Part shown: in pieces, positions 1 to 64,000 of the stretch
How the letters are laid out: every line of letters starts with the position of its first letter
Position numbering within the stretch: position 1 is the first letter of the stretch
NCBI RefSeq assembly: GCF_003570995.1
Contig: NZ_QXIY01000001.1
Span: 47,367 to 111,366, forward strand
DNA from: Candidatus Cryosericum septentrionale
GTDB taxonomy: Bacteria > Caldisericota > Caldisericia > Cryosericales > Cryosericaceae
Direction: 5' to 3'
Length of the DNA: 64,000 nucleotides
Translations under genes and position numbers: made by a program
Notes under the pieces: generated by a model
Databases searched by the model: none
What the model saw: only the letters and a program-made list of their open reading frames with translations
Told to the model about the DNA's origin: nothing

Positions 1-223
1 CTCGGACGAGGGGAGCCATAGCCCGGAAAGCTTGAGCCGTGCTCTCCATTGTCTCATGGCAGACTTCGAAATTGGGAGCTGCTTCTCCCAGCCCGGTAAG
101 ACCGATATCGGTAACAAGTTGCAACAGAATTCCGTTGTAAACTGTTCGCGTCGCATAGGCGACCTTGAGTTCTTTGAGCCGGGGAATGCTCACTGAAAGA
201 CATTTTATGGCAACGATTTTCAT
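1..223 (-). CDS. Dipeptide epimerase / enolase-superfamily protein, N-terminal part
   Basis: The gene runs off the left edge, leaving about 74 N-terminal residues. The visible part begins MKIVAIKCLSVSIP and carries the capping-domain pattern of muconate lactonizing/mandelate racemase enzymes, including a G-L-G-E-A-A-P turn followed by a C-H-E-T segment like the ET of L-Ala-D/L-Glu epimerases. Such enzymes epimerise murein-derived dipeptides in the cytoplasm. The ATG lies inside the stop region of the upstream beta-lactamase-like gene (ATGA overlap), with AAAGGAGG 9 to 16 bases before it, so the two are probably translationally coupled. The pairing of a serine peptide hydrolase with a dipeptide epimerase suggests cell-wall peptide recycling (inference). 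The catalytic lysines and metal ligands lie outside the window, so substrate specificity cannot be judged. Confidence 0.75.
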   Translation of the reverse strand, partial: MKIVAIKCLSVSIPRLKELKVAYATRTVYNGILLQLVTDIGLTGLGEAAPNFEVCHETMESTAQAFRAMAPLVR

Positions 224-1005
224 ATAGCGCGTTCCTCCTTTCCAGTTGTATAGGTAATTGCAGCGACTTTCCCAAGAATAACTGCTCCTTCACCGTTATT
301 GGCCAGTTGTGTCGCCATAAGGCACAGGATGAGGGGATCCCTGGCACCATAGACAAGTCCGACATCGAGGACCGATCCGGGAAGCCCGCCAGTTTTGTGT
401 TCAGCACGTATTCCTTCTGGCAAAAATAACATCATGATATCCGCAAATTGCTGGTGGCCGAGAATTGTCTTCATTGTAGCGGACGCCCTGGAACTGACCA
501 ATTCATTGCAGGCAAGTAATTTGAAGAAACGTCCCATATCTGCTGGAGACGTTGTATTATCAATGTCTTGCTGAACCGATTCGGTATCCATCATAAAACG
601 GCGTAACCTTGTATTGGTCATACCAATGTCCACTGCCAACTGATTGACGGCATCCATTCCTGTGAGACGGATGAGCACATTTGTAGCCTTATTGTCACTT
701 GAGCAGATCATGAAGTGAAGAAGATCCATAAGGTCAGGGCGATAATCGGAACTCAGGAACTCGAGGATGCCGCATCCACCTGTTGGAGCTGTCGGGAGGA
801 CAGGATGTTCGGTAAGGGCGTGAGTTCCTGCTTCAACCTGTCGAAGAAGCTCGGCCATGATGAGCACCTTGATGGTGCTTGCCGACGGAAATACGCTCGA
901 AGTCTGATACTCGAATAAAGGAACTGTCAGTGTTGCGGCATAGACACCAAATTTTCCCTGAGCACCGCCGAGCAGTGCACGTACTTGTTCCTGCCAGTCT
1001 TGCAT
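220..1005 (-). CDS. Class A beta-lactamase-like serine hydrolase
   Basis: A 261-residue protein of the beta-lactamase2/penicillin-binding fold. The three active-site motifs are present and ordered: S43-x-x-K46 (STIK), S103-D104-N105, and K204-T205-G206. A candidate omega-loop glutamate is E142. The length fits a class A enzyme without its signal peptide. No signal peptide or lipobox is seen at the N-terminus (MQDWQEQVRALL), which is odd for a true secreted lactamase and fits a cytoplasmic peptidase or amidase. AAGGAGA sits 5 bases before the ATG. It overlaps the next gene, a dipeptide epimerase, by 4 bases, which points to peptide or murein recycling rather than antibiotic resistance (inference). 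Confidence 0.8.
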   Translation of the reverse strand: MQDWQEQVRALLGGAQGKFGVYAATLTVPLFEYQTSSVFPSASTIKVLIMAELLRQVEAGTHALTEHPVLPTAPTGGCGILEFLSSDYRPDLMDLLHFMICSSDNKATNVLIRLTGMDAVNQLAVDIGMTNTRLRRFMMDTESVQQDIDNTTSPADMGRFFKLLACNELVSSRASATMKTILGHQQFADIMMLFLPEGIRAEHKTGGLPGSVLDVGLVYGARDPLILCLMATQLANNGEGAVILGKVAAITYTTGKEERAI

Positions 1006-1244
1006 ACTTTCTCCTTACATAACAATCTACCATATGCTACAACATCATTTCATCTCTCTTCTTGCCTATGCTATAGCGGGCTGGATTTTTTTGCAAGAGC
1101 TCTGTGCTTAGCTTCGGAAAACGAACTCTACTTCGATATGCTTTTGAGTAGTGCGCATTTACCTGTGTAGGTATCAATTGGTTTGCAGCATGCAGAAGTG
1201 CTGCTCATACTGACTGCCATATAAATAAAACGGAAGTTGGGCAT

Positions 1245-1637
1245 ATGAGTTTGAAGCCGGCAACTCTCCAGTTCTACGACGACATGGATGAGAAAGGTCG
1301 ATATCGTGTCGAAGTTTGTCTTGGCACTCATTATGGTGTAGTTGATGAATTGGGTACGGCTCCAGTAGAAGAACGTGCAGTGATCTGGATTTTGATAGCA
1401 GTACTTTTCATGATGATACAGATTGTCGGTAAGTTAGGCGTAACGAATGCATCTACATCAAGTACGTTCATCGCTGCATTACACGAACACATACAGACGG
1501 GACTCACTGTCTGTACGTGGGTGTTCCTCTGGGAGGTTGTATCAGTACTTGCGTTTCGAATTCCTGAGATGCAGGTCACGCTAGCGAAGCTGAGGAAGCT
1601 GCCGGACGCCGAGGTGCGGTTCTTCTACGAGGTCTGA
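1245..1637 (+). CDS. Small hypothetical membrane protein
   Basis: This 130-residue open frame has two hydrophobic stretches, about residues 44-62 and 87-105, and a charged tail, so it looks like a two-pass membrane protein. I recognise no family. There is no convincing ribosome binding site before the ATG. It lies head-to-head (convergent) with the exonuclease/DinG-like gene, ending 8 bases from that gene's stop. The region before it (1006-1244) shows no other gene. It could be a real orphan gene or a chance frame; the clear hydrophobic segments favour the former. Confidence 0.45.
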   Translation: MSLKPATLQFYDDMDEKGRYRVEVCLGTHYGVVDELGTAPVEERAVIWILIAVLFMMIQIVGKLGVTNASTSSTFIAALHEHIQTGLTVCTWVFLWEVVSVLAFRIPEMQVTLAKLRKLPDAEVRFFYEV

Positions 1638-1645
1638 TGAATGCT

Positions 1646-4156
1646 TCAGAGAGTCTGGTTGCGTATCCACCGGTCGAGATGCTGCAAGAGGCTCTCCTGG
1701 TTTTCCATAGGCAGAAACAGCGATGGCGTCGGCAGGACAGTCCGGATACGATCTGCGTAGGCTGAACTGAAACTCCGGTTGTCCAGCATGAAGACACTTC
1801 GCAGGGTGTGCGGATCCATCTGGTGCAATGTGTATTGCAGCAGGGCAAGTGCATAGGGCAGGTCGAACTGCCGGAAGGCATCACCCCGCTTCTCTTTGAG
1901 CGCTTGTTTGAGGCGCGTCACCGTTGGAAGGAACGAGTTGGGAAACTGCAGCTTGGTGACAAACAGGAACTTCGCCGATATGATGTCGCCGAAGCTCAGG
2001 TAGTCGAACGGGATGAGCAGGATGGCTTTGTTCTGGCCGGCAAACTGTTCCAGGAGCTGCGTACGTGTGTGCCCATTCTTGGGAAGCAGCAGGCTGTATT
2101 CGGCCAGTCCAGGCTCGCGTGCAAGAAATGACTGCATGCGGTGCAATGTCTCGAGAGAGTTCGAGGCGACCATCGCTTTTCCGGGGAAGCGTCTCATCGT
2201 TTCGGCAATGAGACGGGCGCCGTTCTTTTCGAATCCGGACTCGTTTGGCTTGGGCAGGTGCAGTGTCACAAACGTGGGGATGCGAGGGCCGTCCGGCTCA
2301 CGGTCGACGACAACGGCGGGGGCCTCGGAACCTGTGAGGCCGAATGTCTCGGGCAGAAATCGCTCGTCGCCGGCAGGACATACGCTCGTCCCGGCGAGGA
2401 GGAACTGGACGTGGGCGTTGCACGCTCGGATGCGTGAGGCAAGGACCGTCCTGGTACTCGCCAGCATGATCTCCTGACCCTGACGTTCCATCCATACGGC
2501 GTAGGCAGGGTTGTCTGCATTGTTCAGAACAGAAGCAAGGTCACGACACTGCGTCAGGTATGCCATTCGCATCGTAGCGGGCAGTGTCTCCCCTGCGTTC
2601 GCGAAGGCCTCCACCATTGCGTCTGCCGTGGATCTGAGCGCTGCGAACTCGCTGGCAGACCAGAGCGTTTCGCCGATTGTAATGCGCCCTCGGACCCCGG
2701 CGTTTTCCTGGTGGGTCACATGCACGTAGAGCTCCTCAAGAAGAGTCCCGGCGCGTGTAGCAAGATCGGCCACAATAGCGAGACCTGGAACTTCGCCTCG
2801 CTCGCCTGCAACACCGGCGATAATGCGCAACATGATCGAGGTGACCTGTACCTCAGGCACGTCGAGCACGTCACTCATGAGTTTCTCAGTTTCAGGCGAA
2901 GAGACCAGAACTGGTGTCGACTCGCCAAGTTCATGGAATACGTGTGGTGCCTCGGCGAGGTCGGTTACATGGAGGTGGGCGACACGCGCATGGGCCAGCG
3001 ATTCCCGGACGGGACACACATCATGAAACGGACAGCTCGACTCGAGCTGGCAGTGAGCTGCGGATATGTGATTGACAAGGCGGGACTTCTTCAGGAACAA
3101 CGGCATGCCTGGGATGAAGACTGAGCGTGTCTCCCATTCATAGACGATGAGAGCCGAGAGCTCAAAGCCGAATTCGCGACGCATGGTAGCACTGCGGGTC
3201 GCTCCATCGAGCAGCATGAGGCAGACGAGGTTGTTGGGGCTCTCCTGCGATATCCAGAGCGGTCGCGCGTCTCCAGGTCGTGCGTCCTCCAGGAGCGGTT
3301 CAATGGCTGCAGGCGCGCGCAGCAGCACGGCGCCGGGGCGTGCGGATGCCTGGATATCCCCAAGGTATCGGGCTCGAAGTGACTGAGGTTCACATTGCAG
3401 GAGGACATCGCGGCCGGAAGTCAGCAACGCCATCTCTGGAGAGACTGTGTCGCTGGCAACGCCTGGCTTCAGAGCTTTCAGGTGTGGCAGACGGGAAAGA
3501 TCGAGGTCCGTCAGAACAGTTTCCAGGCTTGCCATCTCAGACGGCTGAACCGCCGCTCTGGTATCGCCAGTGTCCAGCAGCCCCAGGTCTGCCACGACCG
3601 GATAGAGAAGCTGGATTCGCTGCACGATGGCATCGGGGAGTGCGGATTGCGCGATCTTGTCCTTCAGTTTTCGGTAGAAGCGAAACAAGGAGAGACTGTC
3701 TCCGAGAGCCCTGTGAGCTTCCTCCTTCTTGATTTCGAGCGAGTCGACCAACGCGACAAGACTATGACTTTGCAGGTCTGGGAAGAAGATGCGTGCGAGT
3801 TCCAGGGTGTCAAACACAGGATTCGCGAGCTGACCGTGCAGCGCTCTGCGCAGGAAACCTTCATCAAAGCTGGAGTTGTGCGCCAGCAATGGACTGCCAC
3901 CCGCAAACTGCAGGAACTGGTCGACAACCTGATCCACGGGTTCTGCTGGTTCGAGGTCAAGAGGGGTTATCCCTGTGAGGGCAGAGATGAATTCGGGCAG
4001 ACGCGCCCCTTCCTTCAGGCGGCAGAACTGCTCAAATCGTCCGACCTCCTTGCCTCCACGTACCTTCACGGCACCAATCTCGATGATTTGATCGGAAGCC
4101 TGATCGAGGCCTGTTGTTTCGAGGTCGAAGAAGACAAGTTCCTGTTCGTTTTTCAA
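1646..4156 (-). CDS. DnaQ-like exonuclease fused to a degenerate DinG-type helicase
   Basis: 836 residues. The N-terminal DEDDh exonuclease is intact: D11-x-E13 (FFDLETTG), an HNSSFDEGF motif near residues 94-102 and H148-RALG-D153. The rest aligns by its landmarks with DinG/XPD helicases: a cysteine cluster near residues 365-385 (C-x5-C-x5-C) and a C-terminal segment ending in VFMLDNRSFSSAY. The helicase motifs are not there. The Walker A site (expected near residue 255) reads RDVLLQCEPQSLRA with no GKS/T. No DEAH box follows the cysteines, and the arginine-finger motif VI reads LLQYTLHQMDPHTLRS. I infer an active 3'-5' exonuclease with a non-ATPase scaffold. Start is TTG with AAAGGA upstream, 11 bases after mutS2. 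Confidence 0.8.
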   Translation of the reverse strand: MKNEQELVFFDLETTGLDQASDQIIEIGAVKVRGGKEVGRFEQFCRLKEGARLPEFISALTGITPLDLEPAEPVDQVVDQFLQFAGGSPLLAHNSSFDEGFLRRALHGQLANPVFDTLELARIFFPDLQSHSLVALVDSLEIKKEEAHRALGDSLSLFRFYRKLKDKIAQSALPDAIVQRIQLLYPVVADLGLLDTGDTRAAVQPSEMASLETVLTDLDLSRLPHLKALKPGVASDTVSPEMALLTSGRDVLLQCEPQSLRARYLGDIQASARPGAVLLRAPAAIEPLLEDARPGDARPLWISQESPNNLVCLMLLDGATRSATMRREFGFELSALIVYEWETRSVFIPGMPLFLKKSRLVNHISAAHCQLESSCPFHDVCPVRESLAHARVAHLHVTDLAEAPHVFHELGESTPVLVSSPETEKLMSDVLDVPEVQVTSIMLRIIAGVAGERGEVPGLAIVADLATRAGTLLEELYVHVTHQENAGVRGRITIGETLWSASEFAALRSTADAMVEAFANAGETLPATMRMAYLTQCRDLASVLNNADNPAYAVWMERQGQEIMLASTRTVLASRIRACNAHVQFLLAGTSVCPAGDERFLPETFGLTGSEAPAVVVDREPDGPRIPTFVTLHLPKPNESGFEKNGARLIAETMRRFPGKAMVASNSLETLHRMQSFLAREPGLAEYSLLLPKNGHTRTQLLEQFAGQNKAILLIPFDYLSFGDIISAKFLFVTKLQFPNSFLPTVTRLKQALKEKRGDAFRQFDLPYALALLQYTLHQMDPHTLRSVFMLDNRSFSSAYADRIRTVLPTPSLFLPMENQESLLQHLDRWIRNQTL

Positions 4157-4167
4157 ATGGTTCCTTT

Positions 4168-6471
4168 CTACTTGAAGTAGGCAATTGTCACCCCATCGCC
4201 ACCCTCTTCGGGGTTCGAAAAGCTGAAGTGATCAATACTTGGCAGGGTCTTGAGGAATTGATGGATCTGCTTTCGCAGGATGCCCGAACCCTTGCCGTGG
4301 CAGATGTAGACGAATGAAAGGCCTGACAGGTAAGCGACGTCGATGTACTTGTCGAGTTTCTCGAGCGCCTCGTCGACACGGTTCCCATGCAGGTCGATCT
4401 TCATGGGGACGAACGGCAGTGTCGGTTCACGCGCTCCACTGTACTGCATGGCGCGGTTCTGATAGGAGTTGAGCTCGGGTTCGGTCAGCTTGCGCACTTG
4501 TGCTTCAGGCACCGTCGTACGCATGGAACCCGACTGGAGAACAAGCTTGCGCTTGTCCTTCATGACATCGATGACGATGGCCTGTTTGTTGACCGAGGTA
4601 ATGATGACCAGATCACCCGGCACGATTTCTTCGACGGGTGTGAATGGGGGCTTCTCTTCATACGGCTCCGCTTTCTGGACAAGCTCCTCGCGTGTCGCTT
4701 CGACCTCCCGCTTGGCATCGCGGGCGGCCTGCGGCTGGTTCTTGAGGCTGTCCTGAAATTGCCTCATCAGATCGTCCATGCGCCTGCTGACATCGTCGAC
4801 GATGCGTTGAGCCTCCCTATGGGCTGCTTTGAGCTCCTGTTTCTCGTTTGCTTCAAGCAGAGCCAGTTTTCCCTCGTAATCGTCCCGCAGCTTCGCGAGT
4901 TCCTGCTGGTTCACGTTCAGGCTTTCCTTGGTGTGGCTGATCTCCTGGGAATCAGTCACGATGCGGCTCATCAACTCGGTGGTTGCCTTGTGCTCTTTGC
5001 TCAGCTCATCGTGGGCGAGCGCAAGCACGGCTTCGGGGAGTCCCAGTCTCTCACAGATGATGAACGCATGACTTTCGCCCGGGGAGCCAAGGATGAGCTC
5101 GTAGGTCGGCTGAAGCGTTTCGACGTTGAATCCGACGGAAGCGTTTCGTACCTGGTCATACCGGTACGCGAGGAGCTTCAGGCTGCTGTAGTGCGTCGTG
5201 ATGACCGTCGTGACTCGCTTCTGGTACAGGAAGTCGACGATGCCGGTTGCGATGGCGGAGCCCTCCTCGGGATCGGTGCCAACGCCGAGTTCATCCAGCA
5301 GGACAAGTGAGTACCGGGTCGCCTGCCCGAGGATACGGACGATGTTCGATGTATGCGCCGAGAACGTCGACAGACTCTGTTCGATACTCTGTTCGTCGCC
5401 GATGTCGACAAAAACCTCGTCATAGAGGCCAACCGTGCATCCGTCCGAAGCAGGGATGAATAGACCCGCTTTGCTGATGAGGACCGTAAGGCCAAGGGTC
5501 TTCAGGGCAACGGTCTTGCCTCCCGTGTTCGGGCCGGTGATGACCACCATGAAGTAGTCCTTGCCAATGGAGAAAGAGACCGGGACGCAGTCTGCGACGA
5601 ATGGGTTGCGGACGTTGCGCAGGTTGGTTTCCAGGTTGGGGCTTACCGACGGCTTGATGCCATTCCACGATCGAGCCAGACGTCCCTTGGCCAGACTGAA
5701 GTCGAGGTGACCCGCCACGTTCAGCGATTTCTCGACATCTGGGGCGGCCTTTGCGATGAGGTCTGTCAGGTAGAGGAGGATGCGCGATATCTCCTTCTTC
5801 TCATCGGACTGCAGGATCTGCAGCCGGTTGTTGAGGTCGATCACCCGTGTGGGCTCGACAAACAGGGTCATGCCACTGTCGGACTGGTCGTGGACAACCG
5901 ACTGAATTGCATCCTTGAACTCTCGTTTCACCGGGATCACGTACCTGTCGTTCCGCATCGTTACGATGCGGTCTTGAACGGCACGGCCATAGGTTTCGCT
6001 CCCGAGGATATCCTGGAGCACCTTATTGATGGTCTTCTGCAGCTCGATTTTCTCACGACGAATGGCTGCGATGTTGATCGATGCGTCGTCGAGGATGTCT
6101 CCATCCTGATTGACGCATCGTTCTATCTCTTGTGCGAGAGACGAAAACGGCTTGACGTCCTGGGAGATGCTGAACAGTGAGGGATAGAGGTCCTTGATCG
6201 TCACGAACGCCTTTCGCACACGTGACAGCTCGTTCAGGACGACGCAAACCTTCCACACTTCCTGCCCAGCGAGCTGTAGACGGATCTTGGCTTTGTCCAG
6301 CTCGGCCCTCACGTCAAGGAGGTTACTGAGGGTCAGATCACCGAACCGCTCCAGATATGAAGACGCTTCATCGGTCTCGGTCTGAGCTGCCCTGATGGCA
6401 TCAATGCTGTCGAGCGGAGCGAGTGCACGTGACTCTTCAGCACCCAGCGCCGACTCGGCCTGGGATGCCAA
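4168..6471 (-). CDS. mutS2: Endonuclease MutS2
   Basis: Homolog of MutS2, which binds branched DNA or stalled ribosomes and suppresses recombination. Visible: Walker A GPNTGGKT, a DELGVGTDPEEGSA Walker B block, a long coiled-coil clamp rich in K/E/Q, and a C-terminal Smr domain with IDLHG and HGKGSGILR. The frame stays open upstream, but no ATG, GTG or TTG exists there until a stop. The listed start is TTG, with AGGAGG only 2 bases before it. Residues encoded upstream (RAYTYGKVGFDRI) match the usual MutS2 N-terminus (LEFDKI type), so translation may start at ATT 6522, with GAGG about 10 bases upstream. It follows pheT closely and precedes the exonuclease gene, so all share an operon. Confidence 0.93.
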   Translation of the reverse strand: MASQAESALGAEESRALAPLDSIDAIRAAQTETDEASSYLERFGDLTLSNLLDVRAELDKAKIRLQLAGQEVWKVCVVLNELSRVRKAFVTIKDLYPSLFSISQDVKPFSSLAQEIERCVNQDGDILDDASINIAAIRREKIELQKTINKVLQDILGSETYGRAVQDRIVTMRNDRYVIPVKREFKDAIQSVVHDQSDSGMTLFVEPTRVIDLNNRLQILQSDEKKEISRILLYLTDLIAKAAPDVEKSLNVAGHLDFSLAKGRLARSWNGIKPSVSPNLETNLRNVRNPFVADCVPVSFSIGKDYFMVVITGPNTGGKTVALKTLGLTVLISKAGLFIPASDGCTVGLYDEVFVDIGDEQSIEQSLSTFSAHTSNIVRILGQATRYSLVLLDELGVGTDPEEGSAIATGIVDFLYQKRVTTVITTHYSSLKLLAYRYDQVRNASVGFNVETLQPTYELILGSPGESHAFIICERLGLPEAVLALAHDELSKEHKATTELMSRIVTDSQEISHTKESLNVNQQELAKLRDDYEGKLALLEANEKQELKAAHREAQRIVDDVSRRMDDLMRQFQDSLKNQPQAARDAKREVEATREELVQKAEPYEEKPPFTPVEEIVPGDLVIITSVNKQAIVIDVMKDKRKLVLQSGSMRTTVPEAQVRKLTEPELNSYQNRAMQYSGAREPTLPFVPMKIDLHGNRVDEALEKLDKYIDVAYLSGLSFVYICHGKGSGILRKQIHQFLKTLPSIDHFSFSNPEEGGDGVTIAYFK

Positions 6472-6536
6472 GGCCTCCTGGATACGGTCGAAACCGACCT
6501 TGCCGTACGTGTATGCGCGAATCGCTTGCTGAGCCT

Positions 6537-8966
6537 CTATACCCGGGTTCTTCGTAGTATGCCCCCTACACGAGTTGCGAGGGTGGCCTCGACAGAGCTA
6601 ACAAGGATATCGACCTCATCGCCCAATAGTGTTCGGTCGGGTGAGGCAAACTCCATCGAGAAGCCCACGCTCTTCTTGCCTGTCGGTAGACTGTCCCCCT
6701 GGAAACTGTCAAACACGACAATTGTCTTGAGCAGAGGGCCGCCATTTTCAGTGATGATCGCCTGCAATTGGCCGGCTGTCATGCTACTGTCCACCAGGAC
6801 AGCGATGTCACGCCGGATCGACGGGAACCTGGAAAACTCCTTGAAACCGATAGCTGGGATACTCTTCAACAGGGCATCGACGGAAAACTCGGCGTAGAAC
6901 GTGTCTCGTTCCAGACCGAGGAGAGCACCGACGTCGTGCCTGAGAATGCCGAGTGTGCCCAGTGCCGTGGTTTCCGAGGAAACCAGGACGCTTGCACCAG
7001 TCTCCAGGATTGCACTATCCGATGACACGACGTTACAGGGCACATGCAGATCGCGAAGAACTGACTCGATGATGCCCTTCAGGACAAAGATGCTGGTGCT
7101 GGCGGCGGGCGTCGTCCAGTTCGCATCTTGCCACTTGCCTGCAAGAAGAATGCCAAGCCTCGTCTCCTCGTCGAACGACTGGCCACGAACGCTGAACGTT
7201 TTGCCAATCTCGAACGAGGCGAAGCCCTCGCGGCCCCGCGACAGGTTCCGCACCGCGGCTCCTGCAAGGCCAACAGCCATTGTGGGGCGCAGAGCATCCC
7301 AGTCTACCGTGAGCGGGTTGAGCAGGAGCGGTGCCGGAGGCAGGCCCATCGCGGTTACCGTGCTCTCCCGCACAAAACTGACAGTGCGTGATTCGACGAG
7401 CCCAATGCCGACGAGAATCTGGCGCAGTCGCTTACAGAGCGCCTTGAGGGGAGACTCTGAACCGGGGCGCAGGGCAAGGTTCGGCACGTGTGAGGGAAAC
7501 TCGTCATAGCCCTCCATTCTGACAATTTCTTCGACATATTCTGGCCAGGATGTCAGGTCGCCACGGAACGATGGCGGTGTCACCGATAAGGTTGTTCCCG
7601 TGACCGACGACGCGATTCCTTCATAGCCGAAGAGTCGTTGCATGTCTGTAGCGTCGAGGTTGGAACCCAGGTAGCCATTCACCTGATCCAGACCGAGATT
7701 CAGCGGTAGCTTCGCAGGAACAGGAATTCCAGCAGAAGCTACACGCGAGACATAGGAACCGAGACACTGCTCGCGGACGAGTGCCGATAGAACCGAAGGG
7801 ACGGCGCTGACAGTGAGCCCTGGATCGGTGCCACGCTCGTAGAGATAAGCTGCATCTGACTTGATGCCGAGGTGCCTGCTCGCGTGTGCGACTGCTCTCG
7901 GATCGAAGTGTGCAATCTCGAAGACGATGCGGGTCGTCGCAGCCGTGACGCTGGATGCCAGTCCGCCCATGACGCCGGCGACGGCCACTGGAACGGCAGC
8001 ATCTGCGATGACGAGCGTGCCTGGTTCGAGGGAGCGCAACACGCCGTCCAGTGTGACAATGGTCTCGCCGGGCAGAGACGTCCGCACGATGATACGATGC
8101 TCCTGAAGGCGATCGTAGTCAAACGCATGAGTCGGCTGTCCGTATTGTTTCAGACAGAGATTGGTCATATCGACAATCCTGCTGACAGGACGGACGCACA
8201 ACTGGTAAAGCTGAGTCCGGAAAGCGTGACTCGATGGGCCAGAGGCAACATCCTGTACCAGGACAGCGATGTAGGAACTGCACAGGGACTGGTTGTTGAT
8301 TGTCACAGCCAGGTCTCCGTCGTTCCGGGCGTGTGGAAGGGCTGAGGGCAGCGGTAGCTTGATGTCGCCCATATCGAACGGCTGATCCGCATCTCTTGCC
8401 TTGAGCACTTCGATCCACCGGGCCAATCCGAGAACCGACAGGGCGTCGCCCCGATCAGGTGTGACGCTCACCTCGAAGGCGGTGTCTCCTACGGGCCAGG
8501 CTTCCTCGAAGGGGCTCCCGACAATCGCTCCCGACCCCAGATGTAGGATACCTTCCTTCTCTTCGGAGGACAGGAGGTCACTGTCGAGTCCCAGTTCCTT
8601 CCAGGAGCAGAGCATACCGAACGATTCTACGGTACCGAACATGCGCGTCGCGATGTCCATGCCGTCGGCAGTCCTGCCACCTGGAATCACCACTGGGATG
8701 ATGTCACCCTCACGCACGTTGGTGGCGGCCGTGTATACACTGGTCGTTCCGCGCGGACCGAGGTCGAGGTCTATGAGCTGAAGCCTGTGGTGTGTCGGGT
8801 GGGGGGCAGTACGCATGACCCGCGCAACGAAGACGTCCCTGAACAGAACATCGGTCCTTTCCGTCGATTCGATTTCAATACCGACGTCGCCCAGTTTTGT
8901 GACCAGTTCCTCGGGAGTGTAGTCAAAATCGATCGCGGCATGCAGCGCAGACAGCTTGACTCTCAT
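6537..8966 (-). CDS. pheT: Phenylalanine--tRNA ligase beta subunit
   Basis: 809 residues, the normal length for bacterial PheT. The protein shows the N-terminal domain beginning MRVKLSALHAAIDFDYTPEEL, the tRNA-binding EMAP-like domain near residues 40-150 (PHPTHHRLQLIDLDLG), the B3/B4 editing domain, B5, and a C-terminal anticodon-binding FDX-ACB domain (FSRFPSIRRDIAVLVD). It forms the alpha2-beta2 enzyme with PheS, encoded 9 bases upstream on the same strand. The ATG has GAGGTG 5 to 10 bases upstream, inside the pheS stop region. The 3' end overlaps the extended N-terminal frame of mutS2, so the two are likely co-transcribed. Confidence 0.97.
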   Translation of the reverse strand: MRVKLSALHAAIDFDYTPEELVTKLGDVGIEIESTERTDVLFRDVFVARVMRTAPHPTHHRLQLIDLDLGPRGTTSVYTAATNVREGDIIPVVIPGGRTADGMDIATRMFGTVESFGMLCSWKELGLDSDLLSSEEKEGILHLGSGAIVGSPFEEAWPVGDTAFEVSVTPDRGDALSVLGLARWIEVLKARDADQPFDMGDIKLPLPSALPHARNDGDLAVTINNQSLCSSYIAVLVQDVASGPSSHAFRTQLYQLCVRPVSRIVDMTNLCLKQYGQPTHAFDYDRLQEHRIIVRTSLPGETIVTLDGVLRSLEPGTLVIADAAVPVAVAGVMGGLASSVTAATTRIVFEIAHFDPRAVAHASRHLGIKSDAAYLYERGTDPGLTVSAVPSVLSALVREQCLGSYVSRVASAGIPVPAKLPLNLGLDQVNGYLGSNLDATDMQRLFGYEGIASSVTGTTLSVTPPSFRGDLTSWPEYVEEIVRMEGYDEFPSHVPNLALRPGSESPLKALCKRLRQILVGIGLVESRTVSFVRESTVTAMGLPPAPLLLNPLTVDWDALRPTMAVGLAGAAVRNLSRGREGFASFEIGKTFSVRGQSFDEETRLGILLAGKWQDANWTTPAASTSIFVLKGIIESVLRDLHVPCNVVSSDSAILETGASVLVSSETTALGTLGILRHDVGALLGLERDTFYAEFSVDALLKSIPAIGFKEFSRFPSIRRDIAVLVDSSMTAGQLQAIITENGGPLLKTIVVFDSFQGDSLPTGKKSVGFSMEFASPDRTLLGDEVDILVSSVEATLATRVGGILRRTRV

Positions 8967-8975
8967 CCAGTCACC

Positions 8976-9980
8976 TCAGAACTGACCCAGGAAATCCAGG
9001 TCGTTGTCGTAGAACATGCGAATGTCACGAATGCCGTATTTGATCATGGCTATCCGCTCGATGCCCCACCCAAACGCAAATCCCTGGTAGATGCTGGTAT
9101 CGTATCCGACCTCCCGCAGTACGTTCTGGTGGACCATGCCTGAGCCGCCCATCTCGATCCATCCGGAGTTCTTGCAGGTTGGACAGCCCTTGCCTCCACA
9201 GATGGGACAGGAGATTGCGGTCTCAGCACCCGGTTCGACAAATGGGAAGAATGAAGGAAGGAGCTTGACGTTGGTGGATGAGCCGAATACTCCTCTCACG
9301 AATTCCTGGAGTACTCCCTTCAGATCTGCGAACGTGATGCTCTTGTCGATGACGAGACCTTCGACCTGCGTGAACACGGGAGTATGGCTTGCATCCACCG
9401 CGTCGCGGCGATAGCATCTGCCGGTGGCAATCATCCGTATGGGCGGATTCTCACGTTTCATCGTCCGGACCTGAATAGGCGACGTGTGTGTACGCAGAAG
9501 CATGCCGGGCGCCAGGTAGAACGTGTTTTGCATGTCGCGCGCGGGGTGGTCCGCGGGGATGTTGAGCGCCTCGAAATTGTAGTATTCCTGCTCGATTTCT
9601 GGACCCTCTTCTATGTCGAATCCCATGGAAAGGAAGACGGACTCGACCTCCTCCTCGACTTGCGTGAGGATATGTTTCTTGCCGGCAGGCATGAGCTGCC
9701 CCGGCAGAGAAAAGTCGATGTCATACCTGCGCGCCGTGGAAGACAGATTGGACAGTCTCTGCTCGATCGCTTGCGCTGCCCATTGCTTGAGTGCATTGAC
9801 TTGCTCGCCGAACTGTCTGCGCTGGTCCTCGGCCACACCCGAAATCTGTTTGAGCAACGCTGTGACTGTGCCCTTCTTTCCCAGGTACTCGATCTGTGCA
9901 TTTCGAACGTCCTGAGCATTGCGAGCGGCAGTCAACCGCGTCTCCAGGTCTGTACGGATTTCGTCTATCGTGCTTGGCAT
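8976..9980 (-). CDS. pheS: Phenylalanine--tRNA ligase alpha subunit
   Basis: 334 residues from the chosen ATG (MPSTIDEIRTDLETRL), which has GAGGAG 6 bases upstream; a TTG 24 bases earlier is in frame but has no ribosome binding site. The N-terminal coiled coil is followed by the class II synthetase core: motif 2 region MIATGRCYRRDAVDASHTPVFTQ (split here only by eye), the FGWGIERIAM motif 3, and phenylalanine-pocket residues in between. A zinc-ribbon-like insertion C-P-I-C...C-P-T-C lies around residue 250, as in many bacterial PheS. The product charges tRNA-Phe together with PheT. Confidence 0.97.
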   Translation of the reverse strand: MPSTIDEIRTDLETRLTAARNAQDVRNAQIEYLGKKGTVTALLKQISGVAEDQRRQFGEQVNALKQWAAQAIEQRLSNLSSTARRYDIDFSLPGQLMPAGKKHILTQVEEEVESVFLSMGFDIEEGPEIEQEYYNFEALNIPADHPARDMQNTFYLAPGMLLRTHTSPIQVRTMKRENPPIRMIATGRCYRRDAVDASHTPVFTQVEGLVIDKSITFADLKGVLQEFVRGVFGSSTNVKLLPSFFPFVEPGAETAISCPICGGKGCPTCKNSGWIEMGGSGMVHQNVLREVGYDTSIYQGFAFGWGIERIAMIKYGIRDIRMFYDNDLDFLGQF

Positions 9981-10002
9981 GTACTGCTCCTCGTTCAGTG
10001 TC

Positions 10003-10045
10003 AATCAAGCAATTATCATACAAATTGTACGTTGATTCGCCCTGT
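10003..10045. promoter_or_regulatory. Dyad upstream of pheS, divergent control region
   Basis: The interval between pheS and the ROK regulator holds an imperfect inverted repeat: TCAATCAAGCAATT on the left and AATTGTACGTTGATT on the right, around an ATCATACA centre. A TATGATAAT-like -10 lies on the minus strand within it. It could be the pheS promoter with an operator, or simply an AT-rich promoter. I see no T-box specifier stem or terminator. Confidence 0.35.
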
Positions 10046-10207
10046 TTACAAGCGTGTGTGCAGTTCACACGAGTCGCTTGGAGACAAGCGCGGGGGCGTT
10101 GCGTCAGTCGAAGAAGGGTTGGCTGGCGCCGCTGCGACTCTTATGCGATTGCTGCTATACTTGCTCCTGCTAGAGGTCTGCGCATATTGCTGCAACGAGG
10201 AGATGTC

Positions 10208-11428
10208 ATGGCTACAAAGCCCAGGGCAAGCGAACACATTGGCAAGAACCAGACCAGTATCAAGGCCGAGAATACCTCCAGTATCCTCCGGACCGTTCAT
10301 GGGACAAACGACATTTCGCGGGCGGATCTGGTCCGACTTACAGGGCTGACTGCTCCGACGGTCTCACGCATCGTCTCTTTTCTTGTCGAACAGGGTGTCG
10401 TCACCGAATCGCCGGGAGCGAGTGTGGGAGTAGGCCGCAAACCCGTCGTGCTGCACTTCAACGGGAGGTCGCGCTACATTGTGGCCATCGATTTCTCATG
10501 GGCGCATGTCCGAACTGCGCTCATGGACTTGGGTGGTGGTATTCTTGACCATACGGAGCGGACCATCGATCCCAGGGGCTCTATTAAGACGGAATTCGAG
10601 AGAGTGCTGGAGACCGTGCAGGAACTGCTGAACCGTCACCGGGGTGTGAAGATTATCGGGGTGGGCTTCTCCGCGCCCGGCCTCATCAACTCTGAAGCGG
10701 GCGTCGTCATCAGTGTTCCGAACTTTCCATCGATCCGCAACCTCCAGGTCCGGCAGCTGCTGCAGACGCGCTTCGGTTTTCCAACATTCGTCATCAATGA
10801 TGCGAACGCTGAAGCCGTTGCCGAGAAGTTCTTTGGTCAAGGTCGTGATACCTCTGATTTTGTGCTAGTGCATCTTGGCTACGGTATCGGCGCCGGCATC
10901 ATTGCCGGGGGGCGCTTGTACACGGGCAACTTCGGAGTCTCGGGCGAAATCGGCCACACATCGGTCGACCGCCGCCACGGAAAATGGTGTGACTGTGGAA
11001 ATCGGGGGTGTGTCGAATTATATGCCGGACTGCGCGGCATTCTCGAAGACGCTTCCGCTCAGGTGGGTCGGCAGCTGTCGTTTGCGGAGCTTCAGCAACT
11101 GGCTGCCGAGGGAGACGCCAAGGTGCTGGGGGTTCTGAAAGAGAAGGGAGAGCTCATTGGATATACCATGGTCAATCTGGTGAACCTCCTTGCTCCTCAG
11201 CGTATCATCGTGACGGGCCAGGTGGCGGCTCTGGGTGCCCCGATTCTGGAGCCCATGAAACGCATCATCGCCGAACGTTGCTTCTACCACGTCGCCGATC
11301 AGGTCTCTATAACGCTGTCCTCCTTGTCCGAAAACAGCACTCTTCTTGGGGCGATGACGGTCGTGCTGGACGATTTCCTCGAGAATCCATACGATTTCTT
11401 GACCGTTCGAGAGGAACGCCGTCACTGA
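10208..11428 (+). CDS. ROK-family transcriptional repressor
   Basis: 406 residues from the ATG with GAGGAG 6 to 11 bases upstream. An N-terminal winged helix-turn-helix (about residues 25-75, ISRADLVRLTGLTAPTVSRI) precedes a ROK sugar-kinase fold with the zinc motif C-D-C-G-N-R-G-C-V-E. This is the architecture of XylR/NagC/Mlc-type repressors, which release DNA on binding a sugar or sugar phosphate. It lies directly upstream of a ROK kinase and pgi, so it probably regulates local sugar genes. A dyad inside the promoter of the kinase gene (11446-11473) is a candidate operator (inference). The longer open frame starting at 9896 is rejected because it overlaps pheS. Confidence 0.9.
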   Translation: MATKPRASEHIGKNQTSIKAENTSSILRTVHGTNDISRADLVRLTGLTAPTVSRIVSFLVEQGVVTESPGASVGVGRKPVVLHFNGRSRYIVAIDFSWAHVRTALMDLGGGILDHTERTIDPRGSIKTEFERVLETVQELLNRHRGVKIIGVGFSAPGLINSEAGVVISVPNFPSIRNLQVRQLLQTRFGFPTFVINDANAEAVAEKFFGQGRDTSDFVLVHLGYGIGAGIIAGGRLYTGNFGVSGEIGHTSVDRRHGKWCDCGNRGCVELYAGLRGILEDASAQVGRQLSFAELQQLAAEGDAKVLGVLKEKGELIGYTMVNLVNLLAPQRIIVTGQVAALGAPILEPMKRIIAERCFYHVADQVSITLSSLSENSTLLGAMTVVLDDFLENPYDFLTVREERRH

Positions 11429-11445
11429 GGGGCTTGCTCGACGGC

Positions 11446-11473
11446 TTGACAGGTCATGCTGTCATCCTACAAT
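11446..11473 (+). promoter_or_regulatory. Sigma70-type promoter with embedded dyad
   Basis: A perfect -35 TTGACA (11446-11451) is followed by 16 bases and TACAAT (11468-11473), 49 bases before the ROK kinase ATG. The dyad GACAG-N6-CTGTC (11448-11463) overlaps the -35 and the spacer. A repressor bound there would block polymerase, and the gene just upstream encodes a ROK repressor. Confidence 0.65.
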
Positions 11474-11521
11474 AACTTGAATAGTAACGTCGCGTACGAA
11501 ATTGATTGAGAGGTTGGCGGC

Positions 11522-12502
11522 ATGGACACATCAAGGGCGACGGTGCGCACTGTAGCAGGTGTGGACATAGGCGGGACCAAGGTTACGTTCATCCTCTGGT
11601 CGGGTGATGCCATTGCATACAGGGTGGTATTGCCATATGCTGCCCGGTCCAGTCGGGAGTTCTCAGAACTCATTCTGCAAGGGATGGGTGACCTCCGTCG
11701 GCGGGCGGCAGATGTAGGGGTTGCCATCATGGGTACGGGTATCGGGTGTGCCGGCATGGTCGACCAGAAGCACGGCGTGTTCCTGTTTCCTCCCAATATG
11801 CCCGGCGTGCGAGATGTGGCGCTTGCTGATATCGTCGGTGGGTTCACCGGTGCCCCGGCGTATCTGGAAAACGATGCTAACTGCGCGCTCTTCGCCGAGT
11901 GGGTCAGCGGGGTCGCCGTCGGTCGCCGCAATGTCGTGATGTTCGCTGTCGGGACTGGTGTTGGCGGAGCGTTCATTGTCGACGGGCACCTGTATGTTGG
12001 TCGCCACGGCTTTGCAGGCGAGATAGGGCACCTTCCCATGGTCGACCGTGGCCTGCTGTGCGGCTGCGGCCGTCATGGCTGTCTCGAGACCACCGCTTCC
12101 GGAACCGGTATCGAGCGATATGTCGAGAGCGCACTGGCTAAGGGGTCGAAGAGTCTCATGACGATGAAAGACGCAGCGTCGGCCCGGACAATCTCCGAGT
12201 TTGCTCATCATGGAGATCTACTGGCACAACAAGCCTTCAAGCGGGCGGCCCGCTACCTTGGCCGGGCGGCTGCGGCACTCATCAACACGCTCGACCCGGA
12301 TATGGTCGTGCTGGGTGGCGGAGTTGCCGAGTCAGGGCTGCTCATGGACGAAATGAAGCGCGTTGCTCAGCGGCGTTCTCTGCCGCTCCTGTTTGAGGGC
12401 ATCGAATTCTCGATGGCACACTACAGGAACGATGCCGCCGCCGTTGGTGCGGCTTTTCTCGCGGATCAGCTTCTCAAAGGGCAGACTGTCTACTCGACGT
12501 AA
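11522..12502 (+). CDS. ROK-family sugar kinase (glucokinase-like)
   Basis: 326 residues. The N-terminal phosphate-binding motif is GVDIGGTKVTF. The ROK signature includes the ExGH-type motif AGEIGHLPM and the zinc motif C-G-C-G-R-H-G-C-L-E. C-terminal LDPDMVVLGGGVAESG is the adenosine motif. No DNA-binding domain is present, in contrast to the preceding gene. It likely phosphorylates glucose or a related hexose with ATP. AGAGG lies about 9 bases before the ATG. Next to pgi and a ROK repressor, a role at the entry of glycolysis is likely; the exact sugar cannot be read from sequence. Confidence 0.88.
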   Translation: MDTSRATVRTVAGVDIGGTKVTFILWSGDAIAYRVVLPYAARSSREFSELILQGMGDLRRRAADVGVAIMGTGIGCAGMVDQKHGVFLFPPNMPGVRDVALADIVGGFTGAPAYLENDANCALFAEWVSGVAVGRRNVVMFAVGTGVGGAFIVDGHLYVGRHGFAGEIGHLPMVDRGLLCGCGRHGCLETTASGTGIERYVESALAKGSKSLMTMKDAASARTISEFAHHGDLLAQQAFKRAARYLGRAAAALINTLDPDMVVLGGGVAESGLLMDEMKRVAQRRSLPLLFEGIEFSMAHYRNDAAAVGAAFLADQLLKGQTVYST

Positions 12503-12571
12503 GCTCGTCTGACGCCTTGGGAGGTGTCTCTCCACGACCGTTTCTGCGGGTGGAACCTTGCTTGATGCTGG

Positions 12572-13921
12572 TCAGTTGCCCCTGGCAAGACGTGAACGAA
12601 TGTCCGCGGCTTCCACCTCTGTGCCCGGTTTGGCCAGGAGAGCGAACATGTTGTGCTTGTACGCTTCTACGCCAGGCTGGTCGAAGGGGTTGATGCCAAG
12701 CATATAGCCTCCTACCGCACAGGCGACCTCGAAGAAGTACACAGCGGCACCGAAGCTACCTTCTGAGACATCGGGCACCGTCAGTTGAAGCACGGGGACG
12801 CCGCCATCGTGGTGAGCAAGAAGTGTGGCGATCCTGGCATCGTGGTTCATGGCAGACAGGCTTCGGCCGTTGAGATAGGCAAGCCCGTCTGGCGAGTCCG
12901 CATCACAGAGGAACGCGACGTCGGCGGGGGCGGGCACATCGACAACCGTCTCGAAGAGTGAATGAGTTCCTTCCTGGACATATTGCCCAAGTGAGTGAAG
13001 ATCAGTTGTGAATTCGGCCGACGCAGGGAAGATCCCCTTGCCGTTCTTGCCCTCACTCTCGCCGAACAGTTGCTTCCACCATTCGCCGACGAAGTGCAGA
13101 CAGGGCTCGAAACTTGTAAGCAGTTCGATGTTCTTTCCACTCGTGTTCAGAAGGCGTCGGGCAACGGCGTAGTGAAGAGCGTCGTTGGTCGCTGCAGGCG
13201 AACCAAGGCTGGCAGTGCGCTGTTCTGCGGCGCCTTGCAGCATCGCACGGATATTCAAGCCTGCGATCGCGAACGGAAGGAGACCGACCGGAGTGAGTAC
13301 TGAATAGCGTCCCCCAACGTCGCGAGGCAGATCGAATGTGACCAAGCCCTGGTCCCTGGCAAGATCGTGCAGGGTTCCATGCTCCGAGTCCGTTATGGCC
13401 ACGATGCGGGTGCGTGCCTTTCCTGCGCCGAACCGTCGAACCAGCTCTGTTCTCAGGATGTGGAAGGCAACCGCAGTCTCAAGCGTCGTGCCGGATTTCG
13501 AAATGACCACGACGGAGAAGCGGTGGCCCGCAAGCCTGTCCAGCAGCTTTTGGAGTTGCCATGAACTGAGGCTGTTGCCGGCGAAGAGGATGTCGGGCAA
13601 ACTGTCGGTTGCCGAGCGGGACGGCACGCCGGCAAGGAATTCCAGGCCCGCTCGAGCCCCCAGATAGGAGCCCCCAATACCACAGACGACGACAGTATCC
13701 GATTGTTCGCGGAGGTCGGCGGCGGCGTGCTCGAGTCTGGCCACGACACTGTCAGGCGCGTCGATGGGCAGGTTGAGCCATCCGGTGTATTCAGAGCCGG
13801 CGCCCTTCCTGTCGACGAGGAGCTGGAGCTGCAGTGCTGCCTCTCTCATCCCTCCGTCGATCTCCTCGGCATCGATGTGATCAAGAGCCCATGTGTCATC
13901 CAGCCGTATTAGTCCACTCAT
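12572..13921 (-). CDS. pgi: Glucose-6-phosphate isomerase
   Basis: 449 residues from the ATG at MSGLIRLDD, which has GGAGGTG 7 bases upstream; the frame is open for another 37 codons but without support. It interconverts glucose 6-phosphate and fructose 6-phosphate. Visible are the sugar-phosphate-binding SIS motifs VVVCGIGGSYLGARA and VVVISKSGTTLETA, and a C-terminal EAYKHNMFALL lysine motif. The length matches the short bacterial isomerases of the Thermotoga/Geobacillus type. It is convergent with the ROK kinase, 69 bases apart. Confidence 0.95.
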   Translation of the reverse strand: MSGLIRLDDTWALDHIDAEEIDGGMREAALQLQLLVDRKGAGSEYTGWLNLPIDAPDSVVARLEHAAADLREQSDTVVVCGIGGSYLGARAGLEFLAGVPSRSATDSLPDILFAGNSLSSWQLQKLLDRLAGHRFSVVVISKSGTTLETAVAFHILRTELVRRFGAGKARTRIVAITDSEHGTLHDLARDQGLVTFDLPRDVGGRYSVLTPVGLLPFAIAGLNIRAMLQGAAEQRTASLGSPAATNDALHYAVARRLLNTSGKNIELLTSFEPCLHFVGEWWKQLFGESEGKNGKGIFPASAEFTTDLHSLGQYVQEGTHSLFETVVDVPAPADVAFLCDADSPDGLAYLNGRSLSAMNHDARIATLLAHHDGGVPVLQLTVPDVSEGSFGAAVYFFEVACAVGGYMLGINPFDQPGVEAYKHNMFALLAKPGTEVEAADIRSRLARGN

Positions 13922-14030
13922 TCCGACACCTCCACGTATCTCAAGCATTGTAGGAGTCTGGGAAAGCGCTGCAACAGCACGGGGCTCATGATGTCTGTGC
14001 CGTTCGTCTACGTGTCCAGCGCTCTGTAGC

Positions 14031-14064
14031 AAGATGGCTGTCGACAGATGCCGGCAGCCATCTT
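14031..14064 (-). terminator. Hairpin downstream of the ABC transporter operon
   Basis: AAGATGGCTG and CAGCCATCTT form a perfect 10-bp stem with a 14-base loop, 26 bases past the stop of the last permease gene. No T-run follows on the minus strand, so it may be a weak terminator or an mRNA 3'-end stabiliser. Confidence 0.5.
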
Positions 14065-14089
14065 CAAGAGCCTGATTGGAGGGGGCGTG

Positions 14090-15199
14090 CTACGACTCCT
14101 TTGTCCCGCGCAGAGAGCGTCTCGCTCGCTCTCGTTCCTTCAGTCGTTTCCAGGCATACAGGGCAAGGGCGAGCGCTATGACGCCATATGACACGAAGAC
14201 ACGAAAGTACTCCCCGATCATTGCTGATCCCATGAGGTTCTTTCCTGCCATCGGAGATACGAGGAACATCAGATGAAAGAGAACAACTCCGATGAACACA
14301 TTGGGGATGGAGGCTTTTACGACACTTGCTCCACCGATCAGCAGTGCTGCGGCTGCGAACGTAGCTGTTTGGTCAGCACCATTGTATGTATTCAGCGTGC
14401 CAATGTTCTGAAGATAGATGATTTGTCCATAACAGGCAAGAACGGTAGAGAGAATGATAGCAAGAATACGAGTGCGTTCTACCTTGATACCCGAATCTTC
14501 GGAGACACCCATGTCTTGGCCGACTGCTCGCATGTCGTGCCCTAGCTTTGTCTTGCCGAACCACCAGATGAATAGACAAAGCAAACCGATAATCACATAT
14601 GTCGCAACTGGGATCGAGATGCCGGCGATCTTCAACGGGATGAGGTTATCGAGGCTCATTCGCATTGTCAGCAGGCTAAGAGCGTTGCGAATGCCGTACC
14701 CTCGTGACAGGACGAGGACAGGATTATGAATTGGGATGAGTTTGCCCATGAAGTAGAGCACGATGAGCTGGTAAATGCCACTAATGAAGAATCCGAGCAT
14801 CATCGACGTTACCATCTCGCGTCCTTTGGCCTTGTTAAGAATGAGGCCGGAGAACCACCCGAGGAGTACGGCCATCGGCGTTGCAACTGCCATGGCCAGG
14901 AATAGCCCGCCTACTCCCTGGACTCCCCAGTTGAGAACGAGGATGATTGCGATCTGTCCCGACATAGCGCCCAGGACCATGCCGAAGTTGATTCCCATAC
15001 CTGCCATGATTGGCAAGACCAGGGAAAGAACAAGGAAGGAATCACGACTGACCCTTATGACCAGCTGCTGAGTAAGGTAGGGGCCGGAGAAGCCTGAGAT
15101 GGGGATGGCAAATGCTATGAAGACGATGAAGATAATAGGGACGGCATTGTTGATGAAGAAGTGGGAAATGACATCTTTGAGTCCATATCTTCTTGTCAT
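14090..15199 (-). CDS. ABC transporter permease
   Basis: 369 residues with about eight to nine hydrophobic segments, of the branched-chain amino acid/ribose permease superfamily (BPD_transp_2). Long hydrophobic runs alternate with a conserved cytoplasmic loop near MRAVGQDMGVSEDSGI, the usual contact with the ATPase. It starts 4 bases after the stop of the preceding permease and completes an ATPase-permease-permease operon. The family partner of the DUF3798 binding protein is of this kind. The substrate is unknown; a sugar or nucleoside is the general expectation. Confidence 0.88.
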   Translation of the reverse strand: MTRRYGLKDVISHFFINNAVPIIFIVFIAFAIPISGFSGPYLTQQLVIRVSRDSFLVLSLVLPIMAGMGINFGMVLGAMSGQIAIILVLNWGVQGVGGLFLAMAVATPMAVLLGWFSGLILNKAKGREMVTSMMLGFFISGIYQLIVLYFMGKLIPIHNPVLVLSRGYGIRNALSLLTMRMSLDNLIPLKIAGISIPVATYVIIGLLCLFIWWFGKTKLGHDMRAVGQDMGVSEDSGIKVERTRILAIILSTVLACYGQIIYLQNIGTLNTYNGADQTATFAAAALLIGGASVVKASIPNVFIGVVLFHLMFLVSPMAGKNLMGSAMIGEYFRVFVSYGVIALALALYAWKRLKERERARRSLRGTKES

Positions 15200-15203
15200 G
15201 GTG

Positions 15204-16247
15204 TCACCTGGACTTCCTGGTCGCTCGGGTGAGTGCGTAGACGATCATTCCATTGGAAACGATGAGTCGTACAACTTCTGCCGCATCACTGTGAATAGCG
15301 GCGTTGATAACAGAGGGGGCCATGGTCAGGATGCCTTGAAACAAGATTGTTCCTATGACCACGTTGGTAATGTTGGCCTTGTTGACGCTGGCGCCGCCGA
15401 TGAGAACGGCGGCGACTGCGGGGAGTGCCATGAAGAAGGGGCCGTTGTAGAGCGAAATGAACCCATAGCTCTGTTCATACAGGAGAATGCCGATGGCTCC
15501 ATAGACAGTCGACAGGATAACAGAAGTGGTTCTCATCCGGTCGACGCTGATTCCACTGGCGCGGGCGTAGTCTGGATTCGAACCGACAGCAGTCATCGCT
15601 GTTCCGGTCTTGGTGTGAAAGAACGCCCACATGAGCCATGCCATGAGTGCGAAAAACAAGATCGTGCCAGTTGGAAACATAAAGTTTGGACCGATGTGGA
15701 TGGCAAGCAAGTTGTCCAGTATCTTGGCCCAGAACCCGTCGACAGAAACGGTAGTCCTGAGACCTTGGCCACTGTAGCCCCAGATCATCGTCGGATTGTG
15801 ATAGGGCAAGACCATCCACATGATGCTCATGAAGGAGACAGAGGAGAAACCAACGTATGTGGCGATCATCATCTCGTCGCCCTTGACGTGGTTCAGTAGA
15901 ACGCCATATCCCCAGCCAAACAGACATGCGAGCGGAATGGCTATCCCGATAGCGCCGGCGAATCCCGCAACCCCAACAAGCCCCAGTTCAATGCTCAGGG
16001 TGGCTCCCAGCAGTCCGGCAATAATACCGAGTGGCAGACCAAAGTTGAGTCCGCAGCCTGCTTGTACCATGGGAATCATGGCGAGTACCATCACCCCGTT
16101 CATCCCAAAACGAATGATCGTGTCCATCAGTGATGCGTCGATTCGAACACCCCAATGTGGAGCAACCAGGAACAGTGAGAGTAGCACTAGTCCTATGATG
16201 ATCCGAGGCCAACCTGCCCGGTCGATGAATTGCCGCAACCTATGCAT
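15204..16247 (-). CDS. ABC transporter permease
   Basis: 347 residues, a multi-pass permease homologous to its downstream neighbour. The coupling-loop motif is AVGSNPDYARASGI, typical of ribose/nucleoside-type importers. The ATG lies inside the end of the ATPase gene (8-base overlap), so translation is coupled. The pair probably forms the heterodimeric channel of one importer. Confidence 0.88.
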   Translation of the reverse strand: MHRLRQFIDRAGWPRIIIGLVLLSLFLVAPHWGVRIDASLMDTIIRFGMNGVMVLAMIPMVQAGCGLNFGLPLGIIAGLLGATLSIELGLVGVAGFAGAIGIAIPLACLFGWGYGVLLNHVKGDEMMIATYVGFSSVSFMSIMWMVLPYHNPTMIWGYSGQGLRTTVSVDGFWAKILDNLLAIHIGPNFMFPTGTILFFALMAWLMWAFFHTKTGTAMTAVGSNPDYARASGISVDRMRTTSVILSTVYGAIGILLYEQSYGFISLYNGPFFMALPAVAAVLIGGASVNKANITNVVIGTILFQGILTMAPSVINAAIHSDAAEVVRLIVSNGMIVYALTRATRKSR

Positions 16248-17856
16248 GACTCACCACCTTATCATCTGTGTTCTTGAGTTTGCCGATCATGAGCATGCCA
16301 AATTCTTTTGCTGTGGCGGCAGGGGACAGAATGCCTGCCACGCGACCTTCGTCAATAATAGCGATCCGATCGCAGATGGAACGCAACTCCTCAAGCTCAG
16401 ACGATACCATGACAATGGTCGTCCCATTTTCGCTGTTGTACCGCCGCAACGCTTTCAGGACCAGCGCTTTTGCGCCGACGTCGATACCACGTGTCGGTTC
16501 CGAGACGAATAGCAGATTTGGTTCTACACCAAAAGCCTTGGCAAGACAGACTTTCTGTTGATTGCCGCCAGAGAGTTCTTGAGCAGGCTGTTCAACTCCC
16601 GTGCACTTGATCTCCAGGGCCTCGATATATTCCCGGGTGACCTTCCGGATGGCCCGGTCATCTCTCCATTTGATGAGTCCGCCCAGGAGCGGTCGGAGAA
16701 ACTTGTTCTGCACTTGCATCGCAGTGAACGCGATATTCCAGTCCAGAGGCTCTTCCATAAGCAGACCGACACCGCGCCTGTCTTCCGAGACGAATGCCAT
16801 GCTGGCTGCCAGGGCGGCTGCCGGATCCTCCAGGTGGATTGGCTTCCCGTGCAGGATGACTGTTCCTCCCGCGGGGCAAAGTCCCATAATGCCGTTCGGA
16901 ATACCAAGTTTTCCTTGCCCAGCGAGTCCTCCGATGCCAAAGATCTCTCCCTTATGAACCTCAAAACTGACGTCTCGAACTGTCTCTCCAGGCATGTCGA
17001 CCCACAGATGCTCGACGGCCAGGACCGTTTCTTGTTGTGTGTCATACGTTGCAGTGGCAATTGCTTTTGTATCCACACTGCGACCCACCATGAGTTCCGC
17101 GACCTGACCGATGTCGGTGTCGTGGGTGGCTATCTCTTTCACGACTTGTCCGTCCCGCAGAATAACGATCCTGTCGCAAATGTCGAGGATCTCCTGAAGG
17201 CGGTGCGTGATGAAGATAATGGCAATTCCAGTGGCGGCCAGTCTGCGGAGTGAAGTCAGAAGAACCTCCGCCTCGGACTCCGTCAGGACTGCCGTCGGCT
17301 CATCGAGCACGAGCACTTTCATCTCGGGGCGATGGATCTCGCGTGCGAGTTCGGTGAACTGCCTATGACCGACCGGCATCTCGGCGACCAGCGTGTCTGG
17401 GCTGATTTCGACGCCCAGCAGCTCAATGGACTTCTCCGCGATGGCGCGCATTTCGGGAAGGTCCAGTGTCTTCAAGCGGGGCCCAAAAAGTTTCGTCACG
17501 ATGTTGTCATGCAGAATTTCACCGTTGAGAAGGATGTTCTCAGTGGCGGTGAACCCTGGGATCAGCGAGAACTCCTGGTGAACCATGCCAATACCTGCCT
17601 TGAGGGCATCGAACGGGTTCTGAAAACTGACTTCTTTGCCATCGATGAAAACCTTACCGGCATAGCCTCCGGTCTGGACAATGACGCTCATCCCGAAGAG
17701 GATATTCATCAGGGTCGACTTGCCGGCACCGTTCTCTCCAACAAGGCCGAGGACCTCGCCGCGGTTCAAGTCGAGGGAGACATCGGTCAGAACCCGGTTC
17801 CCAAAGTATTCTTTGGTGATGCCCTGCATTTTCAGCAAAGGTTGTTGTTGAGTCAT
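16240..17856 (-). CDS. Sugar/nucleoside-type ABC transporter ATP-binding protein
   Basis: 538 residues with two tandem nucleotide-binding domains, as in RbsA/XylG/MglA. The first has Walker A GENGAGKST and Walker B VLVLDEPTAVL. The second has a modified P-loop region (GGLAGQGKLGI) and a canonical signature LSGGNQQKV followed by LLFVSEPTRGIDVGA, where the usual D of Walker B is S. This asymmetry is normal for the family. GGGAGG lies 7 bases before the ATG. It is the first gene of the ATPase-permease-permease run; the binding protein gene is separated from it by a terminator and 262 bases. Confidence 0.93.
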   Translation of the reverse strand: MTQQQPLLKMQGITKEYFGNRVLTDVSLDLNRGEVLGLVGENGAGKSTLMNILFGMSVIVQTGGYAGKVFIDGKEVSFQNPFDALKAGIGMVHQEFSLIPGFTATENILLNGEILHDNIVTKLFGPRLKTLDLPEMRAIAEKSIELLGVEISPDTLVAEMPVGHRQFTELAREIHRPEMKVLVLDEPTAVLTESEAEVLLTSLRRLAATGIAIIFITHRLQEILDICDRIVILRDGQVVKEIATHDTDIGQVAELMVGRSVDTKAIATATYDTQQETVLAVEHLWVDMPGETVRDVSFEVHKGEIFGIGGLAGQGKLGIPNGIMGLCPAGGTVILHGKPIHLEDPAAALAASMAFVSEDRRGVGLLMEEPLDWNIAFTAMQVQNKFLRPLLGGLIKWRDDRAIRKVTREYIEALEIKCTGVEQPAQELSGGNQQKVCLAKAFGVEPNLLFVSEPTRGIDVGAKALVLKALRRYNSENGTTIVMVSSELEELRSICDRIAIIDEGRVAGILSPAATAKEFGMLMIGKLKNTDDKVVSHA

Positions 17857-18078
17857 GTGGCCACCTCCCAGAAATTGAACACTTTCACCTATGGCTCTTC
17901 AAGAATACTGGTTAGCACACTGACAGAGAATTGTTGGAGGCCTTGGAAGCGACGTACCAAACACGCAGGAGCTGATTGCTTAACGGTGTTTGCCTCTTCT
18001 TCTCTATGGCATAACATAACACGATCGTGATCCTGATTGCCTTCCGACATCACGACAACAGTGTGCACGTTGAAGGAA

Positions 18079-18106
18079 AAGCGCTGGGGCAGACGCCCCA
18101 GCGCTT
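18079..18106 (-). terminator. Rho-independent terminator after the binding-protein gene
   Basis: A perfect 12-bp stem (AAGCGCTGGGGC with its complement) closes a 4-base loop and is followed on the minus strand by TTTTCC. It lies 13 bases past the DUF3798 stop and would limit read-through into the ATPase-permease genes, raising the binding protein over the membrane parts. Confidence 0.85.
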
Positions 18107-18118
18107 GAATGCCAGATT

Positions 18119-19345
18119 CTACTGAGGCTTGAAGGTGAGGTATTTCTCGGGGACTACCTGTTTGGCAGAGCCGAGGTATCCTTTGCCGAACACGTATGTG
18201 TCCTCGTAGATCAGGAAGTGATTGGTGTCCGTTTTCTTGGTGTTAAGATCTGTGTAGTTGGAGGCGTTCCATGCTGCGCCAGGAGTGTACTTCTGAAAGG
18301 CAGAGAGCATATCCTGCATGTTCGCAACCTTGGCCGTACCCTCGATGCAACGCTTGGCATATTCGCCGAGACCTGCTGTGGTTGTATAGCCGAGAGAGAA
18401 TGCCCATGTGCCAAAACGGCCAGATCCGCCGTCGGCGACAATTGTAGACTCAACCTTCTTGAGGATGGCCGGCCAATCACCCTGCTCAGCCTTGAGATCG
18501 ATACCGAAGGCTCCTGGATAGCCCATGGTGGGCGAGGGAAGGTCAGCTTCGACAAACATGCCACCGTATTTCATGACCTGTTTGAGCAACGGTTCGGTTT
18601 CCCCGTCGTTGGTGCAGAAGAATGCCGTGTCCTTGCCGTAATGCTGAACCCAGGCTGGAACGTGCTCGAGGATGAACTGCTGGGCGCCCGCCATACCGAC
18701 GTCGCTGACGGGATCGGGGGCGGTCTCAAAAAAGGTCTTGACCCCGAGATCCTTGCCTGCCTGCTGCATGATGGCCCAGCGGCGGCTCAGAAGCTCAATG
18801 CTCATGTGACGGGCGAATGAAATATGCACAAAGTTCTTGGCGCCCATCTGTTTGGCTGACCAGATGATAAGGTAGCCGCGAGCCACGTTGTCGGCATCAG
18901 TGACGACGTCGGCCGCTGCGTCGATGACGTTAGGGTCTTCCTGCGGTTGACCGCAGAAGAGCAGAATGTCGGACCTCTTCGCGCGTATTTCCTTGAATGC
19001 TTCGGCTGTGCCGGGAACGCCCTGGTTGACGACAATGGCCTTCATGAGTGGGTCGTCGGCAAGGCCAACAATGTCAGCGATTACCGTTTCCTGCTCGGAT
19101 GAGAAGTTGTCCGGGTAGGTTATTGCCTGGATCATGCCACCGTCAGCCACAGTACCGTATTCTTTCGCAAGAGCATCGCCACCACGAAGGTCGTCCTCAC
19201 CCTGAGAGACGGTGCCTGTGACGATACCAATATGAAACTTGGCTCCAGTAGTACCAGTGTCCGTTGGCGTAGTGGTCTTCTTGCAGCCCGTGAATACAAC
19301 TGCGACAAGCATGAATGACAGCAATACTGTTAGCAGCTTTTTCAT
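18119..19345 (-). CDS. DUF3798-family substrate-binding lipoprotein
   Basis: 408 residues. Signal peptide MKKLLTVLLSFMLVAVVFTG ends in a lipobox FTG-C, then a T-rich linker. The mature part looks like a periplasmic-binding-protein type 1 fold with an opening FHIGIVTG strand and belongs to the DUF3798 family, whose members sit beside sugar/nucleoside-type ABC importers. It would capture the ligand outside the membrane for the permeases and ATPase encoded just downstream. GGGAGG lies upstream of the ATG. The ligand is not identifiable from sequence. Confidence 0.85.
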   Translation of the reverse strand: MKKLLTVLLSFMLVAVVFTGCKKTTTPTDTGTTGAKFHIGIVTGTVSQGEDDLRGGDALAKEYGTVADGGMIQAITYPDNFSSEQETVIADIVGLADDPLMKAIVVNQGVPGTAEAFKEIRAKRSDILLFCGQPQEDPNVIDAAADVVTDADNVARGYLIIWSAKQMGAKNFVHISFARHMSIELLSRRWAIMQQAGKDLGVKTFFETAPDPVSDVGMAGAQQFILEHVPAWVQHYGKDTAFFCTNDGETEPLLKQVMKYGGMFVEADLPSPTMGYPGAFGIDLKAEQGDWPAILKKVESTIVADGGSGRFGTWAFSLGYTTTAGLGEYAKRCIEGTAKVANMQDMLSAFQKYTPGAAWNASNYTDLNTKKTDTNHFLIYEDTYVFGKGYLGSAKQVVPEKYLTFKPQ

Positions 19346-19490
19346 CCTCTCTTCCTCCCGAAAAAGAATTAGCTATAGTTCAGCCGAATTCTATTTATAG
19401 CACAGTTGCAGTACTATTCAAGGTATCTTCACATGTTCCGGGAGCGATGATCAGCACTTGCCTTGAGGAGCATGCGTCCTGAGCCAAGCA

Positions 19491-19518
19491 AAAACCCCGG
19501 CCGTAAGGCCGGGGTTTT
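19491..19518 (-). terminator. Rho-independent terminator of groESL
   Basis: AAAACCCCGGCC pairs perfectly with GGCCGGGGTTTT around a 4-base loop, ending in a T-run on the minus strand, 29 bases past the groEL stop. Confidence 0.92.
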
Positions 19519-19546
19519 GTCGACAGACGACGAGTGAAGCAGAGTT

Positions 19547-21175
<1,629 letters not shown>

Positions 21176-21466
21176 TTACTTGACGATTGCGAGGATGTCG
21201 TGCTGAGAAAGCACAACGTACTCTTCGTCGTCGAGTTTGATTTCGTTGCCGCTATACTTGGAATAGAAAACCTTGTCGCCTTTCTTGACCTCAAGGGGAA
21301 TCTTGGTGCCGTTGTCCAGCATGACGCCGGAGCCAACTGCCATGACGGTGCCCTGCTGAGGTTTTTCCTTGGCGCTGTCAGGCAGGACAATGCCACTCTT
21401 CATGGTTTCTTTGGCTTTCTCAACTTTGATGACGACGTGATCACCGATTGGTACCAGCTTTGTCAT
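21176..21466 (-). CDS. groES: Co-chaperonin GroES
   Basis: 96 residues, normal length. [13 protein letters not shown], the mobile loop [20 protein letters not shown] with its G-I-V-L GroEL-binding triad, and the C-terminal [15 protein letters not shown] mark the family. GGAGG lies upstream of the ATG. It is first in the groES-groEL operon and sits 37 bases downstream of a perfect CIRCE operator. Confidence 0.98.
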
Positions 21467-21502
21467 ATTGTCGTACCTCCTGTACTAGAAAATCTTGATG
21501 GA

Positions 21503-21529
21503 TTAGCACTCTCTTTGCATGAGTGCTAA
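21503..21529. promoter_or_regulatory. CIRCE operator (HrcA binding site)
   Basis: TTAGCACTC, nine bases, GAGTGCTAA: a perfect match to the CIRCE consensus, placed between the -10 and the groES start. This implies an HrcA repressor elsewhere in the genome and heat-shock control of groESL. Confidence 0.98.
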
Positions 21530-21532
21530 GCC

Positions 21533-21560
21533 ATTATAGGAGGGCATGGTGAGCTGTCAA
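21533..21560 (-). promoter_or_regulatory. groESL sigma70-type promoter
   Basis: On the minus strand TTGACA (21560-21555), 16 bases, then TATAAT (21538-21533), both perfect consensus hexamers. The CIRCE operator begins 4 bases downstream of the -10. Confidence 0.9.
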
Positions 21561-21670
21561 GTATCGGAGAGGTCTGGCGCCGTACCTCCGAGGCCCCGGA
21601 TGGGGAGCAAACGGAATATCACATCAGTGTTGTACAAGGGTCAGGTTCCTGCTAAGATGACTACCCGAAC

Positions 21671-22195
21671 ATGACCTACGAAACTTGCATAGAGGTACCA
21701 TTCCAGAGCCGTTGCCACCAGTCTACTGAGGGCATTGGCATCCTGCTTGGGAGCTGTCTACTGGAGACGCTTTCACAGGGGAACCGTGACTCATTGGTTG
21801 TTGGACTGATCGGTCCTCTGGGCGCCGGCAAGACGGTTCTCACGCGTGCTCTCTCGGTAGCGCTCGGCGTCGATCGGGCAAGCGTCGCCAGCCCCACCTT
21901 TGTCCTGGAGCGGAACTATCTGGGCAAAGAACCGGTGAGGCATTTTGATCTCTATCGTATCGAGGATCCTCGACAACTGGTCGAAATGGGCTTCGAGGAA
22001 GAACTGGACAAGCGCGGTGTGACGGTAATCGAGTGGGCTGAACGGTCCGGAAGACTCCTCGAGATGTATGAACGTATTGAGGTCCATTTCGAAGTCCTGG
22101 GCGAAGAGATCAGACGCATTGTTCTGCGCGATTTCTACCAGCCTTCCATCATTGCGAGGTGTTTCGGTGTCGAGACAGTCCCTGCTTCTCATTAA
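21671..22195 (+). CDS. tsaE: tRNA t6A synthesis ATPase TsaE
   Basis: 174 residues. Walker A GPLGAGKT, then SPTFVLERNY and the HFDLYRIEDPRQLVEMGFEE block, typical of TsaE. It drives turnover of the TsaB-TsaD complex that makes N6-threonylcarbamoyladenosine at A37 of tRNA. The C-terminal 30 residues exceed the usual length and overlap the start of tsaB. No clear ribosome binding site precedes the ATG, so the start is tentative. It heads the tsaE-tsaB-rimI-tsaD group. Confidence 0.92.
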   Translation: MTYETCIEVPFQSRCHQSTEGIGILLGSCLLETLSQGNRDSLVVGLIGPLGAGKTVLTRALSVALGVDRASVASPTFVLERNYLGKEPVRHFDLYRIEDPRQLVEMGFEEELDKRGVTVIEWAERSGRLLEMYERIEVHFEVLGEEIRRIVLRDFYQPSIIARCFGVETVPASH

Positions 22196-22868
22196 CACCG
22201 CCACCGTTTCCGGAGTCGTTGGCCTTGCGCGGGGAGATGAAGTACTGGCCCAGGCTTCACTGCAGTTGGCGACTGCGTCCAACACTGTCGTGGCTGCGAT
22301 CGATCACGTGCTCGTGAAGGCAGGATGCACGCTCGATGACGTGGCGGGCATTGTGTTGGTCAAGGGCCCTGGAACCTTTACGGGGTCGCGGGTCGGCGCA
22401 AGCATCGCCAAGGCAATTGCCTACGCGTCTCCTTGCTCGCTCCTCTCCGTCACCACGCTGGAAGCGGTAGCCTGGAGCGGCTTCCTGACGAGTACAACAC
22501 AAGTGACTGATGGTCCTGTGTGGGCGCTTCTGGATGCTCGTCGCCACGAGTTTTATGTGCAGGAGTTTACCGTCCGTGATGGAGCAATCGTGTCTCAAGC
22601 GGACGCAGTGTGTTTGGGACCGGGAGCCTTCGATACTGTCCGTGACGTGGGTGGACTTGCCGCCTGTGCCTTCTCGCCTGCGGCAGTTCCAGAGAACCAG
22701 CGCGGACGCGAACGAGAGAACGTGGCGTGGTCATTCGACGTGTATCCGAGCTGCGTCGGCATCCTTGCGGCTTCGGTGGGTGCCCGGAGTGAAGACCCGT
22801 TCACGCTCGAGCCGCTGTACCTCCGAAGCACGGAGGAATTGTTCGATCACCCGAAGGTGGCGTTGTGA
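22167..22868 (+). CDS. tsaB: tRNA t6A synthesis protein TsaB
   Basis: 233 residues from a GTG with GAGG upstream inside tsaE (29-base overlap). The N-terminus SLLLINTATVSGVVGLARG matches the LaIDTSt region of TsaB. KGPGTFTGSRVGASIAKAIA is the family-defining GPGSFTGLRIG motif. It acts as the inactive ASKHA partner that dimerises with TsaD. An upstream in-frame extension to 22068 exists but has no support. Confidence 0.93.
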   Translation: MSRQSLLLINTATVSGVVGLARGDEVLAQASLQLATASNTVVAAIDHVLVKAGCTLDDVAGIVLVKGPGTFTGSRVGASIAKAIAYASPCSLLSVTTLEAVAWSGFLTSTTQVTDGPVWALLDARRHEFYVQEFTVRDGAIVSQADAVCLGPGAFDTVRDVGGLAACAFSPAAVPENQRGRERENVAWSFDVYPSCVGILAASVGARSEDPFTLEPLYLRSTEELFDHPKVAL

Positions 22869-23341
22869 CGTCCGCGCCGTCAATCATCGTCCGGACAGCG
22901 AGTGTTCGGGATCTCAAAGCTATCTGGGCGATCGAGGAAGCGTCCTATGCGACTCCTTGGCCCAAAGAGACCTTTTTCGTGGACATTACCTTCAATGCAG
23001 ATGCAAAGTATTTCGTCGCTACAGTCGATAAACGCATCGTCGGATTCATCGGCGGCTGGTTCAAGGAAGGACAGTTGCACATCGTCAATGTCGCTACGTA
23101 CCCTTCCTCTCGCGGATCTGGTGTGGCAAAGCAGCTCGTTCTGTTTCTCCTCGATCTGGCCCGGGATCTCAAGATGGGGAGCGCTTTTCTTGAAGTCCGG
23201 AGGTCCAATGTTGCAGCTCAGAAGCTCTATGAGGGGCTGGGCTTTGGAGTGACGGATCTCCGACCGATGTACTATCCTGACAACATGGAAGACGGGCTGG
23301 TCATGACAAAGGAGCTACGCAGTGCGCATACTGGGGATTGA
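22865..23341 (+). CDS. rimI: RimI-like GNAT N-acetyltransferase
   Basis: 158 residues. GNAT fold with the acetyl-CoA motif A region SSRGSGVAKQLVLFLL (a Q/RxxGxG/A variant) and the C-terminal LEVRRSNVAAQKLYEGLGF pattern typical of RimI, which acetylates the N-terminus of ribosomal protein S18 and other alpha-amines. It starts at GTG overlapping the tsaB stop by 4 bases and overlaps tsaD at its end. The tsaB-rimI-tsaD order is common in bacteria. Confidence 0.92.
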   Translation: MTSAPSIIVRTASVRDLKAIWAIEEASYATPWPKETFFVDITFNADAKYFVATVDKRIVGFIGGWFKEGQLHIVNVATYPSSRGSGVAKQLVLFLLDLARDLKMGSAFLEVRRSNVAAQKLYEGLGFGVTDLRPMYYPDNMEDGLVMTKELRSAHTGD

Positions 23342-24359
23342 GACATCCTGCGACGACACGGCTGCAGCTGTTGTAGACGATACGGGGCTGGTTTTGTCGT
23401 CGGTTATTTCGAGTCAGGATTCGTTCCATCAGAAGTATAACGGCATTGTTCCTGAAATTGCTTCTCGCCGGCATACCGCGACGATTATCGCCTCTGTAGA
23501 TGAAGCTTTGTTTCAGGCAGGCATGCGGATCAAAGACGTAGACGGGATTGCCGTCACCTACGGGCCCGGGTTGATCGGTTCTCTTCTTGTGGGCGTAGAA
23601 ACGGCAAAGGGTCTTGCATATGCCAGTGGAAAACCTCTGATCCCCGTGAATCATCTGGAGGGCCATGTGATGGCGTCATTCCTCCGTGATCCGGGAAGCG
23701 ACCTGCAGCCGCTGACGGGCGACGATTTTCCGGTGCTGGCGCTGATTGTGTCCGGAGGGCACACGGAGTTGGTTTATGTTGACCGATGGCTCCATTATCG
23801 AGTTCTGGGTGCAACGCGCGACGATGCGGCAGGGGAGACGCTGGACAAGTTCGCGAAGTATCTGGGACTTGGTTATCCGGGAGGGCCGGTGGTCCAGAAG
23901 ATTGGCGCAACCGGGGATCCCTCGTACCACTCTTTTCCGAGAGTGACGTTCAGCCGGGGAGGGTATGAGTTCAGTTTCAGTGGCCTCAAGACTGCCGGCA
24001 TCAACTATGTGAAGTCGTTGACATCGGAGGAACTCAAAGCTCATCTCCCTGACATCGTGGCAAGTTTTGAGTCTGCGGTCGTCGGTGAGCTCGCAGGCAA
24101 ATCATTGCGGGCGGCCCGCGACCTCTCTCCCCGCACCCTCACCGTCGTAGGCGGTGTTGCCGCAAACAAGCGGTTGAGAGATAGCTTCGCGAGGACTGGG
24201 GATGTCCGGGTCTACTTCCCACCGATGAAGTACTGCACCGACAATGGCGCGATGATCGCCTACGCCGGGACACGGCGGGCCATGCTGGGTGTACGGGCGG
24301 CCATCGATCTTGATGCATGCTCCTCACTGGGAATAGAGGACAGTTCGCTGAACACCTGA
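23322..24359 (+). CDS. tsaD: tRNA N6-adenosine threonylcarbamoyltransferase TsaD
   Basis: 345 residues, full length. MRILGIETSCDDTAAAVVDD, the metal-binding H-L-E-G-H pair (residues near 109-113), and VSGGHTELVYV are present. It transfers the threonylcarbamoyl group to A37 of ANN-decoding tRNAs, working with TsaB and TsaE encoded just upstream. The start is GTG inside rimI (20-base overlap). Confidence 0.97.
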   Translation: MRILGIETSCDDTAAAVVDDTGLVLSSVISSQDSFHQKYNGIVPEIASRRHTATIIASVDEALFQAGMRIKDVDGIAVTYGPGLIGSLLVGVETAKGLAYASGKPLIPVNHLEGHVMASFLRDPGSDLQPLTGDDFPVLALIVSGGHTELVYVDRWLHYRVLGATRDDAAGETLDKFAKYLGLGYPGGPVVQKIGATGDPSYHSFPRVTFSRGGYEFSFSGLKTAGINYVKSLTSEELKAHLPDIVASFESAVVGELAGKSLRAARDLSPRTLTVVGGVAANKRLRDSFARTGDVRVYFPPMKYCTDNGAMIAYAGTRRAMLGVRAAIDLDACSSLGIEDSSLNT

Positions 24360-24475
24360 CGGAAGGTGGCGGCATCCGGGCCGGGATGCCGCAAAGTCCA
24401 CGCAATTGCACCAAGGTCTGGGTTGCTGATAATGGAATTGGTGTGCATGCCACACGGTCAAAACGGAGGCGGGAA

Positions 24476-25222
24476 ATGGACATTCGCGAAGAAGGGAGAC
24501 CGTTCAGCGCGAAAGGCACGAGCGGCGTTGGTTGTCTCGTCATGCAGGGATTCACGGGGACAGTGGGGAGTATTCGCTACTATGCAGAGCAACTCGCGGC
24601 GAAAGGACTCTTCGTTGAGGCTCCACGCCTGACAGGCCACGGGACGAGATGGCAGGACGTCAACCGGGCTCGCTACACAGACTGGATTCGTGACGCGGAA
24701 CAGGCATATCAGTTGCTGGCCAGCCAGTGCGACAAGGTATTTGTCACTGGGCTCTCGATGGGTGGAACGCTTATCCTGTATCTTGCAGAGCATCATCCAG
24801 AGATTGCCGGCGTCATCCCCGTCAACGCACCTGTCTTCATGACCGACAAGCGCGCGCCTTTTCTGCCCATCCTCAAGCATCTGATTGCATCGACGTCGGC
24901 GATCGCGTCTGACATCATGGAACCCGGTATCATCGAACCCGCGTACGACAGGACGCCGACCGCCGGTACTCACGAGATGGTGAAGCTGCTCGGAGTCACG
25001 CGCAGGGACCTGAGTCTTATTGCCCAGCCCTTACTCGTCATGCGTTCAACGCACGATCATGTCGTTCCCCAAGAGTGTGGTCCGTTTATCATGGAGCATA
25101 CCGCTTCCATAGACAAGGAGATGGTTGTTTTCGAGAAATCGGCCCATGTCGTGACAATGGACTATGACAAGGATGGCGTGGTTGACAGTGCGTGGAAGTT
25201 CATCCAGCGGCTCTCGCACTGA
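24476..25222 (+). CDS. Alpha/beta-hydrolase, Est30-like carboxylesterase
   Basis: 248 residues from the ATG with GGAGG 6 bases upstream; this matches the 247-residue length of Geobacillus Est30-type esterases. A QGFTGTVGSIRYYAE oxyanion/lid segment opens the fold. The nucleophile elbow is G-L-S-M-G-G, the acid is the D of RSTHDHVVP, and the histidine lies in KSAHVVTMD. It likely hydrolyses short acyl esters or monoacylglycerols in the cytoplasm. It follows tsaD by 116 bases and is the last gene before the terminator and the accessory island. Confidence 0.88.
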   Translation: MDIREEGRPFSAKGTSGVGCLVMQGFTGTVGSIRYYAEQLAAKGLFVEAPRLTGHGTRWQDVNRARYTDWIRDAEQAYQLLASQCDKVFVTGLSMGGTLILYLAEHHPEIAGVIPVNAPVFMTDKRAPFLPILKHLIASTSAIASDIMEPGIIEPAYDRTPTAGTHEMVKLLGVTRRDLSLIAQPLLVMRSTHDHVVPQECGPFIMEHTASIDKEMVVFEKSAHVVTMDYDKDGVVDSAWKFIQRLSH

Positions 25223-25260
25223 ACACGAACGCGGGAAGAGACAGCCGTAGAAGAAAAAAA

Positions 25261-25284
25261 GCGGATGGCTACCAAGCCATCTGC
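25261..25284 (+). terminator. Hairpin terminator after the esterase gene
   Basis: GCGGATGGCT pairs with AGCCATCTGC (one G-T pair) around a 4-base ACCA loop. An A-run precedes and T-rich sequence follows, 38 bases past the esterase stop. It marks the end of the conserved operon. Confidence 0.8.
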
Positions 25285-25308
25285 TGTGTCATTTTGTCAT
25301 CTGCATAC

Positions 25309-25446
25309 ATGGTAGACCAAGCAGATCCTAGTTGGAACCTTCTGCTCGTAGAATTGTCGAGACTCAGCAAGATTGCTGAACAATCCGCGAACGACAACAA
25401 CTGTGAGTCCTCAGGCACGGCAGCACCAGAACTTGGGGAGAGATAG
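25309..25446 (+). CDS. Conserved 45-residue ORF, copy 1
   Basis: This 45-codon frame is paralogous to the one at 45892-46029 over its full length. Shared blocks are WNLLLxELSRLSKI and SSxTAAPEL, ending ER-stop in both. Between the two copies about 10 codons differ silently and about 15 by substitution, with no indels, which argues for selection on the protein. No ribosome binding site is visible before the ATG, so it could be the tail of a longer lost gene. A copy of the dispersed repeat follows it in both places. No known family is recognised. Confidence 0.45.
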   Translation: MVDQADPSWNLLLVELSRLSKIAEQSANDNNCESSGTAAPELGER

Positions 25447-25497
25447 CACCGTCCACAATCTTGGGAGTATCTTCGCAGTGTTCACTACCAAGGTCTC

Positions 25498-25592
25498 TAG
25501 AACCAATACTCTATTATTCTATTACTGTAGTTCTCTCACTCTCGTATACAATCTATGCTTCTCGGAGAAGAGTCCTCAGGATCCTCGCCCGC
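25498..25592 (+). repeat. Dispersed intergenic repeat, copy A
   Basis: Starts TAGAACCAAT and ends CTCGCCCGC. It is homologous to 42224-42310 and 46081-46167, with an 8-base insertion relative to them. Shared features are CTATTACT-TAG, CAATCTATGCTTCT and AAGAGTCCT. It lies just downstream of the 45-codon ORF, as does copy B. Confidence 0.85.
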
Positions 25593-26388
25593 CCAATCAG
25601 CTCGTGTCTTCATCACCATGAGAGCATGAGCAGAAAGGTGAGACTATCGACTGTGCTGGTTGGGACTCGTCCGGACCTCGCCGCGCCAAGAAAGGGAAAG
25701 ATGGGCGGCATTGACCTCTTCTCGGAAAAGAAGTGCACCGTTGGCCGACTGGTGGCGAATCCGCGGCAAGTCAGCAACATGATGGTGGCCGGGTGGTGGA
25801 GATAGGGGCGAACAGGCAGTCCTGCGATCCATCGCTGATCGCAGTCCTGAAGCTGTTGTTCGATGCCCTGTGGCTGGTTGGAACGGGAAGTGGACGCAAG
25901 TGACACGGCGTAGGTTGACTTCCCGTACTTGCCCGCCAGTATGGGAACTCGCACCGCCCTTTTGTACGCGGAGGGCACTCGCAACGCCCGGCGTGCCTGT
26001 GAGCGCTTGTCTCAGCCGTCGTTAATGTCAAACCGCCTCCACGCGTCTTGTCCGACTTGACCCAGCCACTGTTGTCTTCTATGCTGAGAAGGCAGCACGT
26101 CGACTGCTTTGGTTGGCTCTGACGGCGTTCTTGCAGCTTGAGAGGATCTAACGACGGTAGTTTGCACCCCTGAGCGGGGTTGTGGTGAAGTCTGGATTGG
26201 GTCTTGACATGATGGTCGGAGTTCTGCCCGACAGCTGGTCAGTCTGAACCCTACTGGAACCAGCTTTCACGTTGACAACCAGCGTAGTGCAAGACCGTGG
26301 ACGCATCATGAAGGACGACACGAACGACGCGAATCGAGAGGGTTGACGGGAAGAAGACAGAAAGCTGTCTGAGGGGCATTCAGAGGCG
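25593..26388. other. Long gap without a supported gene
   Basis: About 800 bases between repeat A and the first island gene. Short frames exist on both strands (for example 25626-25805 plus and 25613-25984 minus), but none has a ribosome binding site or a family I recognise. No RNA gene was seen. It may hold decayed coding sequence. Confidence 0.5.
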
Positions 26389-28380
26389 ATGCAGAAGCGG
26401 AAGCGAGCCAGGAGATCACTGGGGTCAAGGTCCATCTTCCCAAGGGGCGCTGATTGGAGCGTCAAAGAGGTCGGTCTTGTCGTCTCAGACTACTTCGAGA
26501 TGCTTCAGGCAGAGACTCGCGGAAAGCAGTATGTCAAAGTCGATCACCTTCGAGCCCTGAAGCCTTTGTTGAACCATCGAAGCAAGGGATCGATCGAGTT
26601 CAAGTACGCAAATATCAGTGCCGTGTTCAGGGATCTTGGGCAGTCGTATCTCGCCGGCTACAAGCCCAGAGCGAATTACCAGAAGCTTCTGACTGATGTA
26701 GTCAAGCTACGTCTGAACGTCCCCCCGCAGCATTCGCTGCTGCTTTCAGACCGGGCCGATGCGCCAACTGCAGATTCTGTCGAAGTGGAACCCGGTCCAC
26801 TCGGACCTGGCTGTCCAGCCAGTACTGTGCTGACTGGAATATCCCAGCGGAGCGAACTGAGTTGCCTCGTCGAGGAGTGTGGGGACATTACTTCTTCTCG
26901 GCTCAGCACGCTGGATGAGATGTCGACAAGGGCGGTAGTCAGCGCGGCATTTCCGTGCGCCGTCTTCCCTGGAGCAGACGGTGAGATAGACATTGAAGAC
27001 GCTTCGGCGATCGTCGAACAAGCTGCCGTAGGTCTTTATCTCAGGCTCAGGCGCAACGTAACATTTCGGGGGCTACTCCAATCGATGACCCGGGAGTCCG
27101 ACCTGAGCGTTGCCAAGATTGAAGCCAAAACTCTTGAGGGACTGAGTGATTCTGACCCCGGACGTCAATACGTGGGAAGCTTCGCCGCTGTAGTTGCCCT
27201 TGTGGTGCGAGTGCTCGGAGTCAAGGTCACAAACGATACACCATTGCTGCCTGAAGCACGTGTGCTTCCTGAAACACAGAAGGTTGTGAATCCGTTAGGT
27301 ACGGACGCAGGACCGCATGAAACACTGACTCGAGCCGAACTCATCGCACGCGAAAAGCGGTCCCGTCTCGAGCAGTCAGTGCGTCAGTTGCCACTGGACG
27401 TGCTGCTAGCGGAGTACTGCGATTTCTCAGCTTCAAAGGCGCCCTCGGTCTCTCCGGCTGACCTTCGTTGCCTGCACGCTCGGTACGGGGGACAGAGTAG
27501 CCTGAATTCGATAGGCATGGCGGAAGGTGTTACGCGCGAGCGCATACGGCAACGGTTGTGGAGAGGCAGTAGACTCCTGATGGAGGACCTCCTAATGCAC
27601 GTGAGTTTTCAAGACTACTGGCGCGGAATACATGAATACTCTATTCTAAGCCCTGAGATTCTTGAATACTCGGTACTTGGGAATATAGGAGACATGGAAC
27701 GACTCGTGGATGCCAAGGCTATTGGTCGGCTGTTCATGGATGCGCTGGGCCGTGAGCGTGGTCTGGCCCGCGTAAGGTTGGGTACCACATCATTTCAGTG
27801 TTGTCCCCAAGCTGAGGAGAAGCTGGAAGAGCTTCTCACGTGGGTGCAGCACGAGGCTCTGAGCGACGAGCCACATACATCCGGACTGGAGGAGAGGCTC
27901 GGCCAGTATCTTGCCTCGAATGCGGTTCTTCCGCAAGGATCAACCTCGGCGGTTACCACTGAGCTGGTGACGGCCCTCCCCCGCGAATCACTGGGCGACC
28001 AGATCGAGACAGCTCTGAAGCAGTTGCAGGCTCCAGCTCACTTTGCAGACCTTGCGCGGTACCTTGAGGCAAAAGGGATTGCCCAAGTAGATCCACGAAG
28101 GGTAGAGAGCACGCTGGGGAGAGACAGCCGTTTTTCCTGGGCAGGGCTTGGCACATGGGCTCTCCGTTCATGGGGCTACCCGCCTGCGAGTGAGAGCCTC
28201 GATGTCGTCCTGTACCTCATCCGGAAGAAGGGTGGAGGTGTCACGTTCGACGAAATATGCGAGTTCATGTTCATGAGTCATGCGTACGCGGTCAAGCGAA
28301 GTTCGGTGCTCATCAGAATGAAGATCGTGGAGGGGGGAATACTGAAGAGGGTCGGCGCCAGCATCTGGGACGAGATGTGA
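26389..28380 (+). CDS. Multi-domain DNA-binding protein: McrA-head, sigma4-like, HARE-HTH
   Basis: 663 residues. Residues about 23-107 (WSVKEVGLVVSDYFEML, then FKYANISAVFRDLG and YKPRANYQ) match the N-terminal head domain known from ScoMcrA-like HNH/SRA type IV restriction proteins. Around 371-395, SIGMAEGVTRERIRQRL is a sigma70 region 4-type helix-turn-helix. Residues about 542-600 (PAHFADLARYLEAKGI, FSWAGLGTWALRSWG) look like a HARE/HB1 winged helix found in restriction proteins. A further small helical domain ends the chain. No HNH or other nuclease motif is seen. It heads a tight operon with an HTH protein, a GHKL ATPase and another sigma4-like protein. A defence or modified-DNA-sensing role is inferred from domains and context. 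Confidence 0.72.
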   Translation: MQKRKRARRSLGSRSIFPRGADWSVKEVGLVVSDYFEMLQAETRGKQYVKVDHLRALKPLLNHRSKGSIEFKYANISAVFRDLGQSYLAGYKPRANYQKLLTDVVKLRLNVPPQHSLLLSDRADAPTADSVEVEPGPLGPGCPASTVLTGISQRSELSCLVEECGDITSSRLSTLDEMSTRAVVSAAFPCAVFPGADGEIDIEDASAIVEQAAVGLYLRLRRNVTFRGLLQSMTRESDLSVAKIEAKTLEGLSDSDPGRQYVGSFAAVVALVVRVLGVKVTNDTPLLPEARVLPETQKVVNPLGTDAGPHETLTRAELIAREKRSRLEQSVRQLPLDVLLAEYCDFSASKAPSVSPADLRCLHARYGGQSSLNSIGMAEGVTRERIRQRLWRGSRLLMEDLLMHVSFQDYWRGIHEYSILSPEILEYSVLGNIGDMERLVDAKAIGRLFMDALGRERGLARVRLGTTSFQCCPQAEEKLEELLTWVQHEALSDEPHTSGLEERLGQYLASNAVLPQGSTSAVTTELVTALPRESLGDQIETALKQLQAPAHFADLARYLEAKGIAQVDPRRVESTLGRDSRFSWAGLGTWALRSWGYPPASESLDVVLYLIRKKGGGVTFDEICEFMFMSHAYAVKRSSVLIRMKIVEGGILKRVGASIWDEM

Positions 28381-28406
28381 TGCAGAGACATGTGAGGGAG
28401 CACACT

Positions 28407-28994
28407 ATGGGAAAGTTGAGACAAGCGCTAGAGAAGCGTACCGTACCGCCGACAACTGTGGGGGAACTCGCAACGTACCTGAACGTGCAGTACAAGACGG
28501 CGTGGGGGTGGATTGCCGGAAGGAATCTCCCGAAGGATACTCGAACGCGGCAGGTGCTGTTCAGCGTCCTCGGGTTGGATGAAGCGACAGTTGAGGCTGG
28601 GACCAAGCGTCACGATGCAACCCGCGCTGCGCATACAGAGGTCGCAGTGACTGCTACGCCAGACCGAGAGAGATTGATCTCGCTGTCAGACGAGATTCGC
28701 TCTCTCAGCGAGGATCTCAGCGCAAAGCTTGCGCAGTTCTCGAACTCTTCCGGAGTTGGGCCTGACGAATCAGACCAGTTCGTCAAGAAGTTTAGACGGC
28801 AGCTGAAGAGCCTGTCGGCAACTCTTGCTCTGGCACTTTCGGATTCGAAAGTACTGCAGGAGCTTCGTAGCAGGGTAAACGTGTATGAGCTCGCGTACGT
28901 CACGACGCTTCTCGGCGCCGTCTTGGACAACCAGAAGCTCGAACTATGGAAAGCCTTTCGGGACTTGCCTGGGAAAGGGGGCAAGGGAACATGA
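28407..28994 (+). CDS. HTH DNA-binding protein of the GHKL operon
   Basis: 195 residues from the ATG with GAGGGAG 6 bases upstream. Residues about 5-55 form a helix-turn-helix (VGELATYLNVQYKTAWGWI, then AGRNLPKDTRTRQVLF), similar to XRE-like regulators that use a WxxG turn. The remainder is predicted mostly alpha-helical with S/D/E/L-rich heptads, perhaps a coiled coil for dimerisation. It starts 26 bases after the preceding gene and overlaps the ATPase start by 4 bases (ATGA), so it is translated with it. It is either the operon regulator or a DNA-targeting subunit. Confidence 0.68.
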   Translation: MGKLRQALEKRTVPPTTVGELATYLNVQYKTAWGWIAGRNLPKDTRTRQVLFSVLGLDEATVEAGTKRHDATRAAHTEVAVTATPDRERLISLSDEIRSLSEDLSAKLAQFSNSSGVGPDESDQFVKKFRRQLKSLSATLALALSDSKVLQELRSRVNVYELAYVTTLLGAVLDNQKLELWKAFRDLPGKGGKGT

Positions 28995-30460
28995 GCCAGA
29001 TTCCGTTTGAGTTCCCGAACAAGACAAAAGTGATGTCTTTGCTCGCCTCCGTCTATGAAGACCCACGTGTCGCGCTGGCTGAGTTCATCGTCAACAGTAT
29101 GGATGCCGGTGCGAGCGTTGTTGCGTTGGAGGCGGCAAGCGGCAAGATCAATAGCATCTCCGTACGAGACGATGGCTGTGGAATGTCAGAAGGGGAGATG
29201 GAGAGGGTCGTCCGAAACTTGGGCAATTCTATCAAGACGAACGAAGACGAGCTACGAAAGCGTCGTATCGATCCGTCAAAGGTCATTGGCAAGATGGGCA
29301 TCGGGATTCTTGGATACCAGTCATTTGCTCGCAAAGCGGTCTTCATCTCCAAGATTGATGACGGAGGTGCCGTTTGGCGTCTTTCCATGGAGGCAGGGAA
29401 GCCCAACGCGGAGATACTGCCTGCATTGCTTCGTGACAAAGAACGGCTAGCGGACGTCCCCCATGGTACCGTGGTGGAACTCGTGGACATTTCGCGGGAC
29501 ATCATGCGCCTCTTCTCGCGAAGGACGCTCCAGCAATACCTGGAGAAGAACTTCGCTGATCTGTTGCGCCGAGACGGTGCGGCGGCCGTGATGATTGGCG
29601 GTGACCGCGTAGTACCTCCGCCTCTCGCCGGAACGCCCTTCTCCCTTATGGCGGTGCCAATTGGCGAGTACGGCCGTGTGGACCTTTCGTTGTCGATCGT
29701 AGCCAGCGGCGTTAGTGCTGGCGACGGTGTGGCGGTCTCCAGCAAGGGGCGAGTTGTCGTGAAAGAGATTATCAGAATTCCTGAATTCCAGCATTCGCCT
29801 TGGACCGATGGTGTCTTGCATGGATCGGTGGAGGCCCCGTTTCTGACAGTAGCGCCAACTCGTGGCATGTACATACGGAACGACGGCTTCGAAGCCTTCG
29901 TCCGTGGGATTCTCTCGATTGAGTCAAGGCTGAGCCAGGAGGTTGAGCAGGCACGCGCAAGGCGAGCCGAGGAACAGCAGTCAAACGTGCTGCGACGGCT
30001 GAGGGAGGCTGTGGGGCTTGCTCTAAGGGATCTTGAGCTCGAGGCGGCAAGGTCCGAAGCGCACAGGCCCGGGGGACCTGGCACGACGGAGCGCAGCGGC
30101 AGTACGCCGGGTGAACACAAGGGGGCACACGAAGGCGGTTCGAACCATCGACCACCAAGTGAGGGCGCCGAACGAAGGCAGAACCGCAGTCAACTCTATT
30201 TGGAGTGGCAACATCTTGGAACACCTGTGCACAGCAAGCTCGGCGAAGGGGGCAGAATCATTCTCAACTACGACTGTCCCGAGTATGCCGAAGAGTGTGC
30301 TATTCCGTCGGGACAGCGCGCGTACCGCTACATCACCAAACTGGTCGCGAAGGAGTTGGCCAAACGGAACTACGGAGATGCCGACACAGACGAGGTCATG
30401 GAGCAAGCGGTGGAAATTGAGCTGCGAATCCTGAAGTATCTCGGATTCGCAAGGGACTGA
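28991..30460 (+). CDS. GHKL (Hsp90/MORC-like) ATPase
   Basis: 489 residues. The Bergerat ATP site is complete: E31-xxx-N35-xx-D38 (EFIVNSMDAG), D61-G-x-G64 (DDGCGMS) and G100-xx-G-x-G105 (GKMGIG). The central part resembles the S5-like transducer domain. A charged, Gly/Ser-rich linker (about residues 340-410) leads to a C-terminal domain with YITKLVAKELAKRNYGDAD. Hsp90-, MutL- and MORC-type proteins with this site clamp on ligands or DNA when ATP binds. It belongs to the same overlapping gene series as the HTH protein. GHKL ATPases recur in several phage-defence systems, but I cannot assign this one to a named type. Confidence 0.82.
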   Translation: MSQIPFEFPNKTKVMSLLASVYEDPRVALAEFIVNSMDAGASVVALEAASGKINSISVRDDGCGMSEGEMERVVRNLGNSIKTNEDELRKRRIDPSKVIGKMGIGILGYQSFARKAVFISKIDDGGAVWRLSMEAGKPNAEILPALLRDKERLADVPHGTVVELVDISRDIMRLFSRRTLQQYLEKNFADLLRRDGAAAVMIGGDRVVPPPLAGTPFSLMAVPIGEYGRVDLSLSIVASGVSAGDGVAVSSKGRVVVKEIIRIPEFQHSPWTDGVLHGSVEAPFLTVAPTRGMYIRNDGFEAFVRGILSIESRLSQEVEQARARRAEEQQSNVLRRLREAVGLALRDLELEAARSEAHRPGGPGTTERSGSTPGEHKGAHEGGSNHRPPSEGAERRQNRSQLYLEWQHLGTPVHSKLGEGGRIILNYDCPEYAEECAIPSGQRAYRYITKLVAKELAKRNYGDADTDEVMEQAVEIELRILKYLGFARD

Positions 30461-30565
30461 TCGGTGTGGGCTGGTCATCGCTCGTATCCGCTCGCAGTTG
30501 TTGGCGCATATGGATGAACATGAGGGACTGGATCTTCGCCGAATCCGACTGTTGGGGAGGAGCAC

Positions 30566-31813
30566 TTGAAGATAGCTGAGCACACGTACGTGTACGGAAA
30601 GGACGGTCATTACTATGTCTCGCGTTCCGACACCGGAGGTAGCAGAACACTCGGCCGATTTGCCGTCTTGCAGGATGCGTTGAAGGCGCATGCGAACGCA
30701 TGGTTGCAGGTGCCGATTCACGGCAGGGGGCACGACGCCTGGTTGTCTTTCTGCTCGGATGGTCGCCCCCTCGGGGAAGGCACTCTCAAGACATGGCGAA
30801 CACGTCGTCTAGAGGAGTTCGTGAACCGCCTTCCTGAACCACAGCAGCGGGTCATGATCTTGTTGGAGGGTATCCATGGTGAGAGCAGGCACAACCCCGA
30901 TCAAATCGCCAGGGCTCTTGGTATAAGCATTGAGCGCGTTCAGGAGATTGAGAGGCTGGCGACGAGAACGATGAACGGGCTTCTGAACAAGGAGGAAATG
31001 ATGGACAATGAAGCAAGCATGGACGATGAGGCAAGAACTGTCAGCACGACAGGTCAGCCTTTGGATGACGTACCGGATGACGAACTGTTGGACCTTCTTA
31101 GGGTTCTCATTCGAAATGACCCAACCCTTGCCGAGAAGATGAGTGAACTCAGGCTGTCGCGTGTGAACGTACGGCATGTCGAGATGATCGGCTCCCTGAT
31201 GCTTCAAGTCCCCGAGCTCCGAGGGCTTGCGAGCAAGTGGCCTGAGTATAATACCCCCACGAACAAGAACCTCGAAAAGAGGGTTTCCGCCATTGAGGAA
31301 ACGAACCTCTTCACTTCGCTTCTCGATTGGCTGGCCGGGCGACTCTGGGACTTGCCCGCCGAGGACATAGAATGCTCAGCTACCGATGGAGCAATCCATG
31401 CAGACAAGGGAGACGCGCGTGGACCTCTCGCGCAGAATCCTGCCCTCTCTGACTCAGTGGCCGGGCTTCCGGGAAGCGATTCCACCGGCGCAGGCGTGAT
31501 CGAGCCAGAAACACCGGTTGGCCAGAAGCGTTTCTGCGACGCGGCCTCTGACCTTCTCGATGCAGCGGACTTCGCGATGAGCCCTTGGCATGAAATCTGG
31601 AAGCGTCTGACAGGCGAGCGTTCGAACAGTGGTCGTGTCACGCTGGCGTTGGAGCGCATTGAAGTCGCTCAAGCAGACACACGGGAGGCAACTGAGGAGG
31701 AGTTTCGTCGGAAGGGTTGGGCCCTTGACCCACTGACACGGGACACTCTGGAGGCCGTAGACGAGGTACTGGAAGGCGACGTGAACATCCCTGAAGACCT
31801 CTCCTCGACTTGA
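30566..31813 (+). CDS. Sigma-region-4-like protein of the GHKL operon
   Basis: 415 residues. Start is TTG with GGGGAGGAG 4 bases upstream. Residues about 80-137 carry LPEPQQRVMILLEGIHGE followed by PDQIARALGISIERVQEIE, a sigma70 region 4 fold. No region 2 is seen, so it is not a complete sigma factor. The N-terminal 55 residues look like a small beta-rich domain (YVYGKDGHYYVSRSD). The C-terminal half is acidic and helical without a known match. It is 105 bases after the ATPase gene on the same strand. Two sigma4-like proteins in one cluster is unusual and suggests interaction with RNA polymerase or a shared DNA-recognition mode. Confidence 0.65.
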   Translation: MKIAEHTYVYGKDGHYYVSRSDTGGSRTLGRFAVLQDALKAHANAWLQVPIHGRGHDAWLSFCSDGRPLGEGTLKTWRTRRLEEFVNRLPEPQQRVMILLEGIHGESRHNPDQIARALGISIERVQEIERLATRTMNGLLNKEEMMDNEASMDDEARTVSTTGQPLDDVPDDELLDLLRVLIRNDPTLAEKMSELRLSRVNVRHVEMIGSLMLQVPELRGLASKWPEYNTPTNKNLEKRVSAIEETNLFTSLLDWLAGRLWDLPAEDIECSATDGAIHADKGDARGPLAQNPALSDSVAGLPGSDSTGAGVIEPETPVGQKRFCDAASDLLDAADFAMSPWHEIWKRLTGERSNSGRVTLALERIEVAQADTREATEEEFRRKGWALDPLTRDTLEAVDEVLEGDVNIPEDLSST

Positions 31814-31894
31814 GAGCAGTAGGTGCCCATCTGGGGCTGAGAAGGCATTGCGAACGATTCGAGGGATGCCAAGGAAGTCACGTTTCCTCTGAAG

Positions 31895-32110
31895 TTGGAA
31901 GACTTGGGCGTTCGGGTGTATCACGGGTGCGTGTATCCTCCGTACAACAGCATCTATAGTTGGGCCAACCACTTGGGAGGCTACTGGCGAGAACCAACCG
32001 CGGATGACATTCCCCTTGCGAACATTGAGGAGTTGGCCCTGAAGGCCGAGAGGTTAGGCAAACCCGTCGATATTCTAACGGGAGAAGCGATTGAGGGAGG
32101 TTGGCGATGA
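31895..32110 (+). CDS. Small hypothetical protein
   Basis: 71 residues from a TTG. The chain is rich in Y and W (VYHGCVYPPYNSIYSWANHLGGYW) and ends in a helical segment. The start is uncertain: the frame stays open to an ATT at 31847 that has AGAAGG before it, and no ATG/GTG exists between. The stop overlaps the next ATG (ATGA), so the two genes are coupled. No family recognised. Confidence 0.5.
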   Translation: MEDLGVRVYHGCVYPPYNSIYSWANHLGGYWREPTADDIPLANIEELALKAERLGKPVDILTGEAIEGGWR

Positions 32111-32493
32111 CCAAGCGACCGAGTACCCATGTGGATAAGAACGGGATTCTTCACTGGACAGGGATTCTTCACTGGACGGGGGCCCTTATTGTGGACGACA
32201 GCCCCGAGAGTGCTGACTGGATCAAGGTTGCCGGATGGGATCGGACCTTCAGCGACGAGGAGCGTCGGTTGCTTGAGACATTCAAAGGGTGCAGCAGCAG
32301 TCTGTGTCAGAGAGCATGGCTGGCGCAGTGCCAGTACCGCCTGAGCCATGGGAAGTTGGGGACCGAGATCGTAACGGATCCCGACCTGCACAAGGCGCTC
32401 CTCCTGATGCGTGCGGCAGGAATCCCCTGCGACCGGATGCATCCCGACGATGAGTGGGAGTTCCCAGAGCACATGAAGGAACCGGTCCCTTGA
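32107..32493 (+). CDS. Hypothetical protein with an internal hexapeptide duplication
   Basis: 128 residues from the ATG with GGGAGG 6 bases upstream. Near the N-terminus GILHWT occurs twice in a row (GILHWTGILHWTG), produced by an 18-base tandem duplication differing at one position. The rest is predicted helical with several Cys/His residues and no metal-site spacing that I recognise. It is translationally coupled to the preceding 71-residue protein. Confidence 0.55.
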   Translation: MTKRPSTHVDKNGILHWTGILHWTGALIVDDSPESADWIKVAGWDRTFSDEERRLLETFKGCSSSLCQRAWLAQCQYRLSHGKLGTEIVTDPDLHKALLLMRAAGIPCDRMHPDDEWEFPEHMKEPVP

Positions 32494-32701
32494 GAGGATA
32501 CCAAGCTCTGCACTCACGGGCAACCTTGCGCGGAGTGCTGGGGCTATCCATAATCAGGACGCTGCAACTCCCGAATCATCAAGGCTCCACAAGCAAGTGC
32601 TACTGCTTCTCATACTCCAGCGCTGATTCCTAGATCCCAGAAGTGTCCGGTGGCTGCGGACAAAGTGTAGATCGCTGCTTAGTGGAGAATGCAGCCAAAC
32701 G

Positions 32702-32710
32702 TGCTATAAT
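32702..32710 (+). promoter_or_regulatory. Extended -10 promoter
   Basis: TGCTATAAT, an extended -10 (TGnTATAAT), lies 30 bases before the ATG of the 91-residue gene. No convincing -35 is seen, as is usual for extended -10 promoters. Confidence 0.55.
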
Positions 32711-32739
32711 TACAGTGCAAGAACAAGGAGGAACACCTG

Positions 32740-33015
32740 ATGACAAAGAAGGCAGTTGAAATGGGCTCCCGTCCGCTCTCGGCTTCGGGTGTGGCGGTTA
32801 TGCTTCATGGTACTGGCATCGCGGTTCGTCCGTGCGCCGAAAAGGATCAGCGTGACAGCGAAGTCAAGCGGATTGCTGAAGTTCTTCAGAGCGAGCTTGG
32901 CCCGAACGCTCCTGCGCGAATGGTTCAAGAGTCTGCCAAATCCTATTACAGGGTCTTCTGTGCCGTTTCACAGTCTCAGAATCGGCCGCTTAAGGCGAAG
33001 GCGTGTAAGGACTGA
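32740..33015 (+). CDS. Small hypothetical protein
   Basis: 91 residues, with a strong AAGGAGG 8 bases before the ATG and a -10 box upstream, so it is very likely expressed on its own. The middle part is helical (DSEVKRIAEVLQSEL, ARMVQESAKSYYRV) and the ends are basic. No family is recognised. It converges on the HD-domain gene. Confidence 0.6.
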   Translation: MTKKAVEMGSRPLSASGVAVMLHGTGIAVRPCAEKDQRDSEVKRIAEVLQSELGPNAPARMVQESAKSYYRVFCAVSQSQNRPLKAKACKD

Positions 33016-33053
33016 GAAGCGCCTGAAGCTGCACCTGGAGAGCGTCGGCGTTC

Positions 33054-35081
33054 TTAGGTTGGCGCCAGGATCTGCTCGATTGCCTCAGTGACCAGGTCCA
33101 ATCTCGCTGGGATTGGGCCTATTCTATGTACGTCTGCAGCGTGCGGATCGTGCCCCGGTGAAGGGGATGGACACGCGGTCGTATCGTTTCTTTGACTCAG
33201 CAGCCATGCCGCATATTCCGTCCTAGCCTGACGGCAGAGAGCCTTGCGGGGGATCTTCCCTCTATGTCCTGAAGTGTCAACAGCTATATCATCGGTTAGC
33301 ACCTGTACGAAGGACATGCCATGCTCGTACTTGGCAATGCCAGATGCAATTTCATCATCAGAGTCATCCAGGGCCTCAGAAAGGCTTATTGGTTTGCGTG
33401 CACGTTTGCTGGGCATGATGCAGACAGAGGGCCTTCCCCGGGCTGTCTCGCGGCCAAAGAGCCGTTTCTTGCGGTTGGTGAGCTCCTGTAATGTCATCTG
33501 ATTGGCAGGAGTCCATCCCCAGTCGATAAGAGTGATGCCCCTGAATGCACGCGACTCTCCATCCTCGTGCTGACTCATTTGATCTGAATGGTCAATTATG
33601 TACACGAAATCCACCAGTTGGCGGCTTTCGTGTATATCCCGTGTGTTCTGTCCTCCGGTAACAGCCTTGCGAACACTTCGTGTGAACCTGTTGTTTGCTG
33701 TGCCGGTTAGCGGCAAAGACCGTTCGAACAAAGACCGGGAGCGAAGCTTGCTTACAATGTAACTGACGACTCCACAACAGTCCTGACGGTAGTAGTCCTC
33801 GGATTTGACCCTTCCCATTGTGTCAAGGAAGACCCAAACGTCTTGGTCTTCCATGAATGGTAGATAGCCCAGGAGCCTGCCAGCAATGTCCCGGATGGGA
33901 TTCTCCGGATCCAGGTTCAGACAGGCATCCTGAAGGGCACGGTAACTCTCAAAGAAGGCGGTGGCAAGCATCGCGTTGGCGTTCTGTGCGACAGGGTGAT
34001 TCGCGGTGTTGGCATAGAAGTATTCCCGGCTCATCAGGTTGAAAACAATGTCGTTCACGGCCTTAAACGGCCACGCGAGACTACTCTGGCCTCCCATGCT
34101 TGCAGGGAGCGTTACGAGCTGCACGTTGTCAATGATGTACTCCACATCGCCGCCAGCCTGCCCAGCACCCGTGAAGTAGGCGTCGCGCCGGTAGTAGTCA
34201 AACTTGTCTGCGTCTAGGTCACCATTGATGACGTCCACCAGAGTGCCTCCGTTGCCTCGGTCTCCGACGATCATTCGTGAGACAGTAAGCGGGTCGATCC
34301 CCAGAAGATTCAGCAGACTCCTTATTCCGAGTGAGGGGTTGCGTTCAAACACAGTCTGCTGGTCGCCAGTTCCAATCCGTGCTAAGCCTCTTCGGATAAG
34401 GGCCAGTGCGATGGGATGGTCGTAGATCAGCCGCACCCCATTGACTTCATGTGGTTTCGATCTATCGATCGCTATGCTGTCCTCTGGGAACTGATGATAC
34501 GCAGGTATCCCCCCAGCCCCACCCTCTGACCATCCCCAGACGCCACCACGATTGTCAGAGAGACTCTCCTCCCACATCTCCGTGCAGTGCGAGAACGGTC
34601 CATGGCCGATGTCGTGTAGAATAGCTGCGGCCAACAGGGCCTTCTTTCCCGATGACGAGACTGACTTCCCGAGACTTGTACAGATCTGCTGGGTATTCCA
34701 GGCGACGCCAAGCGTGTGGTCGAACCTGGAGTGCCTCGCCTCCGGATATACGAAGTGCACGAGTCCCATCTGACCAATCTGCCGAAGCCTCTGTACATAT
34801 GGCATGTCGACCACTAGCATCAAGTCGGGGTACTGGAGATCGATATCCCCGTAGATCGCACTCCTGATTTTTTTCCTCCTCCCTCGCCCGCCACGTAGGT
34901 GACCATCTTGAGTGTGCGCGTTGAGAAGAGACTGCATCTCCTGCCAGTATCCAGCCCACCGGTTCTCCAGAGCATCCAGAAGATTCTCGACCTGCTGCAG
35001 GGACTCCATTTCCACGTCGTTCGCAGTTCTCCTTGGTTGCAGTGACGGACTCTGGTTTGAAGCTTCACGTGTCGGTGTCAC
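33054..35081 (-). CDS. HD-domain phosphohydrolase (SAMHD1/dGTPase-like)
   Basis: 675 residues. Start is GTG with GGGAGG 7 bases upstream. After a helical N-terminus and a basic patch (RGGRGRRKK, residues 64-72) comes the HD core: R-HSRF-D-H122 (FDHTLGV), LH156-D157-IGHGPFSH, and a later NGDLDADKFDYYRRDAYF with the last metal-binding aspartate. This arrangement is that of SAMHD1-type dNTP triphosphohydrolases. Such enzymes deplete dNTPs in phage defence as well as in metabolism. About 300 C-terminal residues have no recognised fold. Placement among restriction and NACHT genes suggests defence (inference). Confidence 0.8.
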   Translation of the reverse strand: MTPTREASNQSPSLQPRRTANDVEMESLQQVENLLDALENRWAGYWQEMQSLLNAHTQDGHLRGGRGRRKKIRSAIYGDIDLQYPDLMLVVDMPYVQRLRQIGQMGLVHFVYPEARHSRFDHTLGVAWNTQQICTSLGKSVSSSGKKALLAAAILHDIGHGPFSHCTEMWEESLSDNRGGVWGWSEGGAGGIPAYHQFPEDSIAIDRSKPHEVNGVRLIYDHPIALALIRRGLARIGTGDQQTVFERNPSLGIRSLLNLLGIDPLTVSRMIVGDRGNGGTLVDVINGDLDADKFDYYRRDAYFTGAGQAGGDVEYIIDNVQLVTLPASMGGQSSLAWPFKAVNDIVFNLMSREYFYANTANHPVAQNANAMLATAFFESYRALQDACLNLDPENPIRDIAGRLLGYLPFMEDQDVWVFLDTMGRVKSEDYYRQDCCGVVSYIVSKLRSRSLFERSLPLTGTANNRFTRSVRKAVTGGQNTRDIHESRQLVDFVYIIDHSDQMSQHEDGESRAFRGITLIDWGWTPANQMTLQELTNRKKRLFGRETARGRPSVCIMPSKRARKPISLSEALDDSDDEIASGIAKYEHGMSFVQVLTDDIAVDTSGHRGKIPRKALCRQARTEYAAWLLSQRNDTTACPSPSPGHDPHAADVHRIGPIPARLDLVTEAIEQILAPT

Positions 35082-35241
35082 TGAGTTGCCTCCCTTTGTG
35101 CTGGGGCGTCAAGCCAGACGACTCTCATGAACAACGCAACAATCGAGTACCAATTCATCAGTCAAGCCTCCCCTTCACTAAGCACGAGAGAGCCTTGGAA
35201 CAGAACGTCGTGATGTACCACAGATCGGCTTCCACCCTCGT

Positions 35242-35455
35242 TTAGTAGTACTGCGCAATATAGCCGTAGGCCTTGTCGAAGAGGTCTTGGTCCTTCATCT
35301 CGTACTTCACGTAGAGGACGTGACACAGGGCCTTCTGGACTTCGCGCTCGCCAGCGCTGCCCAGACCCAGGACAGAAGACGGGACCATCAGGGACTCCCC
35401 CTTCCACAATTTGGACAGAACATCCGGTGCCTCCTTCTCAGACAGTACGACTCAC
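35242..35455 (-). pseudogene. Remnant of type I restriction subunit HsdR (C-terminus)
   Basis: About 70 codons on the minus strand read DVLSKLWKGESLMVP, then GEREVQKALCHVLY, and end FDKAYGYIAQYY-stop. This matches the extreme C-terminus of HsdR proteins (LFDKAYxYIxxYY). The frame is closed upstream by a stop exactly where the zinc-ribbon gene ends, so no complete hsdR exists here. It shows that a type I restriction locus was once present. A 47-codon ORF from ATG 35388 could still be translated, but I regard it as a scar. Confidence 0.6.
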
Positions 35456-36132
35456 GACTTTTTTGCAGGGTCGTCAGGGACAGTCAGAGCAGTGCCGCAC
35501 TTGAGACAGAACTTGCTCCCTTTTGGATTCCCATACCCACAGGAGGGGCAGAACAGCAAAGAAGACGAATCGACGGTAGGTGATAGCGATGGGCGAGGAG
35601 GGGCGTCTGTGGTCAGAAGTGCTGCGTCTTTCGCATCCTGCTCTCTCAGTACAGCAAAGCACAGAAAGGTACAGCCCAGCGAGAGCAACAATGTCAGATA
35701 GAAGGCCGGTTGGAACTCAAAGTGGATGAAGCCGGACATTGCGGCTATCTCCGAGGAACTCGTGGATCCTTGAGAAATCTCGTTGTAAAAGGCAATGGGT
35801 GCTCCGATGTAAAGGCCGACGAGGATCAAGGATTGAAAGGAGGATGAAAACGCAAGAGTCATGTCTCCATCTTCATCGGGCGCAAATCCTACGAAAAAGC
35901 CAATGACCGATAGGAAAAGGACAATGAAGAGGATGGTCCGAAGAATGATCTGAAAATTTTGTGACGCTGCGAATCCGTTTGTTTTCATAACAGTTGCATA
36001 TTGCCCCGTTTCGATTTGGAATCCCGTGGCACTCATGATTTTCTCCCCTCCGCATGAGACCAGTACCCAGGGAAACAGGAACATGACGATCATTACCAGA
36101 AACAACAGCTTTACTAACGATTTCTTGTTCAT
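35452..36132 (-). CDS. Membrane protein with C-terminal zinc ribbon
   Basis: 226 residues. Four or so hydrophobic segments are visible (about residues 7-27, 62-83, 93-113 and 141-160). The C-terminal tail holds a zinc ribbon C-P-S-C...C-L-K-C. The first segment ends in LVSCGGE, which could be read as a lipobox. The ATG overlaps the nuclease gene stop by 4 bases, so they are coupled. Zinc-ribbon membrane proteins are a common loose class; no function is assigned. Confidence 0.7.
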   Translation of the reverse strand: MNKKSLVKLLFLVMIVMFLFPWVLVSCGGEKIMSATGFQIETGQYATVMKTNGFAASQNFQIILRTILFIVLFLSVIGFFVGFAPDEDGDMTLAFSSSFQSLILVGLYIGAPIAFYNEISQGSTSSSEIAAMSGFIHFEFQPAFYLTLLLSLGCTFLCFAVLREQDAKDAALLTTDAPPRPSLSPTVDSSSLLFCPSCGYGNPKGSKFCLKCGTALTVPDDPAKKS

Positions 36133-37001
36133 GAATGACCGTCTACTCTTGCTTCAATAACCTTCTGTATCCCCACCGGGACATTCGACAGGAGATCATC
36201 CCCTGTGGCTTTCTCGATCGCGTCGACACTGGTAAGGTAGGTCTGCCACTTTGAATTGACGCTGTTGATGTTTGGCGTGTTGATGGCAATGACACGGGTC
36301 TTCGTGGTGATGTGGCTGAGATCTTTGGTTCCATTGGGCAACACGACTGCAACTTTCCAGATGTGGGCAGGTACCGTGACGTGTCCGCCGTCGATCGTTG
36401 TTGCAGTACCCTTTGAACCAGTACCACCACTGCCGTAGGAACCCATGACGATGTACAGTTTATCCCCGCTTTTTACCAACCCACGCAGGTAATTCTCGAA
36501 GTACATCCAGGTACCCTCATTGTTTCTCGGTGCCTGCGGGATCATGTTCGTCATCAGGAAGGTCGATGAATTGGCGGCAACAGAAGAAGTCCTGTCTGCT
36601 GAAGGACAGTTGTGGCCACGGTCGAACCCGCTGCGGGAGTAGCCGTTCGCCTGCACCTGATACCAACCGGCAGGAAGGGTGTTGTCCGCGCGGAAATTGT
36701 TCAACCTGTCTGTTGAGCCGAGCGAGGAAGGACCGAGATACCAGCTCACCCAGTTTGGTTCACCACGGCCCCGGTTGTAGGAAAGCGTGTAATTGCTTGT
36801 CGTCATCAGGTAATTGTTGGGTGACGTGGTGCTGTGGACAGCCTTGGACGGATTGCCCAGAAGCAAATTGCTTCCATCGACTGGCACTGCGACTGTTGGC
36901 TTCACCGTCGTCGACGACAAAACCGTGGCTGCCGACGGGACAAGGAGTCCCGCGACCAGGAGAATGGTTGCCAGGAGTTTCAGCAGACGCGATCTTCTCA
37001 T
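36129..37001 (-). CDS. Secreted DNA/RNA non-specific endonuclease (NucA type)
   Basis: 290 residues from the ATG with GGAGG 5 bases upstream. A signal peptide (KLLATILLVAGLLVPSAA) precedes a beta-beta-alpha-metal nuclease: D127-R-G-H130 in GFDRGHNCPSA, and a downstream NMIPQAPRNNEGTW with the metal-binding asparagine. The family cleaves DNA and RNA outside the cytoplasm; uses include nutrient scavenging, defence and toxins. It shares a 23-base identical start region with the lipoprotein gene at 38448. The downstream membrane/zinc-ribbon gene is coupled to it and may be an accessory or inhibitor (inference). Confidence 0.88.
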   Translation of the reverse strand: MRRSRLLKLLATILLVAGLLVPSAATVLSSTTVKPTVAVPVDGSNLLLGNPSKAVHSTTSPNNYLMTTSNYTLSYNRGRGEPNWVSWYLGPSSLGSTDRLNNFRADNTLPAGWYQVQANGYSRSGFDRGHNCPSADRTSSVAANSSTFLMTNMIPQAPRNNEGTWMYFENYLRGLVKSGDKLYIVMGSYGSGGTGSKGTATTIDGGHVTVPAHIWKVAVVLPNGTKDLSHITTKTRVIAINTPNINSVNSKWQTYLTSVDAIEKATGDDLLSNVPVGIQKVIEARVDGHS

Positions 37002-37133
37002 GAGTTCCTCCTTCATTAGGAACAGCAACGTCATAGTGTGTGCCAAGTTCCCGTCCAGGTCAACAATCGCATCGACTCATCCAAAATGTGCGTTGAACCC
37101 TTGTCCTCATGTCCACCGCGGCTGCGATAGGAG

Positions 37134-38240
37134 TCAGTTTGAGAAGGTGTACTCGTTGAGGTGCCCATACAAAAACAGCAAATCTCGCCATGCTTGAACG
37201 TCGCTGGAGTTGAGACTATACTCGGCGTAATACTGACCACCGTTAACGCGTACCTTGAGTGGCGCCGTACCAGAATAGTTGGCAATCGCCTGGAATAGCG
37301 CTTCGCTTCCTGCGTCTGATTGCCGGAAGGTAACGCACTCGTATACGCCGCCGTAGAGAACGTCCGTCTTGACATCATCGCTGAAGGACTCCTTGACCAC
37401 GGTGGAGTAAGTGGTGTCTCCTATCTTGACCATCACTTGCTTGGCGAAGAGCCAGTCTTCGCGATAGAGCGTGAGACTCAGGAACCACCAACTGCTCGAC
37501 GAGTCCTTCCCCAGGTAAGGGTAGAAGCGAAACGCCTTCGATCCATCGTCCCTGCTGGAATACACGAATGTCAGGTTGCGAAACTCGTCATTCTCCACTC
37601 GGCACAGCCGCACGATGCGAGTCACTTCGCTCTTGATCAGCTGCCCATAGAGCGTTTCTTGTTGGCTGGACCATACTTGGCTGGTACGCACGGACTCAAG
37701 TCGTGCCATGGCGTCGCGGAATCGACCTTTCTGTTGCAGGGCTTTCGCGTCCTTCACTGCTTGCTGGAGCAGGGCTGTCTGTTCTTTGCGTCGGGCTGCC
37801 TCTTCCTTGAGCCGAGCTGCCTCAAGCCTCTGGGTCCTGTGCTCGTTCGACTCCATCTTCGTGAGAGCCCCTTGGAGCGTTGCCATGTTGGCACTTGTAG
37901 CGCCAATAGTAGTCGTGACCAATGGCGAGCTTCCGTCAGACATTGTGACTGCGACGTGAGCGGTCACCGGTCGTTCTGTCGTACCCTTCGTGACGGAGAA
38001 ATCCTGAAAAGAGAGGTAGGCCTCTTTGCCGGGCTGCACCTTGTCAAGGAGAATCATTTCCTTGTTGTTCGCGTCTGAGATGACAATGTTCACAGCGGTC
38101 GTCGTCCAGTACTGCGCGTCGCTTAGCGCACGGAAAAAATCGAGTTGATCTTGTGGTATCGGCTCCGGAGAACAGCCCGGTAGAACAAGCAAAAGCGAGA
38201 GTATTAGTATGATTGCTGTGAGAACTCTTCGGTCATGCAT
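37134..38240 (-). CDS. Lipoprotein with coiled-coil segment
   Basis: 368 residues. Signal peptide with lipobox VLPG-C. Residues about 115-180 are rich in E/K/A/Q/R heptads (RLKEEAARRKEQTALLQQAV), a coiled coil. The C-terminal half is beta-rich (YSSRDDGSKAFRFYPYLG and onwards). No family is recognised. It is in the same orientation as the nuclease gene and separated from it by about 130 bases. Confidence 0.7.
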   Translation of the reverse strand: MHDRRVLTAIILILSLLLVLPGCSPEPIPQDQLDFFRALSDAQYWTTTAVNIVISDANNKEMILLDKVQPGKEAYLSFQDFSVTKGTTERPVTAHVAVTMSDGSSPLVTTTIGATSANMATLQGALTKMESNEHRTQRLEAARLKEEAARRKEQTALLQQAVKDAKALQQKGRFRDAMARLESVRTSQVWSSQQETLYGQLIKSEVTRIVRLCRVENDEFRNLTFVYSSRDDGSKAFRFYPYLGKDSSSSWWFLSLTLYREDWLFAKQVMVKIGDTTYSTVVKESFSDDVKTDVLYGGVYECVTFRQSDAGSEALFQAIANYSGTAPLKVRVNGGQYYAEYSLNSSDVQAWRDLLFLYGHLNEYTFSN

Positions 38241-38447
38241 CTACATACCCCCCATCCTTGACTGGCAAGTGAACTTCAGCAGATGCTGTGACGGAGATGG
38301 CTCGTCATCGTCTCAGTCTCCATTACCAGTGTTTCGCCGTTCCCGCCGTTATCAGAGACCATGAACCGCTTTCACTGTAGTACTGCAGCCACGACTGTCC
38401 ATTGTGCATGCCTCGGAGCTAGTTGCTCCGATGTCTTGCTGTGAGTC

Positions 38448-38774
38448 TCATTGGAGTAGAAACAAGAAGGCGCCCGGTTTTGTCTGCCATATCAAAGTTT
38501 TACCATCGCTGGTCACAGTAATTGGAACGTCGTATGCTCGTGACTTATATAACAGGTTGGCAATGCCATCGTAGTTGTTCCCACCAGACGACACGAGCGT
38601 TACCGAGTGCACCGTCAGTCCGTAACCGTTGTACGCAGGGTCTGTGTTCATCTTCTCTTGGAACGAACTCGTCACTTGCTGCTCCAACTGCTTTTTGCTT
38701 GTTCCACAGCCCGTCAGCAATAGGACCAGAAGCACCATACCTACCAAGACGGTCAGCGAATGTGTTCTTCTCAT
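38448..38774 (-). CDS. Small lipoprotein
   Basis: 108 residues from the ATG with GGAGG 5 bases upstream. Signal peptide ending in lipobox LLTG-C; a short mature domain follows (SYNGYGLTV-like beta strands: NGYGLTVHSVTLV, YDGIANLLYKSRAYDVPI). The shape resembles small secreted DUF4333-type domains, but the match is weak. The 23 bases around its start codon are identical to those of the nuclease gene at 37001, which suggests a copied expression signal. Confidence 0.65.
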   Translation of the reverse strand: MRRTHSLTVLVGMVLLVLLLTGCGTSKKQLEQQVTSSFQEKMNTDPAYNGYGLTVHSVTLVSSGGNNYDGIANLLYKSRAYDVPITVTSDGKTLIWQTKPGAFLFLLQ

Positions 38775-39262
38775 GAGTTCCTCCTTCACCATCAACAACG
38801 CGCCGTTTCCGTACGGGGTCGCAGCGCAGATCATACCCTTGTTTATTAGTATGATGCGGTGGTGATGTTTTTGCTAATCGGTGGGAGAGAAGGGGCAAAA
38901 TGGCAGAACTCTTGAATTATGTCAACTAGCTGAATCAGGCTAGACGGCACCGGCAAACTGGAGTCAGTACGGGTTTAGCAGGTTTCTATGATCGATTGAA
39001 ACTCTATGAACTCCTGAATCTCATCAGAGTGCCACTTCTTCTTCAGCAAGTTCCCCCTGAGGAGTTGAAACCAATAAGCCCATACTTGTCGTAGGCGAGC
39101 AGGATGCTATTCAGGAGTGGAACAAGACATCATAGTCTGAGCCCGGGCGGTAATTTGCCTTGCTTGGACCCAGTATTGTAATTCTGTGCTGTCAGTTAGA
39201 ATAGGAAAGAGGACGGGGTTAGCTTAGCTCCGTTGCCAAGCGCCGAATAGGGGGTGAAGCAG
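38775..39262. other. Gap without a supported gene
   Basis: About 490 bases of AT-richer sequence between divergent genes. I see no ORF with a ribosome binding site, no RNA gene and no strong hairpin; it presumably holds two promoters. Confidence 0.5.
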
Positions 39263-39424
39263 GTGAACAAAGATAAGGGAAAGACAACCAGGCATTCAGT
39301 AAATGCCCAGCCAACGAAGCCAGGCAGTAGTCAGGGCAGGGGGATCTCCAACCAAGTCAATCCGGACCGAAAACCGCCTGTCAAGCCGGTTCAGAGTTCA
39401 ACATCCGACAAGCATGGCAAGTAA
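39263..39424 (+). CDS. Small basic protein overlapping a membrane-protein gene
   Basis: 53 residues from GTG, preceded by GGGGGTGAAGCAG. The composition is K/S/P/Q-rich and unstructured (KTTRHSVNAQPTKPGSSQG). Its stop overlaps the start of the next gene in a different frame. No family recognised; coding is plausible rather than proven. Confidence 0.4.
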   Translation: MNKDKGKTTRHSVNAQPTKPGSSQGRGISNQVNPDRKPPVKPVQSSTSDKHGK

Positions 39425-39938
39425 CTGTCGGGGGGACCAGCAACTCGGTGAAGACTTTGACGACACTGCCGAAGGCGTAGCCCAACAGCACAAGTACGAG
39501 TCTCTGACTGAGTCACATCGGCATGATGCGAACGAATGCTGTTGGGAATCATCGCGGCAACTCCTCCTGGCCGCATCTGTACTGTTGGCGGTCACAGGCA
39601 CGTTCTTCACGCAATCCGGCAGGCTGGACGGTTTCGCTGTGTGGGTTCACGTGGAAGTCCTCTGCTCTTGGATCCTGCACCTGGCATCTATGATTTTGGG
39701 GTCTTTGTTTTTTCTGTCGGAGGAACGTTTCTTCATGAACTGGACCGATTTCTACAACGACATTGCAAAGAAGTACTCCAATAGCACTATCCCTGTCGCC
39801 CAGACATCTGAGGAGGCACGGGCAGGGGGGCAGGAACTGCAAAGAAAGAGTCCTCGAGTTCTTCAGATGGTTCAGGTTGGGTTTTTCCTAGTGGGGTGCT
39901 TTCTGGACGTGGTCGTGTTCGCCACGCTAATCCTTTAG
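39414..39938 (+). CDS. Hypothetical membrane protein
   Basis: 174 residues from ATG 39414, whose first codons overlap the end of the preceding small ORF by 11 bases; a frame extending upstream to 39303 also exists. Three hydrophobic segments occur (about residues 49-64, 76-98 and 153-173). The soluble part between the second and third (ERFFMNWTDFYNDIAKKYS) is charged. No family recognised. Confidence 0.55.
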   Translation: MASNCRGDQQLGEDFDDTAEGVAQQHKYESLTESHRHDANECCWESSRQLLLAASVLLAVTGTFFTQSGRLDGFAVWVHVEVLCSWILHLASMILGSLFFLSEERFFMNWTDFYNDIAKKYSNSTIPVAQTSEEARAGGQELQRKSPRVLQMVQVGFFLVGCFLDVVVFATLIL

Positions 39939-40489
39939 AACGGACTACAGCACAGATATCAGCGAGCCGCTCAGCCCAACCGTGGGCGTGCACGCCAACA
40001 TCTGTATGGCATAGCTCTCTAGCCTTCCCTGAAGAACAACTTTGGGCTTCTTATTCCGTGATGTGCCTTTCTCTATGCTTAATCGCACGCGAGGAAGGGT
40101 ACCGAGGTCCACCCCTCATATGAATTGCTTCTGTCTCGCACGTTCAAATATGGTGTCTCACTCCAAGGAATAGGGGGCCTTTCCCCCTTGGACATTCACA
40201 AGGCGGTCAAAAGAAGTGGCCTATTTCCGCAATTTGACCCTACTGGTATGTGTCTCGGCATCTTTCATGCTCGCTACGGGGCTAGAATGAGATGCCTCTC
40301 AGCCAGGGCTTCTTGCCAAGGGGTCGGTCGCCGCAACCTTTCTCCGTTCACGTTGGTTTCTTAATGATGTGGCCAAGGGAGTTCGGGATGAATTGAGATG
40401 ATGCAACGCGCCCCTCGACTTTTCGGATAATGATTCCATACTAGTCACAGTATTTTCGGTTTGTGTAAGAACAGGGGAGGCGAAAGATT
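39939..40489. other. Gap without a supported gene
   Basis: 550 bases. A hairpin with a GGGGG/CCCCC core flanked by CCAA/TTGG lies at 40163-40191 and could end transcription of the upstream membrane gene. The last 60 bases are AT-rich and probably hold the promoter of the antitoxin gene. No ORF is convincing. Confidence 0.5.
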
Positions 40490-40942
40490 ATGAGCAATCT
40501 GACTGCCTTAAGTGTGGCTGGCTACTTCATAGAACTTGCAGCGGAATCGGATGAGAACGATCTCACTAATCTGAAGCTGCAGAAACTGCTGTACTTCGCT
40601 CAAGGTAAACATTTGTCACAATTTGACACACCGCTGTTTCACGACGATATCGAGGCTTGGAAGCTTGGCCCCGTTGTTCGAGCAGTCTACTCGGAGTACA
40701 AGAAGTGCGGGGCATTTCCTATAACCGTGTTTGATGGTTCCCCCACGTCTGCATCTCGCAATCTGCCGGAACCCATCAAGGCATTTCTCAAGAAGAGAGT
40801 GTGGGACAAGTACGGCAAGTATTCTGCCAGTTACCTAGTCAGCCTTTCGCACAAACAGGGAGGACCGTGGAGGAAATTCTACAAAGCAGAGACCAATGCC
40901 ACAATTCCCTTGGATGCATTGAAGGCGGCTGGTGAAGAGTAG
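40490..40942 (+). CDS. Panacea-domain antitoxin (SocA/GepA-like, DUF4065)
   Basis: 150 residues. GGGGAGG lies 9 bases before the ATG. The Panacea (DUF4065) pattern is clear: LTNLKLQKLLYFAQG, then DDIEAWKLGPVVRAVYSEYK and a closing SHKQGGPW. This domain serves as the antitoxin half of many hyper-variable toxin-antitoxin pairs (PanAT) and in the Caulobacter SocAB system. Its 3' end overlaps the next gene by 11 bases, the usual layout for such pairs. Confidence 0.85.
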   Translation: MSNLTALSVAGYFIELAAESDENDLTNLKLQKLLYFAQGKHLSQFDTPLFHDDIEAWKLGPVVRAVYSEYKKCGAFPITVFDGSPTSASRNLPEPIKAFLKKRVWDKYGKYSASYLVSLSHKQGGPWRKFYKAETNATIPLDALKAAGEE

Positions 40943-41318
40943 TTGTTCAAATAAGTCTAGAGTAGGATATCTCCCGTGCTTCTCGATGTACAATTACGCC
41001 CATTTTCCCTGTGAGAAGCTGTATTGCAACGTTTCCGCAGTTAACAAAGTGAAACAGCTGATGTCTGCTTTCGTTGACAACTGCGATCCCCGGCAACTAC
41101 ACCTTGACGCGGGAATTGGAAAGGGAGGAATAGAGCCCATTAGACCTGACACCAAGGAAGGAAAGAAATGGATAGGGCTATTCTCGGTTCCTTTCCAGAT
41201 CTATCGTATTGACTACGGAGACACGAAGTTCAAGGTCCTATTTGGATTTAGCACCTCGGACGGCAAGCGGATGGCCTATGTTCTTGCTTTTGACATGAAA
41301 CACGAGACGTTTGGGTAG
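40932..41318 (+). CDS. Putative toxin partner of the Panacea antitoxin
   Basis: 128 residues from GTG inside the antitoxin gene; a second start (ATG 40987) would give about 110 residues. The chain has alternating beta and alpha segments (KWIGLFSVPFQIYRIDYG, KVLFGFSTSDGKRMAYVLAF) and no recognised catalytic motif. It is called a toxin only from its overlapping position after a Panacea gene. Confidence 0.55.
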   Translation: MKSSCSNKSRVGYLPCFSMYNYAHFPCEKLYCNVSAVNKVKQLMSAFVDNCDPRQLHLDAGIGKGGIEPIRPDTKEGKKWIGLFSVPFQIYRIDYGDTKFKVLFGFSTSDGKRMAYVLAFDMKHETFG

Positions 41319-41485
41319 TCCTTTGAGCTCGGCTTCTCACGGTTGTCGTCCGACCAGCCTTGTCCAAACCGCGGCGTCATCGGAATTGCAGAGTGGGGGC
41401 TCAACAGTGTCCGCACCGCGTATCGGTCGTGGGCTAAGTGTCAAGCTACAGTCCTCTGTTGCTCGCAGGGGAGATCTCAGTACCG

Positions 41486-42142
41486 CTAGATCGTTCGCTT
41501 CCCCGCAGCCTTCAGTTTCTCGTTCAGCTGGTCCGTCGTGCGCATGATGGCTGCTGGCTTCACATAGTAGAAGTCGAAGAGCTCGTCTAACACATCCAGG
41601 TTCCACTCGGCTTCGCCGGGCTCCACGTCTATGATTGCCGCGGTCGTTGCGTCCTTGTCGGGATGAGCAGCGAAGTTTCCGATGGTCCGAACCTGATCCA
41701 ACATCTTGACCAAGTATCCTGGTAGTTGAGACCCCACCTCATCAATCTGCTGAGACAGCTTCTTCTCGGGTGTCGCCCGTCCTGCGCTGACAAGTACCGT
41801 TTCCAGACATCTTCGCGAAATGGCTGCACTGCCCTTTGAACTCAGTGGAAGGATTAGGGCTGCCTCGTCGTAGTCTGCCTTGATCGCGGGTGGAACTTCC
41901 GGAGAAACAGGAGCTCTCTTCGAGTTCAGAGGGTATATGAGCGTCTCTCGCGAAGACTCTCCTTTCGGATGGTGAATGAGGGTAATAACAATACCATGAC
42001 AGTGCGGACAGTCAACCCAGCGAAGTGAATAGTCAGTCCAATACGGTCCCACCTGGAGATCTTCTGTGCCCCCCTTTGTAAATTGAACGGAGATTCCGCA
42101 GTGAGGACAGCGAGCGCTACCTTCAACAGAATAGTCATCCAT
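41486..42142 (-). CDS. DUF4145-domain protein with zinc ribbon
   Basis: 218 residues from the ATG with AAAGGAGAG 7 bases upstream. An N-terminal zinc ribbon (C-P-H-C-G...C-P-H-C-H-G) precedes a DUF4145 domain with AAISRRCLETVL, LPGYLVKMLDQVRTIGNFAAHP and the closing DVEPGEAEWNLDVLDELFDFYYV. DUF4145 belongs to the HEPN-like helical group and is often seen in defence loci or fused to restriction proteins. A stand-alone copy may be an effector or adaptor. It is convergent with the toxin gene. Confidence 0.85.
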   Translation of the reverse strand: MDDYSVEGSARCPHCGISVQFTKGGTEDLQVGPYWTDYSLRWVDCPHCHGIVITLIHHPKGESSRETLIYPLNSKRAPVSPEVPPAIKADYDEAALILPLSSKGSAAISRRCLETVLVSAGRATPEKKLSQQIDEVGSQLPGYLVKMLDQVRTIGNFAAHPDKDATTAAIIDVEPGEAEWNLDVLDELFDFYYVKPAAIMRTTDQLNEKLKAAGKRTI

Positions 42143-42931
42143 GTAGTTGCTCTCCTTTCTCAAAACGAGGAATCGAGATCATTGCTCTGTCTGATCATCC
42201 CAGAGACGAGCAATAGCAGCGCCTAGAACCAATGCTCTATTACTATAGTCATCTCACTCCAGTATTCAATCTATGCTTCTCGAAGAAGAGTTCCTGGAAT
42301 ACTCGCCCGCGCAGAGACTCCGGGACGACCGTCGGAATTCGCGAGCTTGACGAGTCGGTCAACACTCTCGGTCTGGTTTGGAATGTCTTGGTCCAATCCT
42401 TGGCGTTGCAGTCGCCTGTTCATCCCCTGAAAACGTCCACGTATTCGCGAGGCCTCTTATTGTTTCGTTTTTGCCGACGACTTTTCTGGGTCGCACACTT
42501 AATGTCGTCGTTGGCCATCGGATGCCCAGAATCCTCGGTTACCGGGTCACGGACTCTGCCACGGCAAAACGACGTTGTTCATAGCGAATCAAGGCGGCGT
42601 AAGCTTCCACCCGCCAGCTCGGCGCCGCATTCGAATTCTAGTCGGGGAAAAAGGGCGAACAATCGGCGCAGAATCAGTCATTCTGACTGGATGGAGATGA
42701 ACCCGCCAAGGATGGTCTTTGGCAATCGCAGTCGTTTTTCGAGCTGCAATGCCCTCCGTTTGCGTCCGGATCGCAACTTGCTGCTTGTTGGCATTGACTG
42801 ACATTGCCTATCTGTGCCTGATGACTATACTCGATTCATAATGCAGGCTTGTTGACACTACAGAGCGGAGAGCGCTAAGGACGCTCACCGAAGTTCCATC
42901 TTATGAGAGGCAAAACCCGGAGGAGGATACA
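42143..42931. other. Gap carrying repeat copy C
   Basis: About 790 bases. Apart from the dispersed repeat at 42224-42310, open frames here have no ribosome binding site or recognisable product. The final 60 bases probably hold the promoter of the NACHT gene. Confidence 0.5.
42224..42310 (+). repeat. Dispersed intergenic repeat, copy C
   Basis: 87 bases, TAGAACCAAT-like start (TAGAACCAATGC) and CTCGCCCGC end, nearly collinear with copy B. The 45-codon ORF that precedes copies A and B is missing, although a short GCAATAGCAGC stretch resembles the ORF end. Confidence 0.85.
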
Positions 42932-45334
42932 GTGGACCAGACGATAGACCTTGCAGGCCAAGCGCGTAGCCTTGTCCGGTCAGAACGAGAGAAGATTCTC
43001 TGCGAAATCCCGGAAACCGAGCTCCATGGGCATCTGAAATCTCTGTTTGAAAAAATGCAGCCAGACTACACAGTCGAGGTCACGCACGGAGTCGCGGAGT
43101 ACGGAAAGGATCTCGTCATTGTGAAGCGGGACAAGTTCGCTGCCCAGGTCGTCGGCATCGTCGTCAAGCGCGGAGACATCAAAGGGAAGACTGTTGGTCA
43201 CGTCGAGGATATTCTGTCCTCTGTTGAGCGAGCTTTCAAGACAGGAACACCTCGGGAGCTTGCGGAAATTGAGAGTCAGATGCGTCAAGCTGCCGAGCTT
43301 GGCGCGGAGTTGAAGGCTACGTTTGCCGAGTTGAGGGTGACCGACGTCTATGTCGTGATCGCAGGCACGATAAGTGTTTCTGCCCGGAAACGCCTCAAAG
43401 GTCAACTCCACGTTCCCATACAAGTGTTTGACCTAACGTGGCTCGTAGACAATTTCACAGATTTCTACCCGCAGGTTTTTTTTGATGGGCGGGCGCAAAA
43501 CTACATTCAGTCCGAAATCGAGAGACTTCAGCGTACTCCGTGGATGAGCCAAAAGGGTAGAAACCTGACGGACTACTATGTTGACCCGACTTTCATGTCC
43601 TGTGACATTCCTATTGACCTGAATCTGGACCACCTTGCCGCGCTTGCGGAGCTTCGACGTTTTCCATTTCAGAAGCTGCCAGACATAATCACCCAAAAAG
43701 GGCACGTGCTAATCCTTGGGGATCCTGGAAGCGGGAAGTCGGCAGCACTGGCGAAGATGGCGCTGGACAAGCTTCGGGTGGCATCGACGCAGTTGCGTGC
43801 GGGCCAGCGCAATGCCCCTGAGCTCAGAATCCCCGTGTTTCTGACGGCACGCGAGCTGTTGTCGATTCGAAGTGCGGAGGAGTTGCTTACACTTCGGCTC
43901 AAGGATCCAAGAGTAGTGCCCGAGGGAGCACGTATTGACTGTCTCCTTGTCGACGGACTCGATGAAATACCGAGAAAAGACAGGCTGACGGCTCTCCAGA
44001 GGGCTACAGAGCTCGCCGATTCACAGAAGTGCTCGGTCGTCGTGGCAAGCAGAAGAGTAAGCGATGTTCAGGCAGTCAGTAACGGCAACTATGCACGGTA
44101 TGAGATTCTGCCGTTCGGAACAGGGCAGGCCATCGAGCTGTTCAAGCACCTGGCGTCCTCTAGCATCATGTTGGAGGCACTTACCGAAGGGCTACAGCGC
44201 ATTCAACTGCAAATACCACTTTTCCCCCTGTCGCTTCTGCTCCTCATCAGGCTTGTCGAACAAGAGAAGGAAATACCTGCATCTATTACTGAACTCTACA
44301 CCGATTTCCTTGACATTGCGCTTGGCAAATTCGATCCAGACAAAGGGATCCAGGTGCTCTTTGAGTACCACATGAAGGAGGACTTTCTTGCACATCTCGC
44401 CTACGGCGAGTTCTTCGAGAAAGACCGTCTGGCGATACCGCGTGAGGATTTTGACTCCTTCTTGGACACGTATGTCGTTGATTTGGACATCAACAGAGAG
44501 AAACTCCAGGATTTCTTGACAGACTTGGAGAGAGCCGGCATCCTAGATTTGAAGGACGAGGTCGAGTTCAAGCATCGATCCTTTCTAGATTACTTCACTG
44601 CGTCCTACATCTATGGACACCGCGAAGAAATCGAACATCTCCACGACCGCATTGTCCAGATCTACTACGAAGGATTCTGGGAGGAAGTCGCGTTCTTCTA
44701 CGTAGGGCTGAAAATGGAGTTGAATGACGACCTAATGAGCAAGCTGCTGCAGCATGAACACGTGACGCTCTCCGACCTGGTGCTAAGGCTGCTGATTGGG
44801 CGCCTGCTGCAGGCGGGGTGGAAATCGACGTCAAGCGTGAAGCGTCGTGGTATCGACGGTGCAATTGATGTGGCAGAGCCAATCTACACGTCATTCCTCG
44901 AAGTGTGCAGGAAACGCGATGCAGTCTTTCCTTCGATATACTCCGATTTTCTTATGTTGAGTCTTGTAGAGGCGTCTTTCAGCAGCAATTTCCTGAAGAC
45001 GCAACTGGCGGATCTATTCGCACAGTGCATTTCTCGGAACGACGATAGGGCGCTCTCGCGATCAATCTTGTTTCTCTGGGCAGAGCAGCGCCTGATGACA
45101 CCAGGTGAACTCCGAGGAGCTGTAGAACAGTGCTCAAAACTCCTGAGCGGCGTTCGCGCTTTCTTGCCTGCCGAAAGAGCGAGGTACCTCTGGCTGCTGA
45201 AGTTGATTGGTAGAAAGGATCGGGAGCTTGAGCAACTTATCACTAAGAAGTTGAAGAGGCTGACGAAGGTTCATCCCGATGTCATGAAAGGATTGCTGCC
45301 GTACCGACAGCCTCTGCGAAGCCTTAAACGCTGA
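42932..45334 (+). CDS. NACHT NTPase with Mrr-like N-terminal domain
   Basis: 800 residues. Start is GTG with GGAGGAGG 5 bases upstream. Residues about 25-190 resemble a restriction-endonuclease (Mrr/PD-(D/E)xK) fold: EYGKD60LVIV and later GIVVK79RG. The acidic or Gln residue normally two before the lysine is V77, so nuclease activity is doubtful. The NACHT core follows: Walker A G263-DPGSGKS, Walker B CLLVDGLDEI near 337-346, and a sensor VVVASRRVSD. The C-terminal 400 residues are alpha-helical repeats, probably the target sensor. STAND/NACHT proteins with such layouts are bacterial anti-phage sensors (bNACHT, Avs). The gene is single and flanked by repeats B and C. Confidence 0.85.
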   Translation: MDQTIDLAGQARSLVRSEREKILCEIPETELHGHLKSLFEKMQPDYTVEVTHGVAEYGKDLVIVKRDKFAAQVVGIVVKRGDIKGKTVGHVEDILSSVERAFKTGTPRELAEIESQMRQAAELGAELKATFAELRVTDVYVVIAGTISVSARKRLKGQLHVPIQVFDLTWLVDNFTDFYPQVFFDGRAQNYIQSEIERLQRTPWMSQKGRNLTDYYVDPTFMSCDIPIDLNLDHLAALAELRRFPFQKLPDIITQKGHVLILGDPGSGKSAALAKMALDKLRVASTQLRAGQRNAPELRIPVFLTARELLSIRSAEELLTLRLKDPRVVPEGARIDCLLVDGLDEIPRKDRLTALQRATELADSQKCSVVVASRRVSDVQAVSNGNYARYEILPFGTGQAIELFKHLASSSIMLEALTEGLQRIQLQIPLFPLSLLLLIRLVEQEKEIPASITELYTDFLDIALGKFDPDKGIQVLFEYHMKEDFLAHLAYGEFFEKDRLAIPREDFDSFLDTYVVDLDINREKLQDFLTDLERAGILDLKDEVEFKHRSFLDYFTASYIYGHREEIEHLHDRIVQIYYEGFWEEVAFFYVGLKMELNDDLMSKLLQHEHVTLSDLVLRLLIGRLLQAGWKSTSSVKRRGIDGAIDVAEPIYTSFLEVCRKRDAVFPSIYSDFLMLSLVEASFSSNFLKTQLADLFAQCISRNDDRALSRSILFLWAEQRLMTPGELRGAVEQCSKLLSGVRAFLPAERARYLWLLKLIGRKDRELEQLITKKLKRLTKVHPDVMKGLLPYRQPLRSLKR

Positions 45335-45529
45335 GTCTTCGGAGTCCTTGTCCACCTTTCGCCGGACGCAGGCGCCTCGTCGAATAGTTCTGTCAGGGCG
45401 CTCGTCGTTCAGAATGCATTGTGGCATGAATCCTTCATCAGTATGTCGAGGGTACTGATACATTCTGTGGCGTTCACAAAACGGAAGAATGCGGCGATGG
45501 GAACGTGCGTCACACAGATGCTTTTCCCG

Positions 45530-45860
45530 GCCGACGACGCCTCGCAAGATGCAGGAAACAGCAGCATCGTCCTTGGGTTCTTCGCGTTCTTCACCAGCCG
45601 CGGTAGCAGTTGTTGGCCATGACAAACATGAGGCGCGCGTGTTGGACCATCTGGTCGATCGCCAGCCGCATTTGTTCCAGCTCCCGTGGCAAGTAGAGGT
45701 AGTCATAGCGCTGCTCCCTGCTGGCGCCGAACCAGTTGGGGTTGCGGCCGTGCAGGCGGAAATACCTATATCACTCGTGACCGCACGGATCAGGGGGATG
45801 AGTTCTGGCAGATGCGGTTCCTCCACGGCAACGTACCCGAGCCGCTCCCATTCCAAGAAG
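45530..45860 (-). pseudogene. Degraded DUF72-family gene
   Basis: On the minus strand, pieces of a DUF72 protein appear in different frames: LEWERLGYVAVEEPHLPELI...VTSDI in one, then YFRLHGRNPNWFG, YDYLYLPRELEQMR and MFVMANNCYRG in the next, and a VKNAKNP continuation in a third. The R-L-H-G-R-N and YDYLY blocks are diagnostic. At least two frameshifts and the loss of the N-terminal half make it a pseudogene. It lies between the NACHT gene and the 45-codon ORF. Confidence 0.72.
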
Positions 45861-45891
45861 GTTAGCGCGTCACCCTCGTGCCATAAAACAT

Positions 45892-46029
45892 ATGGTGGAC
45901 CCGGGCGATTCCAACTGGAACCTGTTGTTGGCAGAACTATCAAGACTTAGCAAGATTGTTGAACGACCCACGAACGACAGGGACCATGGGTCCTCAAGCA
46001 CAGCAGCACCAGAGCTGAGGGAGAGATAG
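45892..46029 (+). CDS. Conserved 45-residue ORF, copy 2
   Basis: Full-length paralog of the frame at 25309-25446, with the same start, length and stop and shared WNLLLxELSRLSKI core. Here too there is no visible ribosome binding site, and the dispersed repeat follows 51 bases later. It could be a relic of the end of a mobile gene carried with the repeat, or a small expressed protein. Confidence 0.45.
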   Translation: MVDPGDSNWNLLLAELSRLSKIVERPTNDRDHGSSSTAAPELRER

Positions 46030-46080
46030 CAGCACCCACGATCAGGGGGATATCCTCCCGATGTTCACTACCCAAGTCTG

Positions 46081-46167
46081 TAGAACCAATACTCTATTAC
46101 TATAGTCATCTCACAACAGTATTCAATCTATGCTTCTGGAAAAAGAGTCCTTGGGATCCTCGCCCGC
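46081..46167 (+). repeat. Dispersed intergenic repeat, copy B
   Basis: 87 bases, the same length as copy C, from TAGAACCAATACTC to CTCGCCCGC. AATACT and AGTATT arms within it could pair. It follows the second 45-codon ORF. Confidence 0.85.
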
Positions 46168-46323
46168 ATCGAAGAAGTCGTCACCGGATGTGATCGCTAC
46201 GGTGTCGCAGGCGATGAGATCCACAGTGTGACTTTCCCTCGATGCGCGGGAGACCGTGGGTCTGGAGGTTGACGAAGTGCCAAGCTTTCCTGGAATGCCC
46301 CAGTTGGGACATGTCACTTCCGG

Positions 46324-47604
46324 TCACTTCCCGCGCAGCTGCTCCACGACCTGCCGCGCCTCGTCTTCTCGATGCGCCTTGGCTGCAGTTGCCAGAAAAT
46401 CGGAAAACATACCGTTCAAGGTGGTCTGTAGAAGATCACCAAGCTGCCGACTGGCTTCCGTCGTCGTGTGCAGAACGACCTTAAACCCTGGCAGCACTGC
46501 CCTGGCAGAGACGTCTCCCGCCGTGTCAAGAAAGTCCTGCATAGTGCCGCAGATCTTGCCGACTTCATCTTGAGCTGGCCGCACAGCGGTTGTCAGGATC
46601 CCCGTTAGGAGACCCATGAACTTGAAGTTACTGTCCAACTGACTTGAAAAGTCGGCACTCGCCGGGTCGAGCATCGCAGTGTAGACATAGCCCTTCGTTG
46701 CTGCTTCTACTGCACTGAGGCAATGAGCGGATGCATCGTTTGCAGAACGGCTCATGTGCTCGAGAGCGGCCGTCAGGTCTTGGCCCAGGTAACCGCGGAC
46801 AAGGCCATCTCTGATCGTCTTTGCCGACATGTCTTCCAGCAGGACAGCTGTCTCGAACTCCTCGAGCCACGAATCGCGTAGGGAATCCGCGAGAACCAGA
46901 GTCAGGATGACAAGACCCAGGAGGACCCCGATGAATGCAAATCCCGCAGTCAGGAGATTGACGCCACCTGTCTCAAGAGCAAGCACATTGCTCGATCGGT
47001 AGGCGAGCACCCAGGCTATCGTAGTTGCCACCATGATCACACAGCATAGCCATTTCCATAACCCCCCCTCAAGGAAGCCCCACAGGTTGATGCTCTGCTC
47101 TCCCAGAGTGGCACGCCGGTATGAGCGAATGGTCCATGTGACACAGTAGTAGAGGGCGGCCCAGAACGCCCAGTAGAAAACAGAAGGGGTCCATTGGGGC
47201 TCAGTATTCATGCCCGTGACAAACCAGAGACACACGCAAATGAGAAGCACCATGGACAGTCCCCACCCACGAACGTGGTCCTGCGCAGCGCTGAGTGGGG
47301 CGACTGAGTGGATGTGTTTCGATTCGTGGAGAGCACGGTAGGCAGCGGAGACTGGCCCTGTCAACAGCGAAAAAAGCACGATCACGCCCGCGTACAGTTC
47401 CAACGATGTCACTACGAGAAGGTCGGAGCGAAATTGCAGGTCTACCACCAAACGTGGGACGAGCTGAAGCACGCGAGAGAAGCAGAGCGCCGTGAACGCC
47501 AGAACCGTCCATGCCTGAAATCCGGAAGAAGTGCGTCTGTTCAGACGTCGGTCGTTCAGATTCCGTACGTACTGAATCCAATCTGCCTTCTCAGTATCCG
47601 GCAA
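46324..47604 (-). CDS. Hypothetical multi-pass membrane protein
   Basis: 426 residues from a TTG with GGAGG 7 bases upstream (a GTG 18 bases earlier lacks one). Five or six hydrophobic segments lie in the first 245 residues, followed by a long helical cytoplasmic tail (SWLEEFETAVLLEDMSAKT to the end) with no recognised domain. It is divergent from the HEPN/cyclase cassette. A membrane-effector role in that cassette is possible but unsupported. Confidence 0.65.
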   Translation of the reverse strand: MPDTEKADWIQYVRNLNDRRLNRRTSSGFQAWTVLAFTALCFSRVLQLVPRLVVDLQFRSDLLVVTSLELYAGVIVLFSLLTGPVSAAYRALHESKHIHSVAPLSAAQDHVRGWGLSMVLLICVCLWFVTGMNTEPQWTPSVFYWAFWAALYYCVTWTIRSYRRATLGEQSINLWGFLEGGLWKWLCCVIMVATTIAWVLAYRSSNVLALETGGVNLLTAGFAFIGVLLGLVILTLVLADSLRDSWLEEFETAVLLEDMSAKTIRDGLVRGYLGQDLTAALEHMSRSANDASAHCLSAVEAATKGYVYTAMLDPASADFSSQLDSNFKFMGLLTGILTTAVRPAQDEVGKICGTMQDFLDTAGDVSARAVLPGFKVVLHTTTEASRQLGDLLQTTLNGMFSDFLATAAKAHREDEARQVVEQLRGK

Positions 47605-48177
47605 TGTATGCCTCCGACTCACGGACAGTCCGTAGGGATGGTTCGAGAAGTGCCGTCCCCTCCCTCAAACGTGTTCTGCCAACTGCAGTTCCCGTGCTTT
47701 CCAAGCGCTCCGACACACTGGATCTGTGCGCGAGGCCCTCCTCCTCCTCATATTTTACCTTCAATTCCAATTGGTTTCAACGCCCGAGGACCATTGGGCG
47801 CAGGCGGCACCGATGGGCATAGGAGAAGCGTGAAGAAGCCGAAGCATTACGCAACCGGTGAGGGGCGGGGTCGTCTTCGGGTTGTTCCCGTCGTCTATCA
47901 CACCCTCGCCCGTTGCCAAAGAGATGACTCTCTGGTCTCCAGCTGACGGGACAACAAGCGGCACCGACTTCCCCCACTCATCCAAAAAGAGAGGAAGAGA
48001 ATTGGCGGTCTCAGGAGTACCACTGCAGAGAATTGCCGCCACACACTCCCGATTGTCGAAGCTCGCTCCGAAACGGATGCAAAGGCTCGCACAATAGCCA
48101 CCTAGTTTGCTTGACAAAGCACGAGGGCATCGTACCATGGTTGTTGAAGGCGTGACAATGCTTGAAGGAGGGTCTTG
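47605..48177. other. Gap between divergent genes
   Basis: About 570 bases. A minus-strand frame (47761 to about 48100) has reasonable codon use, with SLPLFLDEWGKSVPLVVPS, but no ribosome binding site and no family; it may be a gene fragment. TTGACA at 48112 lies upstream of the next small gene, but its -10 is weak. Confidence 0.45.
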
Positions 48178-48309
48178 ATGGACTTCAAGGACGAGATTCA
48201 CAGGTTTGGGGCAGGGGCGGTCCAGCTACGTACGCGACCGCGTACTGCCGGACAACTTGAGGCTGCGGTGCAGACGTACGAGGCGAAAACCACAGAACAG
48301 CGGCCATGA
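48178..48309 (+). CDS. Small protein leading the HEPN/cyclase cassette
   Basis: 43 residues (MDFKDEIHRFGAGAVQL and onwards). GGAGGG lies 6 bases before the ATG. Its stop overlaps the next ATG by 4 bases. It is either a leader peptide that couples translation or a tiny functional subunit. No family. Confidence 0.55.
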   Translation: MDFKDEIHRFGAGAVQLRTRPRTAGQLEAAVQTYEAKTTEQRP

Positions 48310-49658
48310 CTGGGAATACTGACAGCAAGGAGGGCCTTCCGGACGGAATCGGCGATTTTGGTTTCGTTGGTTCTGCAGACCTGAGGACAAGCCTGCAGAG
48401 CGACTACGCGGAACTCGAGAAGGCCCTTCAAGGGGAGCTGTGGAAATCGGCTTGTGTGCTTGCTGGCAGCATTGCGGAGGCAGCCCTACTTGATTACATA
48501 GACATTCTTGGTCACTGCTCAGCAACGCAAGAGGATCTCGCGCGCGAGATGTTGCCAGGCCTTATCAATGCGGCTGTTGGTATCGATGTGCTCACAGCAT
48601 CGCAACCTCAAGCAGTCGCTTGGAGTCTCACGGATTTGACTCAGGCAGGCAGAGACGCACTCAGGTCCGACAGTGATTATGCTCTCAGAACGGTCTACTT
48701 GATGTCCTCAGCCGTCAAGGATTTTCGTAATCTCATCCATCCTGGACGAGAGCTTCGCCTGAGAGAGAAAGCCGACAGGAACATTGCGATGGCGGCCCGA
48801 GCCTTTGTCGATCGACTGATACTGGAATTGGGAAGGGAGTCCAGGAGACGCTTTCCATACTCGGCAGAAGACGTAATCAATAAGGTCCAGTGCGATGAAG
48901 GCGCACGGACTGTTCTGTTGGACATTGTACGTAAGACGCGCCCGTCTGAGATCAGCCGTCTGCTGGTGGACTTGGCGCCCAAGGCCTATCTGGATTCTCT
49001 GAGTCTTCTACTGAACGCTCCTGGACCGGTCCAGGACCAAGACGACCTTGACTTCTTCAACAAGACACCGGATGACGTCAATGTCGCGGATGCCAAGAGT
49101 CTGTGCAAGTGGGTAACGCAAGCCTATTGTCTGGCTTTCGATTCTGCCAGTACGGACCAGAAGAGGGCCGCGCTTCACGCTATTGCCTCGCTGCTCGTGA
49201 AGAGGTCATCGTCGGAGGTAACCAACATAGAGCTTCACCTTCTTCGCATGCCCACTCTGCAATATGCTTCGACCGAAGACCAACTGCTCATTGTTGGTGA
49301 TGTCCTAGACCGTATCCAGGTCTATCCTTCCGGCAAACGGTTCATCGAATCCGGTGGGGGAATTGGGGCATTCCTGACTCCGGAGCAGTCAGCGGGACTC
49401 GCGGAGACTCTGCTGGGCAAAGGATGGCCGCTTTGGGGACCGCAAAGCACTGGGAAAGAGGCGAAAGACTTCCTGAGGCGGGAGTACTCCATCATGCCTG
49501 CCGACAGCGCAAGATCTGTCTCTGCCGTCGCAGACCGCCTTCGCCGAAAACTCGGCACTGTCAAGGGGTCCGAGGATAGAGCCAAGAGCATTCAGGAACT
49601 GCTAGATTACTGGGACCGGGGGTCTCCGCCCCCTGATGGAGTTTCGCACTCATCCTAG
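48306..49658 (+). CDS. HEPN-like protein of the cyclase cassette
   Basis: 450 residues. The N-terminal 175 residues look like a HEPN/DUF4145-type four-helix domain: LWKSACVLAGSIAEAALLDYI, and a D-F-R-N-L-I-H-P-G-R motif resembling the HEPN RxxxH active site. The C-terminal part is helical with SAVADRLRRKL and no known match. It has no ribosome binding site of its own and depends on coupling to the 43-residue ORF. It overlaps the cyclase-like frame region at its end. HEPN domains are often RNases in defence systems. Confidence 0.62.
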   Translation: MTGNTDSKEGLPDGIGDFGFVGSADLRTSLQSDYAELEKALQGELWKSACVLAGSIAEAALLDYIDILGHCSATQEDLAREMLPGLINAAVGIDVLTASQPQAVAWSLTDLTQAGRDALRSDSDYALRTVYLMSSAVKDFRNLIHPGRELRLREKADRNIAMAARAFVDRLILELGRESRRRFPYSAEDVINKVQCDEGARTVLLDIVRKTRPSEISRLLVDLAPKAYLDSLSLLLNAPGPVQDQDDLDFFNKTPDDVNVADAKSLCKWVTQAYCLAFDSASTDQKRAALHAIASLLVKRSSSEVTNIELHLLRMPTLQYASTEDQLLIVGDVLDRIQVYPSGKRFIESGGGIGAFLTPEQSAGLAETLLGKGWPLWGPQSTGKEAKDFLRREYSIMPADSARSVSAVADRLRRKLGTVKGSEDRAKSIQELLDYWDRGSPPPDGVSHSS

Positions 49659-49695
49659 CGTTCCATACATCGATGTACATTGGAGGGGGAGAGAC

Positions 49696-50643
49696 TTGAC
49701 TAAGATGGTTCACGTCACATACGAGGACATCAGGAAGATTCTGAAGGCCCATGACAAAGAAATCTCCATCGGCCCCCCCGACAGCGAGCTCGAGTACAAT
49801 GAGCTGAAGACGGCTCTGGAAGCCGTGGTTAAGCCTAACGATCAGACCCCAGTGGCCGTACTTGGCATCGATGTGTACAGGTACAGTCAACAAGCCGACT
49901 CCCTCCGGCAGTCACTAGTGCCGTTTGTGCTACGAATGCTGTACCAGACGACATGGGCAAAGTGCTGCAAAGAATCGCAGTATCTGTTTCAGAAATACAC
50001 TGCCAGCGACTATAACGAACACTTCATCGATACCGGGGACGGCGGTTACCTGCTCTTTGACACCCCAATACATGCTTTGATCTTTGCAATCAACTTCGAG
50101 ATCATGCTCAGGCTCTTCAACTCATTCTGGTGGTACCCGGGCCTGCGGACTGTCCTGGGGGAGGAAATCAGTCTGCGATATGCCGTGACCTATGGCGGTG
50201 TGTTCTCCTTTGGGACCAATTTTTACGGACCGAGCATCATAACCAATGCGAGGATGCTCGGGAAGGACCATCTCAACAGGTTCCTGATTGACCAGTACAC
50301 GTTCGGTTGGTTCGTCAAGTCTATCAGAGGTATTGAGAATATACCGTGTGTTGGACTGCAGGATCTGAAGAATCTTCCGGAATTTGGCGAGTACGACCCA
50401 TCCCTGATGGACAAGGAGAGCTCCGCGTTCTTCCAGAAAGAAGGCACGGCGGAAGCTAAGTCGCATTGGAAAGACATCGATGTCCTGAAGCTCGGAGACA
50501 TCACGGTCAAGGCCCAGACTATGTGTGTCTATGGTTTGCACATTCACTACGTGTCCACACTAGTCGCTCACAATGACAGGAAGAAAAGGAAGATACCGGT
50601 CACCATCACACTTGGGAACCTGAATACCTCAGGGATTGAATAG
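49696..50643 (+). CDS. Class III nucleotide cyclase-like protein (Pycsar-type candidate)
   Basis: 315 residues from TTG with GGAGGGGGAG upstream; a longer frame from ATG 49636 lacks a ribosome binding site. The class III cyclase core is visible: metal-binding D59 in VLGIDVYRYS, the second D115 in T-G-D-G-G-Y-LLF, and YGPSIITNARML near residues 178-188, equivalent to the YGxxVNxAAR motif. The canonical catalytic Asn position appears to be Ile, with N184 two residues on, so activity must be tested. Stand-alone cyclases like this in defence islands make cCMP or cUMP in Pycsar systems. The downstream one-TM gene would be the effector (inference). Confidence 0.62.
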   Translation: MTKMVHVTYEDIRKILKAHDKEISIGPPDSELEYNELKTALEAVVKPNDQTPVAVLGIDVYRYSQQADSLRQSLVPFVLRMLYQTTWAKCCKESQYLFQKYTASDYNEHFIDTGDGGYLLFDTPIHALIFAINFEIMLRLFNSFWWYPGLRTVLGEEISLRYAVTYGGVFSFGTNFYGPSIITNARMLGKDHLNRFLIDQYTFGWFVKSIRGIENIPCVGLQDLKNLPEFGEYDPSLMDKESSAFFQKEGTAEAKSHWKDIDVLKLGDITVKAQTMCVYGLHIHYVSTLVAHNDRKKRKIPVTITLGNLNTSGIE

Positions 50644-50948
50644 TGGGTGGCACTGATGCCGACGTGAAAGGCGACTCGCTCGACGAGCTCTACGAAGTTG
50701 AATCCTAGCCAACGTGGACTGTGGATAACAGGCGTTGCTGGTGTGGCTCATGTTATTGGCGGAATCACGCGTGTGGGCAGGGGCTGAGCACAAGGGACCG
50801 ATAGGATGTCTGCCCACGTCAGCGTCACAAACAGGAGCGCACCGGCGCGAGAATTGGAGAGGCCGAGGAAAAACGACTTCGGCGTGATGGACACACGAGC
50901 GTGCTGGCCGATTGCAGCTGAGACAACCGATAGGAGGAGGCCCAGGAC
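50644..50948. other. Gap between the cyclase-like gene and the one-TM gene
   Basis: 305 bases with no gene that I can support. A 21-codon frame starting at GTG 50643 overlaps the cyclase stop, but it is too short to call. Confidence 0.45.
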
Positions 50949-51497
50949 ATGAAGCTAGATTCACTTGCAGCATTGTTGAGGGAGTATCAGGGCATCCTGG
51001 GAGCGCTCTTGGGAGTCCTGCTTACCCTGATTGCGACGTCACTACTGCGATTCGCAGGGAAGACGTCATGCCACACGACGAAATGGAGTCTGCACATGTC
51101 CCAGCCCGGCGGAGATGCGAAGACCATAGAACAGGCGGATATGCTAGGATATGCACTGGAGGTCGATTTGTTCAACCCATCCGATGTTCCGCGCGGACTG
51201 CGCAGTTTCGCGGTCACTATCGAGGCAAGTAGAGGAGACGCCGTGGCTACCGAGCAGCCCTATGATAGCGAGACGCGGCACGAAATCGCTGAAGGCTGGT
51301 CATTCACGGAATGTGACCCAGTCCGAATTGTTAATCTGAGTCCTCACTCATTCCGACCACTCAGTCTTGAGGGCTCAGTCTTACGAAAAAAACACCCCTC
51401 GCTCTTCAAACCCGGTAGCTACGTGGTCACCCTGACAGCTGCTGGCCCACGGGGGCGCAAAGCCAAATGGGTTGTGGCCCGAGTAACCTTCGACTAG
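50949..51497 (+). CDS. One-TM protein with beta-rich domain
   Basis: 182 residues. GGAGGAGG lies 8 bases or so before the ATG. One N-terminal membrane helix (LGALLGVLLTLIATSLL, about residues 17-35) is followed by a beta-rich domain with YALEVDLFNPSDVPRGL and SYVVTLTAAGPRG, immunoglobulin-like in rhythm. It could be a membrane effector of the neighbouring cyclase, but no cyclic-nucleotide motif is visible and it does not resemble the usual DUF5706 effector. Confidence 0.6.
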   Translation: MKLDSLAALLREYQGILGALLGVLLTLIATSLLRFAGKTSCHTTKWSLHMSQPGGDAKTIEQADMLGYALEVDLFNPSDVPRGLRSFAVTIEASRGDAVATEQPYDSETRHEIAEGWSFTECDPVRIVNLSPHSFRPLSLEGSVLRKKHPSLFKPGSYVVTLTAAGPRGRKAKWVVARVTFD

Positions 51498-51896
51498 TCG
51501 CGGAACACCCGCGAGTAATCGGGTGGGGTTCTCCAACCGCTCTGTGAGCCATCATAGGCCCATACCCGGAACTCACTTCCCCCAAATGGGCCTCTATTCT
51601 GATATCATACGGTGCTATGTACGGTTATGCATCCTAGATTGCAGCAGAAGGGCTCTGTTGAGGTCACGCGGGGTCGCTAAAGCTGGCAGAGATTCAGAGC
51701 AGATCCCTCCCATGCTTGACGGAGAGAGATACCACCAGGACAGTGTCGCTTGCAGTCATGGACAGCGAAGTGCAGCCAAAGGGCCTTCTCGTCACAGTGC
51801 AAGCAGTATTCGTGGCTCTGCTTCTGCGTAAGCTCGATCAAAGTCGCATGCGATGCTCGAACCAGCCTTAGCCACTCCGATATCTTGCGCAGAGCG
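51498..51896. other. Gap downstream of the restriction gene
   Basis: About 400 bases. It holds one of the two 33-base direct repeats (51638-51670). A minus-strand frame immediately past the res stop (LRKISEWLRLVRASHATLIEL, then YCLHCDEKALWLHFAVHDC) reads like coding sequence but has no start; it may be a remnant. Confidence 0.45.
51638..51670 (+). repeat. Direct repeat flanking the type III restriction locus, left copy
   Basis: 33 bases, 29 identical to 56936-56968 in the same orientation, with the shared ends GCAGCAGA and TTGAGGTCACGCG. The two copies bracket mod and res. Confidence 0.75.
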
Positions 51897-54497
51897 TCAC
51901 CCTGCTGGTTCTGTCTGGTCCAAAGCGGACTCAAGGCTTGCCTTGAATCGGTTCTCATCCTGACTGTTGTAGAATGGGAGGCCAATCAGACGATAGTACT
52001 TGTCTCCCAAGATGAGTCTTTCGCCTTTGAACCTCTTGGCGATCTCCTCCAGGAAGGTCTCCTTCCAGCTGTCGTGTTCGATGAGATGTGCTCCTTTGGG
52101 TTCGATGAACAGTTGGTACCCCAGCAAATCACCATCTTTCTTGCGCAGGAAGAGAACGAAGTCGGGTTGGAAAGCTTGCCCATCAGAGAAGTTGTAGATG
52201 GAGAAGTGCCCTTCGTTACGCACAAGGTAGATTTCATCGTATCGTGTTCCCAGTTTCTGCATTTCTCCATCGAGAACGTGCACGAGGCTCTTCTCTTCGC
52301 TTGTTCCGAAAATGGTGTTGAAGGCGAACCAGTCTTTGGAAGACACGAAGTGATCAAAGTCTTGGTCTTCAGCAGCACGTAGATTGCTAGGAGTGAACTT
52401 AAGAGTCTTGTTCTTGAAGACTTCTTTGACCCCTGCGGGGTGAAACTCCTCCGTTCCTTGGTAATCCGTGACCTGTTGGCGGATTTTGGCTTCGAGTTGC
52501 ATTAGCAGACCTTGCACGGCCGACAATTTCTCGATGCGATTCTCCTCGAGCCCATCGAGGTTTCCGCTGAAGGTGATCTGTAGTCCGCCGAGGTAGTCCT
52601 CAGACGCCACAAAATCCTGCATCGAAGCGAGATTCGGGAAAAGACGCTTGAGAGAAACGAAAGTAAAGAATGGGTTGCGCGCTAGAGCGGATTGCACAAT
52701 GTTGCACTCGATTTCCTTGACTCGAATATCGCGGCGCGCTTCTTCACTGGACACTGTTCCGTTTCTGTCGTTGTCCAGCGCAACGGTTGAGCCTCCATGG
52801 CCCGTGGCAATATGGTGGACGTAGTTGCGGCGCTTCACGCCCAGGTCAGAAAGCGATTGTACGTCGTGGAAGTCACTAGGGCGGCGGAGGTTGAACCAAA
52901 CGACGCCATGTTGGTAGAAATCGGTTCTCTTGAATAGCTCTTTGAGTCTGAGCTCACGAGTGACCTCTTGTTGATCCATCATGCCCTGGTCAACAAGTGC
53001 GGACTGGATTTCAGCAACGTAGCGCGAGTCATTGATACTGTGATAGTCCAATTCTTCTAGCACGCGCAGTTCATGGTTCAAATCGCGGTCGAATTTGCGG
53101 CGGAAGAGATCATCGTTCCCGGGGAGGGCGAACGGAAAGTAGCGTGCCCCACGCCCGATGAGTTGTGCCTCGGACATCGTTGTTGCGCCGATCCTGTTAT
53201 GTCCTGAATCGCGCACTTCGTAGCACCGGACGATATCGAACAAGTTCAGGACATCCCAGCCTTCGTTCAGTTTCTGCACGGCGAAGATGGCACGGGTGCG
53301 GTTGGTCTTGTCTTCGAGGGTGTTGAGCCGAATTTGGTCTCTCTGTGTTTCAATGTCATTGTTGACTGACAGGCAGTAATCAGGCTGAAACTCCCGCTTC
53401 AGTCGTTTGGCAAGTTGTGCAGCCGTAATATCTTGAGCGTCGAAGAAAGCAAACGCGCGGCGAATCAGTGGGATGTCCGACGCACGGCGCAGGGCGGTGA
53501 TGTCCTTGGCTGAAAGGTTCTCGATGATTCGGTGAAAGTTGGCTTTGTTCTGGCGCGATTGTTCAACGGTATGCTGGGCCTTGAACAGAATGACGGGTTT
53601 GAGGTTGATGCGGTATTTGGCCGCTACCTCCTGTTTGTACTGGCTGAGGATCAAGGCCTGCAGAATGCGCCCGTCCTGCTGTAGATCAGAGTGAATAATA
53701 ACAACGTCTTTCGAGTAGCGCTCGTTGCGGAACTGGCGCAGGTCGTAACGGATGATGACCTTGTTGCGATATTTGTCCACCATCGCGCGCGTTTCGTAAT
53801 CATGTGTAGCAGTGAATTCCAGCAGCAGATTATCTTCATTTTGAGTGAATATGTCCTCGACGGTGTTTTCCCAACTCTCGAACATCTCCATCTCGGATTT
53901 GGTCTTGACGTTAATGTGATGCGCTTCGTCCGCAATCAACACGACTTTGTGTTTGCGGAAGTCCTCGTAAGTAATGGCATTCTCTCTCTCAGTGGTCAGA
54001 TCGGAGTGGAGCTTCTGGATCGTCGTGAAGCAAATGTTGATATCCCCAGGATTGACACCTTCGAAGTTTCCGACGGGCGAAACGCTCACGCGGCGATTGT
54101 CGACATGGATTTCCCGATTGAACAGGTACTTGATTGAGGCAGGGTTGAGGAAGTTATCTTTGGTCTTTTCGATGATGTTGGTGGAGTTGACGAAAAACAG
54201 GAAATCGCGGTAGCCCTGCTCATAGAGGTACAAAATCAGCCCTGCCATGATGAGCGTCTTGCCGCTCCCCGTAGCCATGTTGAACAGCAAGTGGAGGGGA
54301 TATTTCTTGTTAGGGAAGTCGTTCTTGTAGGAGTAAAAAAAGCGTGCAAAGGCTTCTACTTGATATGGGCGTAGTTCGTATTTTGGGTTCAGGTTCTGCC
54401 CGACGCAATCAGGGACTTCCTTCTTGAGAAAGCCCATACTTGAGACGGAGTCGAGTTGTTCATAGAGAAATTGCTTAGGCGTCGTATGCGTTTCCAT
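51897..54497 (-). CDS. res: Type III restriction enzyme, Res subunit
   Basis: 866 residues. Superfamily 2 helicase motifs: I NMATGSGK80T, II LIADEAHHI, III EFTATHDYE and VI IGRGARYFPF. The C-terminal nuclease is of PD-(D/E)xK type: QPD779FVLF followed by LFIE799PK801G. It cleaves DNA after translocation when two unmodified sites are met. It starts 23 bases inside the end of mod, a normal layout. The chain is full length for type III Res proteins of this group. Confidence 0.95.
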   Translation of the reverse strand: METHTTPKQFLYEQLDSVSSMGFLKKEVPDCVGQNLNPKYELRPYQVEAFARFFYSYKNDFPNKKYPLHLLFNMATGSGKTLIMAGLILYLYEQGYRDFLFFVNSTNIIEKTKDNFLNPASIKYLFNREIHVDNRRVSVSPVGNFEGVNPGDINICFTTIQKLHSDLTTERENAITYEDFRKHKVVLIADEAHHINVKTKSEMEMFESWENTVEDIFTQNEDNLLLEFTATHDYETRAMVDKYRNKVIIRYDLRQFRNERYSKDVVIIHSDLQQDGRILQALILSQYKQEVAAKYRINLKPVILFKAQHTVEQSRQNKANFHRIIENLSAKDITALRRASDIPLIRRAFAFFDAQDITAAQLAKRLKREFQPDYCLSVNNDIETQRDQIRLNTLEDKTNRTRAIFAVQKLNEGWDVLNLFDIVRCYEVRDSGHNRIGATTMSEAQLIGRGARYFPFALPGNDDLFRRKFDRDLNHELRVLEELDYHSINDSRYVAEIQSALVDQGMMDQQEVTRELRLKELFKRTDFYQHGVVWFNLRRPSDFHDVQSLSDLGVKRRNYVHHIATGHGGSTVALDNDRNGTVSSEEARRDIRVKEIECNIVQSALARNPFFTFVSLKRLFPNLASMQDFVASEDYLGGLQITFSGNLDGLEENRIEKLSAVQGLLMQLEAKIRQQVTDYQGTEEFHPAGVKEVFKNKTLKFTPSNLRAAEDQDFDHFVSSKDWFAFNTIFGTSEEKSLVHVLDGEMQKLGTRYDEIYLVRNEGHFSIYNFSDGQAFQPDFVLFLRKKDGDLLGYQLFIEPKGAHLIEHDSWKETFLEEIAKRFKGERLILGDKYYRLIGLPFYNSQDENRFKASLESALDQTEPAG

Positions 54498-56430
54498 AGA
54501 ATGCCTTGTTCAGTGCTTTGTCTTCCTTGCTCACCTTGAATTGTGCGTCGTCAATCTCCGAGAGGTTGACGTAGAGCTGGTTCTTGTCGAGAAGTTCTGC
54601 CAGCAGGTGCTTCTGCTTCTCAAGTCCTTTCGGCTCTTTGCCAATTGCCTCAAAATCCCTGAGGGCATCTTCAGGCATTGCCGAATTGACATACCAGTTC
54701 AAGAATGAACCTTCCGCCATATCTTGCCAGATTTCCAGCAGTTCTTTGCTGGTCTTGGCGGTCTGAATACGTTCCATGAAAGCCTCGTTGTACTTCATCA
54801 ATTCACAGTAGATGAAGTCGCAGTCTTGTCCTACAGCCGCCTTTCCTACTCTATTAACGGTGACATCACTTACATAGTCCATTTGCTCGCACAGAATGAA
54901 CTGCCTGTTGCCCCCGTCTTCTCTGTTCAATTCTACTACTGCGTGAGCGGTCGTTCCTGATCCAGCAAAGAAATCCAGAACAGTATCATTCCCCCCGCGT
55001 TCAGTGAGAATGTCGATCGTATCTTTCACGGCATAGAGCGATTTAGGGTAACTGAAGACCTTCTCGCCGTTGAACATCCCCTTTAGCAGCATTGTGCCAT
55101 TTGCTGACGCATCGTATTTTGAGTCAGTCCAAATCGTTTTGGGTTTTCTGCCCTCTTTTACCCTGTCTTTCATATACACAACCCACTTGCCAGTGGATTT
55201 CCTGCACACCATGTCCCCCCTTTCCACTGCTTTCAAGAACGAGGGTCTGGTCTGTCTCCAGACTCGCCTTTTTCCAAGCTTGTCGATAGGCAGAATCTCG
55301 ACAGATCCTTCATTCTTCTCCAACGAGAAGGCTTGCTTCTTCTCGTTGTAGTAAACAGGATAGTAAGAGTTCGGTCTTTCTTCGGGAGTCGAGGTGCCTC
55401 CGCTTCTTCTAAACGGCAATAGGCGATAGTCGCCCGACTCATCCTTCTTGTCAAACTCCAGTTCTTGTTCCTTTGTCAGCTTTATGTAATTCACCGAGAC
55501 GCTGTCGATATCTTTCGCATAGAACAGCGCATATTCGTGACATGTGGCGAAGTGCGTATTTGTTGTTCGTCCTCGCGGATTGCTTTGAATGACGATGGTC
55601 CCCAAGTAGTTCTCTCTATCGAATACTTCATCACACAGCAATTTCAGGTGGGCGTATTCATTGTCATCTATCGTAGCAACCAGAACTCCATCCTCCCTCA
55701 GCAAATCCTTCGCGACTTCTAGACGGTTCTTCATGAATGTAAGCCATGTCGAGTGGTTGAAGTTGTTGTTATACCCAAAGGTGTTGCTGTCTCCTGGGGT
55801 GTTATAGGGCGGGTCCGCATAGATCAACTTGACCTGTCCACGAAACTGCTGTGTCAGCGTGTGCACAGCCAGCAGGTTGTTCCCCTTGATTATCAAGTTG
55901 TCGCGAATCACGCCACCTTTATCGCGCTTGAAGTCAGTCACGGGTTCTGTGCCGTTCGCGGCGTGGCGCGCAAAGTTGGTCAGTACTTTGGGAGCGAGCA
56001 GGCGGTTGATTTCGTCCTGGGCCAGCACTTCGTTGAAGAAGATCTCTTTGCGCGTCTCTTCCTCCTTCGTCTGTCCACCCTCCAAGACCGTGTCTTTGTA
56101 GGGCCACACTAGCGCAACCTCGCCGCGCTCGCTCAGGAATCTGCCGCCAACTGTCAAACCAATGCGGTTCTTAAAACGCGTGTACGAGTTGTCCAGGAAG
56201 TCCTTCTGGGAGATGTAGTCAATGAAGGTATTGAGGTTGAAAACCCGGTGCCCGTCAATGTCATCAAAGAACGTGGCTTCCAGGTCAGCGTTCGCCAGCA
56301 ACAGCCGCATTAGGTCATGGTCCATCTTCCAGGCGGAGTCCTGCACGGCGGCAAGGACGAGTTCGCCGTCATCATCCACAAAGCGCGGGTCGGTCTTGAG
56401 CAAATCGATTAGTGTCGGGTACAGTTTCAT
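54475..56430 (-). CDS. mod: Type III DNA methyltransferase, Mod subunit
   Basis: 651 residues. Motif IV D206-P-P-Y (YADPPYNTPGD) precedes motif I DFFAGSGTT (D486), the beta-class order of N6-adenine/N4-cytosine methyltransferases. A DNA-recognition region of about 270 residues lies between them. It both protects host DNA and gives sequence specificity to Res. AGGAGA is 6 bases before the ATG. An upstream hairpin (9-bp stem, 56456-56477) lies in the leader and could affect expression. Confidence 0.95.
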   Translation of the reverse strand: MKLYPTLIDLLKTDPRFVDDDGELVLAAVQDSAWKMDHDLMRLLLANADLEATFFDDIDGHRVFNLNTFIDYISQKDFLDNSYTRFKNRIGLTVGGRFLSERGEVALVWPYKDTVLEGGQTKEEETRKEIFFNEVLAQDEINRLLAPKVLTNFARHAANGTEPVTDFKRDKGGVIRDNLIIKGNNLLAVHTLTQQFRGQVKLIYADPPYNTPGDSNTFGYNNNFNHSTWLTFMKNRLEVAKDLLREDGVLVATIDDNEYAHLKLLCDEVFDRENYLGTIVIQSNPRGRTTNTHFATCHEYALFYAKDIDSVSVNYIKLTKEQELEFDKKDESGDYRLLPFRRSGGTSTPEERPNSYYPVYYNEKKQAFSLEKNEGSVEILPIDKLGKRRVWRQTRPSFLKAVERGDMVCRKSTGKWVVYMKDRVKEGRKPKTIWTDSKYDASANGTMLLKGMFNGEKVFSYPKSLYAVKDTIDILTERGGNDTVLDFFAGSGTTAHAVVELNREDGGNRQFILCEQMDYVSDVTVNRVGKAAVGQDCDFIYCELMKYNEAFMERIQTAKTSKELLEIWQDMAEGSFLNWYVNSAMPEDALRDFEAIGKEPKGLEKQKHLLAELLDKNQLYVNLSEIDDAQFKVSKEDKALNKAFYGNAYDA

Positions 56431-56935
56431 GGCAATCTCCTAGTGGCAATTTGTCGCTGAGTCGGCCACGACTCGGCAAAGATGCTGCCGTGAGAAGCAC
56501 TCAGTCCACAATTAGCAATGAAGTTGTTGTTTCCAGCGTCCTAACCTCCGAGAGACGCGCTCTCATGTGCAGAAAGGTCTCCCAGAAGACTATACCACAG
56601 TGGAGCCTCCAGTACTAGCCGGGCGCGTTGGCAGGGCCAAACGGTCAGGATGCTTTCAGTGGAACAAAGAAAGCAGAGAGGAACGCAGTGCTTTCCAAGC
56701 GTTCTTCCGCTGTGGCGCCGGCAGTTCCAGGCGCTATAGGACCTCCACGTGACGGCTTACACGGTCAAACATCGTTCTCGAGGCGGGATCTGACCCAATT
56801 CGGTCCTCCCAGAGGAATCCGAGGCACCGTCCAACCGCTTCACTGGCTAGTGTTGGCCACTTCTCTGATCTTGTTCCACGGAAAAAAGGGTCTGTTCTGA
56901 CGCCACATGAGTCAACATACCTGTGTGGAGTCCAA

Positions 56936-56968
56936 ATCGCAGCAGACGGCCTCTATTGAGGTCACGCG
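56936..56968 (+). repeat. Direct repeat flanking the type III restriction locus, right copy
   Basis: See the left copy at 51638-51670; 29 of 33 positions are the same, in the same orientation, about 5.3 kb apart. Confidence 0.75.
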
Positions 56969-57369
56969 ATAGTCCCAGAAGCGAAAGAGACCCAGAACAC
57001 CTTCCTGCTTCGTACGTCGAGACATTCCCGCAGATACCATCTGCCTCTCGCTGCACGAGTGTCGGTATCAGGAGTAGAAGTACGTTGATGCGACACACCA
57101 GAGTGCGATGTGTCGCCGTGCTTTCCGTGCGAGGAGCAGGAGAGTCCCCGCCTTGACTTAAGAGAAGTCATCTCTAAATGCCGTCAACCGCACGGCGAAA
57201 TGCCTATGATGAGTAGTCTTACCACAGAGAGCACGTTGGTTTAACGAGTTCAGTACTGGATGAGGTGATATTCCGGATTCTTTGACATTGCTAGTGAGGG
57301 TACCCTTCCTGTTGTCTTTATATTCTTCGGACTGTATATGGGGGCTAAGGCACGTACAAGTGCAAGTGC

Positions 57370-57405
57370 CGTCGCCCCCAAAGCAACTACAAGGGCGGGG
57401 CGACG
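57370..57405 (+). promoter_or_regulatory. Leader hairpin with CAACTAC loop, copy 1
   Basis: CGTCGCCCC and GGGGCGACG form a 9-bp stem around an 18-base loop CAAAGCAACTACAAGGGC. It lies 72 bases before the ATG of the 88-residue gene. Two related hairpins occur at 57844-57875 and 58798-58832. Confidence 0.6.
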
Positions 57406-57476
57406 TTCCTGGTTCCTTTGTTCTTATACCCTCGTATGGTTTCCATACGACGGATTCCAATCCCTGGAGGTTTCCC

Positions 57477-57743
57477 ATGTATAGAATCATAGCTGACGCT
57501 GGTGTTGAGTACCTCATGTCCGACGCTAAGCGCATCTCGTTTGTCCATACGCAGGCTAACCAGTCTCTCTCCGGCCTCAACAGATTACTCGCCCGCGCCA
57601 AGGGCACCCGCAAGGTCGACGGCAGGTACATGTTCATCCTTCCTGAACTCGACGCTCAGTTGACCTTTCAGCCCAAGAGCGGTGGACTCGCGTATGCAAA
57701 GGACGCAGATAACGACTTTGGTTGTGTCTTCCCTGACCTGTAG
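57477..57743 (+). CDS. Small element-encoded protein
   Basis: 88 residues from the ATG with CTGGAGG upstream. Features a helical ANQSLSGLNRLLARAKGT block and beta strands. No family recognised. It is the first of a run of small plus-strand genes with CTGGAGG-type ribosome binding sites; the longer frame from 57282 covers the hairpin leader and is rejected. Confidence 0.65.
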   Translation: MYRIIADAGVEYLMSDAKRISFVHTQANQSLSGLNRLLARAKGTRKVDGRYMFILPELDAQLTFQPKSGGLAYAKDADNDFGCVFPDL

Positions 57744-57755
57744 TACTTACTGTCC

Positions 57756-57784
57756 TCGCCCGCTCTTGAGTACACTACGGGCGA
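57756..57784 (+). terminator. Hairpin after the 88-residue gene
   Basis: TCGCCCG and CGGGCGA (7 bp) pair across a 15-base loop, 13 bases past the stop. There is no T-run. The CTCGCCCGC word recurs in 58201-58209 and in the dispersed repeats. Confidence 0.4.
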
Positions 57785-57831
57785 TGACCTGCTCGCTCGG
57801 AAGGGAGCTCGCATGAAGTAACCGTGCGTAC

Positions 57832-57875
57832 GTAAGCAACTACGCCTCCGCCTTCAACTACAAGGCGGCAGAGGC
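57832..57875 (+). promoter_or_regulatory. Leader hairpin with CAACTAC loop, copy 2
   Basis: GCCTC and CGCC pair with GGCG and GAGGC (3-base bulge) around TTCAACTACAA; a second AAGCAACTAC precedes the stem. It lies 44 bases before the ATG at 57919. Confidence 0.6.
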
Positions 57876-57918
57876 TTGCTGTCATCAGTGTGTTTATCCT
57901 ACTAACTGGAGGCTTAAT

Positions 57919-58188
57919 ATGTCTACTACAGCTCGCGTCACTCTCCCTGTTGTTGGTACGGAAGGCAGCAACATCGGCGACTTTGGTAACGGCGCAGGAG
58001 CATTTGACTACACAACGTACGCGGAGTACCTTGCCCACGAGCAGGAACAGGACCGCTGCGCTGACATCGCCCACAGGGTAGATGCTGGCTTGAACGCAGA
58101 GGGCGACCTGAATGTTAGCCCTGAGGACATCGCCTGGTTCCGTGCTCATGTTACCAGTGAGCAGATGATTCCCTCCTGCCTCCTGTAA
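57919..58188 (+). CDS. Small acidic element-encoded protein
   Basis: 89 residues with CTGGAGG upstream. Acidic, with D/E-rich helical stretches (YAEYLAHEQEQDRCADIAHRV). No family. Similar leader architecture to the genes before and after it suggests co-regulation. Confidence 0.65.
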   Translation: MSTTARVTLPVVGTEGSNIGDFGNGAGAFDYTTYAEYLAHEQEQDRCADIAHRVDAGLNAEGDLNVSPEDIAWFRAHVTSEQMIPSCLL

Positions 58189-58196
58189 ATCGTTCT

Positions 58197-58257
58197 ACTA
58201 CTCGCCCGCCACAACCTTCGTTCGTGGTTCGTACGAGGGAATCGACGGGCGAGTAGT
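58197..58257 (+). terminator. Long hairpin after the 89-residue gene
   Basis: ACTACTCGCCCG and CGGGCGAGTAGT make a perfect 12-bp stem, closing a 37-base interior that has a smaller AACC/GGTT pairing. A T/C-rich stretch follows. It begins 9 bases past the stop. Confidence 0.65.
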
Positions 58258-58963
58258 CCTCTTTCATCAAGAGAAGTCTCCAGACTTTTCGTAAATCTGA
58301 CAAAACCTGTCTCGTGCGTGTAGTGATGCACCCTCCACACGGGACAAGTTTTCTCCATGTCGTGGGATGCCGTCAATTATCAAGGAAGAGGGAGTTTCCA
58401 AGAGAGATTGTTCTCTGCCGAGTAATAAGGAAACCACCCTCCCATCTGATGAACACTCACTATTAACGAAGGTACACTACCCCCTTTTCTGTCGATCGTA
58501 GCATCCAATCCTCAATAGACATGTCAATATGCACTCCCATGCCACCTACCATCTCTTGAACAGCACTTCTGCGAGCCTCTCCCCCGGCCCAAAGTGTCAA
58601 AAGCAATATCGCATCTGCGATGTGCTGTTCACAAGTTCACAGTATGGTGTCTTCTCTCATCACTCTGATCCGTGGATAGCGTCCTCTTCCTCGCCCGCCA
58701 ACAGCGGTGGACTCGAGCAGTTAGGTGCAAGTACGGCGGCCGCACAAAACGCACCCGCCTTTCCCATGGTTTGTGTTCTTCGAGACAGGGCAACTGCGCC
58801 TCCGCCAAAGCAACTACTACGGCAGCGGAGGCTTTCTTTGGTTGTTGTCTTTCTTCTCCTTTGTCGATTGAAGACTGGTGTGAACCAATCTTGAGTTGGC
58901 AACCGCTGACTCACATTCGCTCAGGCCCAGCAGTGCTGACGAATGAACCCCTGGAGGTGTACG
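58258..58963. other. Gap with the third leader hairpin
   Basis: About 700 bases without a supported gene. It includes the third CAACTAC hairpin (58798-58832). Some 130 bases of leader separate that hairpin from the next ATG. Confidence 0.5.
58798..58832 (+). promoter_or_regulatory. Leader hairpin with CAACTAC loop, copy 3
   Basis: GCCTCCGC and GCGGAGGC form a perfect 8-bp stem around a 19-base loop CAAAGCAACTACTACGGCA. A T-rich run follows, so an attenuator role is possible. It lies 131 bases before the ATG at 58964. Confidence 0.6.
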
Positions 58964-59533
58964 ATGTCTCAAACCGTTTCCCTACAGAGTTTGCTGAAAA
59001 GAACCATGCGTTCCAGTGACGGCAAGATTGTGACGAGCCCTATCAACGGCCGCGTCAGTTGCGTCCTGGATAATTGCGGTACTGCCAAGAAACTCGCCGA
59101 CAATCATCTGCGCGTTCTCTTGTACGTGTACGACGCCAACACGGGCGATGTGGTCAGAGACGAGAAATCCCGTCCGTATACCTTCAACAGGCAGTACAAG
59201 AACCTGTCCGTGAGTCCGTGGCTGAGAACCGACACCGCGCATGAGTCCAATGCCCAAGTGAAACATGCAGTCGCGCATTGCGACGTGCTCCGTGACGAAA
59301 GAGGCAACTACCTGCTGAACGCTGACGGCACCCGCCAATTCAAGTGGTCCGTCGTGCCCGACACGTTCGTCTGGATTGCCAATGCAGAGCGTCCTGAACT
59401 TCAGGGGATGCACCAGTTCGGCGACACGTTCGAGAGCATTGTCCTCGAAGCCCAGACCAAGGGTGCAGATCTTGTGCCTGCCTGCGAGGATGACGCTGAT
59501 CTCCTCGCCGACTTTGATCTCGAACGCGCGTAG
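58964..59533 (+). CDS. Hypothetical element-encoded protein
   Basis: 189 residues from the ATG with CTGGAGG upstream. Mixed alpha/beta, ending in an acidic tail (EDDADLLADFDLE). N-terminal residues MSQTVSLQSLLKRTM and a core with YTFNRQYKNLSVSPWL. Not a family that I recognise. It is in the leader-hairpin gene run and is followed 35 bases later by a 60-residue gene. Confidence 0.65.
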   Translation: MSQTVSLQSLLKRTMRSSDGKIVTSPINGRVSCVLDNCGTAKKLADNHLRVLLYVYDANTGDVVRDEKSRPYTFNRQYKNLSVSPWLRTDTAHESNAQVKHAVAHCDVLRDERGNYLLNADGTRQFKWSVVPDTFVWIANAERPELQGMHQFGDTFESIVLEAQTKGADLVPACEDDADLLADFDLERA

Positions 59534-59568
59534 TCTGCGCGACTTCCTTGTCTGCCACTGGAGATCCA

Positions 59569-59751
59569 ATGACATCCTACACACTTGTTCTTCGCGATGC
59601 ATGTGGGGCGAAGTTCCGGGAAGTCGTCTCTCTTGACCAGCTGAAGAGAGAGAACCCTGCCGACGCTCTGGACATCGAACTTGCCCTCACCGCCGGCAGA
59701 AATTTCCGGGTCCGTGACCGCAGAGGTTCACTAACCGTTTACGCGCATTAG
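59569..59751 (+). CDS. Small hypothetical protein
   Basis: 60 residues (MTSYTLVLRDACGAKFREV...). GGAG lies 7 bases before the ATG. Beta-rich N-terminus, then DALDIELALTAGRNFRV. It ends 53 bases before a strong terminator and probably shares a transcript with the preceding gene. Confidence 0.6.
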   Translation: MTSYTLVLRDACGAKFREVVSLDQLKRENPADALDIELALTAGRNFRVRDRRGSLTVYAH

Positions 59752-59803
59752 CACGGAGCCTGGAGGGCATCGTCCTTCAGGCTGTCTGAGAAGGCTTTAT
59801 TCG

Positions 59804-59836
59804 GGGGGACGCCGTACGTACGGCGTCCCCCTTTTT
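59804..59836 (+). terminator. Palindromic rho-independent terminator
   Basis: A perfect 28-base palindrome (GGGGGACGCCGTAC and its complement) followed by TTTTT. It closes the small-gene operon before radC; its symmetry would also work on the minus strand, except that no T-run lies there. Confidence 0.92.
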
Positions 59837-59952
59837 GCATGTCAGGCCCAGGCAACACATCCCGATCCGGGCTACTGCACGGCGCCTTCTACGTTCATTG
59901 CTCCACTGTCACCATTCCACTTCGTCGACAAACACCTTGAAAGGAGGTCACT

Positions 59953-60717
59953 ATGCTTGAAGCGCTCTTTGTTGACACTGATGTGCATTCATCCATCACC
60001 TCACTCCGACCGGGAACCATGAAGACTGCGGACCTTGTCACCTATGTTCGTGAACGCACGACCGGCAGCCCAGTCACTCAGGACCCCAACACCAAGGCCG
60101 CGCTTGCCGTGATCCTCGGGCCAGAAGCAGCTGCTCGTTTGTTCGCGAAGGCGGCACGCGACCAACATGTCGAACGTCCCAGCTTGGCCGAACTGCTACG
60201 GGCACTGAGAACAGCGCCAGATACCTTCGAAGAGGTGCTTACAACAATGCAGACAGCACGTATCATGGCCGCAGCGGACCTCGCCCGCGCCCTGGTTCTC
60301 GAGCATGACCATCCGAAGACGGTCATCCGGGTCACCAGCGCGGAAGATGCGATCGACTATGTCCTCCACAACCTGGGCGCATTGCACGACGAGAGCAACG
60401 AACACTTTTTCGCCGTCTTGCTTGATATCCGGAACAAGGTCATCGGAGCACCTATTGAAGTCAGCCGAGGGAGCGTCAGCGCATCGGTCGTCGATCCTGC
60501 GGACATCGTCCGGGAAGCCTGCATCCACCACGCAAGTCGCGTCATTTTAGTGCACAACCATCCAAGCGGAGAGTGCGATCCCAGCAAGGAGGACCTCGAC
60601 ACCACCAACAAGATTGTCCAGGCACTGAAGTACGTCGGTGTCCGCGTCCTTGACCACATCATCGTGGGCAAAAGCCGCCAGAACTATTTCAGTTTCGCGA
60701 AGGCGGGATTGGTGTAG
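59953..60717 (+). CDS. radC: RadC-like JAB/MPN domain protein
   Basis: 254 residues. AAAGGAGG lies before the ATG. The C-terminal 120 residues hold the MPN/JAB metal site: VHNHPSGECDPSKED (H-x-H-x10-D) preceded by DIRNKVIGAPIEVSRG. The N-terminal 110 residues differ from chromosomal RadC and look helical. RadC-like proteins of this kind are common on phages, plasmids and ICEs; their biochemical role remains uncertain. It lies in front of an ArdC-N-like gene. Confidence 0.85.
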   Translation: MLEALFVDTDVHSSITSLRPGTMKTADLVTYVRERTTGSPVTQDPNTKAALAVILGPEAAARLFAKAARDQHVERPSLAELLRALRTAPDTFEEVLTTMQTARIMAAADLARALVLEHDHPKTVIRVTSAEDAIDYVLHNLGALHDESNEHFFAVLLDIRNKVIGAPIEVSRGSVSASVVDPADIVREACIHHASRVILVHNHPSGECDPSKEDLDTTNKIVQALKYVGVRVLDHIIVGKSRQNYFSFAKAGLV

Positions 60718-60790
60718 TGCCTCACCCATTTGCGCCACTGAACCCAGAAGCATCACGGAAGCCGGGGATCCACCGGCAAGGGAGAGAACT

Positions 60791-61162
60791 ATGGAAGCGA
60801 CTAGGAATCGTATCAGGGAACGCCGGAAGAGAGTCAACCACGCAGAACGCGCAGCCATGCAGACAGCTGCTCTTGGACGGGCACGGGAGGGGAGGACCTG
60901 TACGAATGACTTGCTGATTATCGCAGCATATGCAGCCAAAGGAATCGACGCCCACCCGCGTATCGATGTCTTCACGTTCAATGCGTGGAAGGCCCTCCAC
61001 CGGCACGTCAGGAAAGGCGAGCATGGCATTCACGTTGCGATCTACGCGCACAAGGACACGGTGAAGTCCGACGGCACCACGGAAGAACAGAGTTTTCCCG
61101 TCTCCGCCGTTGTGTTTCACGTCACCCAGACCGATCCGGACACTGAGAATGTGACAGCATGA
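60791..61162 (+). CDS. ArdC N-terminal-like protein
   Basis: 123 residues from the ATG with GGGAGAG 5 bases upstream. The FTFNAWKALHRHVRKGEHGI block matches the ArdC N-terminal (DUF1738-type) domain with its RKGE loop, known as an ssDNA-binding and anti-restriction part of plasmid and ICE proteins. The usual C-terminal zinc metalloprotease (MPTase) domain is absent. Here it is followed by a separate 70-residue gene (ATGA overlap). An anti-restriction role is inferred. Confidence 0.7.
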   Translation: MEATRNRIRERRKRVNHAERAAMQTAALGRAREGRTCTNDLLIIAAYAAKGIDAHPRIDVFTFNAWKALHRHVRKGEHGIHVAIYAHKDTVKSDGTTEEQSFPVSAVVFHVTQTDPDTENVTA

Positions 61163-61371
61163 AGGGCGCAACGTTGAACGTTCTCCGAGTTCAATGGGAG
61201 CGCGCACTGCTTGAAGGTGACTTCGACAGAGTCGACAGAATCGTTTTTGCCCGCACCAGGATCGAGGCTCTTGCTCCGACCAGACAGAAGACCGAAAGAC
61301 TTCCACAGGCGGAACCCAGGATGATTGTTGAACCGCCAACCGATGATGGCGACGAGTACGAGGGAAAGTAG
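61159..61371 (+). CDS. Small hypothetical protein
   Basis: 70 residues, ATG overlapping the preceding stop by 4 bases. Helical N-terminus (LRVQWERALLEGDFDRVDRI) and an acidic tail. No family recognised. Confidence 0.6.
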   Translation: MKGATLNVLRVQWERALLEGDFDRVDRIVFARTRIEALAPTRQKTERLPQAEPRMIVEPPTDDGDEYEGK

Positions 61372-61443
61372 CACTATGACAACCAGAACGCACTACCGTT
61401 GGATCGGAAACATGCGAGAGCCTATCAAGAAGGGAGGTGCATG

Positions 61444-61824
61444 ATGGGCTTCACCGCTGAGCTCGCCACAGAGATTTGGGAACGACAACAGGTAATCCTG
61501 GAATCGGGAGTCACTTCGGAAGACATGCCCGATGTGCTGGACCGGGAACTCGCAGCACTCGAACGTTCTCTCGGCCGGTCGTTCGTCGACTCCTTCTACG
61601 CCGGCAAGATGAGCCATCTGGTCGAGGAAGAGGCAAATGCCTGGAATCAGTGGTTCAGGCAACTCAACAATGGGGATGCGGGCGTATGGTCCGAACTCTC
61701 AGATCGGATGCAGGCACTTTATGATGCCGAGGAATGTTACTTCTACGATTGTTATCGTCTGGCTGTCGAACAGGGCGACGCCGCCCGTGCCCATGGGGAG
61801 GAACGTCATCAGAAGTTTGCGTAG
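61444..61824 (+). CDS. Hypothetical helical protein
   Basis: 126 residues from the second of two adjacent ATGs; GGGAGG lies 6 bases before this one and 3 before ATG 61441. Mostly helical and acidic (ELATEIWERQQVILESG, RMQALYDAEECYFYDC). No family. Confidence 0.62.
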   Translation: MGFTAELATEIWERQQVILESGVTSEDMPDVLDRELAALERSLGRSFVDSFYAGKMSHLVEEEANAWNQWFRQLNNGDAGVWSELSDRMQALYDAEECYFYDCYRLAVEQGDAARAHGEERHQKFA

Positions 61825-62053
61825 AAGGATCCACCGCCAGAACGAACTGCGGATGCAGCTTGAAACGGACCAAAGGACTTACGGGTCCATTGGCCGGGAG
61901 AACTCCCCGACGTTCGCTGGCTGGAAGGAGACGCCGGTTACTGATCTGATCGCTGTCCTCAACGACGAAAGAGCGTACGAAGTCATGCTCAAGGAGCGGC
62001 GGCACAAGGAAAGGCGTCCCGTTGAGGAAGAGGAAATCGTGGAGCAATGTTAA
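61793..62053 (+). CDS. Small charged hypothetical protein
   Basis: 86 residues in a different frame, overlapping the preceding gene by 32 bases. Basic start (RSLRRRIHRQNELRMQ) and an acidic end (VEEEEIVEQC). The start is uncertain because the only GGGGAGG lies within its first codons; a TTG at 61817 is an alternative. Confidence 0.5.
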   Translation: MGRNVIRSLRRRIHRQNELRMQLETDQRTYGSIGRENSPTFAGWKETPVTDLIAVLNDERAYEVMLKERRHKERRPVEEEEIVEQC

Positions 62054-62067
62054 CGAAAGGAGTTTAC

Positions 62068-62331
62068 ATGAACAAGAGTCTGCTTCAGGCAATAGCTTCA
62101 ACGCTGGAGGACACCCAATCGATCCGGAACAGGATAAGCGGTATCAATGCGACAGACTCGCCTGCACCAGTAAGAATTCTTCTGCGGTCCGTCTTCACGC
62201 ACTGCAACGCAATCGACTCGCTCCTCGAGGAAACTCTCGCTCGGTCATGCAGCTTGTCCGGCAACATGCTGCCCGTCGAGGAGGACGAAACCGATGACAG
62301 AGATCTCGTGCTTTCCGGAATCGTTCGATGA
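62068..62331 (+). CDS. Small hypothetical protein
   Basis: 87 residues. AAAGGAG lies 6 bases before the ATG. Helical N-terminal two thirds (LLQAIASTLEDTQSIRNRI) and an acidic end. Its last 38 bases overlap the next small gene. Confidence 0.6.
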   Translation: MNKSLLQAIASTLEDTQSIRNRISGINATDSPAPVRILLRSVFTHCNAIDSLLEETLARSCSLSGNMLPVEEDETDDRDLVLSGIVR

Positions 62332-62449
62332 AGTGGTCCGGCTTGTCGTCCAAGGACAGATGGAAGCGGCAGGTATTGTCTGGGATGGCACCATGGAACG
62401 GATGGCTGAGTACGTTCAGGAAAACCAGACGAACGATAGAGGGCAGTAA
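62294..62449 (+). CDS. 51-residue protein overlapping two neighbours
   Basis: MTEISCFPESFDEVV, then helical VQGQMEAAGIVWDGTMERM, 51 residues. GAGGAGG lies 9 bases before the ATG, inside the preceding gene. Its stop is 2 bases before the BRO-N gene ATG, so translation runs on. No family, but the spacing and ribosome binding site support a real gene. Confidence 0.6.
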   Translation: MTEISCFPESFDEVVRLVVQGQMEAAGIVWDGTMERMAEYVQENQTNDRGQ

Positions 62450-62451
62450 CG

Positions 62452-63216
62452 ATGCCCAATTCAGAATTGCGGTTGTTCCAGTTCAACACTTCGCCCGTCC
62501 GCACGGTCATGGTCAATGGCGAGCCATGGTTCGTAGCCAAAGACATCAGCGACGTCCTCGAGTTCAGAGACACAGCCAATGCTCTACGCAGTCTCGAGGA
62601 CTGTGAAAAGGATCTCCACATTGTGGAGACCCTTGGTGGAGACCAGTCTATGACTAGATCCGAAAAGGGTACCAGTAATGTTGGTACCCTTGGTGAAATT
62701 CAATCTATTCAGGAACTGGAGAGCTCTGCAAAGGGTGAGTGCAAAGCACCGACCCTCGGCACAACACAGTCGATTCAGAGACTCGAAGACCTCGAAAAGG
62801 GTGTAGGTTTAATCTACACCCTTGATGGAGACCAGTCTACGTCCGACTTGACGAAGGGTGTCCACAGTATGGACACCCTTCGTGGAGAGCAGTCTATACC
62901 CGATTCCATGAGGGGGGTGACTAGTATGAACTCCCTTGGTGGAAATCAGTCTATGACTATCGTTGCGGAAGCAGAGATGTACAAATTGGTGTTTACAAGC
63001 CGAGAGCCCCATGCGGAGGCGTTCACCAACTGGGTTGTGTCCGAAGTCCTTCCCGCTATCCGTAAGACAGGATCGTACAGTGCTGTCACCACAGAATCTG
63101 AACTTCCCACCACTTTCTCTCCGGCGCTCTACCTCGCCGCGAAACAGCAGGAGAAGATCGAGGAGCAACACGTGAGGCTGGTGTCTTCCTGTGCAGTACT
63201 GTCAACATGCTCTTGA
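62452..63216 (+). CDS. BRO-N domain (phage antirepressor) protein with tandem repeats
   Basis: 254 residues. The BRO-N fold begins SELRLFQFNTSPVRTVMV and GEPWFVAKDISDVLEF, and ends with YKLVFTSREPHAEAFTNWVVSEVLPAIRKTGSY. Between them, where typical BRO-N has one K-G-V...T-L-G-G-x-Q strand-turn, this protein has six copies at 19- or 22-residue spacing (about residues 52-165). The domain normally binds DNA and acts in phage antirepressors. The C-terminus stops soon after KIEEQHVRL; a +1 shift at about 63180 continues for 40 codons, so the end may be frameshifted. The DNA repeats are described separately. Confidence 0.82.
   Translation: MPNSELRLFQFNTSPVRTVMVNGEPWFVAKDISDVLEFRDTANALRSLEDCEKDLHIVETLGGDQSMTRSEKGTSNVGTLGEIQSIQELESSAKGECKAPTLGTTQSIQRLEDLEKGVGLIYTLDGDQSTSDLTKGVHSMDTLRGEQSIPDSMRGVTSMNSLGGNQSMTIVAEAEMYKLVFTSREPHAEAFTNWVVSEVLPAIRKTGSYSAVTTESELPTTFSPALYLAAKQQEKIEEQHVRLVSSCAVLSTCS
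62606..62955 (+). repeat. Six tandem hairpin units inside the BRO-N gene
   Basis: Hairpin-forming units begin near 62606, 62663, 62730, 62796, 62854 and 62911, with steps of 57 or 66 bases (19 or 22 codons). Each holds an inverted repeat starting AAGGGT or similar and ending ACCCTT. Units 2, 4 and 5 have perfect 10-bp arms (AAGGGTACCA, AAGGGTGTAG and AAGGGTGTCC, each with its own complement) and 7-base loops. Unit 1 pairs TCTCCAC with GTGGAGA. Units 3 and 6 pair with mismatches or G-T pairs. Each is followed by a GGTGGAGACCAGTCTATG-like segment. Confidence 0.9.
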
Positions 63217-63311
63217 TGACGCCATCGACAGTGACCTCGAAGTGCACCAAGACGTGGCCCGAAGCAAAGATACAACCCAACTAAGAAGGCTATCAAAGAG
63301 CCCAAATCTAC
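63217..63311 (+). pseudogene. Possible frameshifted C-terminus of the BRO-N protein
   Basis: In the frame +1 to the BRO-N gene, codons continue as QYCQHALDDAIDSDLEVH and run to a stop at about 63331, just before the next gene. The upstream part overlaps the BRO-N end. It may be the original C-terminus lost by a frameshift, or a programmed shift site; no separate start is seen. Confidence 0.35.
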
Positions 63312-63332
63312 TAAACCAAGAGGAGAACTAAA

Positions 63333-63968
63333 ATGCCAATGTACAAAGTCTCAAAAGCAGAAACACCAAAGTCATTCGATAAGAAAGACGGATCCGGTTC
63401 AGGCCAGATGCAAAAGATCGTCCTGAAGAGCGACGACGACCAGAAGGAGTACAAGTGTACCATCTTCTCGCCCGACGAAGTATTTATCGGGGATATTGTC
63501 GAAGCAACGATGAAGGGGTACAAGGAGAAGTTCAAGGAGTACCAGTTCACTGTCAAGACCGTGACTCCTGGCCCCCGCGAGATCCCGAACACCCCGAAGG
63601 AACCCAAGGTTTCCGTCGAAGGCGAAAAAGGGGGGTCTAATTCGAGATCTCCAGAAGATACCCTTAAGATAGTCCGCCAAGCAACACTTAAGGTTGTAGG
63701 GGGGCTGTTCCAGGGCAAGGGTGACATCGAGAACGTCGGTACCTACCTCGCCCTCGCAGACGAGATGACGGAATGGTGCATGACCGGAACGGTGACCCCG
63801 CGCATCACGAAAGAGGAGCGGGAGAACCTTGTGACGCAGTTCGGTTCAGTTGAGGGCGCAAGACTCGTCGCGATGAATGCTTTCAGTATCCCGTTCCTGC
63901 ATCTGTTGACCCAGAAAGAATATGAGACCCTGGTGGGCGGGCCGACACGGACATCTCCCTTGGTCTGA
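63333..63968 (+). CDS. Hypothetical element-encoded protein
   Basis: 211 residues. GAGGAG lies 7 bases before the ATG. The N-terminal 75 residues are beta-rich and basic (MQKIVLKSDDDQKEYKCTIF, VEATMKGYKEKFKEYQFTV), OB-fold-like in rhythm; a P/K/E/G linker follows, and a helical C-terminal half. A single-strand DNA-binding role is possible but only a guess. It is the last gene fully in the window. Confidence 0.6.
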   Translation: MPMYKVSKAETPKSFDKKDGSGSGQMQKIVLKSDDDQKEYKCTIFSPDEVFIGDIVEATMKGYKEKFKEYQFTVKTVTPGPREIPNTPKEPKVSVEGEKGGSNSRSPEDTLKIVRQATLKVVGGLFQGKGDIENVGTYLALADEMTEWCMTGTVTPRITKEERENLVTQFGSVEGARLVAMNAFSIPFLHLLTQKEYETLVGGPTRTSPLV

Positions 63969-64000
63969 CGGCTGTCGGCACACCATTGGACTTGAGGAAA

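Follow-up and report, generated by a model that had tools for sequence, protein, structure and literature searches.

A sigma factor is already part of the validated MZA system, in which MzaA (sigma-70) and MzaB (GHKL) are encoded together with MzaC-E; we found no account of the role of the sigma factor within it. GHKL ATPases of the paraMORC type occur in restriction-modification (R-M) operons (Iyer, Abhiman and Aravind, 2008; PMC2292703), and the text of that study nowhere mentions sigma. A GHKL protein with a DNA-binding regulator controls diverse immune operons (PMC13373217), and the head of ScoMcrA has no known function (PMC6224610). Here we describe a locus in which a sigma-derived protein, a helix-turn-helix (HTH) protein and a GHKL ATPase are encoded side by side.

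The window, the 64,000-nucleotide stretch of DNA that was analyzed, comes from Candidatus Cryosericum septentrionale, an uncultured member of the Caldiserica, and contains four co-oriented open reading frames at 26389-28380, 28380-28994, 28991-30460 and 30566-31813 (P1 to P4). Their presence and position on one strand, as initially annotated, were borne out by the coordinates. The features are as follows.

26389..28380, + strand: P1, 663 aa
26446..26769, + strand: P1 head domain, residues about 20-127, corresponding to the N-terminus of PDC-S36
P1 residues 150-330: helical region
27406..27594, + strand: P1 sigma-70 region-4-like HTH, residues about 340-402, recognition helix VTRERIRQ
P1 residues 403-530: middle domain
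27988..28377, + strand: P1 HARE-like and C-terminal winged-helix module
P1 residues about 534-595: HARE-like domain
P1 residues 600-663: C-terminal winged-helix-like domain
28407..28994, + strand: P2, about 195 aa (204 aa if the start is at 28380)
28991..30460, + strand: P3, 489 aa
30566..31813, + strand: P4, 415 aa
P4 residues near 80-135: sigma-4-like HTH

Two of the genes had been described as joined by ATGA coupling or near-zero spacing. This holds for P2 and P3, which share an ATGA overlap, while the near-zero spacing of P1 and P2 depends on the P2 start that is chosen: a start at 28380 gives a TGATG junction, and P2 homologs start at methionine 28407, leaving a gap of 26 nt after P1. P3 and P4 are 105 nt apart. 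Upstream of P1 no promoter signal rose above chance, and no Rfam elements were found across the window from 22 to 60 kb. The surrounding island does carry restriction and NACHT genes, as HD/dGTPase-like, Endonuclease_NS, NACHT/STAND and type III R-M genes were recognized in the window. No nuclease domain was recognized in the operon, in agreement with the initial reading; SF-II helicase and methylase are likewise absent inside the P1-P2-P3 triad, and R-M genes occur as neighbors only.

The proposal of a four-gene operon did not survive comparison with relatives, as the conserved unit comprises three genes. P3 orthologs were found at four loci among 54 genomes of the phylum, and at all four the order P1-P2-P3 was kept, with the genes overlapping or abutting. 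These copies lie in the window, on another contig of that genome (C14), in a congener (G004) and in a member of another family of the same class (G034), so that three of the 54 genomes carry the triad, one of them as two divergent copies. The four P3 orthologs formed one clade (100/100), and full-length P1 homologs were detected only adjoining P3. P4 was rejected as a fourth subunit, having no ortholog among 50 relatives and being missing from the other three loci (L006, L007 and L008); it probably lies outside the unit. The sigma-4 region suggested for it gave a weak match only (E 0.008 in Pfam, E 1.6e-5 in NCBIfam), and searches with P4 also brought up the RpoD-like proteins that relatives encode, at about 1e-8.

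The tendency of the conserved operon to sit in restriction or defense settings was upheld for three of the four triads (window, C14 and G004). The C14 copy has ISP R-M, TIR, OLD, PDC-S36, PDC-S37 and HNH genes as neighbors and the G004 copy HNH and NERD-like genes; these three islands, all within one genus, are the only clearly defense-like contexts. The G034 triad adjoins an SbcC-like ATPase and a Phd/PIN-like pair. G034 also has a second, separate operon of a sigma4-HARE-like protein and a MORC-type GHKL protein, which indicates that such pairs have evolved, or have been retained, repeatedly. Homologs occurring singly had been named as the observation that would speak against a joint system. 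Close orthologs were never single (4/4 in triads), but distant P3-like genes do stand alone in ordinary contexts in other phyla. P2-P3 pairs that lack P1 were found in two further lineages, one pair beside housekeeping genes. Because of these solo genes and pairs, the P3-like ATPase family is not defense-specific.

Judged from its sequence, P1 descends from a sigma-factor fusion. In G034 it consists of an entire sigma factor of the RpoD type, which shares 67% identity with the RpoD of G034 itself, joined to the same C-terminal module as the genus copies, in which region 4 is all that is left of sigma. Region 2 is present in the G034 protein and was detected in none of the three genus copies (window, C14 and G004), in line with what was first stated for P1; with region 2 gone, P1 could read -35 DNA and could not open a promoter. 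The sigma-4 match in the window copy is below the Pfam cut-off (E 3e-4), and this weak score is backed by co-linearity and by the G034 copy, in which the sigma factor is whole. The recognition helix of the window copy is identical to that of the same genome's own RpoD, and it is changed in two P1 copies (VTYQRVQQ and ITYQRVQQ). The final 84 residues, from FxWAG...AL..WGYP, are common to all four P1 proteins; profile comparison of the genus proteins with that of G034 aligned firmly in these residues alone (E 8e-11) and found no counterpart of the helical region 150-330. The HARE assignment was weak in the window (RNA polymerase delta, E 0.011; no PF05066 match over the cut-off) and stronger in its sister, as the C14 protein passed the PF05066 cut-off (26.8 bits against 25.9) and aligned with the window copy across this region. 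The AlphaFold model of P1 was poor (mean pLDDT 50), and the models of P1 and P2, made from two-sequence alignments, are interpretable for sigma-4 at most.

The head of P1 had been likened to that of McrA. It is a restriction- or defense-type module, namely the N-terminal domain of the PADLOC candidate PDC-S36 (E 1.7e-32), and it is 56% identical to a PDC-S36 protein that the same genome encodes on contig C14; its identity with the ScoMcrA head was not confirmed, as neither sequence nor profile gave a match. The head is present in the window copy and missing from the other three, and was rejected as a defining part of the unit (1/4 copies).

From its motifs and matches, P3 is intact and belongs to the MutL/MORC/paraMORC radiation of GHKL ATPases. 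It matches HATPase_c_3 (E 2.6e-13), and the complete Bergerat ATPase reported earlier was recovered, with the ExxxNxxDA, DDGxGM, GxMGIG and GT motifs intact in all four copies. P3 carries a conserved C-terminal domain of its own and may have an S5-like middle domain; Pfam gave no S5 match, while protein length and the MutL-like alignment leave room for one. Its closest curated relatives include the BbrUII/HgiDII restriction ATPases, MutL and MzaB. A collection-wide pattern scan for P3 returned mostly MutL-like proteins, with the G004 locus as the sole close relative; one further genome among its hits, G111, carries a full-length P3-like gene that stands alone. Relatives on plasmids were other GHKL proteins adjoining cytosine methylase or helicases, not triads. 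Three IMG/VR scans found no viral carriage of P3, P2 or the P1 tail, and phage records held no P3 relative. In the phylum of Pelotomaculum (G104) 0/299 genomes exceeded the threshold, an empty result that carries little weight. P2, always immediately upstream of P3, has an HTH at its N-terminus and a conserved helical domain at its C-terminus.

We tentatively propose that P1-P2-P3 is a mobile three-gene anti-invader module that has no nuclease of its own and acts by clamp-based silencing where RNA polymerase and DNA meet. P1 would be an RpoD-derived reader, with sigma region 4 for -35 elements and HARE and winged-helix domains for DNA binding, to which the window copy would add a head borrowed from a modification- or restriction-type protein. 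Together with the HTH protein P2 it would recognize promoter-bearing or foreign DNA and recruit P3, whose ATP-driven dimer clamp, as in MutL and MORC, would close on the DNA and block or silence transcription there. DNA clamping, silencing and their trigger are put forward as predictions, and it is the location of the triad that suggests a role in phage defense. The complete sigma factor of G034 is as compatible with activation of transcription as with silencing. The narrower version of the proposal, in which a GHKL operon has captured a host RpoD and this protein, stripped to a -35 reader, marks promoters on incoming DNA for a MORC-like clamp that locks them in place of cutting, we regard as unlikely.

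A rather unlikely alternative is that the triad switches neighboring immune genes on and off, like the GHKL kinase CapK and the repressor CapS upstream of immune operons. Its recognized parts are all DNA-binding or ATPase domains with no effector among them, its neighbors vary between copies as those of plug-in controllers do, such regulation of immune operons is documented (PMC13373217), and the complete sigma of G034 could drive transcription. Against this, curated matches place P3 with MutL and MORC and not with RsbW-type kinases, no STAS domain was found, and we found neither a conserved promoter nor a downstream immune operon, the G034 copy having the neighbors described above. The triad might instead supply recognition and ATPase functions to a restriction system, with the nuclease gene lying nearby or in trans, a reading we consider quite improbable. 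R-M operons with GHKL ATPases are known (PMC2292703), the head is otherwise fused to DUF3883/NOV_C, and an HNH gene, 85% identical between the two loci, immediately precedes the triad in G004 and lies about 5-6 kb upstream of it in C14. However, in C14 a 1513-aa gene separates the two, the window yielded no relative of this HNH gene, and no such gene was seen next to the triad of G034.

Least probable is an ordinary stress-response or housekeeping module that sits in variable regions by chance and in which an Hsp90-like GHKL protein assembles or releases a sigma-derived factor. The solo P3-like genes and P2-P3 pairs in ordinary contexts of several phyla would fit it, as would the complete, RpoD-like sigma factor of G034; the patchy spread over three of 54 genomes, once as two divergent copies, the flanking defense genes in the genus and the loss of region 2 from the genus copies argue against it. 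A minimal three-gene unit whose sigma part varies from complete to region 4 only separates the hypotheses. Should the copies with region 4 alone prove functional, the sigma part would serve to read promoters or DNA and would not initiate transcription. Such an outcome would tie bacterial defense to promoter recognition and MORC-type silencing, and under the narrower version of our proposal the triad would be the prokaryotic equivalent of transcriptional silencing by MORC proteins.

Compared with described systems, PDC-S36 has the head domain in common with window P1, in which sigma4-HARE takes the place of NOV_C, while the other P1 copies are headless. CapK-CapS (PMC13373217) likewise joins a GHKL protein to a DNA-binding partner adjoining immune genes, but CapK has an HTH-STAS-GHKL architecture resembling that of anti-sigma kinases, and CapS combines STAS with wHTH. 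The ATPase part of BbrUII/HgiDII (GHKL with nuclease) matches P3 (E 1.8e-13 to 1.3e-16) in its N-terminal part only, and no nuclease domain was recognized in P3, whose C-terminus is conserved and its own. MORC and paraMORC proteins of R-M operons (PMC2292703) share the GHKL ATPase, the intact motifs and the mobile restriction-type neighborhoods, whereas the triad lacks helicase and methylase and pairs its ATPase with one sigma-derived and one HTH protein.

The first impression that no named system has this set needs qualifying, as a sigma-70 factor with a GHKL ATPase is the MzaA-MzaB pair of MZA, the closest validated relative. The combination of a sigma-derived protein, a small DNA-binding protein and a clamp-type ATPase resembles part of MZA and is not described as such. 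Both encode a sigma-70-derived protein with a GHKL ATPase in a defense setting, and the sigma part of G034 P1 matched MzaA (E 4e-85) and P3 matched MzaB (E 2e-6), with scores far under the equivalog cut-offs (287 bits against 800 and 26 bits against 850, respectively); for window P1 against MzaA, E was 0.055. MzaC (Z1), MzaD and MzaE (AIPR) were not recognized among the neighboring genes scanned, which were part of the flanking ORFs. MzaA comprises sigma regions 2-4 together with a long extension at the N-terminus, whereas window P1 keeps region 4 only; unlike MZA, the triad adds a HARE-wHTH tail to P1 and P2 as an extra component, and sigma region 2 has been lost in the genus.

Reading the ORFs of the window recovered the four co-oriented genes of the proposed defence operon:

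26389-28380: P1, ORF
28380 or 28407 to 28994: P2, ORF
28991-30460: P3, ORF
30566-31813: P4, ORF, beginning 105 nt after P3

The ATGA coupling noted in the initial annotation was found at the P2/P3 overlap. A P2 start at 28380 is possible, giving TGATG with P1, but P2 homologs begin at methionine 28407 instead. Genes that we take by eye to be tsaD-like and esterase-like lie 5' of P1, with ~1.1 kb without an obvious gene in between, and they match the operon in GC content.

Searching with P1 brought up two further copies, one on another contig of the same genome (C14) and one in a genome of the same genus (G004), both with the identical gene order P1-P2-P3; a fourth copy of this triad was present in G034, from another family of the class. 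P3 of C14 was 61% identical to window P3. Among 54 genomes of the phylum these four were the only P3 orthologs, P1 and P2 accompanying all of them (4/4), and in the tree they formed one clade with full support. No recent duplication links the two copies that this genome carries, since window P3 branched outside the C14 and G004 pair. Co-occurrence of all four genes had been proposed as a check; it held for P1-P2-P3 (4/4 loci), whilst P4 was seen in the window alone. Being absent from the other three loci and without an ortholog in 50 relatives, P4 was dropped as an operon member; its matches in those relatives were short stretches at the sigma-4 position, and in its own genome at RpoD. The conserved unit is P1-P2-P3, as seen at four orthologous loci of one class, in draft assemblies and with part of each collection sampled.

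Profile searches assigned P3 to HATPase_c_3 (E 2.6e-13), and all four Bergerat motifs were present in every copy. Its nearest curated families were BbrUII/HgiDII, MutL, an HSP90 family and MzaB, the ATPase (by NCBIfam name) of the MZA defence system. In P2 an HTH at the N-terminus is followed by a conserved C-terminal part that is helical; structure models of P1 and P2 were of low confidence.

Window P1 matched sigma region 4 at E 3e-4 and, C-terminal to it, carries a domain resembling HARE (RNAP delta match, E 0.011; the sister C14 copy exceeds the Pfam cut-off) and, at its end, one resembling a winged helix (MarR_2, E 0.04). Of the two sigma-4-like HTHs originally noted, that of P1 stood, and the P4 stretch was sigma-4-like but weak. 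A structure search aligned P1 with the solved Thermus aquaticus sigma region 4 over 57 columns at 37% identity, with a non-significant E-value. G034 P1 (614 aa) carries sigma regions 1.2, 2, 3 and 4 (RpoD E 1e-107, MzaA E 4e-85), followed by the C-terminal module of the other P1 proteins (84 residues aligned, E 8e-11). G034 also has a separate RpoD, 67% identical in its sigma part to this fusion, whose own sigma part therefore either came from the host RpoD or has stayed similar to it. The P1 copies of the genus retain region 4 alone. Judged by sequence, P1 is sigma-derived, and the simplest reading is that a complete sigma was ancestral, followed by loss in the genus. The sigma-70 recognition helix in region 4 touches the -35 element, and a sigma protein without region 2 cannot open promoters. 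This helix reads VTRERIRQ in window P1, as in RpoD of its own genome, VTYQRVQQ in C14 and ITYQRVQQ in G004.

The head of window P1 corresponds to the N-terminal domain of the PADLOC candidate PDC-S36 (E 1.7e-32) and was not found in the C14, G004 or G034 copies. Its probable source is a PDC-S36 gene, because C14 has one whose head domain is 56% identical, with detectable DNA similarity. A protein at 3304-4680 (minus strand) of the C14 locus L006 combines the PDC-S36 head with NOV_C/DUF3883, and its N-terminal part is EVE-like by eye; it is likely a modification-dependent defence protein, and the P1 head probably came from a protein of this type.

The island of restriction and NACHT genes, at whose beginning the operon was reported to sit, was confirmed, with HD/dGTPase-like, Endonuclease_NS, NACHT/STAND and type III R-M genes in the window:

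25309-25592, 45892-46167 and 42224-42310: interspersed repeat copies
35452-38240, minus strand: Endonuclease_NS gene (E 1.8e-49); next to it, a zinc-ribbon protein and a gene of 368 aa
42932-45334: NACHT/STAND-type NTPase, 800 aa (nSTAND_NTPase4, E 2.8e-7)

The repeat (284 bp, 76% identical; third copy partial, 82-90%) flanks the stretch holding the operon, and both long copies seem to contain a short ORF starting MVDxxDxxWNLLL. C14 is a second large defence island of this genome, its triad surrounded by ISP R-M, CAP12-type TIR (PDC-S35), OLD-like, PDC-S36, PDC-S37 (1513 aa) and HNH genes (L006, L179, L180). On the G004 contig (15,915 bases) an HNH gene lies directly upstream of the triad, and the downstream gene weakly matches the start of PglW. 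The C14 and G004 HNH proteins are 85% identical; no relative was found in the window. In G034 the triad is, on our reading, preceded by an SbcC-like ATPase gene and followed by a Phd/PIN-like pair, and hence there is no clear defence island there.

Related pairs occur beyond the triad:

L176 (G034:C151:1-3377), 126-1223: sigma4-HARE-like protein, 365 aa
L176, 1223-2731: MORC-type GHKL ATPase, 502 aa, abutting the preceding gene
L183 (G062:C64), 6987-7562: 191-aa protein
L183, 7513-9033: MORC-type GHKL ATPase, a relative of that of L176

L176, a 3.4-kb contig, matched Sigma70_r4 (E 3e-16) and Morc6_S5 (E 5e-12) in Pfam, and best MzaA (3.6e-16) and MzaB (7.9e-16) in NCBIfam; its sigma4 protein fell below the HARE cut-off and matched P1 co-linearly but weakly. 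We read it as a second, independent sigma4-HARE-like and GHKL pairing, possibly a minimal MZA-like pair. The 191-aa protein of L183 resembles, by eye, a duplicated PC4 coactivator domain; if so, L183 is a further GHKL gene with a transcription-type DNA-binding partner. P2-P3 pairs without P1 were found in G604 (L110), between what we take to be ribonucleotide-reductase-like and purine-synthesis-like genes, and in G964 (L141), where the contig starts just upstream and P1 may have been lost. Solo P3-like GHKL ATPases (including L094 and L142-L157; ~470-600 aa, sharing a C-terminus) are widespread in several other phyla, apparently with no named function in the libraries searched. As their contexts are ordinary, belonging to the P3 ATPase family does not by itself mark a defence gene; the special form is the triad.

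The observations cover the conserved operon, its domains and ATPase motifs, the descent of P1 from sigma and where the loci lie; in a model that goes beyond them, P1 and P2 would read DNA and P3 would clamp it. GHKL dimers of MORC and MutL shut on DNA when ATP binds. With a clamp attached, a -35 reader lacking region 2 would presumably occlude promoters; DNA looping was proposed for paraMORCs in a survey (PMC2292703). The main rival to this clamp model is that the triad regulates neighboring immune genes (PMC13373217).

None of the open-access papers searched described the triad. In the validated mzaABCDE system, mzaA encodes a sigma factor (PMC9523054), so that MZA too pairs a sigma factor with a GHKL ATPase. 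However, the triad has P2 and the HARE tail, and it failed the MZA tests used here. From these sequence comparisons the triad appears related to MZA yet distinct, the sigma and GHKL combination being known and P2 with the HARE tail additional.

Follow-up and report, generated by a model that had tools for sequence, protein, structure and literature searches.

BRO-N antirepressor genes carry, in the codons of the wing, a palindrome coupled to the encoded recognition helix: a probable self-encoded operator, with a six-unit array in Candidatus Cryosericum septentrionale

Our analysis reveals that genes for BRO-N antirepressors contain, where they code for wing strand 1, a palindrome whose inner arms co-vary with the recognition helix encoded just upstream. 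We propose that each BRO-N gene very probably encodes the operator of its own protein within these wing codons, an appraisal that leaves aside the role of the array described below. As reconstructed from sequence comparison, the palindrome would be a duplex-DNA operator made of two mirrored half-sites and bound by a BRO-N dimer. The recognition helix, encoded 21-39 bases (7–13 residues) upstream, would read the inner arms (pairs 7-10), and the outer GGG/CCC arms would be coupled to the wing class. Bound to its own gene, the dimer may repress or gate expression, or nucleate a complex, and the BRO-N gene would constitute a portable cassette that unites reader and site.

The window, i.e. the whole stretch of 64,000 nucleotides of Candidatus Cryosericum septentrionale DNA analysed here, holds an expanded form of such a gene (Table 1). 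Its protein matches Pfam Bro-N (PF02498; E=6.8e-18, 65.5 bits versus a curated cut-off of 25.6) in two parts that the repeats separate, and the PHROG anti-repressor Ant (E=1.3e-42). Between the recognition helix and the remainder of the BRO-N domain lie six units of the form K-G-x5-T-L-G-G-x-Q-S, which start at 62608, 62665, 62731, 62797, 62854 and 62911 (spacings of 57, 66, 66, 57 and 57 bases). The coding sequence of each unit spans a 27-base palindrome centred on the second base of codon 5, which makes facing codons in-register reverse complements. Perfect 10-bp arms around a 7-base centre are found in units 2, 4 and 5; in unit 1, AAGG/CCTT and TCTCCAC/GTGGAGA flank one mismatch. This makes four units with whole or almost whole palindromes, units 3 and 6 being partly decayed. 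Over the 13 pairs of the six units, 64 of 78 are Watson-Crick, versus 38.1±3.3 in recodings of the identical amino acids by local codon usage, none of which reaches 64 in 20,000 trials. These results confirm the six co-varying units at 57 or 66 bases and the three perfect stems described by the sequence-only reading, which had also supposed that an ordinary BRO-N protein has one such strand-turn. This is borne out by a same-genus relative (G001, L009), in which a single unit forms a perfect 10-bp palindrome, and by other homologs. Genome-wide, matches to the strict pattern AAGGGT-N15-ACCCTT are confined to the BRO-N gene of the window. On the opposite strand, an antisense frame (62809-63171, -) reads K-G-V-H-T-V-D-T-L repeats because palindrome and codons share their register; it is probably no gene.

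Table 1. Positions of the BRO-N gene, its palindromes, neighbouring genes and related arrays
Feature	Position	Strand	Remarks
BRO-N antirepressor-like ORF, five extra wing units inserted	62452-63216	+	254 aa; Pfam Bro-N and PHROG matches
Recognition-helix codons (residues 41-46, columns -12..-7)	62572..62589	+	AlphaFold2 helices; mutual information in homologs
Palindrome unit 1	62608..62634	+	arms CTCC/GGAG at pairs 7-10
Palindrome unit 2	62665..62691	+	arms ACCA/TGGT, as in the single palindrome of G001 (helix D-E-Q)
Palindrome unit 3	62731..62757	+	partly decayed, left arm GAGT
Palindrome unit 4	62797..62823	+	arms GTAG/CTAC, as in L199 (helix N-R-H)
Palindrome unit 5	62851..62883	+	arms GTCC/GGAC, the N-R-N helix class; pairing continues to 14 bp
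Palindrome unit 6	62911..62937	+	partly decayed, left arm GTGA; predicted to code for the wing in the folded structure
RadC-like gene, same mobile region	59953..60717	+	Pfam RadC E=1.9e-38
ORF with ArdC N-terminal (anti-restriction) domain	60638..61162	+	Pfam ArdcN E=7.2e-8
DnaA/DnaC-like ATPase, about 1.5 kb downstream of BRO-N	L333:1958-3217		
Large serine recombinase, about 3.5 kb after BRO-N, beyond the window	L333:3973-5499 (G000:C1)		phrog_95 integrase E=1.2e-74
Another large serine recombinase, near the single-unit BRO-N gene of G001	L334:408-2051		
Two-palindrome array within a BRO-N N-terminal extension	L364:1617-2492	-	second multi-site BRO-N gene
Two-palindrome array directly upstream of a BRO-N start	L363		
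Two-palindrome arrays directly after BRO-N	L362, L069		
Two-palindrome array beside a repressor-like gene	L354		
Two-palindrome arrays at further places	L365, L360, L081		

The palindrome is a property of the family at large. Scanning IMG/VR, whose sampling is uneven, with the outer arms alone gave at least 120 contigs, nearly all of them BRO-N among the matches listed, and the inner 15 bases, on which no selection had been made, are palindromic. Two homolog sets were picked at the amino-acid level only, one of them via peptides elsewhere in the domain; as the latter displays the same essentially invariant AAG and ACC codons, tool bias was rejected as their cause. Indeed, in 129 non-redundant canonical BRO-N genes, the lysine is encoded by AAG (124/124) and the threonine by ACC (129/129), unlike the neighbouring Glu, Gly and Gln codons, which vary normally at synonymous sites. 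Pairing between codons 3 and 7 reaches 330 of 387 versus 268.8±5.1 in a within-amino-acid shuffle (z=12.0), and codons 4 and 6 are complementary beyond an amino-acid-preserving shuffle as well (z=8.3). The threonine codon at position 3 sets the facing residue (Gly for ACC, Arg for ACG, Ser for ACT), a relation explained by no protein-level rule. Along the BRO-N gene, dyad symmetry forms a single peak (z=36 versus a synonymous null), with nothing in the control region. Selection is thus exerted at the nucleic-acid level: the pairing in homologs lies far above the codon-preserving null, and the joint changes of the arms do not simply follow from the protein sequence, the outcome on which the sequence-only reading had made its claim depend. 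The symmetry is not uniform, since a GTA/GAC mismatch is common at pair 9 and pairs 11-12 are weakly symmetric. In 14 BRO-N genes with other wing sequences, the palindrome occupies the same place (z=9.3) with different outer arms, for instance GATGGGGTAG/CTACCCCATC in Mycobacterium phage Pippy. EDKG-type BRO-N genes (AAA-GGG..., L283 and L293) have a palindrome shifted by one base from the canonical register. Three further candidates were set aside: the tandem repeats of Thalassomonas (L018) share flank words and are not palindromic, which we regard as a coincidence, and L019 and L020 are chance matches.

The identity of the arms follows that of the recognition helix. Mutual information with the palindrome base pairs peaks at columns -13, -11, -10 and -7 relative to the lysine. 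We rejected hitchhiking of helix and palindrome, since little or no coupling is seen at the variable columns nearer the palindrome (-3, 11, 13 and 14). Columns -20, -15 and +25 also couple strongly; they are probably clade markers, so phylogeny inflates a part of the coupling signal. At the level of residues, with Arg(-11) pair 7 is G·C in 57/58 and pair 8 is T·A in 55/58, Lys(-10) is accompanied by A·T at pair 10 (18/21), and the combination D(-13)..N(-10) by arms ACTC/GAGT (9/10). When flanks are 75-90% identical, genes that agree in the helix triple have an arm identity of 0.95, versus 0.33 for those that share none of it; distant relatives with the same helix retain an arm identity of 0.75–0.85 (0.75 at 30-45% flank identity). 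In single-unit homologs, the arms match the prediction made from the gene's own helix. For named phages outside the training set, this prediction agrees in all six that have a matching helix (Paenibacillus HB10c2 and Norbert, Bordetella IFTN3, Escherichia PhiR12_5, Edwardsiella GF-2 and Gordonia CarolAnn), in Norbert as second choice. The N-R-D helix goes with GTCG in three outer-arm contexts, namely AAGGG, GCTGG (L260) and GATG (L286, phage CBP1). Palindromes outside the coding sequence behave alike: where the internal palindrome is broken (L175), the arms of a copy upstream are those that the helix class predicts, and at L095 a copy upstream of BRO-N repeats the internal arms.

For a single-unit relative, AlphaFold2 proposes a winged helix-turn-helix (pLDDT 90), with the coupled residues on or beside the second helix and the palindrome coding for wing strand 1. 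The model of the window protein is confident at residues 11-50 and about 155-206, and the insert (52-141) is disordered. Its elements follow the same order as in the single-unit relative, both BRO-N halves are predicted to fold as they do there, and unit 6 would be the actual wing. No solved structure matching the window protein by sequence was found; the nearest solved folds to BRO-N (model mf247eb838585) are weak matches, first Deinococcus DdrC (7udi, E=0.012) and then Dachshund/Ski domains.

What the array of the window does is a separate question. The helix of this protein, with the specificity residues D(-13), A(-11), N(-10) and R(-7), belongs to the D-A-N class and predicts arms ACTC/GAGT, which are absent from all six units (left arms in Table 1); the CTCC arm of unit 1 has no counterpart in the homolog set. 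Elsewhere in the genome, the predicted own operator is at background level (12 matches versus 9 for the control, at two mismatches). The operator/wing unit may have been duplicated into six copies within the disordered insert, which would serve as a multi-specific binding platform (a sensor or decoy for the BRO-N proteins of other elements) or be a residue of recombination among those elements. We give close to even chances to the possibility that the operators are real and that this array is a neutral tandem duplication devoid of function, with arms inherited by recombination or drift; this possibility bears on the array alone and leaves the operator proposal intact. The decay of units 3 and 6, the lack of any unit fitting the gene's own helix and the disorder of the insert all agree with neutrality, whereas the four intact or near-intact units, every one with a different arm class, do not, and neither does the recurrence of two-palindrome arrays with differing arms in or beside other phage BRO-N genes (Table 1). 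No tandem array was seen in named phages and plasmids, and the first tandem pattern searched in IMG/VR gave 0 matches. A more speculative proposal, which we find rather doubtful, is that arrays act as decoys or pan-specific listening posts: within or next to its own BRO-N gene, a mobile element would gather the BRO-N operators of several other phages, and thereby sense or titrate their antirepressors. If so, they would represent a layer of cross-phage communication or interference written in operator palindromes.

The form in which the palindrome operates is better fitted by a dyad in double-stranded DNA than by an RNA hairpin. Most genes have ANT or TNA as the central codon, and the first and third bases of this codon are complementary in 149 of 166, versus a shuffle maximum of 97, even though only one base would lie between the two if they paired. 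At pairs 7-9, depletion is as strong for G·T as for A·C. Both the symmetry up to the central base and this equal depletion favour duplex DNA. It is accordingly improbable that the palindrome is a hairpin of mRNA or single-stranded DNA controlling translation, transcription or replication, even though the arms fold back perfectly in many genes and always lie within the transcript. Besides the one-base loop that pair 13 would impose and the G·T depletion, the dependence of arm identity on a DNA-recognition helix and the existence of extragenic copies argue against it, as does the lack of any Rfam match at the palindrome in the five related loci scanned. Central symmetry, G·T depletion and the tie of the arms to the helix also leave the structural readings offered from the sequence alone (a hairpin, a slippage or recombination substrate, or a translational control region) unsupported; slippage may change the number of units.

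Still less probable is a site for recombination or attachment, or a mobile palindromic element. The geometry of 10-bp arms around a 7-bp centre recalls tyrosine recombinase cores, arrays with differing arms suggest exchange between elements, and a serine integrase is encoded in the same region. However, the arms co-vary with the BRO-N helix, the palindrome is not dispersed in the host genome, and a BRO-N gene interrupted at its palindrome was never met (an incidental observation rather than a systematic search). Finally, a mutational process such as intrastrand template switching or quasi-palindrome correction, which would keep arms complementary without selection and could account for joint arm changes even where amino acids alter, is hardly credible, for it predicts neither the coupling to the recognition helix nor a fixed location across outer-arm classes, and the central triplet is beyond correction through a hairpin.

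Several observations weigh against the self-encoded operator itself: the lack of any unit fitting the helix of the window protein, the share of phylogeny in the coupling signal, the common mismatch at pair 9 and the weak symmetry of pairs 11-12. In addition, most BRO-N genes are without a second matching site nearby, which is unusual for an operator. Extra copies in the same contigs show no general enrichment over control contigs, and the BRO-N gene is therefore usually the sole site. Were the proposal correct, every BRO-N gene would state its own target and the binding specificity of the whole family could be read from sequence, offering a residue-to-base code, testable at once, for phage switch proteins that form a large and poorly understood family; the arrays would in turn open interference or signalling between phages to direct testing. 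The presence of helix and site within about 40 bases would also explain how the two can remain linked despite mosaic recombination. Few phage regulators are as common as BRO-N antirepressors, and an approximate, consensus-like BRO-N query gave 1,245 matches in phage records. In the open-access literature searched, we found no description of a self-encoded operator or recognition code for BRO-N, nor any target site of the domain.

The BRO-N gene of the window lies in a mobile region (Table 1); the search within the phylum covered 54 genomes. Other genes of the window include a type III restriction-modification pair near the mobile region (res and mod subunits by Pfam, 51897-56430, -), a STAND-type NTPase (nSTAND_NTPase4; 43055-45334, +), which is a candidate defence gene, and a SocA/Panacea ORF (40490-40942).

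Compared with known phage antirepressors of the BRO-N family (PF02498), the window gene shares the domain, the wing and turn, and the phage setting, and differs by its six units where the G001 relative has one. Rickettsia palindromic elements, which lie in-frame within coding sequences and are dispersed over many genes, offer a parallel for in-frame palindromes, yet those of the window are restricted to BRO-N in their own genome. Phage HK022 Roi, reportedly binding a site inside roi, is likewise of the antirepressor type and may have a site within its gene; by eye, its N-terminal sequence does not resemble BRO-N, and we saw no strong dyad or comparable palindrome in roi. A parallel in architecture is phage lambda O, where near-identical ori iterons inside gene O are read by O and encode a flexible segment. 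The arms of the window differ between units and none fits its own helix, unlike these iterons. In both cases, however, tandem palindromic sites lie in the gene of a DNA-binding protein and code for a flexible segment; the DnaA/DnaC-like ATPase downstream of the BRO-N gene resembles a helicase loader and may be a candidate for that role.
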